Shown here one piece after another: positions 1-60,016 of a stretch of DNA of 60,016 nucleotides (position 1 is the first letter of the stretch; every line of letters begins with the position of its first letter). The DNA is from Thermoplasmata archaeon. Lineage in GTDB: Archaea; Thermoplasmatota; Thermoplasmata; Lutacidiplasmatales; UBA184. The notes beneath the pieces are model-generated. The model had not been told where the DNA came from. It worked only from the letters and a program-made list of their open reading frames with translations, and did not search any database. The stretch is taken from NCBI GenBank assembly GCA_027315455.1, contig DAHUXZ010000010.1, forward strand, positions 1 to 60,016, written 5' to 3'. The position numbers and the translations under genes were made by a program.

Positions 1-966
1 CGCCGCCGGCGCCGGGGGCGGCGGAATGGGCCGCTCCCCGCCGTCGCGACGGGGCCGGTCGTCGCGCCGGCCCTGGGGCGGCCCCATCGGCTCGCCCCGC
101 TCGTCCATCGGGGCGCGCGAGGCGCCCGTCGACTCGAACCCGGTCATCTCGAGGTACTGGTTGATCGGGATCTTGTTCCGCAGGCACTTCACGAGCTGCT
201 TCTGGGTGAGCTCCTCGACCTCGCTGCCGCGCGGCGCGCGCGCGACGAAGTCGAGGTCCATCGTCTGGAGCATCTCGCGCAGGATGAGCTCCCCCGCGCG
301 GTCGCCGTCGGTGAACGCCGTGACCGTCTTGCCGCGCGAGAGGTCCTTGACCGTCTGGGGGACGCTCGTCCCCTCGACCGCGATGACGTTCTTGATCCCG
401 CACCGCAGCAGGTTGAGCACGTCCGAGCGCCCCTCGACGACGATGAGCGCGTCGGCCTGATCGACGTTCGGGCCGGCGGGGAGGTGCTCGGGCCCGTAGC
501 TGGTGATCTCCTCGACCTGGACCGCCTTGCGGACGGACTCGGTGAGGTCGAGCCCGACCCCCTTCGACTCCTCCTGGAGCTTGCCGAGGATCTCCTTCGC
601 GCGCTCGACGACCTTCTGGCGCTTCGAGATGCGGATATCCTCGACGCTGATAACCTCGATGCGGGCCCGGCACGGGCCGATCCGGTCGACGGTCTCCAGC
701 CCGCTGGCGAGGATCGCGGTCTCGACCTGGTCGAGCGACGACGGGATCAGGATCTCGCCCTCGCTCTTGCCCTTGCGGGAGTCGATGTTGACCTCGATGC
801 GGCCGATCCGGCCGGATTTCTGCAGGTCCCGGAGATCGAGCTCGTCCCCGAGAAGCCCCTCGGTCTGGCCGAAAACGGCGCCGACGACGTCGGGCTTGTC
901 GATGACTCCATCGGCGGCGATGCGGGCTTTGATCTGGTACTTGGCGGCGTTAGGGTCGCTGGTCAT
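1..966 (-). CDS. dnaG: DnaG-like primase, archaeal type (3' end cut by window)
   Basis: Archaeal DnaG homologue with a TOPRIM fold; in archaea it associates with the exosome and makes oligoribonucleotides. Reading leftward from ATG at 966 gives an open frame of 322 codons that runs off the window. It begins with the family-typical KYQIKARI segment and continues through a conserved N-terminal domain. The TOPRIM motifs follow: a glutamate motif VVEGRSDVLNL near residue 170 and a TDGDRAG motif near residue 218. The tail at the window edge is Pro/Arg rich. Family members are roughly 400-450 residues, so about 100 C-terminal residues are probably missing. It is divergent from the gene at 1343. The nearest TATA-like element on this strand (about 1184-1194) is over 200 bp upstream, so the leader may be long or another promoter was missed. 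Confidence 0.95.
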   Translation of the reverse strand, partial: MTSDPNAAKYQIKARIAADGVIDKPDVVGAVFGQTEGLLGDELDLRDLQKSGRIGRIEVNIDSRKGKSEGEILIPSSLDQVETAILASGLETVDRIGPCRARIEVISVEDIRISKRQKVVERAKEILGKLQEESKGVGLDLTESVRKAVQVEEITSYGPEHLPAGPNVDQADALIVVEGRSDVLNLLRCGIKNVIAVEGTSVPQTVKDLSRGKTVTAFTDGDRAGELILREMLQTMDLDFVARAPRGSEVEELTQKQLVKCLRNKIPINQYLEMTGFESTGASRAPMDERGEPMGPPQGRRDDRPRRDGGERPIPPPPAPAA

Positions 967-1342
967 GGTGGTTGTTCCTCCGTGGAAGTGACGGGGAGGT
1001 TCTCCCCGGCCCCGCGGAGACGTTCAGAAGTTCAGCGCCGCCAATGGCCGTTCGTCGCGTCGCGGACACACCGAGCCAAGCCGTGGGAAAGCATGAATCG
1101 TGAATCCATGAGACGTGCGGACACGGGGCGTCGACCTCCTTCCGTCTCCGGGAAGCCCTTCAACGCAACGGAGCCCGGCAGCCTATTTAAGCGTGAACGC
1201 GCCGTGCGCCGGTCTCGCACGCCGGAGCCCATAGCCCGGCCGCGTCGGCGCACACGGTCCGGGGAGGCGCCGCGGGTCGCCCCGGTCCGAGAAGAGGGAC
1301 TTTATATCGGTGCCCGCTACGCCGGCCCGGAGTCACCGCAAC
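967..1342. other. 376-bp divergent spacer between dnaG and the next gene
   Basis: No convincing gene. It carries a TATA-like CTTAAATA on the minus strand near 1184-1194 and TTTATAT on the plus strand at 1301-1307. A 25-codon minus-strand frame starting near 1107 and a short inverted repeat around 1093-1110 are too weak to call. Confidence 0.5.
1301..1307 (+). promoter_or_regulatory. TATA box of the gene at 1343
   Basis: TTTATAT in otherwise GC-rich DNA, 36-42 bp before ATG 1343. It predicts transcription starting near 1328-1330 and argues against the upstream in-frame GTG at 1310. Confidence 0.7.
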
Positions 1343-2017
1343 ATGCCCCGACGCGCGTCCGCCCCGCCGGTCCCGCAGACGGAACCGGAGGCGAATCCCG
1401 TGGCGCCGCTCCCAGAAGACGACTTTGTGGCGTCGCTCAAGCACGAGCTCGAGAAGACGCAGAAGAGCGCGACGGAGAAGGGAGGGGAGGACCTATCGCA
1501 CCGGGCCGAGCTCAACAAGCGGCTCCTCCAGGACCTTTGGGAGGTCCACAACCAGTTCGAGGAGATCTCCGTCCATCTCACGATCGACCCGTCCCAGACG
1601 CTCTTCGCGACGTTCGTCGAGTACCCGATGAAGTGGACGTTCCGCGACGCGTTCGACTTCGGGGCCGTGAAGACGATCGAGCTCCACGACCGGACCCCCG
1701 GCTGGCTGGGCGAGACGCTCCGGTTCTGGTACTACAAGACCCCGGAGGGCAAGCCCCACCTCCGCGCGATCTTCGAGTGGAGCGACGGCGAGAGCTACCA
1801 CCGCTACACCGGCTGGATGCGGATGATGAGCCAGGCCGTCCTCTATGACGCGCCCGAGACGTCGGTGAGCCTGCACGACCTCCACCAGGTGCTCAAGGAC
1901 GTCGTCGTGAAGTGGTACGCCTCCCACATCGACCGGTCCGCCGACGCGTTCATCGCCCACCTGAAGGAGAAATACCCGAAGGGCGCGAGCTACGCGAAGG
2001 AGACGTACCGGTCGTAG
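1343..2017 (+). CDS. conserved-looking hypothetical protein, 224 aa
   Basis: Not recognised. ATG 1343 is chosen because the TATA box at 1301-1307 places the transcript start between the alternative GTG at 1310 and this ATG. The first 30 residues are Pro/Ala rich and likely disordered. After that comes a mixed helix/strand soluble protein rich in aromatic residues, with no signal peptide and no membrane segment. Its codon use matches its neighbours, so it is probably a real single-domain protein. It stands alone between divergent dnaG and polB, with its own promoter. The position next to replication genes hints at information processing, but nothing in the sequence proves that. Confidence 0.75.
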   Translation: MPRRASAPPVPQTEPEANPVAPLPEDDFVASLKHELEKTQKSATEKGGEDLSHRAELNKRLLQDLWEVHNQFEEISVHLTIDPSQTLFATFVEYPMKWTFRDAFDFGAVKTIELHDRTPGWLGETLRFWYYKTPEGKPHLRAIFEWSDGESYHRYTGWMRMMSQAVLYDAPETSVSLHDLHQVLKDVVVKWYASHIDRSADAFIAHLKEKYPKGASYAKETYRS

Positions 2018-2091
2018 CGCCGCGCCGGCCCGCCCGCCGCCGGACCAACTCTTGAAATAGCGCACGCCCCCTCGTCCCGCGTCGGGCCCGC

Positions 2092-3693
2092 ATGGGCCCT
2101 CGGGGGGCCTTATTGGAGCCCCGGGGACCGGGCGACGCCCGAGGATCAGCGTTGCGCGAGCACCTCGTGGCGTACTTCCGGGCGCACCACAAGCTCGTGG
2201 AGGCCGGAGCGCTCCAGCGCATCCTCGAACGCCCGCATCCCCTCGACCTCTCGCGGCGCGTCATCGACGTGGCCGGCCCGTCCGAGCCGATCATCACTCT
2301 CGAAATGGTCGATCGCGCCCTCGAGGAGGAGGGTCTCCGTTCCGCCCCCTCTCCCGCGCCCGTGCATCGGTCGCCACCGACCACGCCGGCCGCCGGCCCC
2401 ATGTCGGCGGTGCTCGTCCCACCGATCGCCGCTGCGGCCCGTACCGTTCCGGCGTTCACCCTCCTCGCGGAGGGGTTCATCGAGCCGGCGTCCACCCGGC
2501 CTCCCCTCGAGGCGTACGAGGGCCTCTTCGCCTACCGCTTCCGCACGCTCGCCCGCATGCTGCGCGGTCGCCCCGAGCTCACGGGGGCGGTCCCGGTCGC
2601 CGAGCTTCCCCGCACCGAGCGCGCGGGCGCGGTCATCGTGATGATCGATGAGGTGCGCCAGACCGCCGAGAAGCACCACCTCATCCTGAAGGTCGAGGAC
2701 GAGAGCGGCTCGGCCGAGGTCCTCGTCCCGCGCGATTCGGCGGTCGCCCGGCAGACCTTCCTTCCGGACGAGGTCGTCGGGCTCACGCTCAATTTCGGAC
2801 GCGAGCGCGCGCGCCTTCCGAGGGTCGTCTCGGTCCACCGTCCCGACATCCCGGTCTCCCGAGCGCTCGGCCGGGCGGCGCGGCCGACGCGGGCGCTGTT
2901 CCTCTCGGATCTGCATATCGGCAGCCGATCGTTCCTCTCGGACGCGTGGGGCGAGCTCATCGGCTTCCTCCGGGGGGAGGGACCCCGCGCGGAGGTCGCC
3001 CGGTCGATCGACCATGTCGTCATCGCGGGGGACCTCGTCGACGGGATCGGGATCTACCCGAACCAGGAACGGGACCTCGCGATCAAGGACGTCTTCGAGC
3101 AGTACGCCGAGCTCGGCCGGCGGCTCGCGGAGCTGCCGCCCCGCCTCAACGTGGTCGTGATCCCGGGGAACCACGATGCCGTCTGCCCGGCCGAGCCGCA
3201 GCCCGCGCTCCCCCCCCAACTGGGGCGCGGCCTCCCGTCCAACGTGCGGATGGTGGGCAACCCCTCGACCTTCGCGCTGGAGGGCGTCGTCGTGGAGGCG
3301 TACCACGGCCGAAGCTTCGACGACCTCATCCCGGCCCTGCCGGGGCTGACGTACGCCCGTCCCACGGAGGTGATGAAGCGCATGCTCGCGATGCGCCACC
3401 TCGCACCGATCTACGGCGGGCGGACGCCCCTCGCCCCGCTCGCGAGGGATGGGCTCGTCATCGATCCCGCGCCCGACATCCTCGTGACGGGCCATGCCCA
3501 CACCTACGGGGTCGACCAGTACCGGGGCGTGCTCCTCCTCAACGTCTCGACCTGGCAGGCCGAGACCGAGTACCAGCGGATGCGCAACATCTCGCCGGTC
3601 CCCGCGCACGCTGCCGTCGTGGGCCTCCACGACCTCTCCGTGGAGACCCTCGATTTCGAGGACGGTCCGCCCGACGCGAGGCCGGTGGCGTGA
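2092..3693 (+). CDS. polB: DNA polymerase D small subunit (DP1), exonuclease/phosphoesterase subunit
   Basis: Small subunit of the euryarchaeal replicative polymerase PolD; it carries the Mre11-like 3'-5' exonuclease and binds the DP2 catalytic subunit. The 533-residue product has an N-terminal helical domain, a linker rich in Pro/Ala, an OB-fold region (about residues 170-255) and a calcineurin-type phosphoesterase domain. Metal-binding motifs are visible in order: SDLHIGS, AGDLVDGIG, PGNHDAV and TGHAHTYG. The length matches the family. ATG 2092 lies about 30 bp after TTGAAATAG (2052-2060), fitting a near-leaderless start. The stop overlaps the start region of cutA, so the two genes are probably cotranscribed. 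Confidence 0.95.
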   Translation: MGPRGALLEPRGPGDARGSALREHLVAYFRAHHKLVEAGALQRILERPHPLDLSRRVIDVAGPSEPIITLEMVDRALEEEGLRSAPSPAPVHRSPPTTPAAGPMSAVLVPPIAAAARTVPAFTLLAEGFIEPASTRPPLEAYEGLFAYRFRTLARMLRGRPELTGAVPVAELPRTERAGAVIVMIDEVRQTAEKHHLILKVEDESGSAEVLVPRDSAVARQTFLPDEVVGLTLNFGRERARLPRVVSVHRPDIPVSRALGRAARPTRALFLSDLHIGSRSFLSDAWGELIGFLRGEGPRAEVARSIDHVVIAGDLVDGIGIYPNQERDLAIKDVFEQYAELGRRLAELPPRLNVVVIPGNHDAVCPAEPQPALPPQLGRGLPSNVRMVGNPSTFALEGVVVEAYHGRSFDDLIPALPGLTYARPTEVMKRMLAMRHLAPIYGGRTPLAPLARDGLVIDPAPDILVTGHAHTYGVDQYRGVLLLNVSTWQAETEYQRMRNISPVPAHAAVVGLHDLSVETLDFEDGPPDARPVA

Positions 3694-3704
3694 CGCCGTA
3701 CCCC

Positions 3705-4154
3705 ATGGACCCCGTCGACGCGACGGGGCCGATGCGTCTCGTCCTGTGCGCCTTCGCCACGCCGGCCGACGCGGACCGGGCGATCGAGCGCGTCCTGTCC
3801 GCCCGGCTGGCCGCCTGCGCGAACGCGCTCCCGATCCGTTCGCGCTACTGGTGGAAGGGCCGTCTCGAGTCGGCGGAGGAGACCCTCGTCCTGTTCAAGA
3901 CCGTCCCGAAGCGGGTCGGGGCGCTCTTCCGGGCGCTCGAGGCCGGCCACGGCTACGAGGTCCCGGAGATCCTCGAGCTCGACGTCCCGCGGGTCCACCC
4001 CCCGTACCTGGGCTACCTCGCCGCCACGATCGACGCGGACGCTCCGCCGCTCCCGCTCGGCGGCGGGCGGGCCCCGGCTAGGCGTCGGCGATCACCGCGA
4101 GGCCCGGGAGCTCGAGCCCCTGGACGAACTCGAGGGCGGCTCCGCCCCCGGTAG
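3705..4154 (+). CDS. cutA: CutA1-like divalent-cation tolerance protein
   Basis: Small trimeric ferredoxin-fold protein of the CutA1 family, linked to metal-ion tolerance but of uncertain biochemical role. The core starts RLVLCAFATPADADRA and has the family pattern of a Cys in AACAN, a RYWWKG turn and the C-terminal VHPPYLGYL motif. Three starts are possible: GTG 3690 (overlaps the polB stop), ATG 3705 and ATG 3732. The last gives the length closest to the family core. The frame stays open to 4154, adding about 35 Arg/Pro-rich residues that lie antisense to the end of pgk. That tail is unusual for CutA and may be non-functional. Confidence 0.85.
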   Translation: MDPVDATGPMRLVLCAFATPADADRAIERVLSARLAACANALPIRSRYWWKGRLESAEETLVLFKTVPKRVGALFRALEAGHGYEVPEILELDVPRVHPPYLGYLAATIDADAPPLPLGGGRAPARRRRSPRGPGARAPGRTRGRLRPR

Positions 4155-5259
4155 AGATGTACTGGAACGCGCCGTCGACGCCGAGATCGGCGGCGATCCG
4201 GGCGCTGTCGCCCCCGGCGCAGACGTGGTAGCCCGCCAACCCGGTGAGGCCCGCGAGCACCTCGCGGGTCCCGGCGGCGAACCGCCGGTCCTCGGCGCGG
4301 CCGAGGGGGCCGTTCCAGAAGACGGTGCGCGAGCCGCGGAGCTCCGCGTAGAACCGGTCCCGGGTCCTCGGGCCGATGTCCCGCGCGATCGCCCCTTCCG
4401 GGACTTCGCCGGCGCCGCAGGCCTGCGCGTCGGCGGCGCCGGGGACCTCGATGAGCCAGTCCTCCGGGAGCACCACCCGGGTGCCGGCCGACTCGGCCCG
4501 CTCGGCGAACCGCTCGAGCGCCGCGTCGAGCCCCGTCTCCACGGCCGTCGCCCCGAGGTGCGCCCCGGTCCGGGCGAGGAACGGGAAGGCGAGCGCCCCG
4601 CCGATGAGGAGCGCATCGGCCCGGCCGAGGAAGCTCTCGAGGAGGGGCAGCTTGTCGGCGACCTTCGCCCCGCCGAGCAGGACGACGTACGGGCGCTCCA
4701 CCCCTTCGCGCAGGCGGCTCAGCTCCCGGACCTCCCGTTCGACGAGGAAGCCGATGCACGACGGGAGGCGTCGCGGAACGCCGACCGTCGAGGCATGGGC
4801 GCGGTGCACGGAGCCGAACGCCTCCTCGACGAAGACCTCCCCGAGCTGGGCGAGCTGGGTCGCGAAGGCGGGGTCGTTCGCCTCCTCCCCGGGATGGAAG
4901 CGCAGGTTCTCCAGGAGGAGGAACTCGCTGTTCTGGAGCCGCGCGGACGCCTCGATGGCATGGATCCCCACGGCGTCCTCCGCCAGGGGGACCGGTCGCC
5001 CGAGGAGGCTCGATAGGCGGCGCGCGACCGGCCGCAGCGAGAGGTGCGGATCCCTCCGACCCTCGGGCCGGCCGAGGTGGGACATGAGGATCGTCCGTGC
5101 CCCCGCCGTCTCAAGGTGCCGGAGGGTCGGGAGCGCCTCGACGATGCGCCGGTCGTCGGCCACCGTTCCGTCGGCGGTGAGCGGGACGTTGAAGTCCACC
5201 CGCACGAGGACCCGGCGGCCGTGCACGGCCGCGTCCCCGACGCTGCGCTTCGGCATCAT
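4078..5259 (-). CDS. pgk: phosphoglycerate kinase
   Basis: Interconverts 1,3-bisphosphoglycerate + ADP and 3-phosphoglycerate + ATP in glycolysis/gluconeogenesis. The 393-residue length is normal. Visible marks are the N-terminal LVRVDFNVPL substrate-binding motif, SHLGRP, the LLENLRFHPGE motif, the LLGGAKVADKL hinge region and the C-terminal nucleotide-binding STGGGAALEF motif. ATG 5259 overlaps the panE stop by four bases (ATGA), so panE-pgk is an operon. The frame is open far upstream of 5259, but that extension is the antisense or out-of-frame shadow of panE. Its 3' end overlaps the convergent cutA frame by about 77 bp. Confidence 0.96.
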   Translation of the reverse strand: MMPKRSVGDAAVHGRRVLVRVDFNVPLTADGTVADDRRIVEALPTLRHLETAGARTILMSHLGRPEGRRDPHLSLRPVARRLSSLLGRPVPLAEDAVGIHAIEASARLQNSEFLLLENLRFHPGEEANDPAFATQLAQLGEVFVEEAFGSVHRAHASTVGVPRRLPSCIGFLVEREVRELSRLREGVERPYVVLLGGAKVADKLPLLESFLGRADALLIGGALAFPFLARTGAHLGATAVETGLDAALERFAERAESAGTRVVLPEDWLIEVPGAADAQACGAGEVPEGAIARDIGPRTRDRFYAELRGSRTVFWNGPLGRAEDRRFAAGTREVLAGLTGLAGYHVCAGGDSARIAADLGVDGAFQYISTGGGAALEFVQGLELPGLAVIADA

Positions 5260-6263
5260 CGGCCCGCGGGAGGTGCACGGCGGTAAGAACGTTGTGCCGG
5301 GCGCGGGCCCGTGACGGTGGATCGCCGACGCGCGCGGGCCGCGCGCTCGCGCAGACGGATGCGCCGGAGCGCCCGTCGCGTGGCGGGAAGGCGGAGCCCG
5401 TGGCGGGCTCCGACCCGAACCAAGGCCCCGGAGATCGACCCGATCTCGGTCGGGTGCCCGCGGTCGAGGTCCTGGAGCATGCTCGAGCGATTGCGCGCCG
5501 TGGCCCGCAGGACCCGGTCGAGATCGCGGTCCGCCTCCGCGTCCGGGAACCGGAAGCCCTCCGCGCCGGCGACGGCCTGGGCCTCGCGCAATAGCCGTCG
5601 GGCCTCGTCGCGCAGGGGGGGACGAAGGAGGGCCCCGTTCCGCACCGCGTGATCGGCGGTCACGGGATTGACGGCGGCATTGACGAGGACCTTCCGCCAG
5701 ACCTCCCGAGCGAACCGGGGGGCCCGTCGGTGGGCGAACCGCGCGTCGGCGACGACCCGTTCCAGGAGCCGGAGGGCCGGCCCGGAGGCGGGAGTCGGGT
5801 CCGCGGGGAGGACGATCTCCCCCTCGCCGGCGTGGACGATGCGGCCGGGACCGGCGAACGTGACCCCGAAGGAGGTGATCCCCCGGACGACCCACCGTTC
5901 GGCGTGCGGCCAACCGGCGTCCGTGAGCCCCGCCCGCGCGAGCGCCTCGATCCCGAGGCCGTTCTGGATGAGGAGCACCGGGACCGGTGACCGGAACCGG
6001 CGCGCCACGGCGCGCGCCGCCCGGCGCAGCGCGCGCGCCTTCACGGTCAGGACGACCGCGTCGGCCCGGGCCCCGGCCGGAAGTCGCGTGGCGGCTTTAA
6101 CCCGGAACCGACCCGTGGTCCGCCCGTCGACCCGCAGGCCGTGCCCGGAGATCGCCCGGGCATGGGCGGGCCGGGCGATGAGCAGAACGGCGTGCCCGGC
6201 CGTGGACAGACGGGCCCCGAACAGCGAGCCGACGGCCCCCGCGCCGAAGACGACGATCCGCAC
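5256..6263 (-). CDS. panE: ketopantoate reductase (2-dehydropantoate 2-reductase)
   Basis: NADPH-dependent reduction of 2-dehydropantoate to pantoate, a step of coenzyme A synthesis. It starts with a Rossmann dinucleotide motif VVFGAGAVGSLFGARL, followed by the VLTVKA segment and the IQNGLG motif. A catalytic-type lysine lies in VWRKVLVNAAVNPVTA, and the C-terminal helical domain has the SSMLQDLDRGHPTEI motif typical of ApbA/PanE. The start is GTG 6263. It lies 9 bp after the small coiled-coil gene and overlaps pgk by 4 bp. The last 30 residues are an Arg-rich extension. The family call is firm; substrate specificity is inferred. Confidence 0.93.
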   Translation of the reverse strand: MRIVVFGAGAVGSLFGARLSTAGHAVLLIARPAHARAISGHGLRVDGRTTGRFRVKAATRLPAGARADAVVLTVKARALRRAARAVARRFRSPVPVLLIQNGLGIEALARAGLTDAGWPHAERWVVRGITSFGVTFAGPGRIVHAGEGEIVLPADPTPASGPALRLLERVVADARFAHRRAPRFAREVWRKVLVNAAVNPVTADHAVRNGALLRPPLRDEARRLLREAQAVAGAEGFRFPDAEADRDLDRVLRATARNRSSMLQDLDRGHPTEIGSISGALVRVGARHGLRLPATRRALRRIRLRERAARARRRSTVTGPRPAQRSYRRAPPAGR

Positions 6264-6272
6264 GCCGGAGCC

Positions 6273-6503
6273 TCAGGACAGGCGCCGGACGAGGTCGGCG
6301 AGGCGGCCCGGCCCCCTCCAATCGCGGCGGAGGACCGCGAGGAGCCCTTCGTAGTAGTGGACCTGCTCCAGGGCGAGCCGGACCTGCTGGGCCAGGTACT
6401 CCTCCTCCCGGGCGAGCCGCTGCATCTCCGCCTCCGCGTGGTCGCGGGCGGCGACGAGCGCCTGGTGCCTATCGAGGAGGGATGCGGGGCTCGGTCGACG
6501 CAT
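6273..6503 (-). CDS. small coiled-coil protein, 76 aa
   Basis: Not recognised. Almost the whole product is predicted helical: an amphipathic segment rich in Glu, Arg, Gln and Leu (about residues 8-55) followed by a short basic C-terminal helix. There is no signal peptide or membrane segment. It overlaps the 3' end of the upstream coiled-coil gene by 35 bp and ends 9 bp before panE, so it is probably translated from the same mRNA. Two adjacent small helical proteins suggest a hetero-oligomer such as a prefoldin-like or scaffold pair, but no family signature was identified. Confidence 0.6.
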   Translation of the reverse strand: MRRPSPASLLDRHQALVAARDHAEAEMQRLAREEEYLAQQVRLALEQVHYYEGLLAVLRRDWRGPGRLADLVRRLS

Positions 6504-6717
6504 GGGATTGGATGCCGGAAGGTCGGCGGCCCGTCGAGTCGAGGATCGCGTCGGAGTAGGTCGTGAGTCGGCTGAGCTCGGACTTGATGCGGCGCATCCG
6601 CTTCTGGAGCCGTGCGCGGCTTTCCCGGACCTCGCTCAGCGACTTTTCGAGCAGCGCGAGGCGGCGCCGCCACTTGTCCCGCTCCTGCACGCTCAGGAGG
6701 ACCGCCTCGACGTCCAT
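6469..6717 (-). CDS. small coiled-coil protein, 82 aa (first gene of the panE-pgk operon)
   Basis: Not recognised. Residues about 5-55 form a charged helical hairpin (Arg/Lys/Glu/Leu heptads), and the last 20 residues look disordered where the frame overlaps the next gene. The ATG at 6717 is preceded on the minus strand by 140 bp that also hold the mdh promoter on the other strand. It forms a four-gene same-strand unit with the next small coiled-coil gene, panE and pgk. Function is unknown; a structural or chaperone-like role is only a guess from the helical pattern. Confidence 0.6.
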   Translation of the reverse strand: MDVEAVLLSVQERDKWRRRLALLEKSLSEVRESRARLQKRMRRIKSELSRLTTYSDAILDSTGRRPSGIQSHASTEPRIPPR

Positions 6718-6861
6718 CGTGCGAACCCCGACCGGTGGACCGGGGAATGAAGGTTTCGACGGACCGGCGGGGGAGCGTCCGGGGGGCCGGAGGGGCCGGG
6801 GCGCCGCGTGCGGGCAGCGTTAAACGCCCGCTCGGTTCCCACGTCGGGCGAGGAAGGGATC

Positions 6862-7812
6862 ATGGCTGCGGTGGGAAAGGTCGTCGTGCTCGGCGCCGGG
6901 TCCGTCGGGGGAACGCTCGCGCAGCGCCTCGCGGAGGCGGACCTCGCGGAGGAGGTCTGCCTGATCGACATCGTCGAGGGGCTGCCGCAGGGCAAGGCCC
7001 TCGATATCCAGGAGTCCGCCCCCATCCTCGAATTCTCCACCCGCGTGACGGGGTCGACCTCGCTGGAGGCCCTCGCGGGGGCGGATGTGGTGGTCGAGAC
7101 GGCCGGGCTCGCCCGAAAGCCCGGCATGAGCCGCTCGGACCTCCTCGAGAAGAACGCCGCCATTTTGAAGACCCACGCGCTGGCGGTCCGCGCGCACGCC
7201 CCGAAGGCGGTCGTCCTGGTCGTCACGAATCCCGTCGATGTCATGGCCTTCTGGTTCCGCGAGGTGAGCGGGTTCCCCGCCGCCCGCGTCTTCGGCGAAT
7301 CGGGCACCCTCGACACCGCCCGGTTCCGCACGTTCGTCGCGGCCGAGCTCCATGTCGCCCCGCGCGACGTGACCGGCTTCGTCCTCGGCACCCACGGCGA
7401 CACCATGGTGCCGCTGCTCTCCCTTACGAGCGTGGCGGGGGTCCCGCTCTCCCAGCTGCTGCCGGGCGACCGCCTCCGGGCCATCGTCGAGCGGACCCGC
7501 AAGGGCGGCGGCGAGATCGTCGAGCTCTTGAAGACCGGGAGCGCCTACTACGCCCCGTCGGCATCCCAGGCCGAGCTCGTCCGGTCCGTCGCGCTCAACG
7601 AGCACCGTCTCCTCCCGGTCACGGCGCACCTCACGGGGGAGTATGGCCTCCGCGACCTGTACATCGGGGTGCCTGCGCTCATCGGCCGGGCGGGCGTCGA
7701 GCGGGTCGTCGAGGTGCCGGTGACGGCCGAGGAGCGCGCGGCGTTCGACGCGAGCGTCGCGGCGGTGCGCGCCGACCTCGCGGTCCTGGCCCGCCTGCCG
7801 CGGACGGCGTAG
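6862..7812 (+). CDS. mdh: malate dehydrogenase (LDH/MDH family)
   Basis: NAD(P)-dependent interconversion of malate and oxaloacetate in the citric-acid cycle. The 316-residue product has the Rossmann motif VVLGAGSVGGTLA and an acidic residue at the end of strand 2 (LIDIVEG). The active-site loop ARKPGMSR has Arg at the position that distinguishes malate from lactate dehydrogenases. VTNPVD and the catalytic-His motif GTHGDTMVPL are present. ATG 6862 has a purine-rich AGGAAGGG just upstream, and GTTAAACG (6819-6826) is a plausible TATA element. The longer frame from 6808 would include the promoter and is rejected. Confidence 0.94.
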   Translation: MAAVGKVVVLGAGSVGGTLAQRLAEADLAEEVCLIDIVEGLPQGKALDIQESAPILEFSTRVTGSTSLEALAGADVVVETAGLARKPGMSRSDLLEKNAAILKTHALAVRAHAPKAVVLVVTNPVDVMAFWFREVSGFPAARVFGESGTLDTARFRTFVAAELHVAPRDVTGFVLGTHGDTMVPLLSLTSVAGVPLSQLLPGDRLRAIVERTRKGGGEIVELLKTGSAYYAPSASQAELVRSVALNEHRLLPVTAHLTGEYGLRDLYIGVPALIGRAGVERVVEVPVTAEERAAFDASVAAVRADLAVLARLPRTA

Positions 7813-7940
7813 GCCGCGTCGCGGGCGCCGGCGACCGCCGGCACCTTCCGCTGGAGGGTCACCTTCATCCGCCGGCCGCTCGTGCTACGGTCGGAGAGAG
7901 CACTACGCCGTCCGCCGGTGCGGTCCCGGGCACTCCCGCG

Positions 7941-9950
7941 TTGTTCCCGTACCGGGTTCGACCGGGGCAGGAGCCGATCCTCCGGGCGATCACCGAGCTG
8001 ACCCAGCGCGGCGGGGCCCTGCTCCTCGACGCGGCCCCCGGCTCGGGGAAGACGGTGGCGGCGCTCGCTCCCCTCCTCGAGCACGCCGAGGCCGAGAACC
8101 ATCGCGTCCTCTACCTCGTCCGGACCCACGCCCAGGAGGTCCAGGTCCTGAGCGAGATCCGTGCCATCTCCCACCGGCTCGACCACCCGGTGCTGGCGCT
8201 CGGGCTCGAAGGGCGCCAGCGCCGGTGCTTCCTCCTCGAGGGGATCGCCGAGATGAAGGGGGCGACCGCCGAGGAGCACGGGAAGCTGTGCGCCGACCGA
8301 CGGCGGGCGACGGAGCGCTCGTTCGAGGAAGGGGCGCACCTCGACCCGCCGTCCGAGCTCCCCGAGGGGGCCGCCGTCGACCTCACCGACCTGGACGGCT
8401 GCGCCTACTACGCGCGCGTCCTCCAGGCCGACCTCGACGCCCTCGCGGACCGGTTCGCGACGCGCCACCCGAGCCCGCGCGAGTACGACGAGTTCTGCCG
8501 GTCGGAGAACCTCTGTGCCTACGAGCTCGCCAAACGGCTCGTCCCGCGCGCGCGCGTCATCACGGCCCCGTACGCCTTCTTCTTCCACCCGCACATCCGG
8601 GCCTCCCTTCTGCAGTGGATGGGGGTCTCGCTCGCGGAGGTCGACCTCGTCATCGACGAGGCGCACAACATCCCCGACCAGCTCCGGGACCTCGCCACCG
8701 TCGCCCTCCCGCTCGAGTCGGTCCGCCGGGCGCGGGCCGAACTGCTCGAGCGGGGGGACCTCGAGCTGGCGGACGGACCGGGCGCCGCCCGCTTCCTCGA
8801 GGTCGTCGCCCAGGTCATCGACCGGCTCGCCGAGGCGCTCGGGGCGGAGGAGGACGCGATCCTCCCGCCGAACGCGTTCGAGGACGCCCTGCTCTCCGAG
8901 ATCGGCGGGACCTCCCACCGCCTCGACACGTGGCTGGGGACCCTGGCCGGCTGGGGGGAATCGCTCCGCGAGGAGCGCCGACGGCAACGGCGCCTCCCCC
9001 GCTCGTGGGCGCACACCGTCGCCCTCACCCTGCTCTCCTGGCCCCAGCTCGAGCCGCCCGGCTACGTCAAGGTCATCACCCGGCAGCCGCGCCGCGCCCT
9101 CGAGGCCTATGCGCTCGATGCGAGCGGGCCGGCCGAGGCGGTCCGGGCCGCTCACCTCTCGGTCCACCTCTCCGGGACCCTCGCCCCCCTCGAGGAGTAC
9201 CGGGACGCGCTCGGCCTCGGCGAGACGGCCCGTCTGTTGAGCGTCCCGTCGCACTTCCCGCCGGAGCACCGGCGCCTCCTGTTCGACCCCGAGCTCACCA
9301 CGCGGTTCGAGGAGCTGCGCAACGACCCGTCCCTCCTCCCCCGGCTCGCGGACCGGCTCGCCGAGATCCTCCAGTCGCTTCCCGTCAAGACGGCGGTCTT
9401 CTTCCCGAGCTTCGAGCTGCTCGAGCGGATCCTCGCGGCGGGCCTCGGCTCGATGCTCCCCCCCGGCGCGGTCGTCGAGTCGCGGCGGCTGTCGATGGGC
9501 GACCTGTGGCGTTCCGTCGAGGGGTTCAAGAAGGACCCCGGGGGGAGCGTGCTGCTCGGCGTCACCGGCGGGCGGATCTCGGAGGGGATCGACTTCCCCG
9601 ACGAGGAGCTCGAGGCCGTCGTGGTCGTGGGGATCCCCTACCCCCGGCCCTCGGCGAAGCGCGAGGCGCTGCGGCGGTTCGTCGACGCGCGCACCGGCAA
9701 GGGCTGGGCGTACTGCCACGAGGCGCCGGCCCAGCGGGCCCTCCTCCAGGCCCTGGGACGACTGATCCGGTCCGAGAACGACCGCGGGATCGGGATCGTC
9801 GTCGACCGTCGCGCCCCCACCTTCTCCGCGGTCCTCCCCGGCCTCGAGCCGCTCGGCGACCTCGAGGCGACGGCCCGCGCCTTCTACGGGCGCCGGACCC
9901 GCTGGACCGCCCCGCCCGTGGCGGCGGGCGCCGACCCCCCAAAACACTAA
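7941..9950 (+). CDS. xpd: XPD/Rad3-like 5'-3' DNA helicase with Fe-S domain
   Basis: Superfamily 2 helicase of the XPD/DinG group. The frame is open for more than 1,100 codons, but conserved sequence begins at FPYRVRPGQ. In-frame TTG 7941 immediately precedes this, so it is chosen as start (669 aa). Walker A APGSGKT is at residues 33-38. A Fe-S/Arch region follows, with Cys at 96, 117, 154, 186 and 192; four of these are the likely cluster ligands. The helicase motif DEAHNIPD is near residue 240. C-terminal motifs include VHLSGTLAPL and a QALGRLIRS arginine-finger motif. Archaeal homologues act on bubble and fork substrates; the in vivo role is not settled. Confidence 0.92.
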   Translation: MFPYRVRPGQEPILRAITELTQRGGALLLDAAPGSGKTVAALAPLLEHAEAENHRVLYLVRTHAQEVQVLSEIRAISHRLDHPVLALGLEGRQRRCFLLEGIAEMKGATAEEHGKLCADRRRATERSFEEGAHLDPPSELPEGAAVDLTDLDGCAYYARVLQADLDALADRFATRHPSPREYDEFCRSENLCAYELAKRLVPRARVITAPYAFFFHPHIRASLLQWMGVSLAEVDLVIDEAHNIPDQLRDLATVALPLESVRRARAELLERGDLELADGPGAARFLEVVAQVIDRLAEALGAEEDAILPPNAFEDALLSEIGGTSHRLDTWLGTLAGWGESLREERRRQRRLPRSWAHTVALTLLSWPQLEPPGYVKVITRQPRRALEAYALDASGPAEAVRAAHLSVHLSGTLAPLEEYRDALGLGETARLLSVPSHFPPEHRRLLFDPELTTRFEELRNDPSLLPRLADRLAEILQSLPVKTAVFFPSFELLERILAAGLGSMLPPGAVVESRRLSMGDLWRSVEGFKKDPGGSVLLGVTGGRISEGIDFPDEELEAVVVVGIPYPRPSAKREALRRFVDARTGKGWAYCHEAPAQRALLQALGRLIRSENDRGIGIVVDRRAPTFSAVLPGLEPLGDLEATARAFYGRRTRWTAPPVAAGADPPKH

Positions 9951-9975
9951 GGGGCCGCCGGGGGGTGGACCGGCC

Positions 9976-10953
9976 GTGATCATCACCCGCACGCCCCTCC
10001 GGGTCAGCTTCGCCGGGGGGGGGACCGACCTCCCGTCGTTCTACCGCCAGCACGGGGCGGGGGCGGTCACCTCGGCGGCGATCGACAAGTACATCCACGT
10101 CCTCGTGAACGACAAGTTCGACCGGGCGATCCGGGTCGCCTACACCCGCACCGAGAACGTCGAGCGGGTGGACGACCTCCAGCACGGTCTCGTCCGGGAG
10201 GCGATGCGCCTCACGGGCGTCACCGAGGCCATCGAGATCCACACGATCGCGGACATCCCCGCCGAGGGGACCGGGCTCGGCTCGTCCTCCACCCTCACGG
10301 TGGGCCTCCTCAACGCGCTCTACGCCTACCGCGGCGTCCTCAAGGAACCGGCCGAGCTCGCCGAAGAGGCGTGCCGGATCGAGATCGACATCCTCGGCGG
10401 GACCCTGGGCAAGCAGGACCAGTACATCGCCGCGTACGGCGGGGTCCAGTACTTCGAGTTCCGCGATGACGAGAGCGTCGCGGCCCGGCCGATCCCGCTG
10501 TCCAGCAGCGGGCGGGAGGCGCTCGGAGACCACCTGTCGCTGTTCTACACCGGCATCACCCGCCAGGCCCAGGAGATCCTCAAGCGCCAGGACGCGCGCA
10601 CCGAGGAGAACCGCGCGTCGCTCGTCGCCATGCGCGATCTGGCCCGCTCGAGCCGCGACGCGCTCCTCGCCCACGACTGGCCCCGGCTCGGCGCCCTGCT
10701 CGACGAGGGCTGGCGGCTCAAGCGGGAGCTCTCCCCGGGGATCACCAACCCCGAGATCGACCGGGCCTACGCCCAGGCGAAGGCCGCCGGCGCCTACGGG
10801 GGCAAGATCACCGGCGCCGGCGGCGGCGGCTTCCTCCTCGTCCTGCACTCGCCCGGGCAAAGGCATCAAATAGAGACCGCCCTCTCGCCGATGAAGCGGC
10901 TACCGGTACGCGTGAGCGCCGAGGGATCCCAGGTCGTGGTCGTGAGGCGGTGA
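9976..10953 (+). CDS. hddA: GHMP-family D-glycero-D-manno-heptose 7-phosphate kinase
   Basis: Phosphorylates heptose 7-phosphate at C1, the second step toward nucleotide-activated heptose. The N-terminus TPLRVSFAGGGTDLPSFY is the hallmark of HddA-like GHMP kinases. The ATP-binding GLGSSSTLTVG loop (GHMP motif 2) and the C-terminal ITGAGGGGFLLV motif are intact. Length (325 aa) is normal. The start is GTG 9976, with CACTAAGG about 28 bp upstream as a possible TATA element overlapping the xpd stop. The stop overlaps the gmhA start (GTGA). Adjacency to gmhA strongly supports heptose rather than galactose or mevalonate as substrate. Confidence 0.88.
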   Translation: MIITRTPLRVSFAGGGTDLPSFYRQHGAGAVTSAAIDKYIHVLVNDKFDRAIRVAYTRTENVERVDDLQHGLVREAMRLTGVTEAIEIHTIADIPAEGTGLGSSSTLTVGLLNALYAYRGVLKEPAELAEEACRIEIDILGGTLGKQDQYIAAYGGVQYFEFRDDESVAARPIPLSSSGREALGDHLSLFYTGITRQAQEILKRQDARTEENRASLVAMRDLARSSRDALLAHDWPRLGALLDEGWRLKRELSPGITNPEIDRAYAQAKAAGAYGGKITGAGGGGFLLVLHSPGQRHQIETALSPMKRLPVRVSAEGSQVVVVRR

Positions 10954-11552
10954 GTCCGGTGGCCGAGCCGATCGCGGGCTACGTCCGCCGGTACGTCGAG
11001 GAGACCCACAGCGCGCTCGCCGACCCGTACCTCGCCGAAGGGATCGCGCGCATCGTCCCCGTGCTGCTCACCGCCCGCGAGGCGGAGCGGACGATCTTCT
11101 TCTTCGGCAACGGGGGGAGCGCCTCGACGGCCTCCCATCTCGTCTGCGACATCGGCAAGGCGACGATCCGCGGCGATGGCCGCCGGTTCCGGTGCGTCGC
11201 GCTCAACGACAATGTCGAGAGCCTCACGGCGTGGGCCAATGACGCGGACTACTCGCGCGTCTTCGCCGAGCAGCTGCGGAGCCTCGCCTCCCCGGGGGAC
11301 GTCGCATTCGGGATCAGCGGCAGCGGCAACTCCCCGAACGTCCTCAAGGCGATGGAGACCGCGCGGGCCCTCTCGCTCACCTCGATCGGGCTCACGGGGA
11401 TGGGCGGAGGGAAGCTGAAGGCGCTCGTCGACATCCCCGTCGTCGTCCCGTCGAACAACATGCAGCACATCGAGGACGTCCACCTGCTCATCTGCCACCT
11501 GCTCACCTCGTACCTCCGGGACGAGGCGCCGCACTCCGCGCCGCCGCGATGA
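10950..11552 (+). CDS. gmhA: phosphoheptose isomerase (SIS domain)
   Basis: Converts sedoheptulose 7-phosphate to D-glycero-D-manno-heptose 7-phosphate, the first committed step of heptose synthesis. The 200-residue product is a single SIS domain with FFFGNGGSASTASHL (phosphate-binding loop), ISGSGNSPNVLKA and the C-terminal NNMQHIEDVHLLI helix. Those motifs distinguish GmhA from other SIS isomerases. The GTG start overlaps the hddA stop by four bases, and its own stop overlaps the next ATG by four bases. Three genes are thus translationally coupled. The later enzymes (phosphatase GmhB, nucleotidyltransferase HddC/HldE) are not in the window. Confidence 0.9.
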   Translation: MSPVAEPIAGYVRRYVEETHSALADPYLAEGIARIVPVLLTAREAERTIFFFGNGGSASTASHLVCDIGKATIRGDGRRFRCVALNDNVESLTAWANDADYSRVFAEQLRSLASPGDVAFGISGSGNSPNVLKAMETARALSLTSIGLTGMGGGKLKALVDIPVVVPSNNMQHIEDVHLLICHLLTSYLRDEAPHSAPPR

Positions 11553-12397
11553 CGGTGCGGGTCCGCGACTACATGATCCTCGAGGTCGAGCACCTCGAGG
11601 AGACGACGACCGTCGGCGAGGCGATCGACCGGCTGACGCGCAGCCGCCACCACGGGCTCCCCGTCACCGACCGGGCCCTCCGGCTCGTCGGCTTCGTCAG
11701 CGCGAAGGAGCTGTTGAGGAACGCGGGCCACCGCGAGACGCGCCTCAGCGAGATCATCCGGCCCGGGACCTACACCGCGACCCCGGAGATGGCGCTCGAC
11801 GACGTGGCGCGGATCATGTTCCGCTTCGGGCTGCGCGACCTGCCCATCACCGACGACGCCGGCCGGCTCTGCGGCGTCGTCTCGAACCTCGACATCGTCC
11901 GTTCCCACTTCGAGCGGGCGTCGCCGGCGAAGGCCGAGACCCTCCGGGCCCTCCTCTCGGAGCGCTACACTCTCGGGTTCACGGCCCGGCGCGGCCTCGT
12001 CCCGATCGCCCGCCTGCGGCCGACACAGTGGAAGGTCTTCGAGGACGAGCTCGAGGGGCGCCGCTACGAGCTCGAGCGGGGGTTCGCCGAGCCGGTGCTC
12101 GTCGTGCAGAAGGGGGAGCGCTGGATCCTCGTCGACGGCCACCACCGGGCCCTCGCGGCCCGCGAGATGGGCCTCACCCAGCTGCAGGCGTTCATCCTCA
12201 CCTGCGACAAGCCCCTCGAGTTCGCCGGGCTCGAGACGGGGTTCGAGCGACTCGCCCGGGACCACCACCTCGAGACGCTCGACGACATCGAGATCGACCG
12301 CGCGTCGCACCACCCCCTGATCGAGGTGACGACCCAGCTGCTCCGGCGCTTCGATCCCGAGGACGGACGGTCCTCCGGCCCGGCCCCCGAGCTGTAG
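11549..12397 (+). CDS. CBS-pair + ParB/sulfiredoxin-fold protein (possible SerK-like kinase)
   Basis: Residues 1-125 form two CBS repeats (RVRDYMILEVEHLEE; a second beginning near IIRPGTYTA), a module that usually binds adenine nucleotides. Residues about 135-250 form a ParB/Srx-like domain with PVLVVQKGERWILVDGHHRALAA. The DGHHR motif is shared with ParB nucleases, sulfiredoxin and the free-serine kinases SerK/SbnI. There is no HTH DNA-binding domain, so chromosome partitioning is unlikely. The start codon overlaps the gmhA stop (ATGA), so it is a member of the heptose operon. A nucleotide-regulated phosphotransferase acting on a sugar or amino-acid precursor is my inference; the substrate is unknown. 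Confidence 0.78.
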   Translation: MTVRVRDYMILEVEHLEETTTVGEAIDRLTRSRHHGLPVTDRALRLVGFVSAKELLRNAGHRETRLSEIIRPGTYTATPEMALDDVARIMFRFGLRDLPITDDAGRLCGVVSNLDIVRSHFERASPAKAETLRALLSERYTLGFTARRGLVPIARLRPTQWKVFEDELEGRRYELERGFAEPVLVVQKGERWILVDGHHRALAAREMGLTQLQAFILTCDKPLEFAGLETGFERLARDHHLETLDDIEIDRASHHPLIEVTTQLLRRFDPEDGRSSGPAPEL

Positions 12398-12419
12398 ACG
12401 CGGCGCGGCCGCGGCCCGA

Positions 12420-13190
12420 TCAGCGCGGGCCCGGCGGCCGCCGGTACCAGTAGCGGTAGGCGTCGACGAACCCGAGGCCGGCGTAGAGGGCGCGGGCCGG
12501 GGCGTTGTCCTCGACGACCTGGAGATACGCGCGGCGCCCTCCGCGCGCGGCGCCCCAGGCGAGGAGGTCCCGCATCAGGCCGAGGCCGATCCCCCGCCGA
12601 CGGCGGTCGGCGCGGACGACCACGTCGAAGATCCCCAGCCATCCGCGCTCGAGGACCCCGAGGGCGCACGCGACGAAGACCCCCGACTCCTCGCGCCCCA
12701 CGAAGACGTGCTCGGGGACGATCGCCTCCATCAGCTGCCCGTGGACGCTGGCGTGCGCCGGGGGTAGGCCGTTCATCCCGGCGACCGCAGTGAGCCAGCC
12801 GGTGGTCGGCCGCTCCTCGAAGCGGGTCTCCCCCGCGGTCGGGCGGGGGTCCGGCACGATGGGCCGGGTCATGACCGAGGTCTCCGCCTCCCGAAGATAG
12901 CCCCGTTCCGCGAGCCAGCCGTCGAGCTCGGGCGGCTCGGCGGCCGGGCTCAGCTTGAAATTCGGGGGGAGCCGGGCCGCGGCGAACCGTCGCTCGCACT
13001 CCTCCACCTTCTCCCCGAGCGAACGACGACCCCTCCCGAGCGGCACGACCGAATTGGACCGCCGGGTGTAGCCGCCGGCGAAGCGGACCACCCACCCGTC
13101 GAACAGCCACGTCGCGAGCGCGGGCCAGGCGTTCAGCGAGAGCTCTTCGACCTCCGAAGCCGCGCGACGGCCGGCCGGTGCGATCTCCAC
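12420..13190 (-). CDS. GNAT-family N-acetyltransferase
   Basis: Acetyl-CoA-dependent N-acyltransferase of unknown substrate. The C-terminal half (about residues 150-250) holds the canonical GNAT elements. These are a strand ending FDVVVRADRRRRGIGLGLM (the pyrophosphate-binding R/Q-x-x-G-x-G/A loop) and YLQVVEDNAPARALYAGLGF near the end. The N-terminal 110 residues, with SLNAWPAL and GGYTRRSNSV, form an extra domain seen in two-domain GNAT proteins. The start is GTG 13190. It is convergent with the heptose operon, 22 bp beyond it, and divergent from the cupredoxin gene. Confidence 0.85.
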   Translation of the reverse strand: MEIAPAGRRAASEVEELSLNAWPALATWLFDGWVVRFAGGYTRRSNSVVPLGRGRRSLGEKVEECERRFAAARLPPNFKLSPAAEPPELDGWLAERGYLREAETSVMTRPIVPDPRPTAGETRFEERPTTGWLTAVAGMNGLPPAHASVHGQLMEAIVPEHVFVGREESGVFVACALGVLERGWLGIFDVVVRADRRRRGIGLGLMRDLLAWGAARGGRRAYLQVVEDNAPARALYAGLGFVDAYRYWYRRPPGPR

Positions 13191-13413
13191 GGCGATGCGC
13201 CGGCTCGGTCGAGGCGCTCCGACCCATACCGGCGCGCCCCCCGAGCCCGTCGGAGGGATCCCGGGAGGCGCCGGTGAGCGGCCGGAGCCGTGGCCGGCCC
13301 CCGGCCCCGGGCCGGAGCCGGGCGCCTCACGATCTCGCGGGACCGTACGCGGCTCGCCGGCGCCCCGGGGTCGCGGCGCCCCACGCCCAAGCCGGTGGGA
13401 GCCTTCCGGGCCG

Positions 13414-13425
13414 GTGTACGTACAC
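13414..13425. promoter_or_regulatory. 12-bp perfect palindrome GTGTACGTACAC upstream of TATA (operator candidate)
   Basis: GTGTACGTACAC lies 5 bp upstream of a TATA-like GGTTATCAA (13429-13437), which in turn is about 30 bp before ATG 13466. The core GTACGTAC recurs in the same place relative to TATA in other respiratory promoters of the window (21105-21118, 21163-21171, 23053-23082). It is probably a transcription-factor site. Confidence 0.65.
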
Positions 13426-13465
13426 TCAGGTTATCAACCGCCCCCCGGTCGACCGACCGTCCTGA

Positions 13466-14521
13466 ATGAGCGCCCCCCGTCGGCCGCCGGTCCCGGCCCG
13501 CAAGGGCCGTCGACTGCCGGCACTCCTGATCGTCCTCGGTCTAGCGCTGTCCGCGCTCGGCGCCCTGATCCCGGCCCTTCCCCCGGCCGATCTCTCGCCC
13601 GGGGCCCGCGCGCTGGCCTCCGGAACGCCGCCGGGCGGGTCGGCCGCGGCGGTGAACCTCACCGTCAATCTGACGGATCTCCCGTCGTTCGACCCGCATT
13701 CCCTCAACGCCCCGGCGGGGGCGGTCGTCCACTTCACGTTCGCGAACGTGGGAGCGTACCCGCACACCTTCACCCTCTCCGACACCCCGAACGTCGTCCT
13801 CGCGGCGAACCTCACGCCCGCGCGCCTCGCGGGGTTCTTCGCTGCGAACGGCTCGTTCGTCAACGTTTCCGTGGCACCGGCGACGACCGAGTTCGTGAAC
13901 TTCTCCGTCCCCTCGGGCGTCGCGGGAGACAGTTTCGAGTTCGTCTCGCTGGTCGCGTACCAGTTCCAGGCCGGGATGTACGGCTTCTTCAACGTCTCCG
14001 GCGCGCCGACCGGCCCGGGGATCACCTCCTCCCTGTCGACGACCGACACCTTCCGTTTCGTCCCCTCGGACCTCGGGGTCGCCCCGACGGGATATCCGGC
14101 GACGATCGACGTCCTCGTGACCAACGACGGCGCCCTTCCCCACACCTTCACCCTCGATTCCGCCTCGAACAACACCCTGAGCCCCGGCTCCTTCACCCAG
14201 TACTTTGCCGCCCATCCCCCGAAGGTCAACGTGAACATCCCGGCGTCCGCCGGCGCGAGCGCATGGGCGAACTTCACCGTCAGTGCCCCGGGGATCTACG
14301 AGTTCATCTGCGAGGTGCCGGGACACTTCGCGAACGGGATGTACGGATTCCTCTACGTGGGGGTCGCGCCCCCGGCCAACGCCACGGCTCCCAGCACGGC
14401 GCTCGTGCAGGCCGGCGTGCTGCTCGGCGCCGGCTCCCTGCTCGGCGTGGGGGTCGTCCTCGCCGCCGCTGCGGCGTACACGGGCCGGTTCCCCCGGTCG
14501 CCCAGCCCTCCGACCCACTGA
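13466..14521 (+). CDS. membrane-anchored tandem cupredoxin (sulfocyanin-like blue copper protein)
   Basis: An extracellular electron carrier candidate. Residues 15-40 form an N-terminal signal/anchor, followed by two cupredoxin domains and a C-terminal membrane helix (about residues 308-335). Domain 2 has a full type-1 copper site: His226 in LPHTFTL, then Cys282-x4-His287-x4-Met292 in CEVPGHFANGM. Domain 1 keeps His100 and Met171, but Ser161 replaces the Cys and Gln166 the second His, so it should not bind type-1 copper. NxS/T sequons are frequent, suggesting a glycosylated surface protein. The promoter has the GTACGTAC palindrome. It probably carries electrons between the Rieske/cytochrome b complex and CuA. 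Confidence 0.88.
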   Translation: MSAPRRPPVPARKGRRLPALLIVLGLALSALGALIPALPPADLSPGARALASGTPPGGSAAAVNLTVNLTDLPSFDPHSLNAPAGAVVHFTFANVGAYPHTFTLSDTPNVVLAANLTPARLAGFFAANGSFVNVSVAPATTEFVNFSVPSGVAGDSFEFVSLVAYQFQAGMYGFFNVSGAPTGPGITSSLSTTDTFRFVPSDLGVAPTGYPATIDVLVTNDGALPHTFTLDSASNNTLSPGSFTQYFAAHPPKVNVNIPASAGASAWANFTVSAPGIYEFICEVPGHFANGMYGFLYVGVAPPANATAPSTALVQAGVLLGAGSLLGVGVVLAAAAAYTGRFPRSPSPPTH

Positions 14522-14634
14522 CGGGTCCCGTCACGGCGTACGGGTCCGCCGGTATCTTCTAGCTGGAGCCGGTACCGGATTTCGCGCGACCGGAGACGGT
14601 GCGGACGCACCGACCCCCTCCCGCCGCATCCACG

Positions 14635-17600
14635 ATGGAAGCTCGGGGCCCGTTCCACGGACCATCCTCGGTGCGGGCCGCATCGTGGGCCGCCCTCTTC
14701 GCGGTCGTGGTCGTCCTCCTCCTGCCCGGACTTCCCGTCGCCCCTGCGGCCGTCGGGCATCCCCCGCCCCGGGTCGGCGGGGCGGGCCGAGCGCCGGCCG
14801 TGCCGGGCGGGGCACCGGCGGGTAGGCTCTCCGGCGTCGACCCGGTCGGCCAGCGCGGGATCGATGTGCCCGCGCTCGCCTTGCGCGAGCTGCGCGCGTG
14901 GCAGGCCGCGAACCCCGTCGAACCGACCGTTACGCCGACGAGCGGAGCAGCCCCCCTCCCCAGGGCGACGGAGCCCCCCCGCCCGCGGGCGGCCGCCTCG
15001 GCCGCGGTGACCGGGCGGGTCTACGACGTCACCTTCGGTCAGCCGATAGCGAACGCGACGGTCTTCCTCACCCCGCTCCTGGGGAGCTGCCAGAACGCGA
15101 CCTGTTCCGTGAACTCGACCCCGACCGCCACGAACGGCAGCTTCACCCTCGGCGCGCCGGCGGCTGCCTATACGCTCGGGTTCGGCGCCCCGCTCTACCT
15201 GGCCAACTCCACCTGGATCACCCTGACCGCGGGCCGCACGCGGAGCGCGGGGATCCTCTTCCTCGTCCATGAGGGGTACGCCGAGGGCGTGGTGGAGGCG
15301 GCGATACCGGGCCACCCCCCGCTCGCCGGCGTGAGCGTCACCTCCCTGTCCCGCGACGGGCAGCTAAAAGGCAACCCGACGGTCGTCACCGCGACGAACG
15401 GGAGCTTCCGGGTCCCGGTGCCGCCCCTCCCCTCGCAGATCAATTTCGACCCTCCGCTTCCGCCGAACGCATCGATCCCGTCGCCGTACCTCCCGAACGA
15501 GACCTACGCGAACGTGACCCCCTACTCCACCGTCGACGTCGGGACCGTCTACCTGGAGGGCGGAGTGGCGGTCAACGCGACCTTCTATGACGAGGGGACC
15601 GGGCGCCCGATCGCCACCGATCTGCCGTCACAGCTGAGCGTCTGCCACCGGTCGCCGTCGTTCTGCCTCGCGCCGTTCCTCGACCACGCGGGCCCCAACG
15701 TGTCGGGGTGGGGGATTCCCGGGGCGGCCTCGGTCGTCGCCTATGCGATCGGCTACGTCGTGAACTCGACCCCCCTGCCCGACCTCCCCGACACGAACGC
15801 GACGGTCGACCTGGGGCGGATCTACCTCGTGCCGATGGGGGCGGCGGAGGTCTCGGCGAACGTCACGGGCGGCGACCCATCCGGAGGGGTCTGGCCGGCC
15901 GGCAACGTGAGCGTGGCGGTCTGCACGCTCAACGGCGAGGAGGTGGCGATCCAGGCCGGACCGGGCGGCCCGATGACGATGGGCGACTGCTGGCCGACCG
16001 GCTCGGCTCCGGGGGTCGCCCTCACGTTCGCGATCGGATCGACGACGTACGCGCCCGGCCCCCCGCTCCACGATGCGGTCATCCTCAACGCCGTCCCGGC
16101 CACGGATTCCCTGCCGCTCGCCTACTCGATGGTCGACCAGTATGCGCCCCGGTTCCCGACCCGCTTCTCGAACCTCACCTGGACGAACCTCACCGCGGGC
16201 GGGGTGACGGTCGTCGGCGCGATCGACCTTCTCCCCGGCACCTATCTTCAGGGCAACGTGTCGATCCCGGGGGTCCGCGGCCCCCTGGCGGGGGACATCG
16301 GCTCCATCTCGGTCTGCGAGGAAGGTAACCCCCTCGTCTGCGCCGACCCCGGGGTCGTCTACGGGCTCGGGGGACCGGTCCCGAGCGGTTGCTTCGCCTC
16401 GAACTCCACGTTCTGCGTGCCCGCGCCCCCCGGTCCGGACCGCGTCACCGTGACGGGATTCGGGGGGCTCGAGTCGAACTGGACCTGGACCGAGGTCCCG
16501 TCGGGCTGTTGCGCGCAGGAGGGCCGGCCGACCGACATCGGCGCGATCCACCTCTCGGCGCTCGGGAAGGGGTGGGGGACCGTGAGCGGGTCGGTCCTCT
16601 CCGCCGCGAGCCGGGCCCCCCTGGGCGGCTTCGCGACCTCGATCTTCGTCTGTCCCGTGGGCCCCCCGCCGGTGGGCCGGTTCGCTCCGTCCTGCCAGTC
16701 CGGGTCGGCCAACGGCACGACGGGGGCGTTCAATCTCACCGCCCCGGTCGGCTGGGACCAGGTCGACGCCTCGGCCCCGGGATACCAGGAGAACTGGACC
16801 TGGGTCGACGTCACCGGGGCCAACACGACCGGTGCCCTCGACCTCACGCCGGATGCCGTGGTCGGAGGGCGGGTGATCACGCCGGACGGCCGCGGGCTCT
16901 ACGGGGCGGTCGTCCAGGCCTGCGAGATGGGGTCGAACGTCAACGGGGCGACGTGTTTTACCCTCGGGACGACGGACACCTTCGGAGAGTACAACGGCAC
17001 CCTCCGGGGCGGACCGCTGCCCTGGGGCAGCTACGAGCTCGTCGCGACGGCCGGCGGGTTCGCCCAGAACTGGACGTGGGTGAACACCACCGTCAACGCG
17101 ATCACCCTCGCCCCGCCGATCACCCTCTGGCCGCTCGGGTTCGGCGGCGGCCCGGCGCGCCCGGCCGCCCCGGGGACGACCTCCGTCGGCGCGTGGGTCT
17201 CGGGACGGCTCGTCGACCACCGCACGGGGTACGGGATCCCGTCCGCGACGGTCGAGGTCTGTGCGATCCTCACGGGAAACTGCGCCCCGGCCGGGTCCAC
17301 CACGTACGGCGGGACGTTCAACGTCTCGATGCAGACCGGCTACTACGATCTTACGTTCACGCCCTTGGGATACGACCCGACGACGATCTTCGTCAACGGC
17401 ACCGTCCCCGTGATCGACCTGGGCGCCGTCCGGGACGTGGCGTACCCGTGGGTCAGCGGCCGGGTCCTCCTCGGACCGTGGACGAACCTGACCGAGGTGG
17501 ACGGAGTCGGGCCGTCGATCTCCTTCTTCGCCTGCACCGGAGCGTACCTGCAGGGGATCTGCGGTCCGCAGACCACGACCGATTCGGGAGGCTACTTCAA

Positions 17601-20391
17601 CGCGAGCGTGCCGGACCCGGGGGGCTACCTCAACGGCTACGGCAACGGGGTCTTCGGCTTCGGCTCGGCGAACGGTGCCTACGCACCGATCGTGCTGGGC
17701 GTCACTGCGAACACCCCCTTCGTCCACCTCCCCACCTACGGAGCCGGAGCGCCGGTCGTCGACCTCTTCGGGGCCGTCGCCGGCACGCTGATGGACGGGA
17801 GCGCGTTCAACGCCAGCCTCAACGCGTCGGTGCGGCCGGCTCCGTTCACGGAGGTGCAGGTCGAGGCCTACGGGACCTCCTTCAACCCGTTCAACGTGAT
17901 GCAGACCGGTGCCGGCGGCAACTACGTCGGGTTCATCCCCTCCGGCGCGGGCGAGACCATCCATGGCTTCGGTGCGACGTACTTCACGGCGGCGCTCTCC
18001 GAGCCGCCGGTCCCCTCGGGCGCGATGCTCAGCGTGCCCCCGATCGATGTGCCCCGCTACGGCTGGGTCACGGCGCACTTCGCGGACAACGTCACGGGCG
18101 CCCCGCTGGCCGGTGTCCCCGTGTCGGTCGCGTACCTGGACGTCGTGAACGCCACCCCGATCGATATGACGGAGACGAGCAACGGGGCGGGCGACGTCAA
18201 CGTGAGCGCCCCGCCGGTGTCCGCGGCGCGCGTCGCCTGGGGCCTCCCGGGGTACCTCAACAACTCGACCTCCGTATCGGTCGGCCAGGCCCGGACGATC
18301 GGCCTCGGCCGCGTCGGGCTCGCGCCGGGCGGCCCGTCGCTCTACGGCTGGGTGCAGAGCGCGTCGCTCGGGGGCGCCGCGGGCCCGCCCGGCGCGACCG
18401 TCGTCGACGCGACGACGCACGCGGCCCTCCCGTCGGCGCGGGTCATCGCCATCCCCCCGTTCGGCCCGTCGACCCCGATGGTCCAGACGAACGGTCTCGG
18501 CCAGTTCCTCCTCTACGCGCCGGCCCAGCCGGGCGTGGGGATCTCCTTCGAGATGCCGGCGTACGATGCCCAGGTCGTCACGCTCAACCTCTCGGCCGGA
18601 GGCCGGACGGTCCTGCCCCGCGTCAACCTGACGGGGAACGGGATCGTCGCCGGCCGCGTGGTCTCCGAGCCCGGGAACCTCTCCGTGGGCGACATCCAGG
18701 TGTCGGTGTGTCCCGCGCAGTCTCCCGGGTGCCCGCAGTTCACCTCCACGAACGGCTCGGGGGTGTTCTGGGTCGCCGCGAGCGCCGGCAGCGATGTCGT
18801 GACCGTGATCTCCGCGCAGTACCTGACCAACGTCACCCGGGGGGTGAACGTCCCCAGCGACGGGTTCGTCTCGGTCGGCGCCATCCCCGTCTACGCCTTC
18901 GGCCAGGTCTCCGGGGTCGTGCGCGGGATCCCCACCGGCTTCGCCGTGCCGCAGGCGAACGTCAGCATCTGCTCGCCGCTCGCGCCCCTCCCGCTGGGAT
19001 GCTTTGTCTCGGTGCGGGTCGGACCCAACGGTTCGTTCACCCTCCCGATCCCGCCGAGCACCTACCTTCTCTACGTCACCGCGCCGTACTTCAACGCCTC
19101 GTTCCGGGAGATCTCGATCTCCCCCGGGGAGCACCTCTCCGTGGGTACGATCTTCCTGGTCTCGTACGGCGTGGTCACCGGCCGCGCCGTCTCGGTCCTC
19201 GGTGGCGCGCCGGTGGCGAACGCGACGGTGATCGTCTGCTCCCTCACGCCCGGGGTCGGCTGCAGCGCGCGCGCCAACGGCTCAGCCGACGGGGCGTTCG
19301 TCGTGGTCGCCCCGCCCGGCCCGGGCGACCTCACCGTCTCCGCCCCGGGGTTCCTCGACAACTTCAGCGCGGTGAGCGTGCCCGCGGGCGGGACCCTCGA
19401 CCTGGGGAGCGTCGACCTCGTCCCGATCGGTCCGGCGGTCCCCGAGACGATCAGCGGCCGCGTGGTGTCGGCCAGCGGCCTCGGCGCCGCGATAACCGGC
19501 GCGGCCGTGACCGCGACGCAGAACGGCGTCAGCGTCGCGAGCGCCTCGACGGACGGGAGCGGGGCGTTCGTCCTGACCGTGTACTATGGAAGCTTCACCC
19601 TCGTCTCCTCGGCGGCGGGATACCGCTCCAACCGGACCGCGTTGGTGGTGCACGCGAACGTGACGGGGCTGACCGTCTCCCTCGCGACGATGACCTACTC
19701 GGTCACCGGCACCGTGACCGATGCCGCGACGCGCTCTCCCCTCGCGGGCGTCGCGATCCGGCACGGCGGTACGCTTTTCGCGCTCAGCGACGCCGGCGGG
19801 CAGTTCGCCTTCGCGGTGGAGAACGGGACCTACGCGCTCGTCGCGAGCGCCACCCCGGCGACCGTCGGGGCGTACGCCCCGCTCGCCTTCTCGGTGACGG
19901 TCAGCGGTGCCTCGCTGGTGCGGGCCATCGCCCTCGTCGCCGCCGCCACGACGGTCTTAGGTTCCGTCGTCGACGCCCGCACCGGCCTTCCGATCGCGGG
20001 CGCCGTCGTAACCGCGACCGGGGCCGCGCTGCCGGGGCCCGACCACCGGGCCTCGGCGACGACCGACGCGCTCGGCGCGTTCCGTCTCCTCCTGCCGTCC
20101 GGGGCCTACACGCTCAACGTCTCCGCCATCGGCTACCGGCCGTTCTCGGAGGGGATCGCGTCGCCGACCGGGGCCGGGGGCCTCGCGCTGGCCCTGTCGC
20201 CCACCGCGGCCGGCCCGTCCGGTCCGTCGCTGACGGTCCCCCTCCTCCTCGGTCTCCTCGCGGGGGGTTTGGTCGCCGGTGCGGTCGTCCTCGTGCTCCG
20301 GCGTCGCCGGCCACCGCCCCCTCCCTCGGCGCCCGCGTGGGCCTACGAGATCGTCGAGCCGACCGCCCCCGAGGAGGGGCCCCCGGTCTAG
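14635..20391 (+). CDS. giant modular surface protein, 1,918 aa, carboxypeptidase-regulatory-like repeats
   Basis: A large secreted, membrane-anchored protein. It has an N-terminal signal/TM segment (about residues 14-38), a Pro/Ala-rich linker, some 17-18 beta-sandwich modules and a C-terminal membrane helix followed by an Arg-rich stop-transfer and a short cytoplasmic tail. Modules follow the pattern V-x-G-x-V-x-D-(4)-G-x-P-(I/L)-x-x-A-x-V ... NGSF ... Y-x-L-x-x-x-A-x-G-(Y/F), the carboxypeptidase regulatory-like (transthyretin-like) fold. Most modules carry a paired Cys motif; the last three (from about 19450) do not. NxS/T sequons abound. ATG 14635 places the hydrophobic signal near the terminus; 14599 is possible. 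It ends tail to tail with coxB, sharing CTAG. It is likely an S-layer-associated or adhesin-like protein; no enzymatic domain was seen. Confidence 0.85.
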   Translation: MEARGPFHGPSSVRAASWAALFAVVVVLLLPGLPVAPAAVGHPPPRVGGAGRAPAVPGGAPAGRLSGVDPVGQRGIDVPALALRELRAWQAANPVEPTVTPTSGAAPLPRATEPPRPRAAASAAVTGRVYDVTFGQPIANATVFLTPLLGSCQNATCSVNSTPTATNGSFTLGAPAAAYTLGFGAPLYLANSTWITLTAGRTRSAGILFLVHEGYAEGVVEAAIPGHPPLAGVSVTSLSRDGQLKGNPTVVTATNGSFRVPVPPLPSQINFDPPLPPNASIPSPYLPNETYANVTPYSTVDVGTVYLEGGVAVNATFYDEGTGRPIATDLPSQLSVCHRSPSFCLAPFLDHAGPNVSGWGIPGAASVVAYAIGYVVNSTPLPDLPDTNATVDLGRIYLVPMGAAEVSANVTGGDPSGGVWPAGNVSVAVCTLNGEEVAIQAGPGGPMTMGDCWPTGSAPGVALTFAIGSTTYAPGPPLHDAVILNAVPATDSLPLAYSMVDQYAPRFPTRFSNLTWTNLTAGGVTVVGAIDLLPGTYLQGNVSIPGVRGPLAGDIGSISVCEEGNPLVCADPGVVYGLGGPVPSGCFASNSTFCVPAPPGPDRVTVTGFGGLESNWTWTEVPSGCCAQEGRPTDIGAIHLSALGKGWGTVSGSVLSAASRAPLGGFATSIFVCPVGPPPVGRFAPSCQSGSANGTTGAFNLTAPVGWDQVDASAPGYQENWTWVDVTGANTTGALDLTPDAVVGGRVITPDGRGLYGAVVQACEMGSNVNGATCFTLGTTDTFGEYNGTLRGGPLPWGSYELVATAGGFAQNWTWVNTTVNAITLAPPITLWPLGFGGGPARPAAPGTTSVGAWVSGRLVDHRTGYGIPSATVEVCAILTGNCAPAGSTTYGGTFNVSMQTGYYDLTFTPLGYDPTTIFVNGTVPVIDLGAVRDVAYPWVSGRVLLGPWTNLTEVDGVGPSISFFACTGAYLQGICGPQTTTDSGGYFNASVPDPGGYLNGYGNGVFGFGSANGAYAPIVLGVTANTPFVHLPTYGAGAPVVDLFGAVAGTLMDGSAFNASLNASVRPAPFTEVQVEAYGTSFNPFNVMQTGAGGNYVGFIPSGAGETIHGFGATYFTAALSEPPVPSGAMLSVPPIDVPRYGWVTAHFADNVTGAPLAGVPVSVAYLDVVNATPIDMTETSNGAGDVNVSAPPVSAARVAWGLPGYLNNSTSVSVGQARTIGLGRVGLAPGGPSLYGWVQSASLGGAAGPPGATVVDATTHAALPSARVIAIPPFGPSTPMVQTNGLGQFLLYAPAQPGVGISFEMPAYDAQVVTLNLSAGGRTVLPRVNLTGNGIVAGRVVSEPGNLSVGDIQVSVCPAQSPGCPQFTSTNGSGVFWVAASAGSDVVTVISAQYLTNVTRGVNVPSDGFVSVGAIPVYAFGQVSGVVRGIPTGFAVPQANVSICSPLAPLPLGCFVSVRVGPNGSFTLPIPPSTYLLYVTAPYFNASFREISISPGEHLSVGTIFLVSYGVVTGRAVSVLGGAPVANATVIVCSLTPGVGCSARANGSADGAFVVVAPPGPGDLTVSAPGFLDNFSAVSVPAGGTLDLGSVDLVPIGPAVPETISGRVVSASGLGAAITGAAVTATQNGVSVASASTDGSGAFVLTVYYGSFTLVSSAAGYRSNRTALVVHANVTGLTVSLATMTYSVTGTVTDAATRSPLAGVAIRHGGTLFALSDAGGQFAFAVENGTYALVASATPATVGAYAPLAFSVTVSGASLVRAIALVAAATTVLGSVVDARTGLPIAGAVVTATGAALPGPDHRASATTDALGAFRLLLPSGAYTLNVSAIGYRPFSEGIASPTGAGGLALALSPTAAGPSGPSLTVPLLLGLLAGGLVAGAVVLVLRRRRPPPPPSAPAWAYEIVEPTAPEEGPPV

Positions 20392-20849
20392 GTCACTTCG
20401 AGGAACGCCCGCATCGTCCCGTGGTACGTCCCGCAGAACTCCGTGCACTGGATGAGGTACTGCGTTCCGGCCGCCACGTTCGGGATGCTGAAGGCGAAGG
20501 TGTTGACCCGGCCCGGGATCGCGTCGATGCGTACGCCGAGGTCGGGGATGTTGAAGGAGTGGACGACATCGGCCGCGGTCACGTTGATCTGGACCGTACT
20601 GCCGGGAGCGGCCCAGAAGGCGCCGCCGCTCACGGAGTTCGTGCTCGCGTCGTAGCTCGTGTTGAAGCAGGTGCCGTTCGCGGGGTAGCAGAACTCCCAG
20701 AACCACTGGTGGCCGATCACGTCGACGTACTCGTCCGGATGCGCGGGGAGGCTGTCGACATGGTAGAGGAGGATCGTGGAGTACGCCGCCACGCCCGTGA
20801 TGAGCGCGACGGTGATCAGCGTCCAGGTCAGCTCGAGCCGGTTAACCAT
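20388..20849 (-). CDS. coxB: heme-copper oxidase subunit II (CuA domain)
   Basis: Electron-entry subunit of the terminal oxidase. It has one N-terminal membrane helix (about residues 7-30) and an external cupredoxin domain of normal size. The binuclear CuA ligand set is complete: a His in DVVHSFNIP, then Cys, Glu, Cys, His and Met in QCTEFCGTYHGTMRAF. The aromatic HQWFWEF patch used for electron entry is also present. The start ATG 20849 overlaps the stop of the upstream small membrane gene by 8 bp, so the two are coupled. It is about 7 kb from coxA and on the opposite strand. Confidence 0.95.
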   Translation of the reverse strand: MVNRLELTWTLITVALITGVAAYSTILLYHVDSLPAHPDEYVDVIGHQWFWEFCYPANGTCFNTSYDASTNSVSGGAFWAAPGSTVQINVTAADVVHSFNIPDLGVRIDAIPGRVNTFAFSIPNVAAGTQYLIQCTEFCGTYHGTMRAFLEVT

Positions 20850-21072
20850 AGCGCCGCCCCCGGGTCGCCGGGTCCCGGAACTTCCACAGGGCGTAGCTCA
20901 GCAGCGCGTAGGTGAGCGCCGCCCCCGCGACCGAGATCACGAGGAGCACCCAGACGACGGGCATCGTCTCCTGGAGGTTGGTCTGGACGGCGAGGGCGCC
21001 CCCGCTCGTCGCGAGTATCCCGAGGAGGCCGGTGACCGCGAGGGTGGCCTGGGCTGCCCGGCGCCGACGCAC
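20842..21072 (-). CDS. small two-helix membrane protein upstream of coxB (candidate oxidase subunit)
   Basis: A 76-residue product with two membrane helices (about residues 9-28 and 36-58) and a basic C-terminus; no family recognised. The frame is open much further upstream, but the TATA box at 21095-21100 predicts transcription starting at about 21070. GTG 21072 is therefore chosen as a leaderless start. The stop lies inside the coxB start (ATGGTTAA), giving strict translational coupling. The position suggests a small structural or assembly subunit of the oxidase, possibly replacing the second N-terminal helix that the short CoxB lacks; that is inference. Confidence 0.72.
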   Translation of the reverse strand: MRRRRAAQATLAVTGLLGILATSGGALAVQTNLQETMPVVWVLLVISVAGAALTYALLSYALWKFRDPATRGRRYG

Positions 21073-21094
21073 GACCGGTCGGAGGAGCCGGTGG

Positions 21095-21100
21095 ATATAT
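21095..21100 (-). promoter_or_regulatory. TATA box of the small-subunit/coxB operon
   Basis: Minus-strand AATATATCC, with its centre 25 bp upstream of GTG 21072, indicating a leaderless transcript. It lies 4 bp from the palindrome at 21105-21118. Confidence 0.75.
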
Positions 21101-21104
21101 TCCC

Positions 21105-21118
21105 CGCGTACGTACGCG
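21105..21118. promoter_or_regulatory. 14-bp perfect palindrome CGCGTACGTACGCG (operator candidate)
   Basis: Perfect dyad centred on GTACGTAC, directly upstream of the coxB-operon TATA box, where factor B or an activator would contact. It is in the divergent spacer between the coxB operon and the second cupredoxin gene. It shares its core with the sites at 13414 and 23053. Confidence 0.68.
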
Positions 21119-21162
21119 CAACCCGGGTGCCCCCGGGTGGCGGGCGTCCCCGGCGGGGGCGA

Positions 21163-21171
21163 ATACGTACG
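21163..21171. promoter_or_regulatory. imperfect ATACGTACG site upstream of the second cupredoxin gene
   Basis: A one-mismatch version of the GTACGTAC core, about 5 bp before a weak TATA-like CCCTTTGAA (21176-21184), followed by a half-site CCGTAC at 21185-21190. It probably belongs to the same regulon as the perfect palindromes. Confidence 0.5.
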
Positions 21172-21235
21172 GAAGCCCTTTGAACCGTACCCCCGTCCGG
21201 GGCCCGGCGCGCTCTCGCCGCCCGGTGAGTTTCGA

Positions 21236-21898
21236 ATGGTCCGTCGTCCGCTGCGTGCGTTCCTGGCTATCGCGGTCCTCGCCGTCGTCGTGATCGTCGC
21301 CGCCGGACGGCCCGCCATCGCCCAGCCGCCCGCCGCCGCGTCCGCCCACGCGACGGAGACCCTCGGCGTCACCGTCGGGACGGCGTTCGCCTTTACCGTG
21401 TCGACCAACGAGGTCACGCCGGGCGATACCGTCACGGTCCAGATCACCCAGACCGACGACGTCGAGCACACGTTCACCCTTTCCTCCGTGGCGAACTACA
21501 CGATCCCGAGCTCCGACTCCTCGGACCAGCTCACCGCCTTCTTCGCGCAGCATCCCCCCCTCGTCAACGTCACGATCCCCTCCGGCCAGGCGACGCTGAC
21601 GGCCTCCTTCACCGCCCCGCCGCTCGGCGTCTACGAGTACGTCTGCCTGATCCCCGGCCACTTCCAGGCCGGGATGAGCGGCCTCCTGGGCTCCGGCGTG
21701 CTCCCCGCGGGGTCGACGGCGCCGACGACGGGACCCGGCTGGCAGGTCTTCGCGATCGGCGGGACGGTCGCCTCCCTCGTCATCCTGGCCCTCGTCCTCG
21801 GCTTCGTGGTCGGCCGGCGGCGGGGCGCCGTCCACGAGATGCCCCCCGAGCGCTTGGGCTACCCCGAGCCCGCTCCCCCGACGCCTCCGGCGAAGTAG
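21236..21898 (+). CDS. membrane-anchored single-domain cupredoxin
   Basis: Blue copper protein with a signal/anchor helix (about residues 6-26), one cupredoxin domain and a C-terminal membrane helix (about residues 178-200). The type-1 site is complete: His78 in VEHTFTL, then Cys137-x4-His142-x4-Met147 in CLIPGHFQAGM. The domain closely resembles domain 2 of the 13466 protein, so the two are paralogues. ATG 21236 gives a good signal peptide; the longer frame is promoter DNA. It is divergent from the coxB operon and just upstream of the AbrB-PhoU regulator. The likely role is electron transfer to CuA; a copper-storage role cannot be excluded. Confidence 0.88.
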   Translation: MVRRPLRAFLAIAVLAVVVIVAAGRPAIAQPPAAASAHATETLGVTVGTAFAFTVSTNEVTPGDTVTVQITQTDDVEHTFTLSSVANYTIPSSDSSDQLTAFFAQHPPLVNVTIPSGQATLTASFTAPPLGVYEYVCLIPGHFQAGMSGLLGSGVLPAGSTAPTTGPGWQVFAIGGTVASLVILALVLGFVVGRRRGAVHEMPPERLGYPEPAPPTPPAK

Positions 21899-21952
21899 GC
21901 CGCCGGGCGCGCGGCCGCGGCCGCAACGTCTAAGAAGGGCCCCTCGTTCCAA

Positions 21953-21976
21953 CCTACGAACCTTGTAGGAGGTTCG
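21953..21976 (+). promoter_or_regulatory. inverted repeats overlapping the ribosome-binding site of the AbrB-PhoU gene
   Basis: Two overlapping dyads occur here: CCTAC/GTAGG (21953-21957 and 21965-21969) and CGAACCT/AGGTTCG (21957-21963 and 21970-21976). AGGAGG at 21967-21972, 9 bp before GTG 21982, lies in the right-hand part, so the second hairpin would hide it. A weak TATA (TCTAAGAAG) is near 21930-21938. Either an operator or an RNA switch is possible. Confidence 0.5.
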
Positions 21977-21981
21977 GGGCT

Positions 21982-23028
21982 GTGTCGGTGGCGTGGGGAA
22001 CCCCGAGTCGGGAACGGCGCGTGCTGAAGGCGGGCCACTCGTCGATCGCGGTCACGCTGCCGAAACCCTGGGCCGAGGCGATGAACCTACGGCCCGGGGA
22101 CCTCATCGTCTTCGACCAGAACGATGACGGCACGCTCTACCTCAAGCCCGCCCCCACGCCGGGGACGACGGTGTCGATCGCGCCGTACCTCGTCCAGGCG
22201 CGGTCGTTCGACACCCCGGGACTCCTCGAGCGACTGGTCGTCGGGGCCTACCGCGTCGGGCACGACGCGATCGAGATCCGCACCGAGGAGCCGCTCGCCC
22301 CGGAACGCGCCGAGGAGCTGCTCCAGGCCGCGCGGGGTCTCCTGGGCGTCTCGGTGGTCGCTCAGGAGCCGACCCGGGTCGTCCTCCAGAACTTCATCGA
22401 CCCGTCGAAGTACGGGCTCCCGCAGCTCGTCCAGCGCATGAAGATGATCCTGGTCGCCTTCCTCGAGGAGTCGGAGGCGGTGCTCACCGACCGGGCGCGC
22501 TCCCGCCGGCTGACCGGACTCACCGAGGAATCGAAGAAGGTCCTCGCGCTCCTCGTCCGGCAGCTGTTCCTGGCGAGCCGCGACTGGTCGCTCGCGCGGC
22601 GCATCGGCAGCCCGGACCCCCGCCAGCTCCTCGAGTGGAGGGTCGTGGTCCAGGCGCTGGAGGACCTCGGGGGCCTCCTCGCGGAGATCGCGGGGGAGCT
22701 CAATCGCGAGCCGGCGACGCTTAGGGAGGCCCGCGAGGTGCTCGGTCCGGTCCTCGGGGAGCTCAAGGAGCAGCTCAAGGCGGTCGTGGAGACCCTCATG
22801 CGCCCCTCGCTCGCCGCCTCCTGCGAGAGCCACGCGGACCTCGCGCGCCTCGTGGACACCGCGCGGGGCGCCCCTCGGCGCCTCAAGGGCCCGGCCCGGC
22901 GCAACGGGGCGCTCGCCGCCGCGGTCGCGCTGCAGCGGGCCTCGGTCTGCCTCGCCGGGCTCGGCGAGGTCGCCCTCGACCGCGCCGTCGCCGCCGGCAA
23001 CGAGACGATCCTCCTCGCGGTTCCGTGA
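21982..23028 (+). CDS. AbrB/SpoVT domain + PhoU domain regulator
   Basis: Archaeal PhoU-type regulator. Residues about 12-60 form a SpoVT-AbrB swapped-hairpin DNA-binding domain (RRVLKAGHSSIAVTLPKPWAEAMNLRPGD). A long all-helical part with PhoU-like helices follows (about residues 120-345), where PhoU domains bind metal clusters or partner proteins. The GTG start at 21982 has a strong AGGAGG 9 bp upstream. It sits between the cupredoxin and tat genes, inside the respiratory region, and no phosphate-transport genes are near. Control of the adjacent respiratory and copper genes is therefore a reasonable but unproven idea. Confidence 0.85.
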   Translation: MSVAWGTPSRERRVLKAGHSSIAVTLPKPWAEAMNLRPGDLIVFDQNDDGTLYLKPAPTPGTTVSIAPYLVQARSFDTPGLLERLVVGAYRVGHDAIEIRTEEPLAPERAEELLQAARGLLGVSVVAQEPTRVVLQNFIDPSKYGLPQLVQRMKMILVAFLEESEAVLTDRARSRRLTGLTEESKKVLALLVRQLFLASRDWSLARRIGSPDPRQLLEWRVVVQALEDLGGLLAEIAGELNREPATLREAREVLGPVLGELKEQLKAVVETLMRPSLAASCESHADLARLVDTARGAPRRLKGPARRNGALAAAVALQRASVCLAGLGEVALDRAVAAGNETILLAVP

Positions 23029-23052
23029 CCCTTCTTATACTTCGAGTATGAA

Positions 23053-23064
23053 CCGTACGTACGG
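23053..23064. promoter_or_regulatory. 12-bp perfect palindrome CCGTACGTACGG upstream of tatA
   Basis: Contains the GTACGTAC core. It follows a possible upstream TATA (TTATAC, 23035-23040) and a small ATACT/AGTAT hairpin (23037-23049). A second CGTACG (23077-23082) lies just before the CATATC box used for tatA. Confidence 0.65.
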
Positions 23065-23076
23065 GTAGAACCGCCC

Positions 23077-23094
23077 CGTACGAACCCCATATCG
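23077..23094 (+). promoter_or_regulatory. CGTACG half-palindrome and TATA (CCATATCG) of tatA
   Basis: CGTACG at 23077-23082, then CCATATCG (23087-23094) about 33 bp before ATG 23124. The spacing repeats the palindrome-then-TATA order seen at 13414 and 21105. Confidence 0.55.
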
Positions 23095-23123
23095 TCCCAA
23101 GGTCGGTGGTCGGCCCGGGACCC

Positions 23124-23324
23124 ATGTTCGATTCCCTGGACGACTGGTTGATCATCGCGATCGTCGTGGCGGTCCTGTTCTACGGATCGACCAAGATCCC
23201 GCAGCTGGCCCATGCGCTCGGCCGCTCCCTCGGCGAGTTCAAGAAGGGTCGGGCCGAGGTCGAGCGCGAGATCCGGGCCGAGCAGGCGGCGGCCCCGCCC
23301 CCGGCGGCGACGACCCCCCGCTGA
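23124..23324 (+). CDS. tatA: TatA-family twin-arginine translocase subunit
   Basis: Pore-forming component of the Tat pathway, which exports folded proteins such as Rieske. The 66-residue product has a short N-terminal membrane helix (about residues 7-22), the FYGSTKIPQLAHALGRSLGEFKKG hinge/amphipathic-helix region (described here by position 19-42) and an Ala/Pro-rich tail. ATG 23124 is preferred over GTG 23106 because it puts the membrane helix at the very N-terminus. It leads the operon that continues with tatC and the respiratory genes. Confidence 0.92.
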   Translation: MFDSLDDWLIIAIVVAVLFYGSTKIPQLAHALGRSLGEFKKGRAEVEREIRAEQAAAPPPAATTPR

Positions 23325-23419
23325 TCGCGCGAACTCCGTTCACGATGCCCGCAGACCCCTTCGGTCCAGGCCCGCGTTCCGCCCGCCGCCAGCGGCAGGA
23401 GGATCGGGCCGGGTGACCG

Positions 23420-24241
23420 ATGGGCGATCTCGATCGGATCCTGGGCATCCTGGGGGAAGCGCGCCGCCGCCTCTTCCGCCTCGCGGTGGTCCTCGGCCCC
23501 TTGTTCGGATTCCTCGTGACGTTCCGCCTGCAGCCGGTCGCGGTCGCCGTGGGCCCGCTCTCCGTGCCCCTGGCCTACCCGGTCCCGAACCTCTTCGACA
23601 ACGTGACGGCCCAGGTCTTCCGGGCCCTCGCGGCCTTCATGCTCCCGAGCAATGCGGTGCTCCTCAACGTCGGGGTCGGCGACTCGGTCGTCGTGCAGAT
23701 GGAGATCGGCCTGCTGTTGACCCTCATCCTCGGCATGCCGTGGATCATCCACGAGGTCGGGGCGTTCCTCGTTCCGGCGCTGCGCCGCAACGAGCGCGAG
23801 CTCCTGCGGCGGGTCGGCATCCCGGCCACGGTGCTGTTCACCGTCGGGACCCTCCTCGGGCTCCTGTTCATCACGCCGCTCACGTTCCGCCTTCTCTTCC
23901 AGTACATCGCGGCGCTGGGCCTGGCCCCGGTGATCGGGGTCCAGCAGTTCGTGACGTTCGCGCTGCTCTACACGCTCGCCTTCGGCGTCGTCTTCGAGCT
24001 GCCGGTCTTCGTCTACACCCTCACCCGCCTCGGGATCGTCCGGGCCGAGGTCTGGCGCCGCCACTGGCGGATCGCGGTGATCGGGTCCCTCGTCTTCGGG
24101 ATGATCATCACCCCGGACAACTCCGGCATCACCATGCTGCTCATCGCGCTGCCGATGATCGCGCTCTACCTGGGGGGCGCCTGGTTCGCCGAGCGCTGGG
24201 AGACGACGCGGCTGCGGCGGCCCCGGGTCGTGGGGGGGTGA
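23420..24241 (+). CDS. tatC: Sec-independent translocase TatC
   Basis: Receptor subunit of the Tat translocase, which recognises twin-arginine signals. The 273-residue polytopic protein has about six membrane helices and conserved TatC features. These include a hydrophobic segment with GMPWIIHEVGAFLVPAL (PW-x-x-xE-type motif), RRNERELLRR in the following cytoplasmic loop, and TPLTFRLLFQY and FELPVFVYTLTRLGI toward the end. The family length is 240-280. It lies 95 bp after tatA, with a purine-rich GGCAGGAGG upstream, and is followed within a few bases by a TatA/B-like gene. Confidence 0.94.
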   Translation: MGDLDRILGILGEARRRLFRLAVVLGPLFGFLVTFRLQPVAVAVGPLSVPLAYPVPNLFDNVTAQVFRALAAFMLPSNAVLLNVGVGDSVVVQMEIGLLLTLILGMPWIIHEVGAFLVPALRRNERELLRRVGIPATVLFTVGTLLGLLFITPLTFRLLFQYIAALGLAPVIGVQQFVTFALLYTLAFGVVFELPVFVYTLTRLGIVRAEVWRRHWRIAVIGSLVFGMIITPDNSGITMLLIALPMIALYLGGAWFAERWETTRLRRPRVVGG

Positions 24242-24274
24242 GGTAGGACGGCGCTCTTCTCCGACATCGACTGG

Positions 24275-24649
24275 ATGATCCTCCTCGCGGCCGGCGCCTT
24301 CCTCCTCCTCGGCAAGGAGAACACCGCGGTCCTGCGCTCGCTCGGACGCTACTACGGCCGCTTCCTCCGGCTCAAGAACGAGCTGATGAGCGAGGTCTCG
24401 CGCGCCGTCGATCTGCCCCGCGCCCCCGCCGGGTCGCCGCCGCTGACCCTGCGCCAGTCGATCCTCGGCTGGGAGAGCGAGGTCGCCCGCACCTCCTCCG
24501 GCGTCCCCGCCGCGGTCGCGACGCCCGCGCTCCCGCCGGTCGCCATCGCCCGGCCGTTCGGCGAGGCGACGACGACCGCGCCCGGGGTCGGCCCGTACAC
24601 CTGGTCGATGTCCCTCACCACTGCGGCCACGGAGGCTCGAGAGCCATGA
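24275..24649 (+). CDS. TatA/TatB-like protein (possible ACG start at 24248)
   Basis: The N-terminal membrane helix DWMILLAAGAFLLLGKEN, followed by an amphipathic LRSLGRYYGRFLRLKNE stretch, parallels TatA at 23124 (DWLIIAIVVAVLFYG ... LGRSLGEFKKG). The remaining 75 residues are Ala/Pro/Thr rich. ATG 24275 is the only standard start, but it removes the conserved FSDID lead-in that is still in frame upstream. ACG 24248 would restore it, and GGTGAGG (24237-24243) is correctly spaced for 24248, not for 24275. It would act with TatC, either as TatB or as a second TatA. The stop overlaps the next ATG. Confidence 0.68.
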   Translation: MILLAAGAFLLLGKENTAVLRSLGRYYGRFLRLKNELMSEVSRAVDLPRAPAGSPPLTLRQSILGWESEVARTSSGVPAAVATPALPPVAIARPFGEATTTAPGVGPYTWSMSLTTAATEAREP

Positions 24650-24834
24650 GCGCGCTGTCGCTGGACCAGGAGCTGACCCTCGTCGAGATGCTCGTCCTGC
24701 TCCTCGGGATCGCCATCACGTGGGCGGTCTACTACGGGAGCGAGCGCGCCGAGCTCCCGGGCGAGGCCCGTATCCCCGACGGGTCGGTGCCGGACGACCT
24801 CGTCATCGACACCCACGGGAGGACCCTGCGATGA
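24646..24834 (+). CDS. small single-helix membrane protein, 62 aa
   Basis: One membrane helix (about residues 12-30), then an acidic, Pro-containing hydrophilic tail. It has four-base ATGA overlaps at both ends, with the TatA/B-like gene before it and the Rieske gene after it, so it is certainly part of the operon and very likely translated. No family recognised. Given its place, it may be a small subunit or assembly factor of the Rieske/cytochrome b complex. Confidence 0.7.
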   Translation: MSALSLDQELTLVEMLVLLLGIAITWAVYYGSERAELPGEARIPDGSVPDDLVIDTHGRTLR

Positions 24835-25637
24835 ACCCGAGCTGCCCGTCCACCTGCCAGTACGCGGCGGGCGCGCGCAGCGTGGCGGACTGGCCCGTCG
24901 GCCAGGTCCGGCGCGTGGCGGCGACGGGCCCGGACGGGGAGGTCGACGAGACCAAGCGCAACGTCCTCAAGCTCGCGGCCGTCGCGGGACTGCTCGGCAT
25001 GGGCGGGGCCGGCCTCGCCGCGGGAGCGATCCAGTACGCCCAGCCCCCCCAGATCGGCATCTCGAGCTACCCGAGCGTCCAGCTCCTCGACCTCGATGGT
25101 TCGCCCCTCACGGTCACCCGCGTCCTGAAGGAGTACAGCTTCGAGACCAGCGACGTGCTGACGTTCGCCTATCCGCTCCGGAACGAGCCGAACTTCCTGC
25201 TCAATCTGGCCCCCTCCCCGGGCGGTAGCGGGGGGGCGACCAACGTCGTCGGCGGGGTCGGGCCGCAGAAGTCGATCGTCGCGTTCAGCGCGATCTGCCA
25301 GCACCTGGGCTGCCCCGCGCCGGCGATCGCGTACTATCCCCCCGGCACCTGCCCCCAGACCCCCGGCGGGAAGTCCTTCTACATCCACTGCAGCTGCCAC
25401 GGCTCGACCTACGACGTGACGAACGGCGCCGCGAACCTCACCGGCCCCGCGGTCCTCCCGCTGCCTCAGGTCACCCTCGATTGGCACTCGAGCGACGACA
25501 CGATCTGGGCCGTCGGGGAGGTCGGCCCCCCCGTGAACGGCCACCTCGACACCCTGACGGGCGACTACCCCGTCGGCACCAGCGTCCAGCTGACGAAGCA
25601 GTCGCCGATCGTGCTCTGCAACTTCTCCTCGGGGTGA
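24831..25637 (+). CDS. Rieske [2Fe-2S] protein
   Basis: High-potential iron-sulfur subunit of a cytochrome bc1/b6f-like complex. After about 40 hydrophilic residues comes TKRNVLKLAAVAGLLGMGG, a Tat-like signal anchor with KR instead of RR. The cluster motifs are complete: Cys156-x-His158 in CQHLGC and Cys187/His190 in CSCHGS, with Cys161 and Cys189 placed for the usual disulfide. The 268-residue length is typical for an archaeal Rieske protein with a long insertion. ATG 24831 overlaps the previous stop (ATGA), and cytochrome b begins 2 bp after its stop. The neighbouring tat genes fit its export as a folded protein. Confidence 0.95.
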   Translation: MNPSCPSTCQYAAGARSVADWPVGQVRRVAATGPDGEVDETKRNVLKLAAVAGLLGMGGAGLAAGAIQYAQPPQIGISSYPSVQLLDLDGSPLTVTRVLKEYSFETSDVLTFAYPLRNEPNFLLNLAPSPGGSGGATNVVGGVGPQKSIVAFSAICQHLGCPAPAIAYYPPGTCPQTPGGKSFYIHCSCHGSTYDVTNGAANLTGPAVLPLPQVTLDWHSSDDTIWAVGEVGPPVNGHLDTLTGDYPVGTSVQLTKQSPIVLCNFSSG

Positions 25638-25639
25638 CG

Positions 25640-26998
25640 ATGGGGTTCGAGCGCTGGTTCAACCGGGTCCTCAACCGTACCTGGGGGTTCGTCGAGGACC
25701 GCACCGCGATGCCCCACTGGGCGCTACGGCCCCAGCCGGAGTTCAGCTTCAAGCCGAGCTACTGGACCGGAGCGTTCGTCGTGAACGCCTTCCTCTACCA
25801 GGTGATCTCGGGGCTGCTCCTGCTCTTGTACTACCAGCCGAGCACCAGCGCGACCCTGACCGCCTGCGGCCAGCCGTCCGGCACGCTCTCGAGCGCCCCG
25901 GCCGCCTGGTGCAGCACCTACTACGTGATCCACTCGGTCCCGATGGGCTCGCTCCTCCTCTCGAGCCACCTCTACGGGGCCTACGCGATGATCTTCCTCG
26001 CCCTCGTGCACTTCTACCGGGGCTACTACCTCGGCGTCTTCAAGCGGCCGCGGGAGTTCTCCTGGATGGCGGGGTCGCTCCTGCTCCTCCTCACCCTCGG
26101 CATGGGGTTCACGGGCTACCTCCTGCCCTGGACCCAGCTCTCCTACAACGCGACCAGTGTCGGCCTCGTCCTCGCGTTACGGCTTCCCTACGCCGGCCCG
26201 CTCCTCGGACCGTTCATCCTCGCCGACGGGACGAGCCAGGGGCTGCTGTCGCGGATGTTCGCGGCCCACGTCCTCTTGATCCCGCTCGCGCTCGGCGCGC
26301 TCCTGTACGCCCACATCGCGCTGTTCGAGTCCCACGGCATCGCCCCCCCGGCGTCCTCCGACCCGCTGCAGCGGCGGCGGTTCACGCACGAGGAGGACAA
26401 GAAGCACGTGCCGTTCATGCCCCACATCTTCTTCTACATCACGAAGTGGGCGCTCCTCTACATCGGTCTCATCCTCGGGATCGCCGCCCTCTGGCCCTGG
26501 GAGCTGCCGACCTACGTCGGGAACCTCGCGGCCGTGCAGACGGTCACCGAGCCCGACTGGTACTTCCTCTGGGAGTTCAAGCTCGTCGATTTCGTCGGGG
26601 TCACCCCGGTCATCGCCGTCGGGGTGACGACGGCGATCCTCCTGTTCATCCTGTTCGTGCCGTTCCTCGACCGCTCCCGGCCGACGCACCCGCGCGACCG
26701 GCCGTTCTTCCTCTTCCTGGGCAACTCGCTGCTCTCCTTCTTCGTCTTCATGACGGTCTGGGGCGGGCTGACCCCGGGCGTGCAGATCCCGCTCAGCGCG
26801 GTGATCGAACGCCTCGCGCCGATCTTCATCGTGAACGCGGTCGTCGTCTGGGTGTTCTACCGGCGCTACCGGCAGTCGTACACCGCCCGCCTGGCCGCCG
26901 CCGGCACCTCCGGGCGCCTCGAGGGGGCGTACCCGCTTCCCGCGCCCCGCCCCACGACCGCCGGCGCCTCCGTCCCGGAGGTGGCCGGCCGTGACTGA
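25640..26998 (+). CDS. cytochrome b of a bc-type complex
   Basis: Quinol-oxidising di-heme cytochrome b with N- and C-terminal domains in one 452-residue chain. Four heme-ligand His are visible in two helices: SSHLYGAYAM...VHFYRGYY, with 13 residues between ligands, and AAHVLLIPL...YAHIALF, with 14. The 13/14 spacing resembles b6-type rather than mitochondrial cytochrome b. The Qo motif is PDWY rather than PEWY. About ten membrane helices are present. ATG 25640 follows the Rieske stop by 2 bp. No cytochrome c1 or f gene accompanies it. It probably forms a supercomplex with the oxidase encoded downstream. Confidence 0.94.
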   Translation: MGFERWFNRVLNRTWGFVEDRTAMPHWALRPQPEFSFKPSYWTGAFVVNAFLYQVISGLLLLLYYQPSTSATLTACGQPSGTLSSAPAAWCSTYYVIHSVPMGSLLLSSHLYGAYAMIFLALVHFYRGYYLGVFKRPREFSWMAGSLLLLLTLGMGFTGYLLPWTQLSYNATSVGLVLALRLPYAGPLLGPFILADGTSQGLLSRMFAAHVLLIPLALGALLYAHIALFESHGIAPPASSDPLQRRRFTHEEDKKHVPFMPHIFFYITKWALLYIGLILGIAALWPWELPTYVGNLAAVQTVTEPDWYFLWEFKLVDFVGVTPVIAVGVTTAILLFILFVPFLDRSRPTHPRDRPFFLFLGNSLLSFFVFMTVWGGLTPGVQIPLSAVIERLAPIFIVNAVVVWVFYRRYRQSYTARLAAAGTSGRLEGAYPLPAPRPTTAGASVPEVAGRD

Positions 26999-27257
26999 GC
27001 CGCCCGTCGTGCGCTACCGGACCGGGGCGCTCTGGGTGCTCCTCGCGATCCTCCTGGTCTTCGGCACCGTGGCCGCCGCGACGTTCGTCTACGGACTTAC
27101 GGACCTCTACGCGACCCGACGGCTCTGGCCCGACGTCCCGGTCCTGGTCGGCGGGGCGTTCGGCGCGACGTTCTTCCTGCTCCTGATCACGGGGATCCTC
27201 TACCGCGTCGACCGCGTGCGCGGGGTCCCCCACCGGAGGATCGAGCTCTTTGACTGA
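26991..27257 (+). CDS. small two-helix membrane protein, 88 aa
   Basis: Two membrane helices (about residues 12-34 and 50-70) flanked by charged ends; no family recognised. GTG 26991 overlaps the cytochrome b stop by 8 bp, and its own stop overlaps the next start. The conserved operon position between cytochrome b and coxA suggests a structural subunit of the oxidase or of a supercomplex. Confidence 0.72.
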   Translation: MTEPPVVRYRTGALWVLLAILLVFGTVAAATFVYGLTDLYATRRLWPDVPVLVGGAFGATFFLLLITGILYRVDRVRGVPHRRIELFD

Positions 27258-27621
27258 CGACCTCGCCTCGTCGGAACTCGCCCGCGTCCGGTCCCGGGTG
27301 CTCTCCCTCACCTTCGCCGCGACGGCCCTGATGCTGCTCGGGATCGCCATCCTCGGCCTCTACGTCTACCGGCTCGGCCCGATCGTCGGGCCGGGCGTCG
27401 AGGAGTCCTTCGGGTTCGCGGTCTCGATGATGTTCCTGATGGGCGCGATGCTGATCCACCTGGTCGACCGCGCCTACCGCAGCTGGCCGTTCGGCCGGAG
27501 GTACCGGCCGTCGGCGCCGGGTCCCGTCACCGACGCCGGGCTCGTCGTCGCGCTCGAGGTGCTGGTCCTCGTCGCGGCCGGAGGGGCGATCGCCTACCTC
27601 GTCGCGCTGATGGTGAGCTGA
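27250..27621 (+). CDS. small three-helix membrane protein, 123 aa
   Basis: Three membrane helices (about residues 19-41, 53-72 and 98-121) with a short basic loop [14 protein letters not shown]; no family recognised. TTG 27250 overlaps the previous stop by 8 bp, and coxA starts 13 bp after its stop. By position and size it could stand in for a subunit III/IV-like component of the oxidase. I see no direct homology to CoxC. Confidence 0.7.
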
Positions 27622-27634
27622 GGAGTACGGACCG

Positions 27635-29308
27635 ATGACCGACCTGACCCAACCGATCGTCGAGATCGCCCTGATCGCCGCGCTGGCGGCGTTCCTGCTC
27701 GGCGTGTTCAGCTACCGCGGTCCGTGGGCGGTCCGCGTGCTCAAGCGCTGGCTGTTCACGACCGACCACCAGCGCATCGGCCTCATGTACATCGTCGCCG
27801 GCATTATCTTCTTCTTCATCGGCGGGATCTACGCCGTCCTGATCCGGACCGACCTCGGCTTCGTCCAGGGGCTCGGGCTCGACCCGCAGACGACGCTCGG
27901 GATCACCCCGGACGTCTACTCGACGCTGTTCACGATGCACGGCGTCATGATGATCTTCCTGTTCGTGATGCCGGTCCTCTCCGGCTTCGGCAACTACCTC
28001 GTGCCGTCGATGATCGGCGCGAAGGAGATGGCCCTTCCCAGGATCAACGCCATCGCCTTCTGGATGATCCCGCCGGCCGCCATCATCCTGCTCATGTCGA
28101 ACGCCTACGCGGGCTGGACGGGCTACGTCCCGCTCTCCGTCGAGTCGTTCGGACCGAACCCCCACGGCATCGACCTCTGGATCCTCGGCATCCACATCCT
28201 CTCGGCGTCCTCGATGCTCGGCGCGATCAACTTCCTCGTCACCATCCTCAAGCACCGGGCGCCGGGCGTGCGCTACTGGAACATGCCGCTCTTCGTCTGG
28301 TCGATGCTGATCAACTCCGTCCTGCTCCTCTTCGCCCTCCCGTCCCTGTCGATCGCCCTCACGATGGTCCTCGCCGACCGCAACTTCGGCACGCACATCC
28401 TCGCCGCGGCCAACGGCACCCCCCTCGGCGGCGCCCTCCTCTACCAGAACATGTTCTGGTTCTTCGCCCACCCCGAGGTCTACATCCTCGTCCTTCCGGC
28501 GTTCGGCCTCATCTCGACGATCCTGCCGAAGCTCGCGCGCAAGGACATCTTCGGCTACGGGGCGATGGCCGTCGCGCTCGGCGTCTTCGCGGTCCTCTCC
28601 TTCGCCGTCTGGGAGCACCACATGTTCGTGACGGGCGTCAGCACGAACGTCCGCTTCGTCTTCATGCTCTCGACGATGGCGATCGCCGTCCCGTCGGCGA
28701 TCAAGACGTTCAACTGGGTCGCGACCCTCTGGGGCGGGAAGATCTGGATGGCCGTGCCCATGTGGTTCTGCGTCGCGTTCATCACCGGCTTCGTGATCGG
28801 GGGGCTCTCGGGGGTCTTCCTCGCCTCGATCCCGGTCGACTACCTCTACCACGCGACGTACTTCGTCGTCGCCCACTTCCACTACGTCATCCTGGGCGGG
28901 ACGATGATGGCGATCTTCGCCGGCATCTACTTCTACTACCCGATCTGGACGAAGCGCTGGTACAACCAGTCCCTCGCCCACATCCACTTCCTCCTCACCT
29001 ACGTCGGGGTGAACCTCCTTCTCTTCCCGATGTTCCTTCTGGGGGCCGAGGGGATGCCCCGCCGGGTCTACACCTACCTCCCGACGACGAACTTCGAGTT
29101 CCTCAACTTCCTGTCGTCGGTCGGCGCGATCATCCTCGGCATCGGGCAGCTGTTCTTCGCGTTCAACATGGTCTACAGCTACTTCACCGGCGCCCACGTA
29201 CTCGGCGACCCGTGGGGCGAGCCGGCGCCGACGACGATGCTCGGGGTCGGCGCCCCCGTCACGTCGCCGCTCCCCGGCCCGGTCTCCGCCGGGCCGAAGG
29301 GGGCCTAG
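27635..29308 (+). CDS. coxA: heme-copper oxidase subunit I (A-type)
   Basis: Catalytic O2-reducing subunit. About 12-13 membrane helices in 557 residues. Ligands are visible: TMHGVMMIF (low-spin heme His), the CuB His and Tyr cross-link motif [13 protein letters not shown] with the helix-VI Glu, WEHHMF (CuB His pair) and [12 protein letters not shown] (heme His). The K-channel Lys is in VPSAIKTF. The D-channel entrance Asp of GA(R/P)DMAFPR is replaced by Glu in GAKEMALPR, and WEHHM replaces the usual WAHHM. ATG 27635 has GAGG upstream. It forms a supercomplex-like operon with Rieske/cytochrome b; its CuA subunit is encoded at 20388. Confidence 0.97.
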
Positions 29309-29316
29309 GGGGGACG

Positions 29317-29907
29317 ATGGACGGGCACCGCGGGTTCCGCGTCCTCTCGGTCATCGCCGCCGTCGCCTGCTACGTGACGATCCTCCTCGGGGGGAACGTC
29401 ATGGCGAGCGACTCCGGCCTCGCCTGCCCCGAGTGGCCGTCGTGCCACGGGACGTTCACCCCTCCGCTCGCGGGAGGGATGGGGATCGAGTGGGCGCACC
29501 GCCTCGGCGCCTTCGTCCTCTCGGTGATCATCGTCGTGCTCACGCTCGTCGCCGTCGCGTTCGAGCGCTCGCGCCCGGTCCTCGTGCGCCTGTCGTTCGC
29601 CTCCCTCGCGACCGTCGTGGGCCAGGCGCTCCTCGGCGGGCTCGTCGTCGAGAGCGACCTCACCGTGGGCGTCGTCCTCCTCCATCTCGGCCTCGCGACG
29701 GCCCTCTTCGGCATGCTCGTCCTCCTGGCGCTCATCGCGAACTTCCACGAGATCCCCCGCCGCTGGGTCGACTGGGCCCGCCGGGCGAGCGAGGAGGTCC
29801 CCGAGGCCGCCCCCGGACCGTTCGGGGGCCCTTCGGACGGCCCCACGCCCCCCGGCCCCGCCCCGCACCCGACCTCCAGCGGCGGCGCGGCGCGGTCCGG
29901 CGGCTAA
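29317..29907 (+). CDS. ctaA: heme A synthase, half-size archaeal type
   Basis: Oxidises the C8 methyl of heme O to give heme A for the oxidase. The 196-residue, four-helix form is the archaeal half-size variant. The conserved EWAHRLGAF motif (catalytic Glu and heme His) is present, as is a second His in VVLLHLGLAT. An external loop carries a Cys pair (ACPEWPSCHG), expected to form a disulfide. The C-terminal 45 residues are Pro/Gly rich. ATG 29317 lies 8 bp after the coxA stop, so it is the last gene of the respiratory operon. With ctaB just downstream, heme A is the likely cofactor. Confidence 0.92.
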   Translation: MDGHRGFRVLSVIAAVACYVTILLGGNVMASDSGLACPEWPSCHGTFTPPLAGGMGIEWAHRLGAFVLSVIIVVLTLVAVAFERSRPVLVRLSFASLATVVGQALLGGLVVESDLTVGVVLLHLGLATALFGMLVLLALIANFHEIPRRWVDWARRASEEVPEAAPGPFGGPSDGPTPPGPAPHPTSSGGAARSGG

Positions 29908-29923
29908 GCCCCCCGACGGCGGG

Positions 29924-29930
29924 TTAAGTA
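29924..29930 (+). promoter_or_regulatory. TATA-like box of ctaB
   Basis: TTAAGTA about 25 bp before GTG 29952, predicting a leaderless transcript separate from the coxA-ctaA operon. Confidence 0.6.
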
Positions 29931-29951
29931 GCCCTGACCGCTCGTCCCGGG

Positions 29952-30866
29952 GTGGCCGAGCCAACGGCAGCGTCGCGGCCGTCCCGCGGACGGGACGCCC
30001 TCACCCTCGCGAAACCGGGGATCACCGCGCTCATCGTCGGCGTGGCCGTCGCCGGGTTCTTCCTCGCCGACCCCCTGCATCCGGCCTGGGGCCGCCTCGG
30101 CATCCTCGTCGTCCTCGGCGCGGGGGCGAGCGCGGGGGCGGCGATGCTCAACCACTACCTCGACCGGGACCTCGACGCGCGGATGCGGCGGACGCGGGAG
30201 CGGCCGCTTCCCGGAGCCCGCATAACCTCCGGCGCGAGCGTCGCGGCGGCGGGGCTCGTCCTCTCCGGCCTCTCGGTGGGGCTCGCGGCGTGGCTCCTCA
30301 ACCCGCTCACCGGGCTATCGATCCTCCTCGGAGGGCTCACCTACGTCGTCGTCTACACCGCCTGGCTCAAGCGCCGGTCGAGCTGGAACATCGTCATCGG
30401 CGGGTTCGCCGGCAGCGCGCCGGCGCTCGCCGGCAGCGCCGCCGCCGTCGGCACGTGGACCCCCGGGGTCCTCGCCTTCGCCCTTCTGGTCTTTTTGTGG
30501 ACGCCCCCGCACTTCTGGAGCCTCGCCCTCCTCCTGCGCGAGGACTATCGGGCCGCCGGCCTCCCGATGTTGCCGAGGATGGACGACCTGCGCTTCTCCG
30601 GTCGGGTCGTGGTCGTCTCGGCCGCGCTTCTCGTGCCGGCGGCCCTCCTGGTCGACGGGACCGGCCCGGTGAGCTGGCCGGTGGCGCTCGTCCTCCTCGG
30701 GCTGGGCGGGCTCTTCGTCGCCGTCACCTTTCCCCTCTGGTCCGACCCGACCCGCGCCGCGGCGCGGCGGGGGTTCCTCTTCTCGGGCCCGTACCTCCTC
30801 GCGATCATCGCGGCCGTGATCGTCAACGGCCTCCTCCTCGGCCTCGGAGTCCCCGGTCTCGGCTAG
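29952..30866 (+). CDS. ctaB: protoheme IX farnesyltransferase (heme O synthase)
   Basis: UbiA-family prenyltransferase that adds the farnesyl tail to heme B, the step before CtaA. Polytopic with about eight or nine helices in 304 residues. The Asp-rich motif NHYLDRDLDARMRRTRERPLP (positions about 68-88) and the second conserved loop YTAWLKRRSSWNIVIGG are intact, as is WTPPHFWSLAL. The GTG start at 29952 fits the TATA-like box at 29924-29930 as a leaderless message. Confidence 0.95.
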   Translation: MAEPTAASRPSRGRDALTLAKPGITALIVGVAVAGFFLADPLHPAWGRLGILVVLGAGASAGAAMLNHYLDRDLDARMRRTRERPLPGARITSGASVAAAGLVLSGLSVGLAAWLLNPLTGLSILLGGLTYVVVYTAWLKRRSSWNIVIGGFAGSAPALAGSAAAVGTWTPGVLAFALLVFLWTPPHFWSLALLLREDYRAAGLPMLPRMDDLRFSGRVVVVSAALLVPAALLVDGTGPVSWPVALVLLGLGGLFVAVTFPLWSDPTRAAARRGFLFSGPYLLAIIAAVIVNGLLLGLGVPGLG

Positions 30867-30928
30867 CGGAGCCCGCCCGGGGCGGGAACGAGCGATGGAG
30901 TTAAGCGGCGGGGCCCGATGAGCGCCCC

Positions 30929-31636
30929 ATGACGGTGCCGGGGTCCGTCGAGACCGGGTCCATCGACCTTCTGAGGACCGCCGAGGCGGCGCTCAAGCGG
31001 CTCGGCTACGCCCGCATCCCCCCGGTCGCACGGGACCTTCCCGGCGCGCCCGAGTTCTGGGTGCAGGAGTCCGGCGTTCCGCGCCGGACGTTCCCGGTGT
31101 TCGTCGAGGGGCGCAGTCCCCCCGGTTCGCTCGCCCGGCTCTCCGCCTGGGCCGCCGGAGCGGCGGAGGTGCGGACCCTCCCGCCCCGGGCGATCGTCGT
31201 CGTCGCGAGCGACGGGGCCGCCGACGAGGCCTGGCGCGCCCTCCGACGGGAATCCGGGGTCGACCCCGAGCTCGCGATCCTGGTCGTCCCGCCGCGGGCC
31301 GAGGCGGACCGGGCCGCGCACTGGCACGCCGGCACCCTCCCGCCCCGCGCCATCCTCCGCCTCGCGACGGGGATCGTCGTGGGGCTGTTCCGTCAGGCGC
31401 AGCTCGACGGCAGCTCGCAGATCGACTTCACCGAGATGCTCGGGGCGCTCCGCCAGCGCTTCGGGGTCGACGTTCACCGCTCCCTGGGCGTCACCTCGGA
31501 CGAGGACGCGCTGTTCCTGCTCTACCAGCTCGCGGTGCGGGACGCCTACGCTCCGGGCGACCCGGGGGCGAACCTCCACCTGCTCGTCGTCAAGCCCGCG
31601 GGGCCGGCGGCGCGCCTTCCTTGGTTCGCGGGCTGA
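30929..31636 (+). CDS. hypothetical protein, 235 aa
   Basis: Not recognised. A soluble mixed alpha/beta protein with no signal peptide or membrane segment. Residues about 40-125 hold alternating hydrophobic strands and Pro turns; residues about 145-200 look helical. The ATG is 25-30 bp after GAGTTAAGC (30898-30906), so it has its own near-leaderless promoter rather than reading through from ctaB. Its place between ctaB and a small membrane gene suggests, but does not show, a link to oxidase biogenesis. Confidence 0.72.
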   Translation: MTVPGSVETGSIDLLRTAEAALKRLGYARIPPVARDLPGAPEFWVQESGVPRRTFPVFVEGRSPPGSLARLSAWAAGAAEVRTLPPRAIVVVASDGAADEAWRALRRESGVDPELAILVVPPRAEADRAAHWHAGTLPPRAILRLATGIVVGLFRQAQLDGSSQIDFTEMLGALRQRFGVDVHRSLGVTSDEDALFLLYQLAVRDAYAPGDPGANLHLLVVKPAGPAARLPWFAG

Positions 31637-31686
31637 GCGTCGAACCGAACGGATAAGAAGGTCGACGGCGGCTAGTCCCTGCGGCC

Positions 31687-31869
31687 ATGGCCGATACCGC
31701 GACCCCGTTCCAGACCCCGTACACCCCGACGCCCGGCTCCTCGACGCCCGGCCCCGAGGTGACCCCGACGGAGGGGGTCCGCGACCTCTGGACGTTCTTC
31801 TGGCTCGCGCTGCTCAACACGGCGATCATCGCCGTCGTCGGGATCTCCGTCTGGTGGTTCGTCCACTGA
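31687..31869 (+). CDS. small single-helix membrane protein, 60 aa
   Basis: Residues 1-30 are rich in Thr/Pro/Gly with repeated TP steps. Residues about 34-57 form a C-terminal membrane helix ending WWFVH. It has its own TATA-like GGATAAGAAG (31651-31660) about 30 bp upstream. It could be a tail-anchored small subunit of the oxidase region; no family recognised. Confidence 0.65.
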   Translation: MADTATPFQTPYTPTPGSSTPGPEVTPTEGVRDLWTFFWLALLNTAIIAVVGISVWWFVH

Positions 31870-31937
31870 GGAGCGGGCTCCCGGGGCAAACGGTTATCTT
31901 CCCCGCCCGGGTCCTGCGCGACCGTCGATCGCCCGGT

Positions 31938-32012
31938 GGGGCCGTGGGGTAGCTTGGACCATCCTTCTTGCTTGGGGTGCAAGAGACTCCGATTCAAATT
32001 CGGACGGCCCCA
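31938..32012 (+). tRNA. tRNA-Pro (anticodon GGG)
   Basis: A complete cloverleaf can be folded. The acceptor stem GGGGCCG/CGGCCCC uses 31938-31944 and 32005-32011, with discriminator A at 32012. The anticodon stem CTTGC/GCAAG encloses TTGGGGT, with the anticodon GGG at 31974-31976. The T arm TCCGA/TCGGA has loop TTCAAAT. The D arm has the weak 10-25 and 13-22 pairs seen in other archaeal tRNA-Pro. No intron, and CCA is not encoded. GGTTATCTT at 31892-31900 may be its promoter. Confidence 0.95.
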
Positions 32013-32677
32013 TCCTGTCGACCGGGCGACCCGTGCCGGCGAGGACCGTACCGGCGTTCCCCCGGGGGGACCGCGGCGATCCGGCCGTGGCTCCCGTGCG
32101 ACCGCCCCCGGAGGGCGGACACCCTCCCCGCCCGGATCCCGGCGGTCCGTCGCGAACCTCTCGGGGATCGCGCACCCGTGGCGCCGACCGTGACCCCGGC
32201 CGGGACGATGGGGGCGAACCCCATGTCGGCGACGCTCGGGCCGCCGCCGACCCGTTCACCGGGGCCGCGGCGCTCCGCTTCTCCCGCCCTGGCGGCGAGA
32301 AGGTCGCGCCGGCTCGGCCGACGCCCGAGACGATCGAACGGGCCGAGGGCGGCCGTCCCCCCCTCCCCTGCGCCGAGAGCTACGGCCACGCTCGCGGTCT
32401 CGGCGAGACGGCCGGCGTGGCGAGGACGATCGCGCCGAGGTCGATCGCACGGAGGCCCGATCCCGGCGTCCTCCGTGCCGCGCGGCGGGACCCATCGGTC
32501 GAACCGCTCCCCCGCCCGCTCCCCTCCCTTGCGCGCGGCCGCCCGGCGACGCCCGGTCCCTTCCGGACGCGAACGGGTCCCTACCGTCCTCGGACCCCGG
32601 GGGACCACCTTTCCCGATCGCCGGGTCCGCCCGGGGGCGCGGGCGCAGCTTTAGGGCCTGCCCGCGCTCACCGGACG
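32013..32677. other. 665-bp GC-rich gene-free stretch
   Basis: Open frames exist on both strands, but their translations are low-complexity Arg/Pro/Gly and none has a plausible start signal or family motif. I looked for SRP RNA, RNase P RNA and rRNA signatures and found none. The only clear element is CTTTAGG (32649-32655), the probable TATA of the next gene. It may be a decayed gene or an unrecognised RNA. Confidence 0.5.
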
Positions 32678-33340
32678 ATGGGCCGGCGGTTCGTCGACCA
32701 GCGGCGGCGGGACCGCTACTACCGCGCCGCGCAGCGCGAAGGGCTACGCTCCCGCGCCGCGTTCAAGCTCGCCCACCTGGCGGGCCGCTTCCCGATCTTC
32801 GCCGTGGGGGACCGCGTCCTCGACCTCGGCGCCGCGCCGGGCGGCTGGTCGATCGTCGCGCGCGACCTGGTGGGCCCGCGCGGGTCGGTCGTGGCCGTCG
32901 ACCCCCGCCGCATCGAGCCGGTCGAGGGTATCCACGTCGTCCACGGGCGGGTCGGAGACCTGAATCTTCCCGCGCGCCTCGGCCCCGCCCGCTTCGACGC
33001 GGTCCTCTCGGACATGTCGCCCTCGATCAGCGGCGCGTACGCGACGGACCACGCCCGCAGCGTCGACCTCGTGCGCGGGGCGTTCGCACTGGCGCAGGAG
33101 GTCCTCCGGCCCGGCGGCTCGTTCGTCGCCAAGGTCTTCGCGGGGGATCTCGTCGACGACCTCGTCGCCCAGCTCGCCCCGAGCTTCGCGCGGCTCGCGA
33201 GGACCAAGCCCCCGGCCTCCCGCGCGGGCTCGAGCGAGATCTACCTGGTCGGGTTGGGCTTCCGCGGCGGCCGGCCCGCGCCCGTGGCCACCCCGGACCC
33301 GCCGGCGACGGCGATGTCCCGCGTCCCATCCCATATATAG
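32678..33340 (+). CDS. rlmE: RlmE/FtsJ-type rRNA 2'-O-methyltransferase
   Basis: SAM-dependent ribose methyltransferase that modifies 23S rRNA (U2552-equivalent). The Rossmann SAM site VLDLGAAPGGWSIVA is clear. The catalytic K-D-K-E tetrad is identifiable: Lys in RAAFKLAHL, Asp in VLSDMSPS, Lys in FVAKVF and Glu in SSEIYLV. The product is 220 residues including a Pro-rich C-terminal tail. ATG 32678 is about 25 bp after CTTTAGG, so leaderless. The long upstream frame is shadow coding. Its last codons contain the TATA box of the next gene. Confidence 0.92.
   Translation: MGRRFVDQRRRDRYYRAAQREGLRSRAAFKLAHLAGRFPIFAVGDRVLDLGAAPGGWSIVARDLVGPRGSVVAVDPRRIEPVEGIHVVHGRVGDLNLPARLGPARFDAVLSDMSPSISGAYATDHARSVDLVRGAFALAQEVLRPGGSFVAKVFAGDLVDDLVAQLAPSFARLARTKPPASRAGSSEIYLVGLGFRGGRPAPVATPDPPATAMSRVPSHI
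33334..33339 (+). promoter_or_regulatory. TATA box within the 3' end of the FtsJ gene
   Basis: CCATATATAGG overlaps the stop codon of the methyltransferase gene and would start transcription near 33362, serving the gene at 33387. Confidence 0.65.
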
Positions 33341-33386
33341 GACCGCCGTCTACCGCCGGCCCGGCATTTTTGAGGGTCGATCTCAC

Positions 33387-34532
33387 GTGATACGGTTCGG
33401 ACCCGCAGGAATCCCGCTTTCCTGCAAGGGACGCACCCTCCGGGACGGCATCTCGGATGTGCATCACCTCGGTCTCACGGCGATGGAGGTGCAGTTCATC
33501 AAGGTCAATCCGCTCACCCGGGTCGTCCTCGATGAAGAGGTCGGGAAGTCCCCGCGCGAGATCCCCCTCCAGCTCATCGTGAGCGTGGGCGAGAAGGACG
33601 GCCAGCCCGTCGCCCCGGGGCGGGCGGCGCTCGACACGCCGCTACGGCGGCGCGATTCGGTGACGAGCCTCACCTGGAGCCTCGCCAAGGACGCGGCCGA
33701 CCTCGCCCAGACGCGCGCCCTCGCCCGCGCCCTCGACGTCGACCTTACGCTCCACGCCCCGTACTACGTCGATTTCTTCGGCAGCCAGGAGGCGCGGGCG
33801 CGCTCGCTCCGCCAGATCCAGTGGTCGACGGTCCTCGCCCACGGCCTCGGCGCCCCGCTCACCGTGACCCACCTGGGGTTCTACGGCGGCGGGCCGCGCG
33901 CCGACAGCGTCCAGGATCTCACGAACATCGCCGCGGACCTGAGCGCCTGGATGAAGGAGTTCAGCCACGGCGCGGTCCGGCTCGCCGTCGAGCCGAGCGG
34001 ACATCCCGATGTCTTCGGCTCGCGCGAGGAGGTTCTCGAGCTCGCCCACCGCGTCAAGGGCATCGTCCCGGTCCTCAACCTGCCGCACCTGGCCGCCCGG
34101 GAACGCACGAACTTCGAGGACGCGGCCCAGCTCCTCCCCGTCGTCGAGGAGTTCGTCCGGGCGAGCGGGGGGGAGCTCTACCTCAACTTCTCCGGGGTCG
34201 AGTTCTACGGGCCGGGCGAGTTCCGACTGACCCCGATCAAGCGCGGGCACGTCCGGTTCGACCCGCTCGCGGAGATCCTCGCGGACCGGGACTACAACGT
34301 CACCGTCATCTCGAGCTCGCCGCTGCTCGAGCACGACGCGATGTACATGAAGCTCCTCTACGAGCGCGCCCTCGGCCGCCGCTGGGCCAAGCGCCACGCC
34401 CCGCCGGCGAAGGCCGAGGCGAAGGCGCCGGCCAAGCCGTCCCGGCCGAGCCGGCCGGCCGGCGCGAAGGCCCGTAGCGCGTCCACGCCGTCCCCCCGCC
34501 CCGCGAGGTCGCATGCCCGGCGCGCCCGCTGA
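33387..34532 (+). CDS. endonuclease IV-like TIM-barrel protein (AP endonuclease family 2)
   Basis: Xylose-isomerase/endonuclease IV-like barrel. It begins IRFGPAGIPLSCKGRT and has GLTAMEVQFI, then LTLHAPYYVDFFG, LTVTHLGFYGG, LAVEPSGHPDVFG and LNLPHLAARE. In endonuclease IV the His and Glu residues at such positions bind three zinc ions. About 320 residues form the barrel; the last 55 are a Lys/Ala/Pro/Arg-rich basic tail that may contact nucleic acid. The start is GTG 33387. It overlaps the next gene by 20 bp. A role in base-excision repair is likely but unproven, because divergent barrel proteins in this family also act on sugars. Confidence 0.82.
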   Translation: MIRFGPAGIPLSCKGRTLRDGISDVHHLGLTAMEVQFIKVNPLTRVVLDEEVGKSPREIPLQLIVSVGEKDGQPVAPGRAALDTPLRRRDSVTSLTWSLAKDAADLAQTRALARALDVDLTLHAPYYVDFFGSQEARARSLRQIQWSTVLAHGLGAPLTVTHLGFYGGGPRADSVQDLTNIAADLSAWMKEFSHGAVRLAVEPSGHPDVFGSREEVLELAHRVKGIVPVLNLPHLAARERTNFEDAAQLLPVVEEFVRASGGELYLNFSGVEFYGPGEFRLTPIKRGHVRFDPLAEILADRDYNVTVISSSPLLEHDAMYMKLLYERALGRRWAKRHAPPAKAEAKAPAKPSRPSRPAGAKARSASTPSPRPARSHARRAR

Positions 34533-35082
34533 CAGCTCGGTGTTCGTCGCGTCCGCCCGCTTCATCGGCGAGCGGGTCACCCAGTGCATCCAGGGGATCG
34601 ATCCCGCGGCCGTGGCCCGGGCCGTGGAGGTCCTTCGGCGCGCCCCCGCGATCTTCGTCTACGGCGCCGGTCGCTCGGGGATCATCGGGCGGGCGTTCGC
34701 GATGCGGCTCGTCCAGACGGGCCTCACCGCCTACGTCATCGGGGAGAGCGTGACGCCGATCGTCCGCCAGGGCGATGCGGTGTTCATCCTGTCGAACCGG
34801 GGCGAGAGCTACTCGTCCATCCAGACGGCGAACATCGTCCGCCGGGAGGGCGCCGACCTCATCGTCCTGACGGCGCGGCCGACCTCGAAGCTCGCCCACG
34901 CCGCGACGATCCTTTTGGCCCTCGCGCTGCCCGAGGAGCCCGAGCGGCCCGCGTTCGCCCCGCTCGGGACCCTCTTCGAGTCCGCAAGCCTCCGGCTCAC
35001 CGACGGCCTCGTCGCCGAGCTCATGCGGGTGCGGGGCGAGAGCGAGGAGTCGATGCGCCGCCGGCACGCGATCATGGTCTAG
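34513..35082 (+). CDS. hxlB: 6-phospho-3-hexuloisomerase (SIS domain)
   Basis: Interconverts fructose 6-phosphate and 3-hexulose 6-phosphate. With hexulose-phosphate synthase this ribulose-monophosphate route supplies ribulose 5-phosphate in archaea lacking the pentose-phosphate pathway. The single SIS domain of 189 residues has VYGAGRSGIIGRAFAMRL, YVIGESVTPIVRQGDAVFILS and LGTLFESASLRLTDG, all typical of PHI. The partner synthase gene (hxlA) is not in the window. The start overlaps the upstream gene's stop by 20 bp. Confidence 0.9.
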   Translation: MPGAPADSSVFVASARFIGERVTQCIQGIDPAAVARAVEVLRRAPAIFVYGAGRSGIIGRAFAMRLVQTGLTAYVIGESVTPIVRQGDAVFILSNRGESYSSIQTANIVRREGADLIVLTARPTSKLAHAATILLALALPEEPERPAFAPLGTLFESASLRLTDGLVAELMRVRGESEESMRRRHAIMV

Positions 35083-35285
35083 CGGCCTTGGTCGACGCAC
35101 GGGCCGCGGTGCGCCGCACGCCCGCATCCCGCCGGGGACTCGAGGGGCGTGCGGCGCCGTCCTCCGCGCCCCCCGTCCCGCGATGTCGCGACCGGATCGA
35201 ACGGCGTCGGGCCGTTCATCGTCGTTCGCCCTTTCCGCGGATCCTCCGCGGGAAACCTTAAGCCCGGCACGCCGTGGCCGGCCCC

Positions 35286-35786
35286 GTGCCCCGTCGCAGC
35301 GAGCCCTCGTCGGCGACCCTCGTGCCGGTCCCCACGCGCTTCTTCGTCACGAGCGGCAAGGGGATCAACAAGACCAGCGAGCTCAACGCGTTCGACCTCG
35401 CGCTTCTCCAGGCCGGGATCGGCGAGCAGAACCTGGTCTCGGTCTCTTCGGTCCTGCCCATCGGCGTCCGCCAGGTCGAGCGCGTCCCGATCTCCCGCGG
35501 CGCGATCACCCACTGCGTGCTCGCCCGGCACGGAGGCGGGGAGGGCGAGGTGATCAGCGCGGGGATCGCCTACGGGTTCCGCACCGACGGCCAGGGCGGC
35601 TACGTGGCCGAGGGGCACCTGCACGGGACCCAGAAGTCGCTCAAGGAGTTCCTCAAGTGGCGGATGGAGGAGATCGCGCACTTCCGCGGCGTCGAGCTGC
35701 GCCGGATCCACTACCGGACCGAGGAGCTCGTCATCCCGATGGACCACTACGGCGTCTGCATCTCGGCCTGCGTCTTCCTCCCGTAG
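35286..35786 (+). CDS. pdaD: pyruvoyl-dependent arginine decarboxylase
   Basis: Makes agmatine from arginine for polyamine synthesis and for agmatidine modification of tRNA-Ile. The 166-residue proenzyme contains NLVSVSSVLPIG, where self-cleavage between Ser54 and Ser55 would create the pyruvoyl group. TRFFVTSGKGINKTSELNAF at the N-terminus and the C-terminal VPMDHYG-like IPMDHYGVCISA are also typical. GTG 35286 is chosen over GTG 35274, because the TATA-like ACCTTAAGC (35255-35263) predicts transcription starting at about 35284. Confidence 0.93.
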   Translation: MPRRSEPSSATLVPVPTRFFVTSGKGINKTSELNAFDLALLQAGIGEQNLVSVSSVLPIGVRQVERVPISRGAITHCVLARHGGGEGEVISAGIAYGFRTDGQGGYVAEGHLHGTQKSLKEFLKWRMEEIAHFRGVELRRIHYRTEELVIPMDHYGVCISACVFLP

Positions 35787-35808
35787 CCCGCCGCGCGCGG
35801 GCCCGGGC

Positions 35809-36144
35809 TCAGAGGAGCTTGCGGAAGAGCAGCTTGTCCTCGAGCGAGCCATCCAGGATGAGCTTGCGGGTCACGAGCGCCTTCATCGGCCCGATCTCCT
35901 TGCGCACGAGACCGTCGAACGTCCGGGAGTCCGTCGTGATCGTCACGCTCGCCCGGTCCACATGGCCGCTCCGGAGGTTCAGGAGACGGCCGTCGCGCAG
36001 CTCGACCGAGTACTCCCCGAGGTCGGTCAGCCGGATGGCGATCGTCCGCTCGAGGCCGCGCAGCTCCTCCCGGACCCCGGGGGAACGCTCGGTGTGCCGG
36101 TTGAAGCGGTCGACGAGCGAGGCGAGCGTCTCCTCCACCGTCAT
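35809..36144 (-). CDS. SCP2 sterol-carrier-like domain protein, 111 aa
   Basis: The pattern fits an SCP2-type fold: LRDGRLLNLRSGHVDRASVTITTDSRTF, then a helix with GLVRKEIGPMKALVTRKLILDG. Residues 1-45 are helical. SCP2 domains form a hydrophobic pocket for lipids or acyl-CoA; no ligand can be predicted. ATG 36144 overlaps the rnhB stop by four bases (ATGA), so it is coupled to rnhB. It ends convergent with pdaD. Confidence 0.7.
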   Translation of the reverse strand: MTVEETLASLVDRFNRHTERSPGVREELRGLERTIAIRLTDLGEYSVELRDGRLLNLRSGHVDRASVTITTDSRTFDGLVRKEIGPMKALVTRKLILDGSLEDKLLFRKLL

Positions 36145-36797
36145 GCGTACCGCTCGAGCGTGGGACGCGGAGATTTCGGCATAAGGCTTTCCGTCGTGGC
36201 CCATGAACGCCGCAGCCACGGGGCCGGCGAGGCACCGCGCGCGAGGTGCTCCGCCACGAACGCCCGGGTCCGCCGGTCGCCGGGGTAGCCGCTCCCGACG
36301 CCGTCGCCGAGCCGGGCACGCAAACGGCGGATCGCGCGGTCGCGCAGGACCTTCGCGACGATCGAGGCCGCGCCCACGACCGGCAGGTCCCGGTCGGCGT
36401 GATGCCGCGACACGACGATCCCGGCCGTTCCGGCCAGCGCGGCGACGCGCCGGCCGAACCGCTCGGCGACGGGATCGCACGCGTCGAGGTAGGCCCATCC
36501 GGGCCGCGCCCGACGGACGATGCGCGCGAACGCCTCGGCCTCCAGCCGGTTGAGCCCGCCGTCGCCGCGCCCGACGTGCGCGTCGATCTCCCGCGGGGAG
36601 AGCGAGACGGAAAGCCGTGAGCCGACCTCGGCGAGCGACCCGAAGAGCTCCTCGCGCCGCGCGGGGGACAGAAGCTTCGAGTCGCGGACGCCGAGGCGCA
36701 CGAGGTCCTTCAAACGGTCCTCTCGGACGAGGAACCCGCCGACCACGAGCGGTCCGATGACGCTGCCCCGGCCGGCCTCGTCCACGCCGAGGACCAT
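36141..36797 (-). CDS. rnhB: ribonuclease HII
   Basis: Removes RNA primers and misincorporated ribonucleotides from DNA. It starts VLGVDEAGRGSVIGPLVVGG, the RNase HII signature with catalytic Asp and Glu. Further marks are GVRDSKLL, the acidic YLDACDP motif and VSRHHADRDLPVVGAASIVAKVLRD. ATG 36797 gives the usual short N-terminus. In-frame GTG 36851 would fit the minus-strand TATA at about 36881-36892 as a near-leaderless start and add 18 residues, so the start is uncertain. Confidence 0.93.
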   Translation of the reverse strand: MVLGVDEAGRGSVIGPLVVGGFLVREDRLKDLVRLGVRDSKLLSPARREELFGSLAEVGSRLSVSLSPREIDAHVGRGDGGLNRLEAEAFARIVRRARPGWAYLDACDPVAERFGRRVAALAGTAGIVVSRHHADRDLPVVGAASIVAKVLRDRAIRRLRARLGDGVGSGYPGDRRTRAFVAEHLARGASPAPWLRRSWATTESLMPKSPRPTLERYA

Positions 36798-36880
36798 CGG
36801 GGGGCCGGCCCCGGTCGGCGTCGCCTCGAACGGCCGGGATCGCGACGGCACGGTGCCCGCCTCGCCGAGACGCGCGCGAT

Positions 36881-36892
36881 GGCTTAAGAATC
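36881..36892. promoter_or_regulatory. bidirectional TATA element between rnhB and kdgA
   Basis: GGCTTAAGAATC contains palindromic CTTAAG. On the plus strand it is about 27 bp before ATG 36913 (kdgA, leaderless). On the minus strand it can serve rnhB. Confidence 0.55.
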
Positions 36893-36912
36893 GTCCCGGC
36901 CTGGTGGGCGCC

Positions 36913-37821
36913 ATGACGATCGACGGGCTCGTGGTTCCGGTACCCACCCTCTTCTCCGAGGACGGCGAGCTCGACCGGGCCGCGAACGCCCGGTTCGGCC
37001 GGTCCCTTTGCGAGGCGTCCGTCGACCACCTGTTCCTGCTCGGGTCCCTCGGCGAGTTCACGATCGTCGAGGACGCGGAGCGGGCGGCGCTTCTCGAGTC
37101 CGTGATCGAGACCATCGTCGGCCGGACGGACGCCTGGGTCGGATGCGGCTCCCCGTCCCCGGCCCGCTCGGTCCGCTACGCGCGGGCCGCCGAAGAGGCG
37201 GGGGCGGCGGCGGTCGTGGCGGTCCCGCCGTACTACCTGCGCCCGACCGAGGCCGAGATCGCCCAGTACTACCGGGCGATCCACGAGTCGGTGCGGATCC
37301 CCCTGCTCGCCTACAACATCCCGAGCATGGTGGGCTACGCGCTCTCCCCCTCGCTCCTCCACCGCCTCGGAGCGGAAGGCACGCTCGCGGGGGTCAAGGA
37401 CACGGCCGGCGCGATCGAAAGCGTGAGCGCGTTTCTCACCGACGCCCCCCCGGGGTGGGCCGTCCTGCCGGGCAATGACGTCCTCGCCGTCGAGGCGATA
37501 CGGAGGGGGGCCGTCGGTGCGGTGATGGGGATGGCCAACATCGTTCCCCGGCTGGCCGTCGAGCTCGTCCGCGCCGCGCGGTCGCACGATCAAGCCCGGG
37601 CCGATGCGCTCCACGCCCTGGTGGTGGCGCTCGCGGCCGTGGCGGCGACCGGACCGTTCCCCTCGACGGACAAGTACCTCGCGCAGAAGGTGCGCGGGGT
37701 CGCGGTGGGCTACCGCCATCCCTACGGCCCCCTGACCGAGGAGGAGCGCGCCCGGGTCGACCGCGCGTGGGCCGGGGTCGAAGAGCGGCTGCGTCCGTTC
37801 CTCGGAGAGCACCGCGCATGA
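36913..37821 (+). CDS. kdgA: 2-keto-3-deoxy-gluconate (KDG) aldolase, DHDPS/NAL family
   Basis: Class I aldolase that cleaves KDG (or KDPG) to pyruvate and glyceraldehyde (3-phosphate) in archaeal Entner-Doudoroff pathways. The 302-residue barrel has LLGSLGEFTIV (the GxxGE pyruvate-binding loop), Tyr134 in AYNIPSMVG and the Schiff-base Lys162 in AGVKDTAG. The family also includes dihydrodipicolinate synthase and sialate lyase. The tightly coupled glucose dehydrogenase gene (ATGA overlap) makes a KDG aldolase most likely. The leaderless ATG is 27 bp after the TATA element. Confidence 0.87.
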   Translation: MTIDGLVVPVPTLFSEDGELDRAANARFGRSLCEASVDHLFLLGSLGEFTIVEDAERAALLESVIETIVGRTDAWVGCGSPSPARSVRYARAAEEAGAAAVVAVPPYYLRPTEAEIAQYYRAIHESVRIPLLAYNIPSMVGYALSPSLLHRLGAEGTLAGVKDTAGAIESVSAFLTDAPPGWAVLPGNDVLAVEAIRRGAVGAVMGMANIVPRLAVELVRAARSHDQARADALHALVVALAAVAATGPFPSTDKYLAQKVRGVAVGYRHPYGPLTEEERARVDRAWAGVEERLRPFLGEHRA

Positions 37822-38909
37822 GGGCGCTTAGGGTCACGCCTCCGGCGAAGGGCGCCCACCTCGGGGAGGTCCCCGCGCCGGAACTCGTGCCGGGCACGGT
37901 CCGCGTGCGCACCCTCGAGTGCGGCGTCTGCGGCACCGACCGGGACATCGCATCCGGACTCTACGGGCAGGCCCCACCCGGGCGGCCCGACCTCATTCTC
38001 GGCCACGAGAACCTCGGCACGGTCATCGAGACGGCCGCCGGGGTCACCGGCTTCGCTCCCGGTGACCTCGTGGTCGCGACCGTCCGCCGCGGGTGCGGGA
38101 AGTGCCGCTTCTGTGCGGCGAACCGGTCGGACTTCTGCGAGACCGGGGCCTTCACCGAGCGCGGGATCCGGGGCCAGGACGGCTACATGGCGGACGAGTA
38201 CGTCGAGGCCCCCGACTACCTCGTCCGCGTCCCGAAGGCGCTGCGGTCGATCGCCGTGATCCTCGAGCCGCTCAGCGTCGTCGAGAAGGCCGTCGAGCAG
38301 GGCGCCGCGGTGCTGGCCCGGTTGCACCCGCCCCCGTCCCCCACCCCGTCGGAGCCCACCGCGCTCATCGCGGGGACGGGGGCCATCGGCATCCTCGCCG
38401 CGTTCCGGCTCCGTCTCGAGGGATTCGGGGTGACCGCGATCGACCGGCACGGGGACGACACCCCGGCGGGCCGGCTCCTGGCGGCGATCGGCGCCCGCCA
38501 CGTCAACGCGGGAACCGGCCTCGATGTGCTCGGCGAACAGCGGTTCGAGCTGATCGTCGAGGCGACCGGAAGTGCCAACCTCGACTTCGCCCTCCTGCAA
38601 CGGCTCGGGCCGAACGGGGCCCTCGTGCTGACGGGGATCCCCGCCGCGGACCGCCCCCCGTTCCTCGTCGCGGGCGGCGGGCTTCTCCGCGACGTCGTTC
38701 TCGACAACCAGGCGATCGTCGGCTCGGTCAACGCGAACCGCCGCTACTTCGCCCTGGGCCTCCGCCACCTGGCGCAGTTCCGACGGCGCTGGGGAACGGC
38801 GATCGGCGACATCATCACCGAGCGGCACCCCCTCGAGGAGTTCGCGACGGTCCTGAACGCCCCCACGACCGGGGCGATGAAGTCGGTGTTGGTCGTCAAC
38901 CCGCGATAG
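37818..38909 (+). CDS. gdh: glucose 1-dehydrogenase, zinc-containing MDR family
   Basis: NAD(P)-dependent oxidation of glucose (and probably galactose) to the lactone, the first step of the archaeal Entner-Doudoroff route. The catalytic-zinc Cys is in TLECGVCGTDRDI, followed by LILGHENLGTVIE. A structural-zinc-type Cys cluster is RRGCGKCRFCAANRSDFCE. The Rossmann motif is IAGTGAIGILAA. The VNANRRYFALG segment near the C-terminus is characteristic of archaeal GDH. The length is 363 residues. ATG 37818 overlaps the kdgA stop by four bases. Confidence 0.92.
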   Translation: MRALRVTPPAKGAHLGEVPAPELVPGTVRVRTLECGVCGTDRDIASGLYGQAPPGRPDLILGHENLGTVIETAAGVTGFAPGDLVVATVRRGCGKCRFCAANRSDFCETGAFTERGIRGQDGYMADEYVEAPDYLVRVPKALRSIAVILEPLSVVEKAVEQGAAVLARLHPPPSPTPSEPTALIAGTGAIGILAAFRLRLEGFGVTAIDRHGDDTPAGRLLAAIGARHVNAGTGLDVLGEQRFELIVEATGSANLDFALLQRLGPNGALVLTGIPAADRPPFLVAGGGLLRDVVLDNQAIVGSVNANRRYFALGLRHLAQFRRRWGTAIGDIITERHPLEEFATVLNAPTTGAMKSVLVVNPR

Positions 38910-38943
38910 GGGCCCATCCCGGCGGGGGAGCCCGCGGCCCGGC

Positions 38944-39156
38944 CTAGGGCGGCCGGGCGCCCGGCGACCCGGTCGAGGGCGCGGGACGGCCTTTACCGGG
39001 CCCGAGGTCGACACGGACCGCGTCGATGACGATGAGCCCGGAGATGGTCGCGACCGTCTTCTTTACCGGGCCGGTTCGCGCCCGTGAGAGTTCCACGCGG
39101 CGACCGTCGCCGAAGATCACGATCGAGCGGTCCCTCTCGACCACGAGGAGGTTCAT
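38944..39156 (-). CDS. small hypothetical protein, 70 aa
   Basis: Not recognised. The first 55 residues form an alternating strand pattern (MNLLVVERDRSIVIFGDGRR, then VKKTVATISGLIVIDAVRVDL), like a small beta barrel; the tail is Pro/Gly rich. GGCCTTAGCC on the minus strand (39178-39187) is about 26 bp upstream of ATG 39156, consistent with a leaderless gene. It is convergent with gdh. Confidence 0.6.
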   Translation of the reverse strand: MNLLVVERDRSIVIFGDGRRVELSRARTGPVKKTVATISGLIVIDAVRVDLGPGKGRPAPSTGSPGARPP

Positions 39157-39658
39157 GCGCTCGTTTCGGGCCGTCCCTCGGCTAAGGCCGAGGTCAACCC
39201 CCGTTTACGCGGCGTTCTCGCACGGCCGGTCGCCACCGGACGGCGCCGTGCGCGGGTCGCCCGGGAGACCCGAGGGCGGCCCGGAGGAGGTCCTCCGACA
39301 CGGCCCGCCGGCGGCGACCCCGTTCCCTGCGGCGCGCCACGCCATGGAGGGGGCCGCCGAGATCGCCGAAACACTCCGTCCCCCGCGGGCGAACGACACC
39401 CCGGCGCGCCATCTCCGTCCCGGGGTCGGCCGGGCCGGGAGTGCTGCCGTCGCGGGTCCCGGCCGTCCTCGGCGATGGGCCGCCGCCTTCCGGGCGGTCG
39501 TTGGAACCCCCGGGCGGGTCGAGCAGCGGCACGCCCGCGCGAAGGCGTTCGGCGACGCGCAGAGACCCCTCGCCCAGCGACCGGTTCTTCGGCGCGGACC
39601 GTCTCGCGACAAACGTCTTATACAGTACCCTGCTCGGACCGACCCACCGCCGAGGAAC
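39157..39658. other. 500-bp spacer upstream of rps8e without a recognised gene
   Basis: Minus-strand and plus-strand frames here translate to Arg/Pro/Gly-rich sequence without family motifs. It contains the promoter of the 70-aa gene at the left end and the rps8e TATA at the right (39618-39623). Several strong GC hairpins are present (e.g. CCGCC-TTCC-GGCGG near 39483-39497). No known RNA was identified. Confidence 0.45.
39618..39623 (+). promoter_or_regulatory. TATA box of the rps8e operon
   Basis: CTTATACAG, about 38 bp before ATG 39659. It predicts a transcript starting near 39647 with a short leader carrying GAGGAAC as a ribosome-binding site. Confidence 0.7.
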
Positions 39659-40057
39659 ATGGGGATCTGGCAGGGGCGTTCACGCCGCAAGCCGTCCGGG
39701 GGTCGCCTCCGGCCTATCCGCAAGAAGCGCCGCAACGAGATCGCGCGCGAGCTGCAGCACGCCACCGTCGGCGCCGGAACGGTCAAGCACTACCGGGTCC
39801 GCGGGGCGAACGAGAAGCTGCGCATCCTCACGACGAGCGCGATCAACGTCTTCGACCCGGCGACGCGCACGATGAAGCCCGCCAAGGTCATCACCGTTCG
39901 GGAGAACCCGGCGAACCCGAACTACGTCCAGCGCAACATCATCACCCGCGGAGCGATCCTCGAGACGGACCTGGGTCTCGTCCGGGTGCGTTCCCGGCCC
40001 GGCCAGGACGGCGTCCTCAACGGGGTCCTCGTCCCGAAGACCGGCACCGCGGCCTAG
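39659..40057 (+). CDS. rps8e: ribosomal protein S8e
   Basis: Small-subunit ribosomal protein found only in archaea and eukaryotes. The basic N-terminus GIWQGRSRRKPSGGRLRP and the core KHYRVRGANEKLRILTTSAINVFD (positions about 42-65) are diagnostic. RNIITRGAILETDLGLVRVRSRPGQDGVLNG (about 97-127) closes the protein. The 132-residue length is normal for archaea. The long open frame upstream is spacer DNA. It heads an rps8e-srp19-GPN GTPase gene string with short gaps. Confidence 0.96.
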   Translation: MGIWQGRSRRKPSGGRLRPIRKKRRNEIARELQHATVGAGTVKHYRVRGANEKLRILTTSAINVFDPATRTMKPAKVITVRENPANPNYVQRNIITRGAILETDLGLVRVRSRPGQDGVLNGVLVPKTGTAA

Positions 40058-40076
40058 GCGGCCGACGAGTCGGCGC

Positions 40077-40376
40077 ATGCCCGACCACTTCTTCGTCTAC
40101 CCCGCCTACCTCGACCGCTCGGTCTCCCGTTCGTTGGGACGGAGGGTGCCGGCCGGCGCCGCACTGTCCGAGGTGACCGCCGACGAGATCGTTCAGGCCG
40201 CACGGGGGATCGGGTTCACCGCGGAGCCGGAGCCCGACCGGCAGTTCCCCCCGGTCTTCCACACCTACGCCGGACGCGTGCGGCTCGTGAAGCGCGCCGG
40301 GACCAGCAAGACCCGGGCGCTGCGGGAGATCGCGGACGAGATCGGGCGGCGTCGCGGCGCCGGAGGGCGGACGTAG
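40077..40376 (+). CDS. srp19: signal recognition particle 19 kDa protein
   Basis: Binds helices 6 and 8 of SRP RNA and helps SRP54 assemble. The 99-residue product shows the SRP19 pattern: YPAYLDRSVSRSLGRRVP, the ADEIVQAARGIGF helix, the GRVRLVKR strand and a final SKTRALREIADEI helix. Only a 19-bp gap separates it from rps8e, and the next gene starts directly after its stop codon, so these genes are cotranscribed. Confidence 0.93.
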   Translation: MPDHFFVYPAYLDRSVSRSLGRRVPAGAALSEVTADEIVQAARGIGFTAEPEPDRQFPPVFHTYAGRVRLVKRAGTSKTRALREIADEIGRRRGAGGRT

Positions 40377-41177
40377 ATGGAGGAACCCGCGACCCTCTAC
40401 TTCACCGGCACGGCCGGCGCGGGGAAGACGAGCCTGGTCTCCGCGTTCCGCGCCTGGATGAAGAGCGCGGGCTACGACACGGTCGTGGTCAACCTCGACC
40501 CCGGCAACGAATCCGACGCCCTCGCGCCGGACGTCGACATCCGCGAGTGGGTCCGCCTTGCCGATGTCATGGACGAGTACGGCCTCGGGCCGAACGGTGC
40601 CCAGGTGGCCGCGGCCGACATGATCGCGCTCAAGATCTTCGAGGTGAAGCAGGCGGTCCAGGAGTTCAAGACCGACTACATCCTCGTCGACACCCCCGGC
40701 CAGGTCGAGCTGTTCGCCTTCCGCGAGGCGTCGAAGGCGATCGTGGACGCGCTGAGCGGCGACCGGTCGACCATCGCCTTCCTCTTCGACCCGGCGCTCG
40801 CGCGCACTCCGTCGGGGTTCGTCTCGCTGTTGATGCTCTCGGCGAACGTCGAGTTCCGGTTCCGACTGCCGACGCTCAACCTTCTGACGAAGGCCGACCT
40901 CCTCACTCCCGAGCAGCTCGACGAGATCGTCGGCTGGGGGGAGAGCCCGGACCGCCTCCTCGACCAGGTCCTGAGCGAGACCCCGACCCCCGACGTGCAG
41001 CTCTCCACCGAGATGCTCCGGGCGATCGAGAGCCTCGCGCCCTTATCGACCCTGCTTCCGACCTCGAGCCGGGACACGACGGGTCTCGAAGCGCTCTACC
41101 TCGCCGCGCAGCGCAACTTCGCGGCCGCCGAGGACGTCGAGCCGTCCCACGCGCCGCCGGGGAGCGACCCGCCGTAG
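40377..41177 (+). CDS. GPN-loop GTPase
   Basis: Member of the GPN/XAB1 GTPase family, whose eukaryotic members help assemble RNA polymerase; the archaeal role is not established. Motifs in order: P-loop FTGTAGAGKTSLV (about residues 9-21), NLDPGNE, the diagnostic GLGPNGA insert (about residues 70-76), LVDTPGQVELF (G3) and LLTKADLL (G4). The 266-residue length is normal. The ATG directly abuts the srp19 stop. The C-terminal 25 residues are acidic and Pro rich. Confidence 0.94.
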   Translation: MEEPATLYFTGTAGAGKTSLVSAFRAWMKSAGYDTVVVNLDPGNESDALAPDVDIREWVRLADVMDEYGLGPNGAQVAAADMIALKIFEVKQAVQEFKTDYILVDTPGQVELFAFREASKAIVDALSGDRSTIAFLFDPALARTPSGFVSLLMLSANVEFRFRLPTLNLLTKADLLTPEQLDEIVGWGESPDRLLDQVLSETPTPDVQLSTEMLRAIESLAPLSTLLPTSSRDTTGLEALYLAAQRNFAAAEDVEPSHAPPGSDPP

Positions 41178-41181
41178 CGCG

Positions 41182-41481
41182 TCAGTCGCTGAAGAGGAGG
41201 CCCATTCCGGCGGCCGAGGACTGGTCCTCCTCGGCGAGGCGGTCGAACAGCTTCTGGGCTTCGTCGCCCGTGAGCCGGGTGCCCATCGGGCCGAGGACCG
41301 CGTCGGCACGACCGACCCCCTCGGCGGACCCCTCGATGAGGACGTAGAGCTCGCCGGCCGGTCCGCCGAGCGTGGCCGCGTCGCGGATCTTTCGGCTCTG
41401 GCGGGAGACGAGGTCGTCGGCGAGGGCGGCGTCCATATCGCCCTTGCGGGCGGACGGGACACGGAAGATCGTCCAGCTCAT
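41182..41481 (-). CDS. small soluble hypothetical protein, 99 aa
   Basis: Not recognised. A compact alpha/beta protein: MSWTIFRVPSARKGD, a helical AALADDLVSRQSRKIRDAA, a strand GELYVLIEGSAEGVGRA and a C-terminal acidic helix. ATG 41481 is about 26 bp from CCAAATACC on the minus strand (41502-41510), so it has its own leaderless promoter. It is convergent with the GPN GTPase gene and downstream of the double-SIS gene. Codon use and promoter support a real gene. Confidence 0.68.
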   Translation of the reverse strand: MSWTIFRVPSARKGDMDAALADDLVSRQSRKIRDAATLGGPAGELYVLIEGSAEGVGRADAVLGPMGTRLTGDEAQKLFDRLAEEDQSSAAGMGLLFSD

Positions 41482-41522
41482 CGGCCCGGCGACCCGCCCT
41501 CGGTATTTGGGGCCTTCGGCCC

Positions 41523-42617
41523 CTAGATCCCGAAGGTCCGGCGCGCCGCGAGGTACCTCGGGTCGTCGAGCCCCATGACGTCCGGGTTCCGCCCGTCGTT
41601 CACCCCGAGCCAGTAGGCGAGGAGCTGGAGGGGGATCACCTGGACGATCGGGCCGGCGTAAGGCGGGAGGGCCGGCAGCGCAAGGACCCCCTCGGCCGGC
41701 CCGCCCCCGCTCGTGTCGACGAGCAGGGTGTGGGCCCCTACGTGGGCCGCCGCCCGTAGCGCCGATTCGGCCCGGGCCCGCTCGAGCGGGGTCCCCACCA
41801 CGGCGATGACCTCGGTCCGCTCCGTCACCGACGGGAGGACCCCGTGGAGGAACTCCTCGACCCCCACCGCGGCCGCGAAGCGGCCCGCCCCTTCCCGCAA
41901 CTTGAGCGCCCCTTCCCGCGCCGTAGCCTCGGCGGGCCCGCTTCCGAGCAGGACGACGCGGTCCCGGCTCGTCAGCGCATCCATCCGGTCGAGCAGGTAG
42001 GTCTCCGTGGCGAGCGCGGCCGTGACCGCCTCGGGAACCACGTCCTCCGCCAGGGGTGGCGCCGAAGGCGACCACGCCTCCAGGAGGCGGACCGTGGCGC
42101 CCAGCGCGGCCGTGTAGCTGACCGTGTGCATCCAGGATTCCTCGTTGGCGTAGCGGCTGACCAGGACGTGGTCCGCCAGCTCCGCCGAGCGGCTCGCCTC
42201 GCGGGCGGTCACGAGGACCTGGCGGATCCCGCGCTCGCGCATCGCGCGCATCGCGGCGAGCGTGAGCGCGGTCCCTCCCTCGGCGCTGAAGACGATGGCC
42301 GTCCCGACCCCCTCGAGCGTCGAGGGGTGGGCGAGGAGGTCGAACGCCGCGAGCGCCTCGACGAACGGGCCGTTGGGAGCGAGCTCGCGAGCGGCCCACG
42401 CACCGGCGATCGCGGCGTGGAACGACGTCCCGAGCCCGGTGAAGAGGAGCCGGGTGCCGGCCTTTGGCGGCGGGATGCGGGCCGCGACCTCGCCCATCGC
42501 CGCCATCGTGCCGTGCACGGCCACGGCCTGACGCCGGATCATCTCGTGGGTCCGGTAGGGGTGGCGGGTCCGCCCGATCGGCGGGGACGGTTCCTCGGGG
42601 CCGGGAAGCTCGATCAC
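41523..42617 (-). CDS. double-SIS sugar-phosphate isomerase/deaminase, GlmS-C-terminal-like
   Basis: Two tandem SIS domains (about residues 35-190 and 205-350) without the N-terminal glutaminase domain of GlmS. HPYRTHEMIRRQ, LFTGLGTSFHAA, IVFSAEGGTALTLA, VLLGSGPAEATAREGALKLREGAG and the closing NPDVMGLDDPRYLAARRTF follow the GlmS isomerase half. It may catalyse a glucosamine/fructose-6-phosphate deaminase-isomerase or fructosamine-type reaction; the exact substrate cannot be read from sequence. GTG 42617 lies about 25 bp from the minus-strand TATA-like CCTCTAAGAGG, hence leaderless. Confidence 0.85.
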   Translation of the reverse strand: MIELPGPEEPSPPIGRTRHPYRTHEMIRRQAVAVHGTMAAMGEVAARIPPPKAGTRLLFTGLGTSFHAAIAGAWAARELAPNGPFVEALAAFDLLAHPSTLEGVGTAIVFSAEGGTALTLAAMRAMRERGIRQVLVTAREASRSAELADHVLVSRYANEESWMHTVSYTAALGATVRLLEAWSPSAPPLAEDVVPEAVTAALATETYLLDRMDALTSRDRVVLLGSGPAEATAREGALKLREGAGRFAAAVGVEEFLHGVLPSVTERTEVIAVVGTPLERARAESALRAAAHVGAHTLLVDTSGGGPAEGVLALPALPPYAGPIVQVIPLQLLAYWLGVNDGRNPDVMGLDDPRYLAARRTFGI

Positions 42618-42637
42618 GGCCCCGGGAAGGCCGGCCG

Positions 42638-42648
42638 CCTCTTAGAGG
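42638..42648. promoter_or_regulatory. near-palindromic TATA element between divergent SIS and TraB genes
   Basis: CCTCTTAGAGG is palindromic except at its centre. Its centre is 26 bp upstream of the minus-strand GTG 42617 and about 50 bp upstream of plus-strand GTG 42693. Confidence 0.5.
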
Positions 42649-42692
42649 ACGACCCCCCAAACACCTTGAGGGGTCGGCGGCTCGCGGGGGGC

Positions 42693-43394
42693 GTGTGGTC
42701 GAGCAGCCTCGAATCGCCCGTCCTCATCATCGGGGCGGCCCATGTCGTCGACCTGCGGGAGCCGCTGCGCCGCATCCTGCTGAGCCGGACCCTGGACGCG
42801 GTGGCCGTCGAGCTCGACGCCGACCGCGCGCAAGCCATCCTGCGGCCGCAGGAGGGGCCCCGCTCGGGCGGGGGCGGACCGGTGTTCCTGCGGCTGTGGG
42901 CCATGCTCCAACGCCGGCTCGGCCGCGAGCTCGGCGGCGGGATCGCCGGGGCCGAGATGCGGGCGGCCGCAGAGGTCGCCGGCGAGCGCCGCCTTCCCCT
43001 CCTCCTCATCGATGACCCGATCCGGGACACGCTCGGCCGCCTGCTCGGCTCGCTCAGCCTGAAGGAGCGTGTCGCGCTCCTCGGCGGGGCGATCGTCGGA
43101 TTGTTCCTCCCTTCCCGGTTCGTCTCGCGCCAGATCGAGGAGTACAACGCCGCTCCGGGCGACTACCTCGATGAGGTCCGGCAGGCGTACCCCACCATCG
43201 CGCGCGTCCTCCTGGACGACCGCAACGATCACATGGCCGCCCGCCTCGCCGAGGCGCGGCGCAACGGGTTCGGCCGGGTCGCGGCGGTCGTGGGGGACGC
43301 CCACGTTTCGGGACTCGCGGCCGCGCTCGCCCGGCGGGGGATACCGGCCGAGACCGTGCCCCTCGCCCGGCTCCTGGCGCCTACAGCACCGTGA
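42693..43394 (+). CDS. TraB/PrgY-family protein
   Basis: TraB/PrgY-like fold related to the EreA/ChaN/TIKI metalloprotease group. IIGAAHVVDLREPLRRIL carries the early GxxH motif, VAVELDADR the second acidic motif, and the C-terminus ends with VVGDAHVSGLAAAL (GxxH). It has about 233 residues, shorter than the membrane-bound archaeal TraB proteins, and no clear C-terminal membrane domain beyond a hydrophobic LLGGAIVGLFLPS segment. The start GTG 42693 is provisional. It overlaps mrp tail to tail by 14 bp. Substrate unknown. Confidence 0.8.
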   Translation: MWSSSLESPVLIIGAAHVVDLREPLRRILLSRTLDAVAVELDADRAQAILRPQEGPRSGGGGPVFLRLWAMLQRRLGRELGGGIAGAEMRAAAEVAGERRLPLLLIDDPIRDTLGRLLGSLSLKERVALLGGAIVGLFLPSRFVSRQIEEYNAAPGDYLDEVRQAYPTIARVLLDDRNDHMAARLAEARRNGFGRVAAVVGDAHVSGLAAALARRGIPAETVPLARLLAPTAP

Positions 43395-44259
43395 GCTGGC
43401 GGCTCTCGTTCGCGCGCAGCGCGTCCTTCAGGCCGGCCACGAGGTCCCGGGTCGCCGGGGTGTCGTAGTCGTAGACCGTGCCCTCGTCGCACTTCACCGC
43501 GAGGGTCGGGTCGACGGGGAGGCGCGCGAGCATGGGGACGCCGTACTCCTCCGCGATCCGGGGGACGCGGCTGGGGCCGAACAGCTCGATCCGCTCGTGG
43601 CAGTGCGGGCAGTCGAGGTAGCCCATGTTCTCGACAACGCCGAGGAGCGGGACGTGAAGGTCGCGGGCCATGTTCATCGCCTTCTTCACGATCAGCGCCG
43701 CGAGGTCCTGCGGCGTGAAGACGAAGACCATCCCGTCGATCGGGATCGTCTGGAAGACCGTCAGCGGCACGTCGCTCGTGCCGGGAGGCATGTCGAGGAT
43801 GAGGTAGTCGAGGGCGCCCCAGTTCACCCCGCCGAAGAACTGCGTGATGAGACGGGTGACGAGCGGGCCCCGCCAGATGACGGGGGTCTGCTCGTCCTCG
43901 ACCATGAACTGCGAGGAAACGACGGCCAGCCCCTCCGCCGTCTTCGCGGGCTCGATCCCCTCGCCCCGGTCGTAGAGCGGGCCGGTGAGCCCGAAGAGCT
44001 TCGGCACCGACGGGCCGGTCACGTCGGCGTCCAGGACGCCCACGCGGTGCCCGCTGCGGGCCAGCGCGCTGGCGAGGAGCGCGGCGACGGTCGACTTCCC
44101 CACGCCGCCCTTGCCCGATCCGACCGCGATCACGCGGCCGATCTCGCCCTTGCTCATCCGCTGGAGGGGTCCGCCGGCCGAGCCGGTGCGCCGCGGCGGC
44201 GCCGGCGCGCCCGGCGGGGAGGAGGTCGGATGCGTGCCGTGGTCGTGCCCGCCGTCCAT
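43381..44259 (-). CDS. mrp: Mrp/NBP35-type ATPase, iron-sulfur cluster carrier
   Basis: P-loop ATPase of the Mrp/ApbC/NBP35 family that carries 4Fe-4S clusters to apoproteins. It has the deviant Walker A AVGSGKGGVGKSTVAALL, then VGVLDADVTGPSVP and LDYLILDMPPGTSDVPL. A CPHCHE CxxC motif for the bridging cluster is at about residue 215. The first 35 residues are His/Pro/Gly rich, with GGHDHGTH as a possible metal-binding head. ATG 44259 is leaderless relative to the shared TATA at 44284-44292. Iron-sulfur clients in the window include the oxidoreductase at 47199, Rieske and XPD. Confidence 0.93.
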   Translation of the reverse strand: MDGGHDHGTHPTSSPPGAPAPPRRTGSAGGPLQRMSKGEIGRVIAVGSGKGGVGKSTVAALLASALARSGHRVGVLDADVTGPSVPKLFGLTGPLYDRGEGIEPAKTAEGLAVVSSQFMVEDEQTPVIWRGPLVTRLITQFFGGVNWGALDYLILDMPPGTSDVPLTVFQTIPIDGMVFVFTPQDLAALIVKKAMNMARDLHVPLLGVVENMGYLDCPHCHERIELFGPSRVPRIAEEYGVPMLARLPVDPTLAVKCDEGTVYDYDTPATRDLVAGLKDALRANESRQLTVL

Positions 44260-44283
44260 CGTATCAAATGGACGCCGGCCACT

Positions 44284-44292
44284 CTATATAAC
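44284..44292. promoter_or_regulatory. shared bidirectional TATA box of mrp and the acyl-CoA synthetase gene
   Basis: CTATATAAC reads as a good TATA box on both strands. Its centre is about 28 bp from the leaderless mrp ATG 44259, and it also suits GTG 44325 with a short leader. The whole divergent spacer is only 65 bp. Confidence 0.65.
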
Positions 44293-44324
44293 GGGCGGCC
44301 CGTGAAGCCGCGCGGGGAGGGCAG

Positions 44325-46478
44325 GTGACCGTCGGACCGTCGGCCGGGTTGGAGGAGATCTTCGAGCCCAAGTCGATCGCGGTGATCGGGGCCTCGAACC
44401 GGCTCGACTCCGTCGGGGGAAGCCTCTTCCGCAACCTTTTGACGGCCGGATACCAGGGCGTGGTCTACCCGGTCAACCCCAAGCGGACGAGCGTGTCGGG
44501 GGTCCGCTGCTATCCGAACGTCGCGGCGCTCCCGGAGACCCCCGACCTCGGCGTCATCGTGGTCCCCGCCGATGCCGTCGCCTCGGTGACCGAGGAGCTC
44601 GGACGGCGCGGCACGAAGGGGATCGTGGTCATCTCCTCGGGGTTCCGGGAGGTCGGGGGCCACGGCATCGAGCTCGAGCGCTCGGTCGTGGAGGTCGCCC
44701 AGCGCTACCGCATGTCGATCGTCGGGCCGAACTGCTTCGGTGTGATCAACACGGACCCCGCGCTGAACCTCAACGCGACGTTCTCGGACTCCCTGCCCCC
44801 TCGGGGGAACATCGCCTTCGTTTCCCAGAGCGGGGCGCTCTGCGCCGGGATCCTCAAGTACGGGGTCGCGGAGCGGATCGGCTTTTCGCGGTTCGTGAGC
44901 GTCGGGAACCGCGCGGGGGTCGACGAGAACGACATCCTCTACTCCCTCGGGAAGGACCCCGCGACCCGGGTCATCCTCCTCTACATCGAGAGCCTCGCCG
45001 ACGGGCGGCGGTTCCTCGAGGTGGCGCGCGAGGTCACCGAGAAGAAGCCGGTCCTCGTCATCAAGAGCGGACGCTCTCCCGCCGGGGAGCGGGCCGCGCT
45101 GAGCCATACGGGGTCGCTGGCCCGCTCGGGACAGGACCGCCTCTACGATGCCCTGTTCGAGCAGTCCGGCGTCCTGCGAGCCGAATCGATCGGCGAGCTG
45201 TTCCGCATGGCCAAGATCTTCGCGACCGGGCTCACGCTCGAGGGGCCCCGCCTCGCCATCCTCACGAACTCCGGCGGTCCCGGCATCGTCGCGGCCGATG
45301 CCTGCGCCCGCAACGGCCTCGAGCTTCCGCCGCCCCCCCCGCCGGTCGCCGACGCGCTCCGCGCGCTCCTGTCGCCGGCCGCCTCGATCGGCAATCCCGT
45401 CGACATGACGGCCGACGCCCACGCGGCCCAGTACCGGGAGGCACTGCGCCTGCTCCTCGGCGACCCCACGATAAACGGGGCCCTGGTCATCGCGACGCCG
45501 ACGGGCACGCTGAGCGGCACCGCGGCGGCCGAGGTGATCCTGGGGGCCCGCGCGGGCCTTTCGAAGCCGGTCGTTGCCTGCCTGTTCGGGCTGACCGACC
45601 TGACCCGCGAGGTCCAGGACCTCGAGGCGAACGGCGTGCCGACGTTCACCTTTCCCGAGGAGGCGATCGCGGGCCTCGCGAGCCTCTCGCGCTACCACGC
45701 CTGGTGGACGCGGCCGCGCACCCAGGTCCGTTCGTTCGACGTCGACCGCGACAAGGTGCGGGCGATCCTCGCGGCCGCGCGGGCGGAGAACCGCACCGTC
45801 CTGCCCGAGTATGCCGCCCGCACGCTCCTCGAGGCGTACGGGATCCCGTTCGCGCGCGTCGGGCGGGCCGTCACGGTCGACGAGGCGGTCCGCGTCGCGG
45901 CCGACATCGGCTACCCCGTCGCGATGAAGGTCGCCTCGCCCGATATCTCCCACAAGACGGACGTCGGCGGGGTCGCGCTCGGCCTCGGTTCCGAGCCGGA
46001 GGTCCGTGCGGCGTGGGACCGGATGCACGAACGGCTCCGGACCCTTGCCCCGTCGGCCCGGATCGAGGGGTTCGAGATCGAGGCGATGGTCGCCGGCGGC
46101 AAGGAGGTCCTGATCGGCGTCCAGCGGGACCCCGCGTTCGGCCCCGTCGTCGTCTTCGGCCTCGGCGGGATCTACGTCGAAGTGCTCAAGGACGTCACGT
46201 TCCGCCTGGCTCCCCTGCGCCCGCTCTCGGCCCAGCACATGGTCGCCTCGGTGCGGGCCTTCCCCCTCCTCAAGGGAGTTCGGGGCGAACCCCCGAGCGA
46301 CCTTCCCGCGATCTACGAGGCGATCGAGCGGATCAGCCAGCTGGCCGTCGAGCAGCCGGACATCGTCGAGCTCGACGTGAACCCGCTCATCGTCCGGAGC
46401 GAGGGCCAGGGCGTCCGCGCCGTGGACGCGCGCGTCGTCGTCGCTCCTCCGTCTTCCAGATCGGGACCTCCGCCTTGA
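44325..46478 (+). CDS. acd: ADP-forming acetyl-CoA synthetase, fused alpha-beta subunits
   Basis: Converts acetyl-CoA (or another acyl-CoA) + ADP + phosphate to acid + CoA + ATP, the archaeal route to ATP from acyl-CoA. Residues 1-460 form the CoA-binding and ligase domains (SIAVIGASNRLDSVGG, SIVGPNCFGVIN, FVSQSGALC). The phosphorylated His261 is in ALSHTGSLA. Residues about 480-710 form the ATP-grasp domain with MKVASPDISHKTDVGGVALG and the final ELDVNPLIV. The 717-residue fusion is common in archaea. GTG 44325 has GGGGAGG 4 bp upstream. The 3' end overlaps antisense moaE by 92 bp. Confidence 0.93.
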   Translation: MTVGPSAGLEEIFEPKSIAVIGASNRLDSVGGSLFRNLLTAGYQGVVYPVNPKRTSVSGVRCYPNVAALPETPDLGVIVVPADAVASVTEELGRRGTKGIVVISSGFREVGGHGIELERSVVEVAQRYRMSIVGPNCFGVINTDPALNLNATFSDSLPPRGNIAFVSQSGALCAGILKYGVAERIGFSRFVSVGNRAGVDENDILYSLGKDPATRVILLYIESLADGRRFLEVAREVTEKKPVLVIKSGRSPAGERAALSHTGSLARSGQDRLYDALFEQSGVLRAESIGELFRMAKIFATGLTLEGPRLAILTNSGGPGIVAADACARNGLELPPPPPPVADALRALLSPAASIGNPVDMTADAHAAQYREALRLLLGDPTINGALVIATPTGTLSGTAAAEVILGARAGLSKPVVACLFGLTDLTREVQDLEANGVPTFTFPEEAIAGLASLSRYHAWWTRPRTQVRSFDVDRDKVRAILAAARAENRTVLPEYAARTLLEAYGIPFARVGRAVTVDEAVRVAADIGYPVAMKVASPDISHKTDVGGVALGLGSEPEVRAAWDRMHERLRTLAPSARIEGFEIEAMVAGGKEVLIGVQRDPAFGPVVVFGLGGIYVEVLKDVTFRLAPLRPLSAQHMVASVRAFPLLKGVRGEPPSDLPAIYEAIERISQLAVEQPDIVELDVNPLIVRSEGQGVRAVDARVVVAPPSSRSGPPP

Positions 46479-46821
46479 GCCGCTCGATGAGGTAGCGGCA
46501 CCCCGCGAACGCGTCCGCCCGGTGCGGCGCCGCGCACCCGACGATCACCGACGCCGTCCCGACCCCGAGCCGGCCCAGGCGGTGCCACAGGACGACCCGG
46601 TGCGCGCCGAACCGGGCGCGGGCCGAGCGTTCGAGGTCGGCGAGCGCCGCGAGCGCCGGGGCCCGGTGCGCCTCGTAGAAGAGGTGGGTCACGGGGCCGG
46701 ATCGGCCGCCGTCGGGACGGACCCGCCCAATGAACAGGGCGACCCCCCCGTCGACCCCGCCCGCGAGCTCGGCGTAGGCCGGCGCCAAGCGGAGCGGGCG
46801 GACGGTCAGGCGGACCGACAT
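46387..46821 (-). CDS. moaE: molybdopterin synthase catalytic subunit
   Basis: Large subunit of molybdopterin synthase, which transfers sulfur from the MoaD thiocarboxylate to precursor Z. VALFIGRVRPDGGRSGPV, LFYEAHRAPALAALADL, VVLWHRLGRLGVGTASVIVG, RADAFAGCRYLIERLKAEVPIWKTE (about residues 98-122) and the catalytic Lys pair region are present. ATG 46821 is 1 bp after the moaD stop, so the two form an operon. The final 20 Arg/Pro-rich residues lie antisense to the end of the acyl-CoA synthetase gene and are probably dispensable. Confidence 0.93.
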   Translation of the reverse strand: MSVRLTVRPLRLAPAYAELAGGVDGGVALFIGRVRPDGGRSGPVTHLFYEAHRAPALAALADLERSARARFGAHRVVLWHRLGRLGVGTASVIVGCAAPHRADAFAGCRYLIERLKAEVPIWKTEERRRRARPRRGRPGPRSGR

Positions 46822-46822
46822 C

Positions 46823-47077
46823 TCAGCCCCCACTGTACGGCGGGTGGATCGCGAACTCGTCGCCCGGAGCGAGCCGTGCCGCGCGTCGGGCGACGGGCTC
46901 GCCATTGCAGAACAGTCGACTGGCCGCGAGGACCGGCACGAGACGGGGGTAGCGCTCCGTCAGCTCCGCAAGGACCGTTTCGACCCGGGTCCCGTCGTCG
47001 GGGATCGTGAGATCGACCCGGGGCCGGCCGACGGCCTCCCGGGCCGTCGCGAAGAGAAGGACCCGGAGTCGTCCCAC
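46823..47077 (-). CDS. moaD: molybdopterin synthase sulfur-carrier subunit
   Basis: Ubiquitin-fold sulfur carrier. It begins RLRVLLFATAREAVG, has LFCNGEPVARRAARLAPGDEFAIHPPYSGG toward the end (about residues 55-84), and finishes with the essential Gly-Gly that is thiocarboxylated. The 84-residue version from GTG 47077 matches the family. An in-frame ATG at 47146 fits the minus-strand TATA at 47168-47174 exactly as a leaderless start, but adds an extremely Arg-rich 23-residue extension, so the start is open. It is followed immediately by moaE. Confidence 0.88.
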   Translation of the reverse strand: MGRLRVLLFATAREAVGRPRVDLTIPDDGTRVETVLAELTERYPRLVPVLAASRLFCNGEPVARRAARLAPGDEFAIHPPYSGG

Positions 47078-47167
47078 GCCTCGGCACGGGAGCGGCCCTC
47101 TTGGGGTTTCCCCCTGCCGTTTCCCTCGACGGCGACGACGGCGCATGTCGCCGGCGCGAGGAAACTC

Positions 47168-47174
47168 ATTAATA
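47168..47174. promoter_or_regulatory. bidirectional TATA (ATTAATA) between moaD and the oxidoreductase operon
   Basis: On the plus strand it lies 25-31 bp before ATG 47199, giving a leaderless mRNA. On the minus strand TATTAAT is the same distance from ATG 47146. Confidence 0.6.
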
Positions 47175-47198
47175 CGCTCGACCTCTCGAAACGCCATC

Positions 47199-48950
47199 AT
47201 GGCGGAGATCTCCGTACGCGCCGGCGGCGCCGCCGGGGATGGTATCGCCTCCGTCGGCGAGGTCGTCTCCCGGTCGTTCTCGCGGCTCGGGCTCAATGTC
47301 TTCGGCCTCAACGCCTACCAGTCCGTGATCCGCGGCGGGCATGTGTGGTTCCAGGCCCGCGCCTCGCGCGAGCCGGTCCATTCCCAGGGCGACCGGGTCG
47401 ACGTCCTCTACGCGCTCAACCGCGAGACCGTCGACATCCACGGCCCCCAGTTGGCAAAGGGCGCGGCGGTCGTCTTCGACCCGGAGAAGTTCTCGGTGGC
47501 CGCCGGCGACCTTCCCGCCGGGGTCGCTCCCGTCGCCATCCCGACGCTCGAGCTCGCCCGCAAGTACACCACCCAGTCGATCCTGCAGAACGCGGCCGGC
47601 CTGGGCGCGACGGCGTTCCTTTCCGGTATCCCCCTCGAGACGCTTCAGACGGTCCTCGCCGATTCCTTCGGCCGCAAGAAGGGCGAGATCGTCGACTGGA
47701 ACCTCGGTGCGGCCGCCGATGGGTACGCCTACGCGCGAAGCCACGCGAGCGCGAGCGACCGCGCCGTGGGCCCGACGGGCCCCGCGAAGCTCCTTCTCGC
47801 CGGCAATTCGGCGATCGCGCTCGGAGCGGCCGCCGCCGGTGTGAAGTTCCTCGCCCAGTACCCGATGACCCCGGCGTCGTCGATCATGCACTGGATGGCC
47901 GCGCACTCCCAGGCGCTCGGCGTGGTCGTCAAGCAGGCCGAGGACGAGCTCGCCGCGATCAACATGGCGATCGGCGCGTCGTACGCCGGCGTCCGCTCGA
48001 TGACCGCCACGAGCGGCGGCGGGTTCGCGTTGATGGTCGAGGCGCTCGGCATGGCCGGCATGACCGAGGTCCCCCTCGTGGTCGTCGAGTCGCAACGTTC
48101 CGGCCCGTCGACCGGTCTCCCCACGAAGACCGAGCAGGGCGACCTCAACATGATGCTCGGGGCGGGCCAGGGGGAGTTCCCCCGGGCGATCCTTGCCCCC
48201 TCGGACGCGCTCGAGGCGTTCCAGCTGACGATCCGGGCCTTCGAGCTCGCCGAGGCGTGGCAGACCCCGATCCTCGTCGCGAGCGACCTCCATCTGTCGG
48301 AGAGCTACATGACGATCGACCGGGACGCGATCTCGCTCGACGTCGACGTGCCCTCGCTTTTCCAGGTCGAACCCAACGGCCACGACTTCAAGCGCTACGC
48401 CTACACCGAGAGCGGGGTCTCCCCGCGCTCCCTGCCCGGCCAGCCCGGCCTGCAGTACGTCGCCGGCTCGGACGAGCACGACGAGAAGGGCCACCTCCTC
48501 TCCGACGTGCGCGCCGGTGTGCCGGCGTGGGTCGCGGAGCGCAACCGGATGATGGAAAAGCGCATGCGCAAGCTCGAGGGGCTGAGGGCCGCGATCGATG
48601 CGCCGGTCCTCGAGGGCCCGGCCGACGCGGATTTGACCCTCGTCGCGTGGGGCTCGACGATCGGCGCCGCCCGCGATGCCCTCGGCCTCCTGGCCGCCCA
48701 GGGCCGTTCGGTGAACCTCCTCGCCGTCCGCGCGGTCTACCCGATCCGGCCCGAGGCGTTCACGGGGCCGCTCGGCCACGCGAAGCGCACCCTCCTCGTC
48801 GAGGCGAACTTCTCCGGTCAGTTCGGCCGCCTCCTTAGGGCCGAGACCGGCCTTTACCTTCCCGACCGGCTCCTCAAGTACGACGGGGAGCCGTTCTATC
48901 CGGCGGAGATCGCCGGCCGGGCGGTCGAGGTGTTGTCACATGGCGGGTAG
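47199..48950 (+). CDS. 2-oxoacid:ferredoxin oxidoreductase, fused gamma-alpha subunit
   Basis: CoA-dependent oxidative decarboxylation of a 2-oxoacid (pyruvate, 2-oxoglutarate or a branched analogue) with ferredoxin as acceptor. Residues 1-180 form the gamma domain (VRAGGAAGDGIASVGEVVSRS, VIRGGHVWFQAR). Residues about 195-583 form the alpha domain with FLAQYPMTPASSIMHWMA (the YPITP motif with Met), TATSGGGFALMVEALGMAGMTE and QRSGPSTGLPTKTEQGDL (positions about 305-322). The 583-residue fusion with a separate beta subunit is the two-subunit type known from aerobic archaea. Leaderless ATG 47199. Substrate undecided. Confidence 0.93.
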   Translation: MAEISVRAGGAAGDGIASVGEVVSRSFSRLGLNVFGLNAYQSVIRGGHVWFQARASREPVHSQGDRVDVLYALNRETVDIHGPQLAKGAAVVFDPEKFSVAAGDLPAGVAPVAIPTLELARKYTTQSILQNAAGLGATAFLSGIPLETLQTVLADSFGRKKGEIVDWNLGAAADGYAYARSHASASDRAVGPTGPAKLLLAGNSAIALGAAAAGVKFLAQYPMTPASSIMHWMAAHSQALGVVVKQAEDELAAINMAIGASYAGVRSMTATSGGGFALMVEALGMAGMTEVPLVVVESQRSGPSTGLPTKTEQGDLNMMLGAGQGEFPRAILAPSDALEAFQLTIRAFELAEAWQTPILVASDLHLSESYMTIDRDAISLDVDVPSLFQVEPNGHDFKRYAYTESGVSPRSLPGQPGLQYVAGSDEHDEKGHLLSDVRAGVPAWVAERNRMMEKRMRKLEGLRAAIDAPVLEGPADADLTLVAWGSTIGAARDALGLLAAQGRSVNLLAVRAVYPIRPEAFTGPLGHAKRTLLVEANFSGQFGRLLRAETGLYLPDRLLKYDGEPFYPAEIAGRAVEVLSHGG

Positions 48951-49836
48951 CAGCGCGCAGGTGCCGTCGGTCGTCGGAACTCCCCTTCCCCTCGTGGGCA
49001 AGTCGACGACCAAGCCGACCTGGTGCCCGGGCTGCGGGGACTACGGTGTCGTGGCGGCCGTCGAGATGGCCGTCAAGCGCCTCAAGATCCCCTCGCACAA
49101 CGTCGTCATCGTCTCGGGGATCGGCTGCTCCTCGAACCTCCCCCACTTCCTGAGCAGCTACGGCTTCCACGCGATCCACGGTCGCTCCATCCCCGTCGCC
49201 GAGGGGGTCCGCTGGGCGAACCACGGCCTGACGGTCCTCGCGACCGGCGGGGACGGCGATGGGTTCGGCATCGGGGCGGGGCACTTCGTCCACGCGATGC
49301 GGCGGAACGTCGATCTGACCTACGTCACCATGGACAACCAGATCTACGGCCTCACGACGGGCCAGGCGTCCCCCACCTCCATGATGGGGCAGAAGACGAA
49401 GTCGACCCCGACGGGGGTCATCGAGAACCCGCTCGACCCGATCGCCCTCGCGCTCGCGTGCGGCGCGACGTACATCGCGCGGGGGTTCTCCGGCGACGTG
49501 AAGCAGATGGCCGACCTCATCGCGGGCGGGATCCAGCACAAGGGCTTCTCGTTCGTCGATGCGTTGAGCCCCTGCGTCACCTACAACAAGATCAACACCT
49601 TCGACTGGTTCCGCCAGCGCGTCTACAAGCTCGACGCGGCCGGGCACGACCCGACCGACATCCACAAGGCGTGGGAGAAGGCGCTCGAGTGGGGCGACCG
49701 CATCCCGACCGGCCTCTTCTACACGGTCGACCGCCCGACCTATGAGGACCTCGAGGAGGTCCTCGCGGCCGGTCCTCTCGCCCTTCAGCCGGCGGGCCTC
49801 CGCGGCAAGGATCGTCTCCTCGACGAGTTCATCTAG
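48940..49836 (+). CDS. 2-oxoacid:ferredoxin oxidoreductase, beta subunit (TPP binding)
   Basis: Thiamine-diphosphate and 4Fe-4S binding subunit. TWCPGCGDYGVV supplies two cluster Cys and GIGCSS a third; a later Cys in LSPCVTYN completes the set. The TPP motif is GGDGDGFGIGAGHF with TMDNQIYGLTTGQASPT. The 298-residue length matches two-subunit enzymes. ATG 48940 overlaps the alpha gene by 11 bp. It ends tail to tail with the membrane-protein gene, sharing CTAG. No separate ferredoxin-like delta subunit is present. Confidence 0.94.
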   Translation: MAGSSAQVPSVVGTPLPLVGKSTTKPTWCPGCGDYGVVAAVEMAVKRLKIPSHNVVIVSGIGCSSNLPHFLSSYGFHAIHGRSIPVAEGVRWANHGLTVLATGGDGDGFGIGAGHFVHAMRRNVDLTYVTMDNQIYGLTTGQASPTSMMGQKTKSTPTGVIENPLDPIALALACGATYIARGFSGDVKQMADLIAGGIQHKGFSFVDALSPCVTYNKINTFDWFRQRVYKLDAAGHDPTDIHKAWEKALEWGDRIPTGLFYTVDRPTYEDLEEVLAAGPLALQPAGLRGKDRLLDEFI

Positions 49837-51893
49837 ACGGCCACCGGCCCCGCCGTGGCCACGCGGAAGGCGTAGGCGTCCCCCTGGTGGAACGCGACGG
49901 GGAACGCGCCGGGGTCGCCGAGGAGCGGCGCCGGGGCGAACGGGGGGTAGAGCACGGAGTTGTTCTGCGTGACCAGGATCCACCCGACGGCGAGGTCGGC
50001 CAGGGCCGCCTGCCCCGCGGCGTCCAGCCGGCCATGGGTGAGCTCGCCCACCGCCAGCGCGTAGCTCGCGTTCGCAAAGGCGTAGTTGGCCATCATCGGG
50101 TAGAACAGGACGAGACGGGGGGCGTAGCCGGGGACGAACTCCGCCGCGCTGCCCGGGGCGACCAGGACCCGGCTGCCCGCGGGGAGGTGGGTCCCGCACC
50201 AGTCGAGGAGGGCGAAGTCCGCGGCGCTCACGTTGGAGAAGTCCGCGTAGAGCGACGCCGTGTACGCGGGGAACGAGGTCGCGGTCGTGGCGGCCCCGGG
50301 ACCGAGCAGGGCGAGCGCGAGGAACACGGCGATCGTCGGGGGGAGGGCCCGGCGTGGGCGGGGCCGCCGACGGTCCCGTGGGCGGGTCGCCGACCGTTCC
50401 GCCGGACCCGTCCCGGCCGGAGCGCCGGTCCCCCGCTCGAGGAGGAACGCGATGGGGTACGCGGCGACGAACGTGAAGAGGGAGAACACGAGGATCGATA
50501 GCTCGCCGACGCTCGTGACGAACGGGAGGGCGCCGAGGAGCGGCGTGCCGGGGTCCGCGACGGTCTCAAGGCCCATCAGGCCGAGCGCGACGACCGTGCC
50601 GGCGAGGGCGAAGCGCCCGAAGGGACCGGCCCGCAGGCCGGTCCGTCCGAAGGGGGTGCCGGCGACCAGGATCCCGAGGGCGCCGGCCACGAGCAGGATC
50701 GCGAGCTCGGCGCGGAGCACCGGGAACGGCGAGAACGCGTAGTCGCCCGGGCCGAACAGGAACGGGTCGATGCTGCCGATGAGCCCGCCGAGGGTCAAGT
50801 GGGTCACGGTGCCGGTGGGCAGCGCGGCCGAGCCGGGAACGAGCCCCGGGCTCCCTCGCCCCTTGGCGAGGACCGCGAGGCTCGGGGCGACGAACGGGAG
50901 CGCCGCCGCGAGGGCGGCGAACCAGCGGCTCCACCAGCGCCGGGCCGCCCCGCCGAACACCGGACGGAACAGAAGGGCCGCCACGGGAAGGGCGAGGAAC
51001 CACCACTGGCTCCCGACCGGGTTCAACGCCGCGGCGTAGCCGGCGAGCGCGCCGAAGGCGACGGCGTCGCCCCACGGCGGGGGCCCCGGTCGCACCCAGG
51101 CCGGGGTCCGGGCGAGGAGCAGCAGGACGAGCGGGAAGGCCAGGGCGAAGTCGTTGCTGCCGGCGACGAGGACCCGGCTCCAGCTGCCCAGGAGGGCGAC
51201 GCAGAGGGCGAAGGCGGCCCCGGCCCGGTCGGAGCCGAGCCACTGTCGCCCCACGAGGAACGCCCCCGGGACCGACAGGGCCAGGAAGAGCGGGGTGACG
51301 AGGAGCGAGGTTCGCGCCGGCGGAAGCGCGAAGAGCGACTGGGCGGCGGCGAACCAGACCGTCGCCCCCTGGGGGTAGGCGAGACCCTGGCCGGCGAGGG
51401 GGAGGAACGAGGTCGGGATCGTCCCGTGGAGGAAGAGAAGGGCCGTGTAGGTCGTGTAGAGGCTCGAGTCGAAGGTGTTGCCGGTCGCGACGGGGATCAC
51501 GAGGGCGACCTCGATCCCGTAGAGGAGGACCGTGGCGCCCAGCGTAGCGAGGTACGGCCAGGTCGTGAACGGACGGAGGAGCTCCCGCGCCCCGGTCAGC
51601 GTCGCGCGCGGCCGGCGCGCCCGGTCGATTCCGAAGGCGAGGGCCCCCACGCCGAGGACGACCGCCGGCAAGAGCGGGACGAACCCGCCGAAGGGGACCG
51701 CGGCGAGGACGTAGAGGACCGCGCCGCCGAGGTAGAGGTCGAGGAGCCCCCGTTCGATCGGCTCGCGGGCGGCGAAGAAGCTCACCCAGCGGGCCGCGAG
51801 ACGGCGAAGGACGTCCCCGAGGAGAGCGACGCCCAGCGCCATCGCCAGCAGCGCGATCGACCAGACGACCCCGCCGGGCCCGGGAAGGTCCAC
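49833..51893 (-). CDS. large polytopic membrane protein, 686 aa (GT-C glycosyltransferase-like topology)
   Basis: About 13-15 membrane helices in the first 560 residues, one more near residue 530 and a C-terminal soluble domain of about 140 residues. This layout resembles GT-C glycosyltransferases and related lipid-linked sugar enzymes. A short first external loop with GNTFDSSLYTTYTALLFLHGT contains acidic residues where GT-C enzymes carry a DxD/ExD motif, but no classical motif is clear. The start is ATG 51893, leaderless to CTAAAGC on the minus strand (51915-51921). It is divergent from a Wzx-like flippase, so a surface-glycan role is plausible; assignment is tentative. Confidence 0.72.
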   Translation of the reverse strand: MDLPGPGGVVWSIALLAMALGVALLGDVLRRLAARWVSFFAAREPIERGLLDLYLGGAVLYVLAAVPFGGFVPLLPAVVLGVGALAFGIDRARRPRATLTGARELLRPFTTWPYLATLGATVLLYGIEVALVIPVATGNTFDSSLYTTYTALLFLHGTIPTSFLPLAGQGLAYPQGATVWFAAAQSLFALPPARTSLLVTPLFLALSVPGAFLVGRQWLGSDRAGAAFALCVALLGSWSRVLVAGSNDFALAFPLVLLLLARTPAWVRPGPPPWGDAVAFGALAGYAAALNPVGSQWWFLALPVAALLFRPVFGGAARRWWSRWFAALAAALPFVAPSLAVLAKGRGSPGLVPGSAALPTGTVTHLTLGGLIGSIDPFLFGPGDYAFSPFPVLRAELAILLVAGALGILVAGTPFGRTGLRAGPFGRFALAGTVVALGLMGLETVADPGTPLLGALPFVTSVGELSILVFSLFTFVAAYPIAFLLERGTGAPAGTGPAERSATRPRDRRRPRPRRALPPTIAVFLALALLGPGAATTATSFPAYTASLYADFSNVSAADFALLDWCGTHLPAGSRVLVAPGSAAEFVPGYAPRLVLFYPMMANYAFANASYALAVGELTHGRLDAAGQAALADLAVGWILVTQNNSVLYPPFAPAPLLGDPGAFPVAFHQGDAYAFRVATAGPVAV

Positions 51894-51990
51894 TGGCCGG
51901 CGAAGGGCTCGGGGGCTTTAGCGCAAGAGGGTCCGCCGGTGGGGAATGCCTTTACCTCCCGCCCTCCCCTCCGCCGGTCCCAGAACGAAC

Positions 51991-53553
51991 GTGGCCGAGA
52001 GCGCCCCGGGCGCCCGCGAGGGCCTGAGCTCGGTGACCCGGGGAACCCTCGTCATGATGGTCGGCACGCTCGGGTTCGTCGCGGAGAGCTTCGTCTCACG
52101 GGTCATCCTCATCCGGACGCTGTCGCTCGCCCAGTGGGGCCAGTTCTCGCTCGCGCTCGCGCTCGCCGGCCTCCTGACGACCCTCGGGAGCCTCGGGGTC
52201 ACCCAGGCCGTGGCGCGCCTCCTCCCGTTCGCGACGAACGACGCGGAGCGGCGTCGCGTCGTGCGGACCGCCTTCCTCCTGTTGGTGCCGGCGGCCGCCG
52301 CGGTCTCGGCCCTCCTGGCCGTCCTGAGCGTGCCGATCGGCTCGAGGTCCGGCGCCCCGGGGCTCGCGCTGACCCTCGAGTTCTTCTCCGTCTCGGTCGG
52401 GCTCACGATCGTCGGGAGCCTGATCGCGGCGATCTTCCAGGGGTACGAGGACGTGCTCCCGAACGCCCTCTTCCTTCAGGTCCTCAACCCGATCCTCTTC
52501 ATCGTCTTCCTCCTCGTCGCCGAAGGCATCACGCCGCTCCGGCTCGCGTACCCGGTCGCGCTGACCGGCTACGTCCTTTCGAGTCTCCTGACGCTCGGGG
52601 GCCTGCTGCTCTACCTTCGGGCCCGCCTTCCCCGGCTCCTCCCCTCCGGGCCGAGCGAGCCGGGGATCTCCCCGACGCTCGTGCGGTTCGCCCTGCCGCT
52701 GCTCGGCTTCTCCCTGCTGGGCTTCCTCACCGGGAGCGGCGACACCCTGGTGCTGGGGGCGCTCGACCGGGGGGCGGTCGGACTCTACACCGCCGACCTC
52801 TCCCTTGCCCGGCTCCTCCAGGTCGGCGTCGGGTCGCTCGCCTACATCATTCTCCCGGTGACCGCGCGCTTGGTACGGCGCGGCGACACGCCCTCGATCC
52901 GGGTCACCTACGCGACGGCGACCAAGTGGATCGCGCTCACCTCCCTGCCGTTGTTCCTGCTGTTCTTCTTCCTCCCGTCCCCCTCGCTCGCCTTCGTCTA
53001 CGGGAGCCCGTACGCGGCCTCGACCGTGGCGCTGCGCCTCCTCGTCCTCGGCTCGCTCCTCGGCACCCTGGTCGGTCCGGCCACCGCCGCGCAGGTATCC
53101 TTCGGGGAAACCAAGCTCCTGCTCATCAACACGCTCGCCTCCGCCTGCGTCGACCTCGGGCTGAGCTTCCTTCTCGTGCCGCTCTTCGGCATCACGGGCG
53201 CGGCCGTCGCGTGGGCGGTCTCGAACGCGCTCTACCCGATCCTGTCGATGGCCGAGCTGGCGGCGCTCCACGGCGTCCACCCGTTCCGGCGGCCGTACGT
53301 GGTGCCCCTCGTCGCGACGGCGCTGCCCCTAGGCGGCGCGCTCCTCCTCCTCCCCGTCGCGCCCCCCCTCTGGGCCCTGCCGGGGCTCGGGGTGGCGTTC
53401 GCGGCCGCGTTCGGGGCGGTCGTGCTGGCGACGGGGAGCGTGGACGCGGGAGACGAGCTCCTCCTCGAGGCCATCGAGGGGATCCTCGGCCGCCGGCTTA
53501 ACTGGGTGCGTCGGCTCGGTCGCCTGCGCATCCACCGGCTCCGGAGCCGGTAG
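51991..53553 (+). CDS. Wzx/MATE-type polysaccharide flippase
   Basis: Polytopic protein of about 14 helices (520 residues) of the MVF/MATE superfamily that flips lipid-linked oligosaccharides across the membrane. The start of the first repeat (SSVTRGTLVMMVGTLGFVAESFVSRVILIRTLSLAQWGQ, residues about 12-50) and the second repeat (RFALPLLGFSLLGFL...LGALDRGAVGLYTADLSLA) are typical. GTG 51991 is chosen because CCTTTACC (51949-51956) is a TATA-like box overlapping the alternative ATG 51946. The neighbouring large membrane protein suggests a small surface-glycan locus. Confidence 0.86.
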   Translation: MAESAPGAREGLSSVTRGTLVMMVGTLGFVAESFVSRVILIRTLSLAQWGQFSLALALAGLLTTLGSLGVTQAVARLLPFATNDAERRRVVRTAFLLLVPAAAAVSALLAVLSVPIGSRSGAPGLALTLEFFSVSVGLTIVGSLIAAIFQGYEDVLPNALFLQVLNPILFIVFLLVAEGITPLRLAYPVALTGYVLSSLLTLGGLLLYLRARLPRLLPSGPSEPGISPTLVRFALPLLGFSLLGFLTGSGDTLVLGALDRGAVGLYTADLSLARLLQVGVGSLAYIILPVTARLVRRGDTPSIRVTYATATKWIALTSLPLFLLFFFLPSPSLAFVYGSPYAASTVALRLLVLGSLLGTLVGPATAAQVSFGETKLLLINTLASACVDLGLSFLLVPLFGITGAAVAWAVSNALYPILSMAELAALHGVHPFRRPYVVPLVATALPLGGALLLLPVAPPLWALPGLGVAFAAAFGAVVLATGSVDAGDELLLEAIEGILGRRLNWVRRLGRLRIHRLRSR

Positions 53554-53805
53554 CGAAGGGTGCCGGCGGGAGTCCCGGACGTGGTCGACAAGGAGCAGGA
53601 CCACTCCGGCCCCGAGCAGGAGGAAGACGAAGACCGCGAGGGTGTTGGCGATCGCGGTCGCTCCGGCGCCATCGAGGACCGCGGCGATCACGAGGAGGAC
53701 GAGGGCGGCGGCGATCGGGTAGCGGGAGTCGAGACCGGCCCATTGCGAGTAGACCATGTAGGCGAGGAGAAGGCCGGTGAAGACCAGGGTGTAGGGGACC
53801 TCCAC
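53329..53805 (-). CDS. small membrane protein with overlapping tail, 158 aa
   Basis: Residues 1-75 form three membrane helices (about residues 5-20, 29-46 and 50-72). The following tail is Pro/Glu/Arg rich, and from about residue 84 it lies antisense to the flippase gene. GTG 53805 is about 25 bp from a minus-strand CTTAGGGG (53826-53833), supporting a real leaderless gene. The 225-bp overlap means the C-terminal half may simply be read-through to the first available stop. No family recognised. Confidence 0.55.
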   Translation of the reverse strand: MEVPYTLVFTGLLLAYMVYSQWAGLDSRYPIAAALVLLVIAAVLDGAGATAIANTLAVFVFLLLGAGVVLLLVDHVRDSRRHPSLPAPEPVDAQATEPTHPVKPAAEDPLDGLEEELVSRVHAPRRQHDRPERGRERHPEPRQGPEGGRDGEEEERAA

Positions 53806-53959
53806 GGGGACCGGGACCTCGCTCTCCCCTAAGATGGATTGCCAACGGCGGCGGAGCGCGAGGAGACCCTCGCCTCCGAGCGCGACGGCACGTAGAGCTT
53901 ACATAGCGGAGGGGATGATACCCACACGTTCACGCGCGTCCCCTGAACGGTGAGCTTCG

Positions 53960-54505
53960 TTGCTGCGGAAGGACCATCCAGCCATCGCCATCGCCTTCGG
54001 CGTGGTCCTGCTGGGCTTGGTCATCGCGGCCGCGCTCGCCCCCAACACCGGGGCCCTCCCGGCGCAGACGAGCTGCCCGTACGGCGTCTGCTCATCGGGC
54101 CAGCCCTCGAGCTTCCTCTGGACGGGGATCCTCATCGGCCTCGTGGCCGTAGCCGCGATCCTCGCCGTGATCGTCGTCCTGCGTCGCCGCCGCTCCCGTC
54201 CACCGCCCGGACCGGCCGAGCCGTGGAGCGGTGCGGCCCCCGGCGCGGCGGCGGCTGCGGTGCCGGTCGCCGCGCCACCGCCTCCGCCCGCCGGCGCACC
54301 CTACCTCGAGACTCCCGAGGACGTGGGCCATCCGATCCCGCCCGTCGCGCCGACGGCCGCCCCGGCGGCCGGGGAGGCCGCCGAGCCCGACATCGACTCG
54401 TTGATGCGCGAGCTCGACAAGATCAGCGGCGAGATCCTCAAGCGGAGCGGCCCGAAGTCGGGGCCCGAGAGTTCGACGGAAGGCGACGCGAACCCCCCGC
54501 CGTAG
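53960..54505 (+). CDS. membrane protein with two helices and a Pro/Ala-rich acidic tail, 181 aa
   Basis: Helix 1 (about residues 8-28), an external loop with a close Cys pair (SCPYGVCSS), helix 2 (about residues 50-74), an RRRR stop-transfer, then a long Ala/Pro linker. It ends in a short amphipathic helix (DIDSLMRELDKISGEILKR). The start is TTG 53960. A TATA-like CTTACATAG lies at 53898-53906. The layout suggests an extracellular disulfide loop and a cytoplasmic interaction helix. Function unknown. Confidence 0.65.
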   Translation: MLRKDHPAIAIAFGVVLLGLVIAAALAPNTGALPAQTSCPYGVCSSGQPSSFLWTGILIGLVAVAAILAVIVVLRRRRSRPPPGPAEPWSGAAPGAAAAAVPVAAPPPPPAGAPYLETPEDVGHPIPPVAPTAAPAAGEAAEPDIDSLMRELDKISGEILKRSGPKSGPESSTEGDANPPP

Positions 54506-54526
54506 CGCGTCACCGGGGCGGCACGG

Positions 54527-54534
54527 CTTAATAG
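54527..54534 (+). promoter_or_regulatory. TATA-like box (CTTAATAG) of the gene at 54557
   Basis: Sits inside GGCTTAATAGCC, its centre about 27 bp before ATG 54557, predicting a leaderless transcript. Confidence 0.6.
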
Positions 54535-54556
54535 CCGACGCTGGCTCGTACTGCCG

Positions 54557-54805
54557 ATGGACCTTCCCCCGACGGAGGAGAGCCGCCTCTTGGCGGAGCT
54601 CGAGCGCGCCGTCGCGTCCGCGCCAATCCCGCCCCGGGAGATCGAGGTGGGGATCGCGCTGTCGATCGCCCTCGGTCGCCAGCGCCCGGCGGTCGCCTGC
54701 GGCGGTTGCTCGAGCCCGCTCGAGTTCCGGGGGATCCCCGCCCGGACCAACGCCCGCCTGTCGGTTCCGTTCCGCCTCGTCCCGCCTGACGGCCCTTCGG
54801 TGTAG
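54557..54805 (+). CDS. small hypothetical protein with CGGC motif, 82 aa
   Basis: Not recognised. An N-terminal helix (about residues 5-40) is followed by VACGGCSSPLEFRGIPART, a single CxxC that could bind metal jointly with a partner or be redox active, and a final strand. It has its own leaderless promoter and is 9 bp upstream of the DedA gene, so probably cotranscribed with it. Confidence 0.62.
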   Translation: MDLPPTEESRLLAELERAVASAPIPPREIEVGIALSIALGRQRPAVACGGCSSPLEFRGIPARTNARLSVPFRLVPPDGPSV

Positions 54806-54814
54806 GGAGGGCCG

Positions 54815-55531
54815 ATGGTCTCTCTGCCGATCGTCGAGACCGTCGTGAACTTCATCACCGCGGCGCTCACCGCGGGCGGCCTCGCCGCCCTCGTCGGGCT
54901 GATGGCGGTCGAGAGCTGGGGTATCCCCCCGCTTCCGAGCGAGGTGATCCTGCTGTTCGGCGGGTTCCTGATCGCCCAGGGGACGTTCAGCTGGGGCGGG
55001 GCCATCGCGGCCGCGATGCTCGGCGGCCTCCTCGGGTCGTACGTCGCCTACGCCGTCGGACGCTGGGGGCGGGGCTGGCTCACCCGGTCGGGGACGGGCG
55101 GGCTGCGCATCGACCCGAAGCATCTCGACGCCATGGACCGCTGGTTCGCCCGCCATGGCGAGGGGACGGTGATCGTCGCGCGCCTGCTCCCGATCGCGCG
55201 CAGCTACATCAGCTTCCCCGCGGGCACGGCGAAGATGGGTCCGACCCGGTTCGGCGCCTACACGCTCGTCGGGGCCTTTCCGTTCACCGTCGCCCTGCTC
55301 TATGCCGGCTACGTGCTGGGCGAGCACTGGTCGGCGATCGTTCCGTACTTCACCTACGGCGACTACGCCGTCGGGGTCGCGATCGTCCTTGCGATCGCCT
55401 ACGTGGGCCTGCGCTGGCGCAACGTGATCGGCCCGGGGTTCCCCCCGCGGCTCACTCGGAGTAGCGGATCGCCTCGGCCGGAGGGAGCCGTGCCGCCTTC
55501 ACCGAAGGACCCAGGATCGCGAGGATCGTGA
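54815..55531 (+). CDS. DedA/SNARE-associated family membrane protein
   Basis: DedA (VTT-domain) family, members of which act as lipid scramblases or carrier-lipid translocases. The re-entrant helix signature VESWGIPPLPSEVILLFGGFL and the later GRWGRGWLTRSG, RHGEGTVIVARLLPIARSYISFPAGTAKM (about residues 108-136) are clear; the conserved Arg and Pro residues of the second re-entrant loop are intact. There are about five membrane segments. The last 25 residues lie antisense to the end of the ABC permease and look like a tail overlap. Confidence 0.9.
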   Translation: MVSLPIVETVVNFITAALTAGGLAALVGLMAVESWGIPPLPSEVILLFGGFLIAQGTFSWGGAIAAAMLGGLLGSYVAYAVGRWGRGWLTRSGTGGLRIDPKHLDAMDRWFARHGEGTVIVARLLPIARSYISFPAGTAKMGPTRFGAYTLVGAFPFTVALLYAGYVLGEHWSAIVPYFTYGDYAVGVAIVLAIAYVGLRWRNVIGPGFPPRLTRSSGSPRPEGAVPPSPKDPGSRGS

Positions 55532-58364
55532 GCGCGTAGCTCACCCCGACCACGGAGAGGACGTTGGTCCAGGGGATCGTGAACGTCAGGAACCCCGTCG
55601 CGGCGCTCGTCGCGTTGTAGAGCAGCAGGATCGCGAGCCCGGTACCGATCCCGATGCCGAGCAGCGCGACGTAGGAGTACTCGAGGAGGAACGCGCGGAG
55701 GACCATCCCCCGGGTGAAGCCCGCGGCCCGGAGCATCCCGACCTCCCCCCTCCGCTCGGCGACGGCGCGCAGGGCGACGATCCCCATCGCGGCGATCCCG
55801 ACGGCCAGGCCGAGCGCGACGAAGATCTCGAGGAGCCCGATGAACCCCTCCGTCGTCTGGATCGAGGTCGCGAGCACCTGGGCGAAGTCGACGAGGATCA
55901 GGCCGTAGGGGAAGAACGCCGCCTTCGCGAGCTGGGCGGCGGTCACGGCGGACCGGCTCGCCGCGACGGTCAGGAAGAACGCGCTCTCGTTGGCGTAGCC
56001 GAGGGATGAGGCCACGCGGGGATTGACCCAGATGCCGGAGACGAACGATTCGGAGAGGACGCCGATGACCGTGACGCGGGTGCGCCCCCCCGTCGCGGGG
56101 TTCGTCACGGCGACCGTCGCGCCGGGGCCGAGCGTGGGATGGCCCGGCCCGAACGCGAAGCCCGACGCGGCGAACTGGCCGTCGACCACCGCCACCGAGG
56201 CGTTCGTGGCGAGCTCCTGCCAGACGCCGGCCTCGCTGAGCCCGTCGGCCGTGGCGGTGAAGTTGAAGCGGTTCGTCGAGTAGAAATCCTGGGCCGGCGG
56301 CTGGCCCGTCGGGGCGGCGAAGAGGGGATAGCCGTATCCCGGCGGGGCCCCCGAGAAGTTGAGCAGCGCTCCCCCGCTGACGAGCGGCACCACGGTGGAG
56401 AAGTACGGGGCGAGGGAGGTGTTGTTCGCGATCTGCCCCGGAAGGTCCGGGATGGCCAGCGCGGAGACGCCGAAGAAGCTGTAGCCGCCGGACTCCGAGA
56501 CGATCGTCGCGTTGAGGCCGGACTGGACGGAGGCGCCGAACTCCGCGACCCCGACGACGGTGAAGAGGACCAGCGAGAAGATGGTGAGATTGATCGCCGT
56601 GCGGAACGCCCGCCGCCCGGGGTAGGACAGTCCGATGCGGACGACCGGGACGGAGCGGGGCCGCACGGTGCCGAGGCGGGCGATCGCCCCCACGACGATG
56701 TCCGAGTTGAAGATGTAGAGGAGGATCGCCCCCAGGATCATCAGGATCCCCTTGACGAAGAACCCGAAGATCGACCCCGTGAGCGACGGGGCCAGGACCG
56801 CGCTCTCGATCTGGGGGACCCCCGACCAGAGAAGCAGCGCGGCGCCGGCCAGCGAGAACGCGACGCGGTTGCGGACGAGCCGGGTCAGCATTAGCGCGAC
56901 GCCGAGCGCGACGAGCCCGCCCGCGAGCACGGGGGTGCTCTGGGGACCGGTCCCCCGGAACGACGCGGCGAAGAGGGAGCCACCGACGGTGGCGAGGGCG
57001 ATCCCGAGGACCGCGAGGTAGGTGTAAAAGCGCATCACCGGCGCCGGTTCGGGGATGCTGCGGATCGCCCGGACGATGTTGAGCCGGCTCGCGCGGGCGC
57101 TCGCCACCGTCACGGTCGCGAGGGTCAAAAGGAAACCGACCACGTACCCCAGCGCGAGGCTCGTCCCGGTCACGGTGAACGAGGCGAGGATCGCCGAAGA
57201 GCCCGCGCCCCCATTCGAGAAGAGCACGCTGAACGCGTAGGTGAGCAGGTAGCCCACGGCGACCCCGAGGAATGTTCCGGCGAGGGCGCTGCCCGCGGAA
57301 TAGAGGAGCCCCTCGAAGTAGTAGGTGAGGACGAGTTCGCGCCGACGCAGCCCGATAGCGCGGAGCATCCCCATCTCGCCCTTGCGCTCCTCGGCCAGCA
57401 TCACGAAGATCCCGACGATCAGCATCGCGCCGGCGACGATCGAAAAGAGGCCGAGGACCAGGAACAGCTGCAGGAGGCTCGTGCCGGCCGTCTCCGCCTG
57501 CGCGAGGGCGTCCTTGAGGAGCTGGGAGACCGTGAGGCCGTAGTCGGTGGGGAGGGACGCGAGGGACGCGTTGAGGCGGGCGCTCACCGCACCGGAGAGC
57601 GCGACGCCGTCCGTCAGCGAGCCGGCGTTCGTCACGGCGAGGAAGTTGACCATCCCGGTGGCGTTCTCGAGGGTCTGGGCGGTCGCGAGCGGCGTAAAGA
57701 CGCTCCCGCCGAACAGGAAGCCGCCGCGCGTGTCGTCCACGACGATGCCCTGGACGACGGCGACGCCCGTCGCCCGGCCGTAGAGGATGAGCTCGTTGCC
57801 GACGGAGGCGTTGAGGTCCTGGGCCGCCTGGACGTCGAGGTACACCCCGCCCGAGGACGGTCCCGGAAGGTGCGAGCCGTTCGTCGCGGTGAACGGGCCC
57901 AGGGCAACGGTCTGGTTCGCGTCGGCCCCGATGAGGTTGAGGCCGGGCTGCGGGATCCCCGTGGAGCGGTCGAAGACCTGGACCGTGCTCACGACCTCGG
58001 GGGCGATCCCGGCGATCTGCGGGTCGCCTCCGGTCTGCGCGGCGAGCTGGGAGTACGCCGCGTAGGGGAAGGGAACGTACGCCCCCGAGGGCGACTGGTT
58101 GAACACTCCCTCGTCGGTAAAGCCGTAGCCCTGGTAGGCGAAGTGGACATTGACGGTGTTGACCGTGTCCCCGATCACGAGGCTACCGGAAACGATCGTC
58201 GTCGCCACGAGGAGGCCGAGGATCACAAGGACCGTGCGCCAGCGGGCGCGGCGGACGTTGCGCGTCGCGAGGCGCAGCGCGATCCGGTGCGTGGCCGCGA
58301 GGACGATCGACGCGGCGGCCACGACGGCGACCCCGAGGAGGAGCCAGAGGACGAGGGAGACCAC
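55452..58364 (-). CDS. ABC transporter permease, duplicated FtsX/MacB type, 970 aa
   Basis: Large permease of the LolC/MacB-like (type VII) class. An N-terminal helix and RLATRNVRRARWRTVLVILGLLV open the first half. A MacB-like periplasmic domain spans about residues 60-290, and a first FtsX unit about 300-430 with EERKGEMGMLRAIGLRRRELV (the coupling helix). A helical linker spans about 445-570, a second external domain about 590-800, and a second FtsX unit about 830-965 with AERRGEVGMLRAAGFTRGMV. One gene thus supplies both halves. It lies 15 bp downstream of the ATPase gene. Such systems transmit force or extrude substrates; the cargo is unknown. Confidence 0.9.
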   Translation of the reverse strand: MVSLVLWLLLGVAVVAAASIVLAATHRIALRLATRNVRRARWRTVLVILGLLVATTIVSGSLVIGDTVNTVNVHFAYQGYGFTDEGVFNQSPSGAYVPFPYAAYSQLAAQTGGDPQIAGIAPEVVSTVQVFDRSTGIPQPGLNLIGADANQTVALGPFTATNGSHLPGPSSGGVYLDVQAAQDLNASVGNELILYGRATGVAVVQGIVVDDTRGGFLFGGSVFTPLATAQTLENATGMVNFLAVTNAGSLTDGVALSGAVSARLNASLASLPTDYGLTVSQLLKDALAQAETAGTSLLQLFLVLGLFSIVAGAMLIVGIFVMLAEERKGEMGMLRAIGLRRRELVLTYYFEGLLYSAGSALAGTFLGVAVGYLLTYAFSVLFSNGGAGSSAILASFTVTGTSLALGYVVGFLLTLATVTVASARASRLNIVRAIRSIPEPAPVMRFYTYLAVLGIALATVGGSLFAASFRGTGPQSTPVLAGGLVALGVALMLTRLVRNRVAFSLAGAALLLWSGVPQIESAVLAPSLTGSIFGFFVKGILMILGAILLYIFNSDIVVGAIARLGTVRPRSVPVVRIGLSYPGRRAFRTAINLTIFSLVLFTVVGVAEFGASVQSGLNATIVSESGGYSFFGVSALAIPDLPGQIANNTSLAPYFSTVVPLVSGGALLNFSGAPPGYGYPLFAAPTGQPPAQDFYSTNRFNFTATADGLSEAGVWQELATNASVAVVDGQFAASGFAFGPGHPTLGPGATVAVTNPATGGRTRVTVIGVLSESFVSGIWVNPRVASSLGYANESAFFLTVAASRSAVTAAQLAKAAFFPYGLILVDFAQVLATSIQTTEGFIGLLEIFVALGLAVGIAAMGIVALRAVAERRGEVGMLRAAGFTRGMVLRAFLLEYSYVALLGIGIGTGLAILLLYNATSAATGFLTFTIPWTNVLSVVGVSYALTILAILGPSVKAARLPPAEAIRYSE

Positions 58365-58379
58365 GAGCGGACCCCCCGG

Positions 58380-59057
58380 CTACCCGTCGAAGCGCCCGTC
58401 GCGCATCCGGAGCGTCCGGTCGCAGACCCGCGCGACCTCCGGGTCGTGGGTCACGACCACGATCGTCTGGGCATACTGCCGATTGAGCTGGCGGAGCAGT
58501 TGGGTGACCTGGCGGGAGCCCTCCTCGTCGAGATTGCCCGTGGGCTCGTCCGCCCAGACGATGGCGGGTCGGGCGACGAGGGCGCGGGCGAGCGAGACGC
58601 GTTGCTGCTGTCCGCCCGAAAGCTCGCTCGGACGATGGCGGGTCCGGTCCGCCAGGCCGAGCTCGCCGAGGATCTGGGTGGCGCGCTCGCGGGCCTTGCC
58701 GGCGGCGACCCCCGCGATGAGCAGCGGCAGCTCGACGTTCTCGACGGCGGAGAAGACGGGGAGGAGGTTGTACGACTGGAAGACGAAGCCGGTCCGGCGC
58801 GCGCGGTAGGCGCTGCGCTGGTCATCGGGCATCCGGTGGATGTCGACACCCTCGAGGCGGACCGAGCCCCGGGTGATGTCGTCGAGGCCGGAAAAGCAGT
58901 TCAGGAACGTCGTCTTCCCACAGCCCGACGGGCCCATGATCGCCAGCATCTCGCCGCGATGGATCTCGAGGTTCACGCCATGGAGGGCCGTCACCTGGGT
59001 CTCGCCGGTGCCGTAGATCTTCCAGACATCCTCGCCGGCGACCACGACCTCGGGCAT
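58380..59057 (-). CDS. ABC transporter ATP-binding protein, LolD/MacB type
   Basis: ATPase partner of the downstream FtsX-type permease. Walker A GPSGCGKTTFLN, Q-loop FVFQSYNLLP, signature LSGGQQQRVSLARAL, Walker B AIVWADEPTGNLD and H-loop VVVTHDPEV are all present. The 225-residue length is standard. ATG 59057 is about 35 bp downstream of GGTATTACG on the minus strand (59087-59095). The two genes form an operon. Confidence 0.95.
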   Translation of the reverse strand: MPEVVVAGEDVWKIYGTGETQVTALHGVNLEIHRGEMLAIMGPSGCGKTTFLNCFSGLDDITRGSVRLEGVDIHRMPDDQRSAYRARRTGFVFQSYNLLPVFSAVENVELPLLIAGVAAGKARERATQILGELGLADRTRHRPSELSGGQQQRVSLARALVARPAIVWADEPTGNLDEEGSRQVTQLLRQLNRQYAQTIVVVTHDPEVARVCDRTLRMRDGRFDG

Positions 59058-59126
59058 GCGGACGGACGGCGCCCGCGTACCGAGCGGACGTAATACCTCT
59101 TACCCCAGGGCCGGGCCTGCGGCGGC

Positions 59127-60016
59127 CTACGGAGCGTACTCGGGGCGGACGACGCGACCGGACGGGCGGCCGACGTACTCCCCATCGACGAGGAGCGGCT
59201 GGCCGTCGCGGTAGTGCTCCCGGGGGAAGACCGCGGAAAACCCCTCGAAGGCGGTCCACCCGCACGGCGCGTGGAGCGCACGGGCGTGGACCGTAACGGT
59301 GCGGCGGAAATCCACGACGAGCAGGTTGGCCCGGTGGCCCGGGGCCAGCCGACCCTGCGGAAGGCCGGCCCATCGCGCCGGCCGCTCGCAGGCCGCGGCG
59401 ACGAGCGTCGGGAAGGGGAGGGCGCCCTCGCGCACGCGGCCCAGCATCAGGGGCAGAAGGGTCTCGACCCCGGGCATGCCGCTCGGCGCGTTCGCGAAGG
59501 GCCGGCCCTTGGCCTCCGCCGAATGCGGCGCGTGGTCGCTGGCGAGGCACGGGACCTGACCGCGGTCGAACGCGGCCAGCAGCTCCCGTCGCTCCGCCTC
59601 GCGCCGAAGCGGGGGATTGACCTTGAAGCGGGCGTCGGGGCCGTGTCGGTGGGAGAGGAGGAGGTGGTGCGGGGTCGTCTCGAACGAATGGCCGGTCCGG
59701 CGGAGGTCGTCGACGATCTCGGCCTGGGTCACGTGGGCGATGTGCAGCCGCAGCGAGGGGGGGGCGGCCGAGAGAACCTCCGCCACCGCCCGGCGCTCCG
59801 CGAGCGCGGGTCGTGACGCGTTCCAGCCCTCGACGGTGGCCGCCGGCGCGTCGCGGAAGTGGGACGGGTCCTCGGCGTGGACGCTCACAGAAAGGCCGGT
59901 CTCCGCGGCCTCGGCGAGCAGGCCCCGTGTCGCGGCGAACGGCGTCGCCTCGGGCTGCCCGGTCGTCGGTGAGAGATAGAGCTTGAACGCGCCGGCGTGA
60001 CGGGCGAGGGAGCGGA
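59127..60016 (-). CDS. pyrC: dihydroorotase (5' end cut by window)
   Basis: Amidohydrolase that closes carbamoyl-aspartate to dihydroorotate in pyrimidine synthesis. The frame is open to the window edge, so the N-terminal zinc motif (HxH) is outside. Visible are AGAFKLYLS, where class I enzymes carry the carboxylated or structural Lys region, SVHAEDPSHF, LRLHIAHVTQAE, the catalytic Asp motif LASDHAPHS and the C-terminal GWTAFEGF with a final VxVxGxxV-like strand. About 296 codons are visible. Allantoinase is the main alternative; the APHS and PSGMPGVETLLPL motifs fit dihydroorotase. Confidence 0.9.
   Translation of the reverse strand, partial: RSLARHAGAFKLYLSPTTGQPEATPFAATRGLLAEAAETGLSVSVHAEDPSHFRDAPAATVEGWNASRPALAERRAVAEVLSAAPPSLRLHIAHVTQAEIVDDLRRTGHSFETTPHHLLLSHRHGPDARFKVNPPLRREAERRELLAAFDRGQVPCLASDHAPHSAEAKGRPFANAPSGMPGVETLLPLMLGRVREGALPFPTLVAAACERPARWAGLPQGRLAPGHRANLLVVDFRRTVTVHARALHAPCGWTAFEGFSAVFPREHYRDGQPLLVDGEYVGRPSGRVVRPEYAP

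Follow-up and report, generated by a model that had tools for sequence, protein, structure and literature searches.

A probable operator dedicated to the cupredoxin and terminal-oxidase promoters of a single archaeal locus

Why should two cupredoxin genes, the gene of an oxidase subunit II and a tat-Rieske-cytochrome b-coxA operon, scattered over some 10 kb, share a short palindrome in their promoters, and is this sharing more than a coincidence picked out by eye? The question is raised by a window of 60,016 nucleotides (the whole stretch of DNA that was analysed) from the Thermoplasmata archaeon assembly GCA_027315455.1, contig DAHUXZ010000010.1, positions 1 to 60,016, belonging to the uncultivated soil archaea of the Lutacidiplasmatales. 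A preliminary description, made from the sequence alone, had pointed out five such strings and proposed a shared operator for this gene set, placed next to the TFB recognition element in the manner of an activator site. The elements considered here, with their strands, are the following.

13416..13423 (+), operator of cupredoxin 1, GTACGTAC, within the full palindrome GTGTACGTACAC (13414-13425)
13432..13437 (+), TATA-like box TATCAA of cupredoxin 1, 8 nt after the operator and 34 nt before the ATG (assigned from sequence only)
13466..14521 (+), cupredoxin 1, with two plastocyanin/sulfocyanin-like domains (Pfam and NCBIfam matches)
20388..20849 (-), coxB, cytochrome oxidase subunit II (PF00116, E 1.8e-19, and a CoxB model), preceded by a small membrane ORF that probably starts at the GTG at 21072 (a start inferred from the sequence)
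21094..21099 (-), TATA-like box TATATC of the coxB operon, 8 nt after the operator on the minus strand
21108..21115 (-), operator of the coxB operon, GTACGTAC, within the full palindrome CGCGTACGTACGCG (21105-21118)
21163..21170 (+), operator of cupredoxin 2, ATACGTAC (composite match with its box, 21163-21184)
21179..21184 (+), TATA-like box TTTGAA of cupredoxin 2
21236..21898 (+), cupredoxin 2 (weak CopI/rusticyanin matches and no Pfam match, but orthologues in all 10 neighbourhoods compared)
21952..21973 (+), conserved element ACCTACGAACCTTGTAGGAGGT directly before the next gene, a possible autoregulatory operator
21982..23028 (+), AbrB-domain protein with a possible PhoU-like fold (hereafter AbrB-PhoU), candidate regulator
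23046..23053 (+), degenerate third tatA site, GTATGAAC, 32 bp upstream of the proximal site
23055..23062 (+), second tatA site, GTACGTAC, within the full palindrome CCGTACGTACGG (23053-23064), 23 bp upstream of the proximal site
23078..23085 (+), proximal tatA site, GTACGAAC, 3 nt before its box
23089..23093 (+), TATA-like box ATATC of the tat-Rieske-cytb-coxA operon (assigned from sequence only)
23124..30866 (+), tatA, tatC, two small ORFs, Rieske, cytochrome b, two small ORFs, coxA, ctaA and ctaB (UbiA family) (Pfam matches and gene calls)

The first point to settle is whether the observation is real, and it is confirmed: all five strings lie where they had been placed. GTACGTAC occurs exactly three times in the window, against 0.14 expected from dinucleotide shuffles (none of 100 shuffles reached three), and pattern searches of the 1.98-Mb genome found it only four times, the fourth copy (C18:19760) lying inside a coding frame. 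Some details nevertheless had to be corrected. The genes run in two directions and not in three; the string at 21163, taken as a near-match, is the proper operator of cupredoxin 2, 8 nt before TTTGAA; the CGTACG at 23077 is part of the proximal tatA site; and the gap to the TATA-like box, which had been given as about 4-7 bp from the end of the site in four cases, is, when measured from the 8-mer, exactly 8 nt at cupredoxin 1, coxB and cupredoxin 2, and 3 nt at tatA. Moreover, the shorter CGTACG carries no weight by itself, since it is common (697 copies per genome), and the exact 8-mer GTACGTAC is too narrow as a motif, being only one form of a broader operator, RTWCGWAC, as most relatives use GTTCGTAC or GTACGAAC at coxB and ATTCGTAC at cupredoxin 1.

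This broader form emerged from the comparison of 75 loci from related Thermoplasmata MAGs (order Lutacidiplasmatales/UBA184), in which the element is RTWCGWAC, followed after exactly 8 nt by a TATA-like box. It marks cupredoxin 1 in 39 of 47 loci (ATTCGTAC or GTTCGTAC-N8-TATCAA), coxB in 54 of 66 (usually GTTCGTAC-N8-TATGTA) and cupredoxin 2 in 55 of 66 (usually GTACGTAC-N8-TTTGAA in relatives), and the gap is exactly 8 nt in 106 of 113 site-box pairs. The tatA promoter has instead GTACGAAC-N3-ATATC, plus copies 23 and 32 bp upstream, with the spacing of 23 being found in 19 relatives and a GTNCGNAC copy at the spacing of 32 in 43. The density of GTWCGWAC is 8.7 and 3.0 per kb in the two intergenic regions, compared with 0.05 per kb elsewhere in the loci. 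In 12 whole genomes (12 species), all 28 RTWCGTAC-N8-box matches fall at the cupredoxin 1, coxB or cupredoxin 2 promoters (with 1 control match), while 12 of 16 matches of the tatA type are at tatA. Operator and locus, together with the AbrB-PhoU orthologue, co-occur across genera: operator and locus are found together in four genera and are both absent from a sister genus, a sister family and one congener, and in a class-wide search the hits outside the family were at control level. Although related genomes are not independent events, these data address the two outcomes that the preliminary description had named in advance as fatal to its proposal. The first was a motif as frequent in coding DNA or at unrelated promoters, but the composite operator is not found at unrelated promoters, and the bare GTACGTAC copies elsewhere in relatives are mostly isolated and inside coding frames, i.e., chance, so that they were rejected as further members of the regulon. 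The second was a lack of conservation in close relatives, but the operator is conserved upstream of orthologues whose proteins are only about 55-75% identical. The proposed interpretation is therefore supported, although the specific signal (copper or oxygen) and the sign of the regulation still lack support, and the pure coincidence of a short GC-rich palindrome, for which the abundance of CGTACG and the random look of the bare copies could be invoked, is refuted by the conservation at fixed position and spacing in many divergent loci with almost no control matches. Conserved across at least four genera and almost absent from the rest of their genomes, the palindrome is very probably a real and previously undescribed switch for aerobic respiration.

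What kind of element is it, then? A palindromic site directly upstream of BRE/TATA, shared by co-regulated promoters and rare elsewhere, has the sequence features of archaeal upstream-activator operators of the CopR/Tar kind, although binding of a protein and stimulation of transcription were not assayed here. Another possibility is a core-promoter element (an extended BRE) read by a particular TFB or TBP variant without any separate regulator, which would account for the fixed distance to the box and for a location where TFB binds. However, a BRE-type element would be asymmetric and would directly abut the TATA box at many promoters, whereas the 8-mer is dyad-symmetric, is set back by 8 nt, occurs at only four promoters per genome, and appears in several copies and at another spacing at tatA; since a general factor would be expected to have more targets, this reading is considered very unlikely.

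The best explanation, held with somewhat more confidence than doubt, is that the palindrome is the operator of a small, locus-dedicated respiratory regulon. In this view, a dimeric DNA-binding protein would recognise RTWCGWAC (two GTWC half-sites) at a fixed place just upstream of the TFB/TBP site and, because the spacing is rigid and the boxes are poor TATA boxes (TTTGAA, TATGTA, TATCAA), it would most likely help TBP/TFB to bind, i.e., activate cupredoxin 1, coxB and cupredoxin 2. At the tat-Rieske-cytb-coxA promoter, where the different spacing fits simple recruitment less well, the proximal copy at 3 nt and the further copies upstream make cooperative or dual control possible. The analysis itself establishes the element, its rigid spacing, its conservation, its near-exclusive location and the presence of a conserved AbrB-domain protein; that a protein binds there, that it is this one, that it activates, that the AT-rich hexamers are TATA boxes, and that copper, oxygen or redox is the signal are inferences, made without binding, expression or start-site data. 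The opposite sign, with the protein (AbrB-PhoU or another) bound next to the BRE, keeping TFB/TBP off and being released under oxic or copper-replete conditions, is less likely but possible: AbrB-type proteins are often repressors, and at tatA the site lies 3 nt from the box, with further copies upstream, overlapping the expected BRE. Nevertheless, at three promoters the site is set back by 8 nt, leaving the BRE free, and the boxes are weak, which favours recruitment.

Which protein might read the operator? The best candidate, and most likely the regulator, is AbrB-PhoU, encoded between the sites, which is conserved in synteny and is the only recognisable DNA-binding protein conserved in 10 of 10 neighbourhoods. 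Its AbrB-type domain scores above the curated cut-offs (PF04014, E 1.6e-10, 41.2 bits against 24.7; TIGR01439, 28.8 bits against 28.3) and is 95% identical on average, versus 43% for the C-terminal part, although it is modelled with low confidence. No PhoU family matched the C-terminal part in the Pfam and NCBIfam scans, and a sequence search of the PDB with the whole candidate gave nothing significant. The top Foldseek matches of the model are PhoU structures, with probability about 1.00 and target TM-scores of 0.45-0.68, but with E-values from 0.01 to 0.1-0.2, so that a PhoU-like helical fold is suggested without being settled by this comparison. The gene has its own conserved leader element, found within 3 mismatches in 71 of 73 loci and in one copy per genome apart from the duplicated locus and two weak hits, through which the protein probably also controls its own gene. 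An RNA hairpin as the main reading of this leader is not supported (z-scores from -0.17 to -3.8 and two competing pairings). However, the leader element (ACCTACGNNCCTYGTARKAGGT) is not the same sequence as the operator, with which it shares only TACGAAC, and since regulator, operators and targets lie in one locus, their co-occurrence does not prove interaction. It thus remains possible, though unlikely, that the operator belongs to another transcription factor encoded elsewhere (for example, a winged-helix or Lrp-type regulator; the other regulators of these genomes were not surveyed), and that AbrB-PhoU controls only its own gene or something else. Against this speak the confinement of the operator to one locus, which fits a locus-encoded regulator, the lack of any other recognisable DNA-binding protein conserved there, and the AbrB domain being the part of the protein under the strongest constraint.

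If the most far-reaching reading were true, for which the present support is only tentative, an archaeal AbrB-PhoU protein would be a dedicated transcription activator of a whole respiratory branch, binding a short palindrome at a rigid 8-nt distance from weak TATA boxes, controlling its own gene through a second, inverted-repeat element, and sensing redox, copper or another state through its PhoU-like part. That would give archaeal AbrB-PhoU proteins a defined operator and a role in the control of aerobic respiration. In the papers searched, no operator for the control of an archaeal terminal-oxidase/cupredoxin branch turned up; those containing GTACGTAC together with a promoter did not deal with archaeal respiration, and no characterised target was found for archaeal AbrB-PhoU proteins, nor any functional study of archaeal AbrB with PhoU, as far as titles showed. 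Here, both sides of a regulator-operator pair are proposed from sequence, with a spacing rule amenable to a purified archaeal transcription system even though these archaea are uncultivated, and it would show how Lutacidiplasmatales, which live in acidic and often waterlogged soils, may switch their oxygen-reducing chain on.

The gene cluster itself is already known: Sheridan et al. 2022 (PMC9287336) described the complex III/IV locus of Lutacidiplasmatales, with complex IV next to complex III, haem A/O synthesis, Tat and cupredoxin, plus six proteins of unknown function, although their paper does not use the word 'promoter' and, in the parts consulted, describes no regulator or operator. Regarding the element, the ups/UV-inducible promoters of Sulfolobus acidocaldarius (PMC5817253) also carry a short conserved motif at a fixed place upstream of the BRE, essential for promoter activity and conserved between species, but it is a non-palindromic hexanucleotide found at over 200 genes and not linked to one locus. 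Tar (TK0271) of Thermococcus kodakarensis (PMC6737238) offers a precedent for activation from this position, since it activates transcription in vitro from a palindromic site upstream of BRE/TATA of a few operons of one pathway, although its motif, TGGACA-N8-TGTCCA, is unrelated in sequence and the pathway is that of amino acids. A second precedent is the CopR regulon of Pyrococcus furiosus (PMC7830388), in which a semi-palindromic motif lies directly upstream of the BRE and one regulator activates a copper gene (copA) and represses its own (copR), with copper-related targets. CopR, however, belongs to a different protein family (a TRASH-domain copper sensor), with a different motif (TTNNCAWWWTGNNAA) that the conserved 8-bp site does not match, and with a regulon spread over the genome, whereas here the motif is RTWCGWAC, the targets are respiratory and form one locus, and the candidate factor is AbrB-PhoU.

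The strings that the preliminary description had reported are all present at the positions where it had placed them, and the observation holds. GTACGTAC is found three times in the window, where 0.14 copies are expected from dinucleotide shuffles, and only four times in the 1.98-Mb genome, the fourth copy lying inside a coding frame of a surface-protein-like gene. CGTACG alone is common (697 copies), so that the clustering is real for the 8-mer, but meaningless for the 6-mer.

The window belongs to the Lutacidiplasmatales, and the related loci come from Thermoplasmata MAGs, among them Candidatus Lutacidiplasma silvani and UBA184. One of them, locus L191 (DAIDCO010000031.1), is carried by a MAG record titled 'bacterium' in spite of being this archaeal locus, and is probably mislabelled. 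This locus has been described as complex IV next to complex III, haem synthesis, Tat and cupredoxin (Sheridan et al. 2022, PMC9287336), with no mention of a regulator or an operator in the parts consulted. In the window, its elements are the following:
13466-14521, cupredoxin 1 (cup1)
14671-20391, a 1,906-aa protein with at least eight carboxypeptidase-regulatory-like repeats, found between cup1 and coxB here and in a few relatives, but not in most
coxB with a small membrane ORF, on the minus strand
21236-21898, cupredoxin 2 (cup2)
21952-21973, a conserved element, ACCTACGNNCCTYGTARKAGGT, directly before the start codon of the following gene
21982-23028, an AbrB-domain protein (AbrB-PhoU)
then tatA, tatC, Rieske, cytochrome b, coxA, ctaA and ctaB
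30929-31636, a 235-aa protein of unknown function with no Pfam match, conserved in 9 of 10 neighbourhoods just after ctaB

In congeners whose AbrB protein is about 65-75% identical, the divergent region between coxB and cup2 carries two sites, one facing each gene, and the tatA leader carries up to three. The usual forms are GTTCGTAC-N8-TATGTA at coxB, GTACGTAC-N8-TTTGAA at cup2, ATTCGTAC-N8-TATCAA at cup1 (39 of 47 loci) and, at tatA, GTACGAAC-N3-ATATC with further GTNCGNAC copies 23 and 32 bp upstream. When a limited mismatch is allowed, the coxB-side and cup2-side composites are present in 54 and 55 of 66 loci, respectively. The density of GTWCGWAC reaches 8.7/kb and 3.0/kb in the two intergenic regions, against 0.05/kb elsewhere in the loci, and in the coxB/cup2 region there are 100 copies against 1.9 in shuffles. 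Of 113 site-box pairs, 106 have a gap of exactly 8 nt, and the core and box columns approach 2 bits while the flanking columns carry little information. Since the sequences are related, these counts are not independent events; however, the proteins differ at about 30% of residues and the surrounding intergenic DNA is poorly alignable by eye, so the retention of the sites is not mere recency. In addition, at 23034-23053 and in the tatA leaders of the related loci, many relatives have an AT-rich box 8 nt from the distal tatA site but facing the other way (for example, GTACGAAC-N8-TATGAA on the minus strand), which hints at a divergent or antisense promoter into the 3' end of the AbrB-PhoU gene.

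The specificity of the element was examined at the genome level. RTWCGTAC-N8-TWWNNA was sought in 12 whole genomes and gave 28 matches, every one at a cup1, coxB or cup2 promoter, compared with 1 match of the reversed control. GTWCGWAC-N8-TWWNNA gave 39 matches in 20 genomes, most of them in this locus, and 1 in the control, several of the strays being GTTCGAAC singletons. The tatA-type pattern gave 16 matches in 12 genomes, 12 of them at tatA and the other four in or beside unrelated genes. Bare GTACGTAC elsewhere in relatives is mostly coding. An intergenic string, CGGATACGGTACGTACCG, recurs in two species with no predicted gene beside it (loci L111 and L120 of genome G022, and L125 of genome G033). 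The preliminary description had set out in advance two outcomes that would have spoken against it, namely that the motif were as frequent in coding DNA or at unrelated promoters, or that it were not conserved upstream of orthologues in close relatives, and both are answered by these data: its interpretation, a shared site at the cupredoxin, oxidase and tat promoters placed as for an activator, is supported.

Within the class, the composite stands above control only in four genera of the family, designated here g1, g3, g4 and g5. These are the genomes with an AbrB-PhoU orthologue (57-71% identical in those tested) and an orthologous coxB. The sister genus g2, the sister family f2 and one congener (G030) lack both the orthologue and the operator, two of the g2 genomes having only a distant coxB. 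As the regulator gene lies in the locus, what this demonstrates is that operator and locus travel together, whereas an interaction between the two molecules does not follow from it by itself and is an inference. The window's genome also holds a second copy of cup2-AbrB-PhoU-tatA-tatC-Rieske-cytb at a contig end (contig C37, locus L064; AbrB-PhoU 69-71% identical), with its own tatA-type site and leader element, which is either a paralogue or a mis-binned contig.

The candidate regulator is the protein encoded at 21982-23028, which has an AbrB-type DNA-binding domain, a middle alpha/beta part and a helical part whose best structural matches are mostly PhoU proteins, at weak E-values. It is the only recognisable DNA-binding protein conserved across the ten neighbourhoods compared. 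Its AbrB domain averages 95% identity to that of the window, against 81%, 81% and 43% for the three following parts, and a paralogue in the same genome differs widely in that domain. Its own gene carries a different, strongly conserved element right before the start codon, the aforementioned ACCTACGNNCCTYGTARKAGGT, present within 3 mismatches in 71 of 73 loci (it lies before the AbrB-PhoU gene in the loci numbered L170-L243), sometimes with a second copy further upstream, and almost nowhere else in the genome. Some species also have a GTWCGAAC site 33-34 nt before the start. This is what autoregulation would look like, although the two elements share only TACGAAC, which is the main reason not to be more confident, and the element before the gene might be either an autoregulatory operator or a leader structure. 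Altogether, the cis-element is almost certainly real and functional, while the full account, i.e., locus-dedicated activation with AbrB-PhoU as the regulator, is somewhat more likely than not. The doubt concerns the identity of the factor and the sign of the regulation, and the rival explanations on those two points overlap.

With regard to the mechanism, a position directly upstream of BRE/TATA, together with weak boxes and a rigid spacing, is typical of archaeal activators that recruit TBP or TFB. The boxes lie about 27-36 nt before the start codons at cup1, coxB and tatA, and 57 nt at cup2, which is compatible with short or absent leaders, although there were no transcript data with which to confirm the start sites. 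The signal is not known either, copper and oxygen being reasonable from the targets only. There are already examples of this kind of control: CopR from P. furiosus activates copA and represses copR, with a semi-palindrome directly upstream of the BRE (PMC7830388), and Tar from T. kodakarensis activates from a palindrome upstream of BRE/TATA (PMC6737238). Activation of cup1, coxB and cup2, with a more complex control at tatA, is therefore the favoured reading. The upstream palindromic activator site is already known in archaea, and what is notable in the element described here is its near-perfect restriction to one respiratory locus, as well as its offering a proposed target for AbrB-PhoU proteins.
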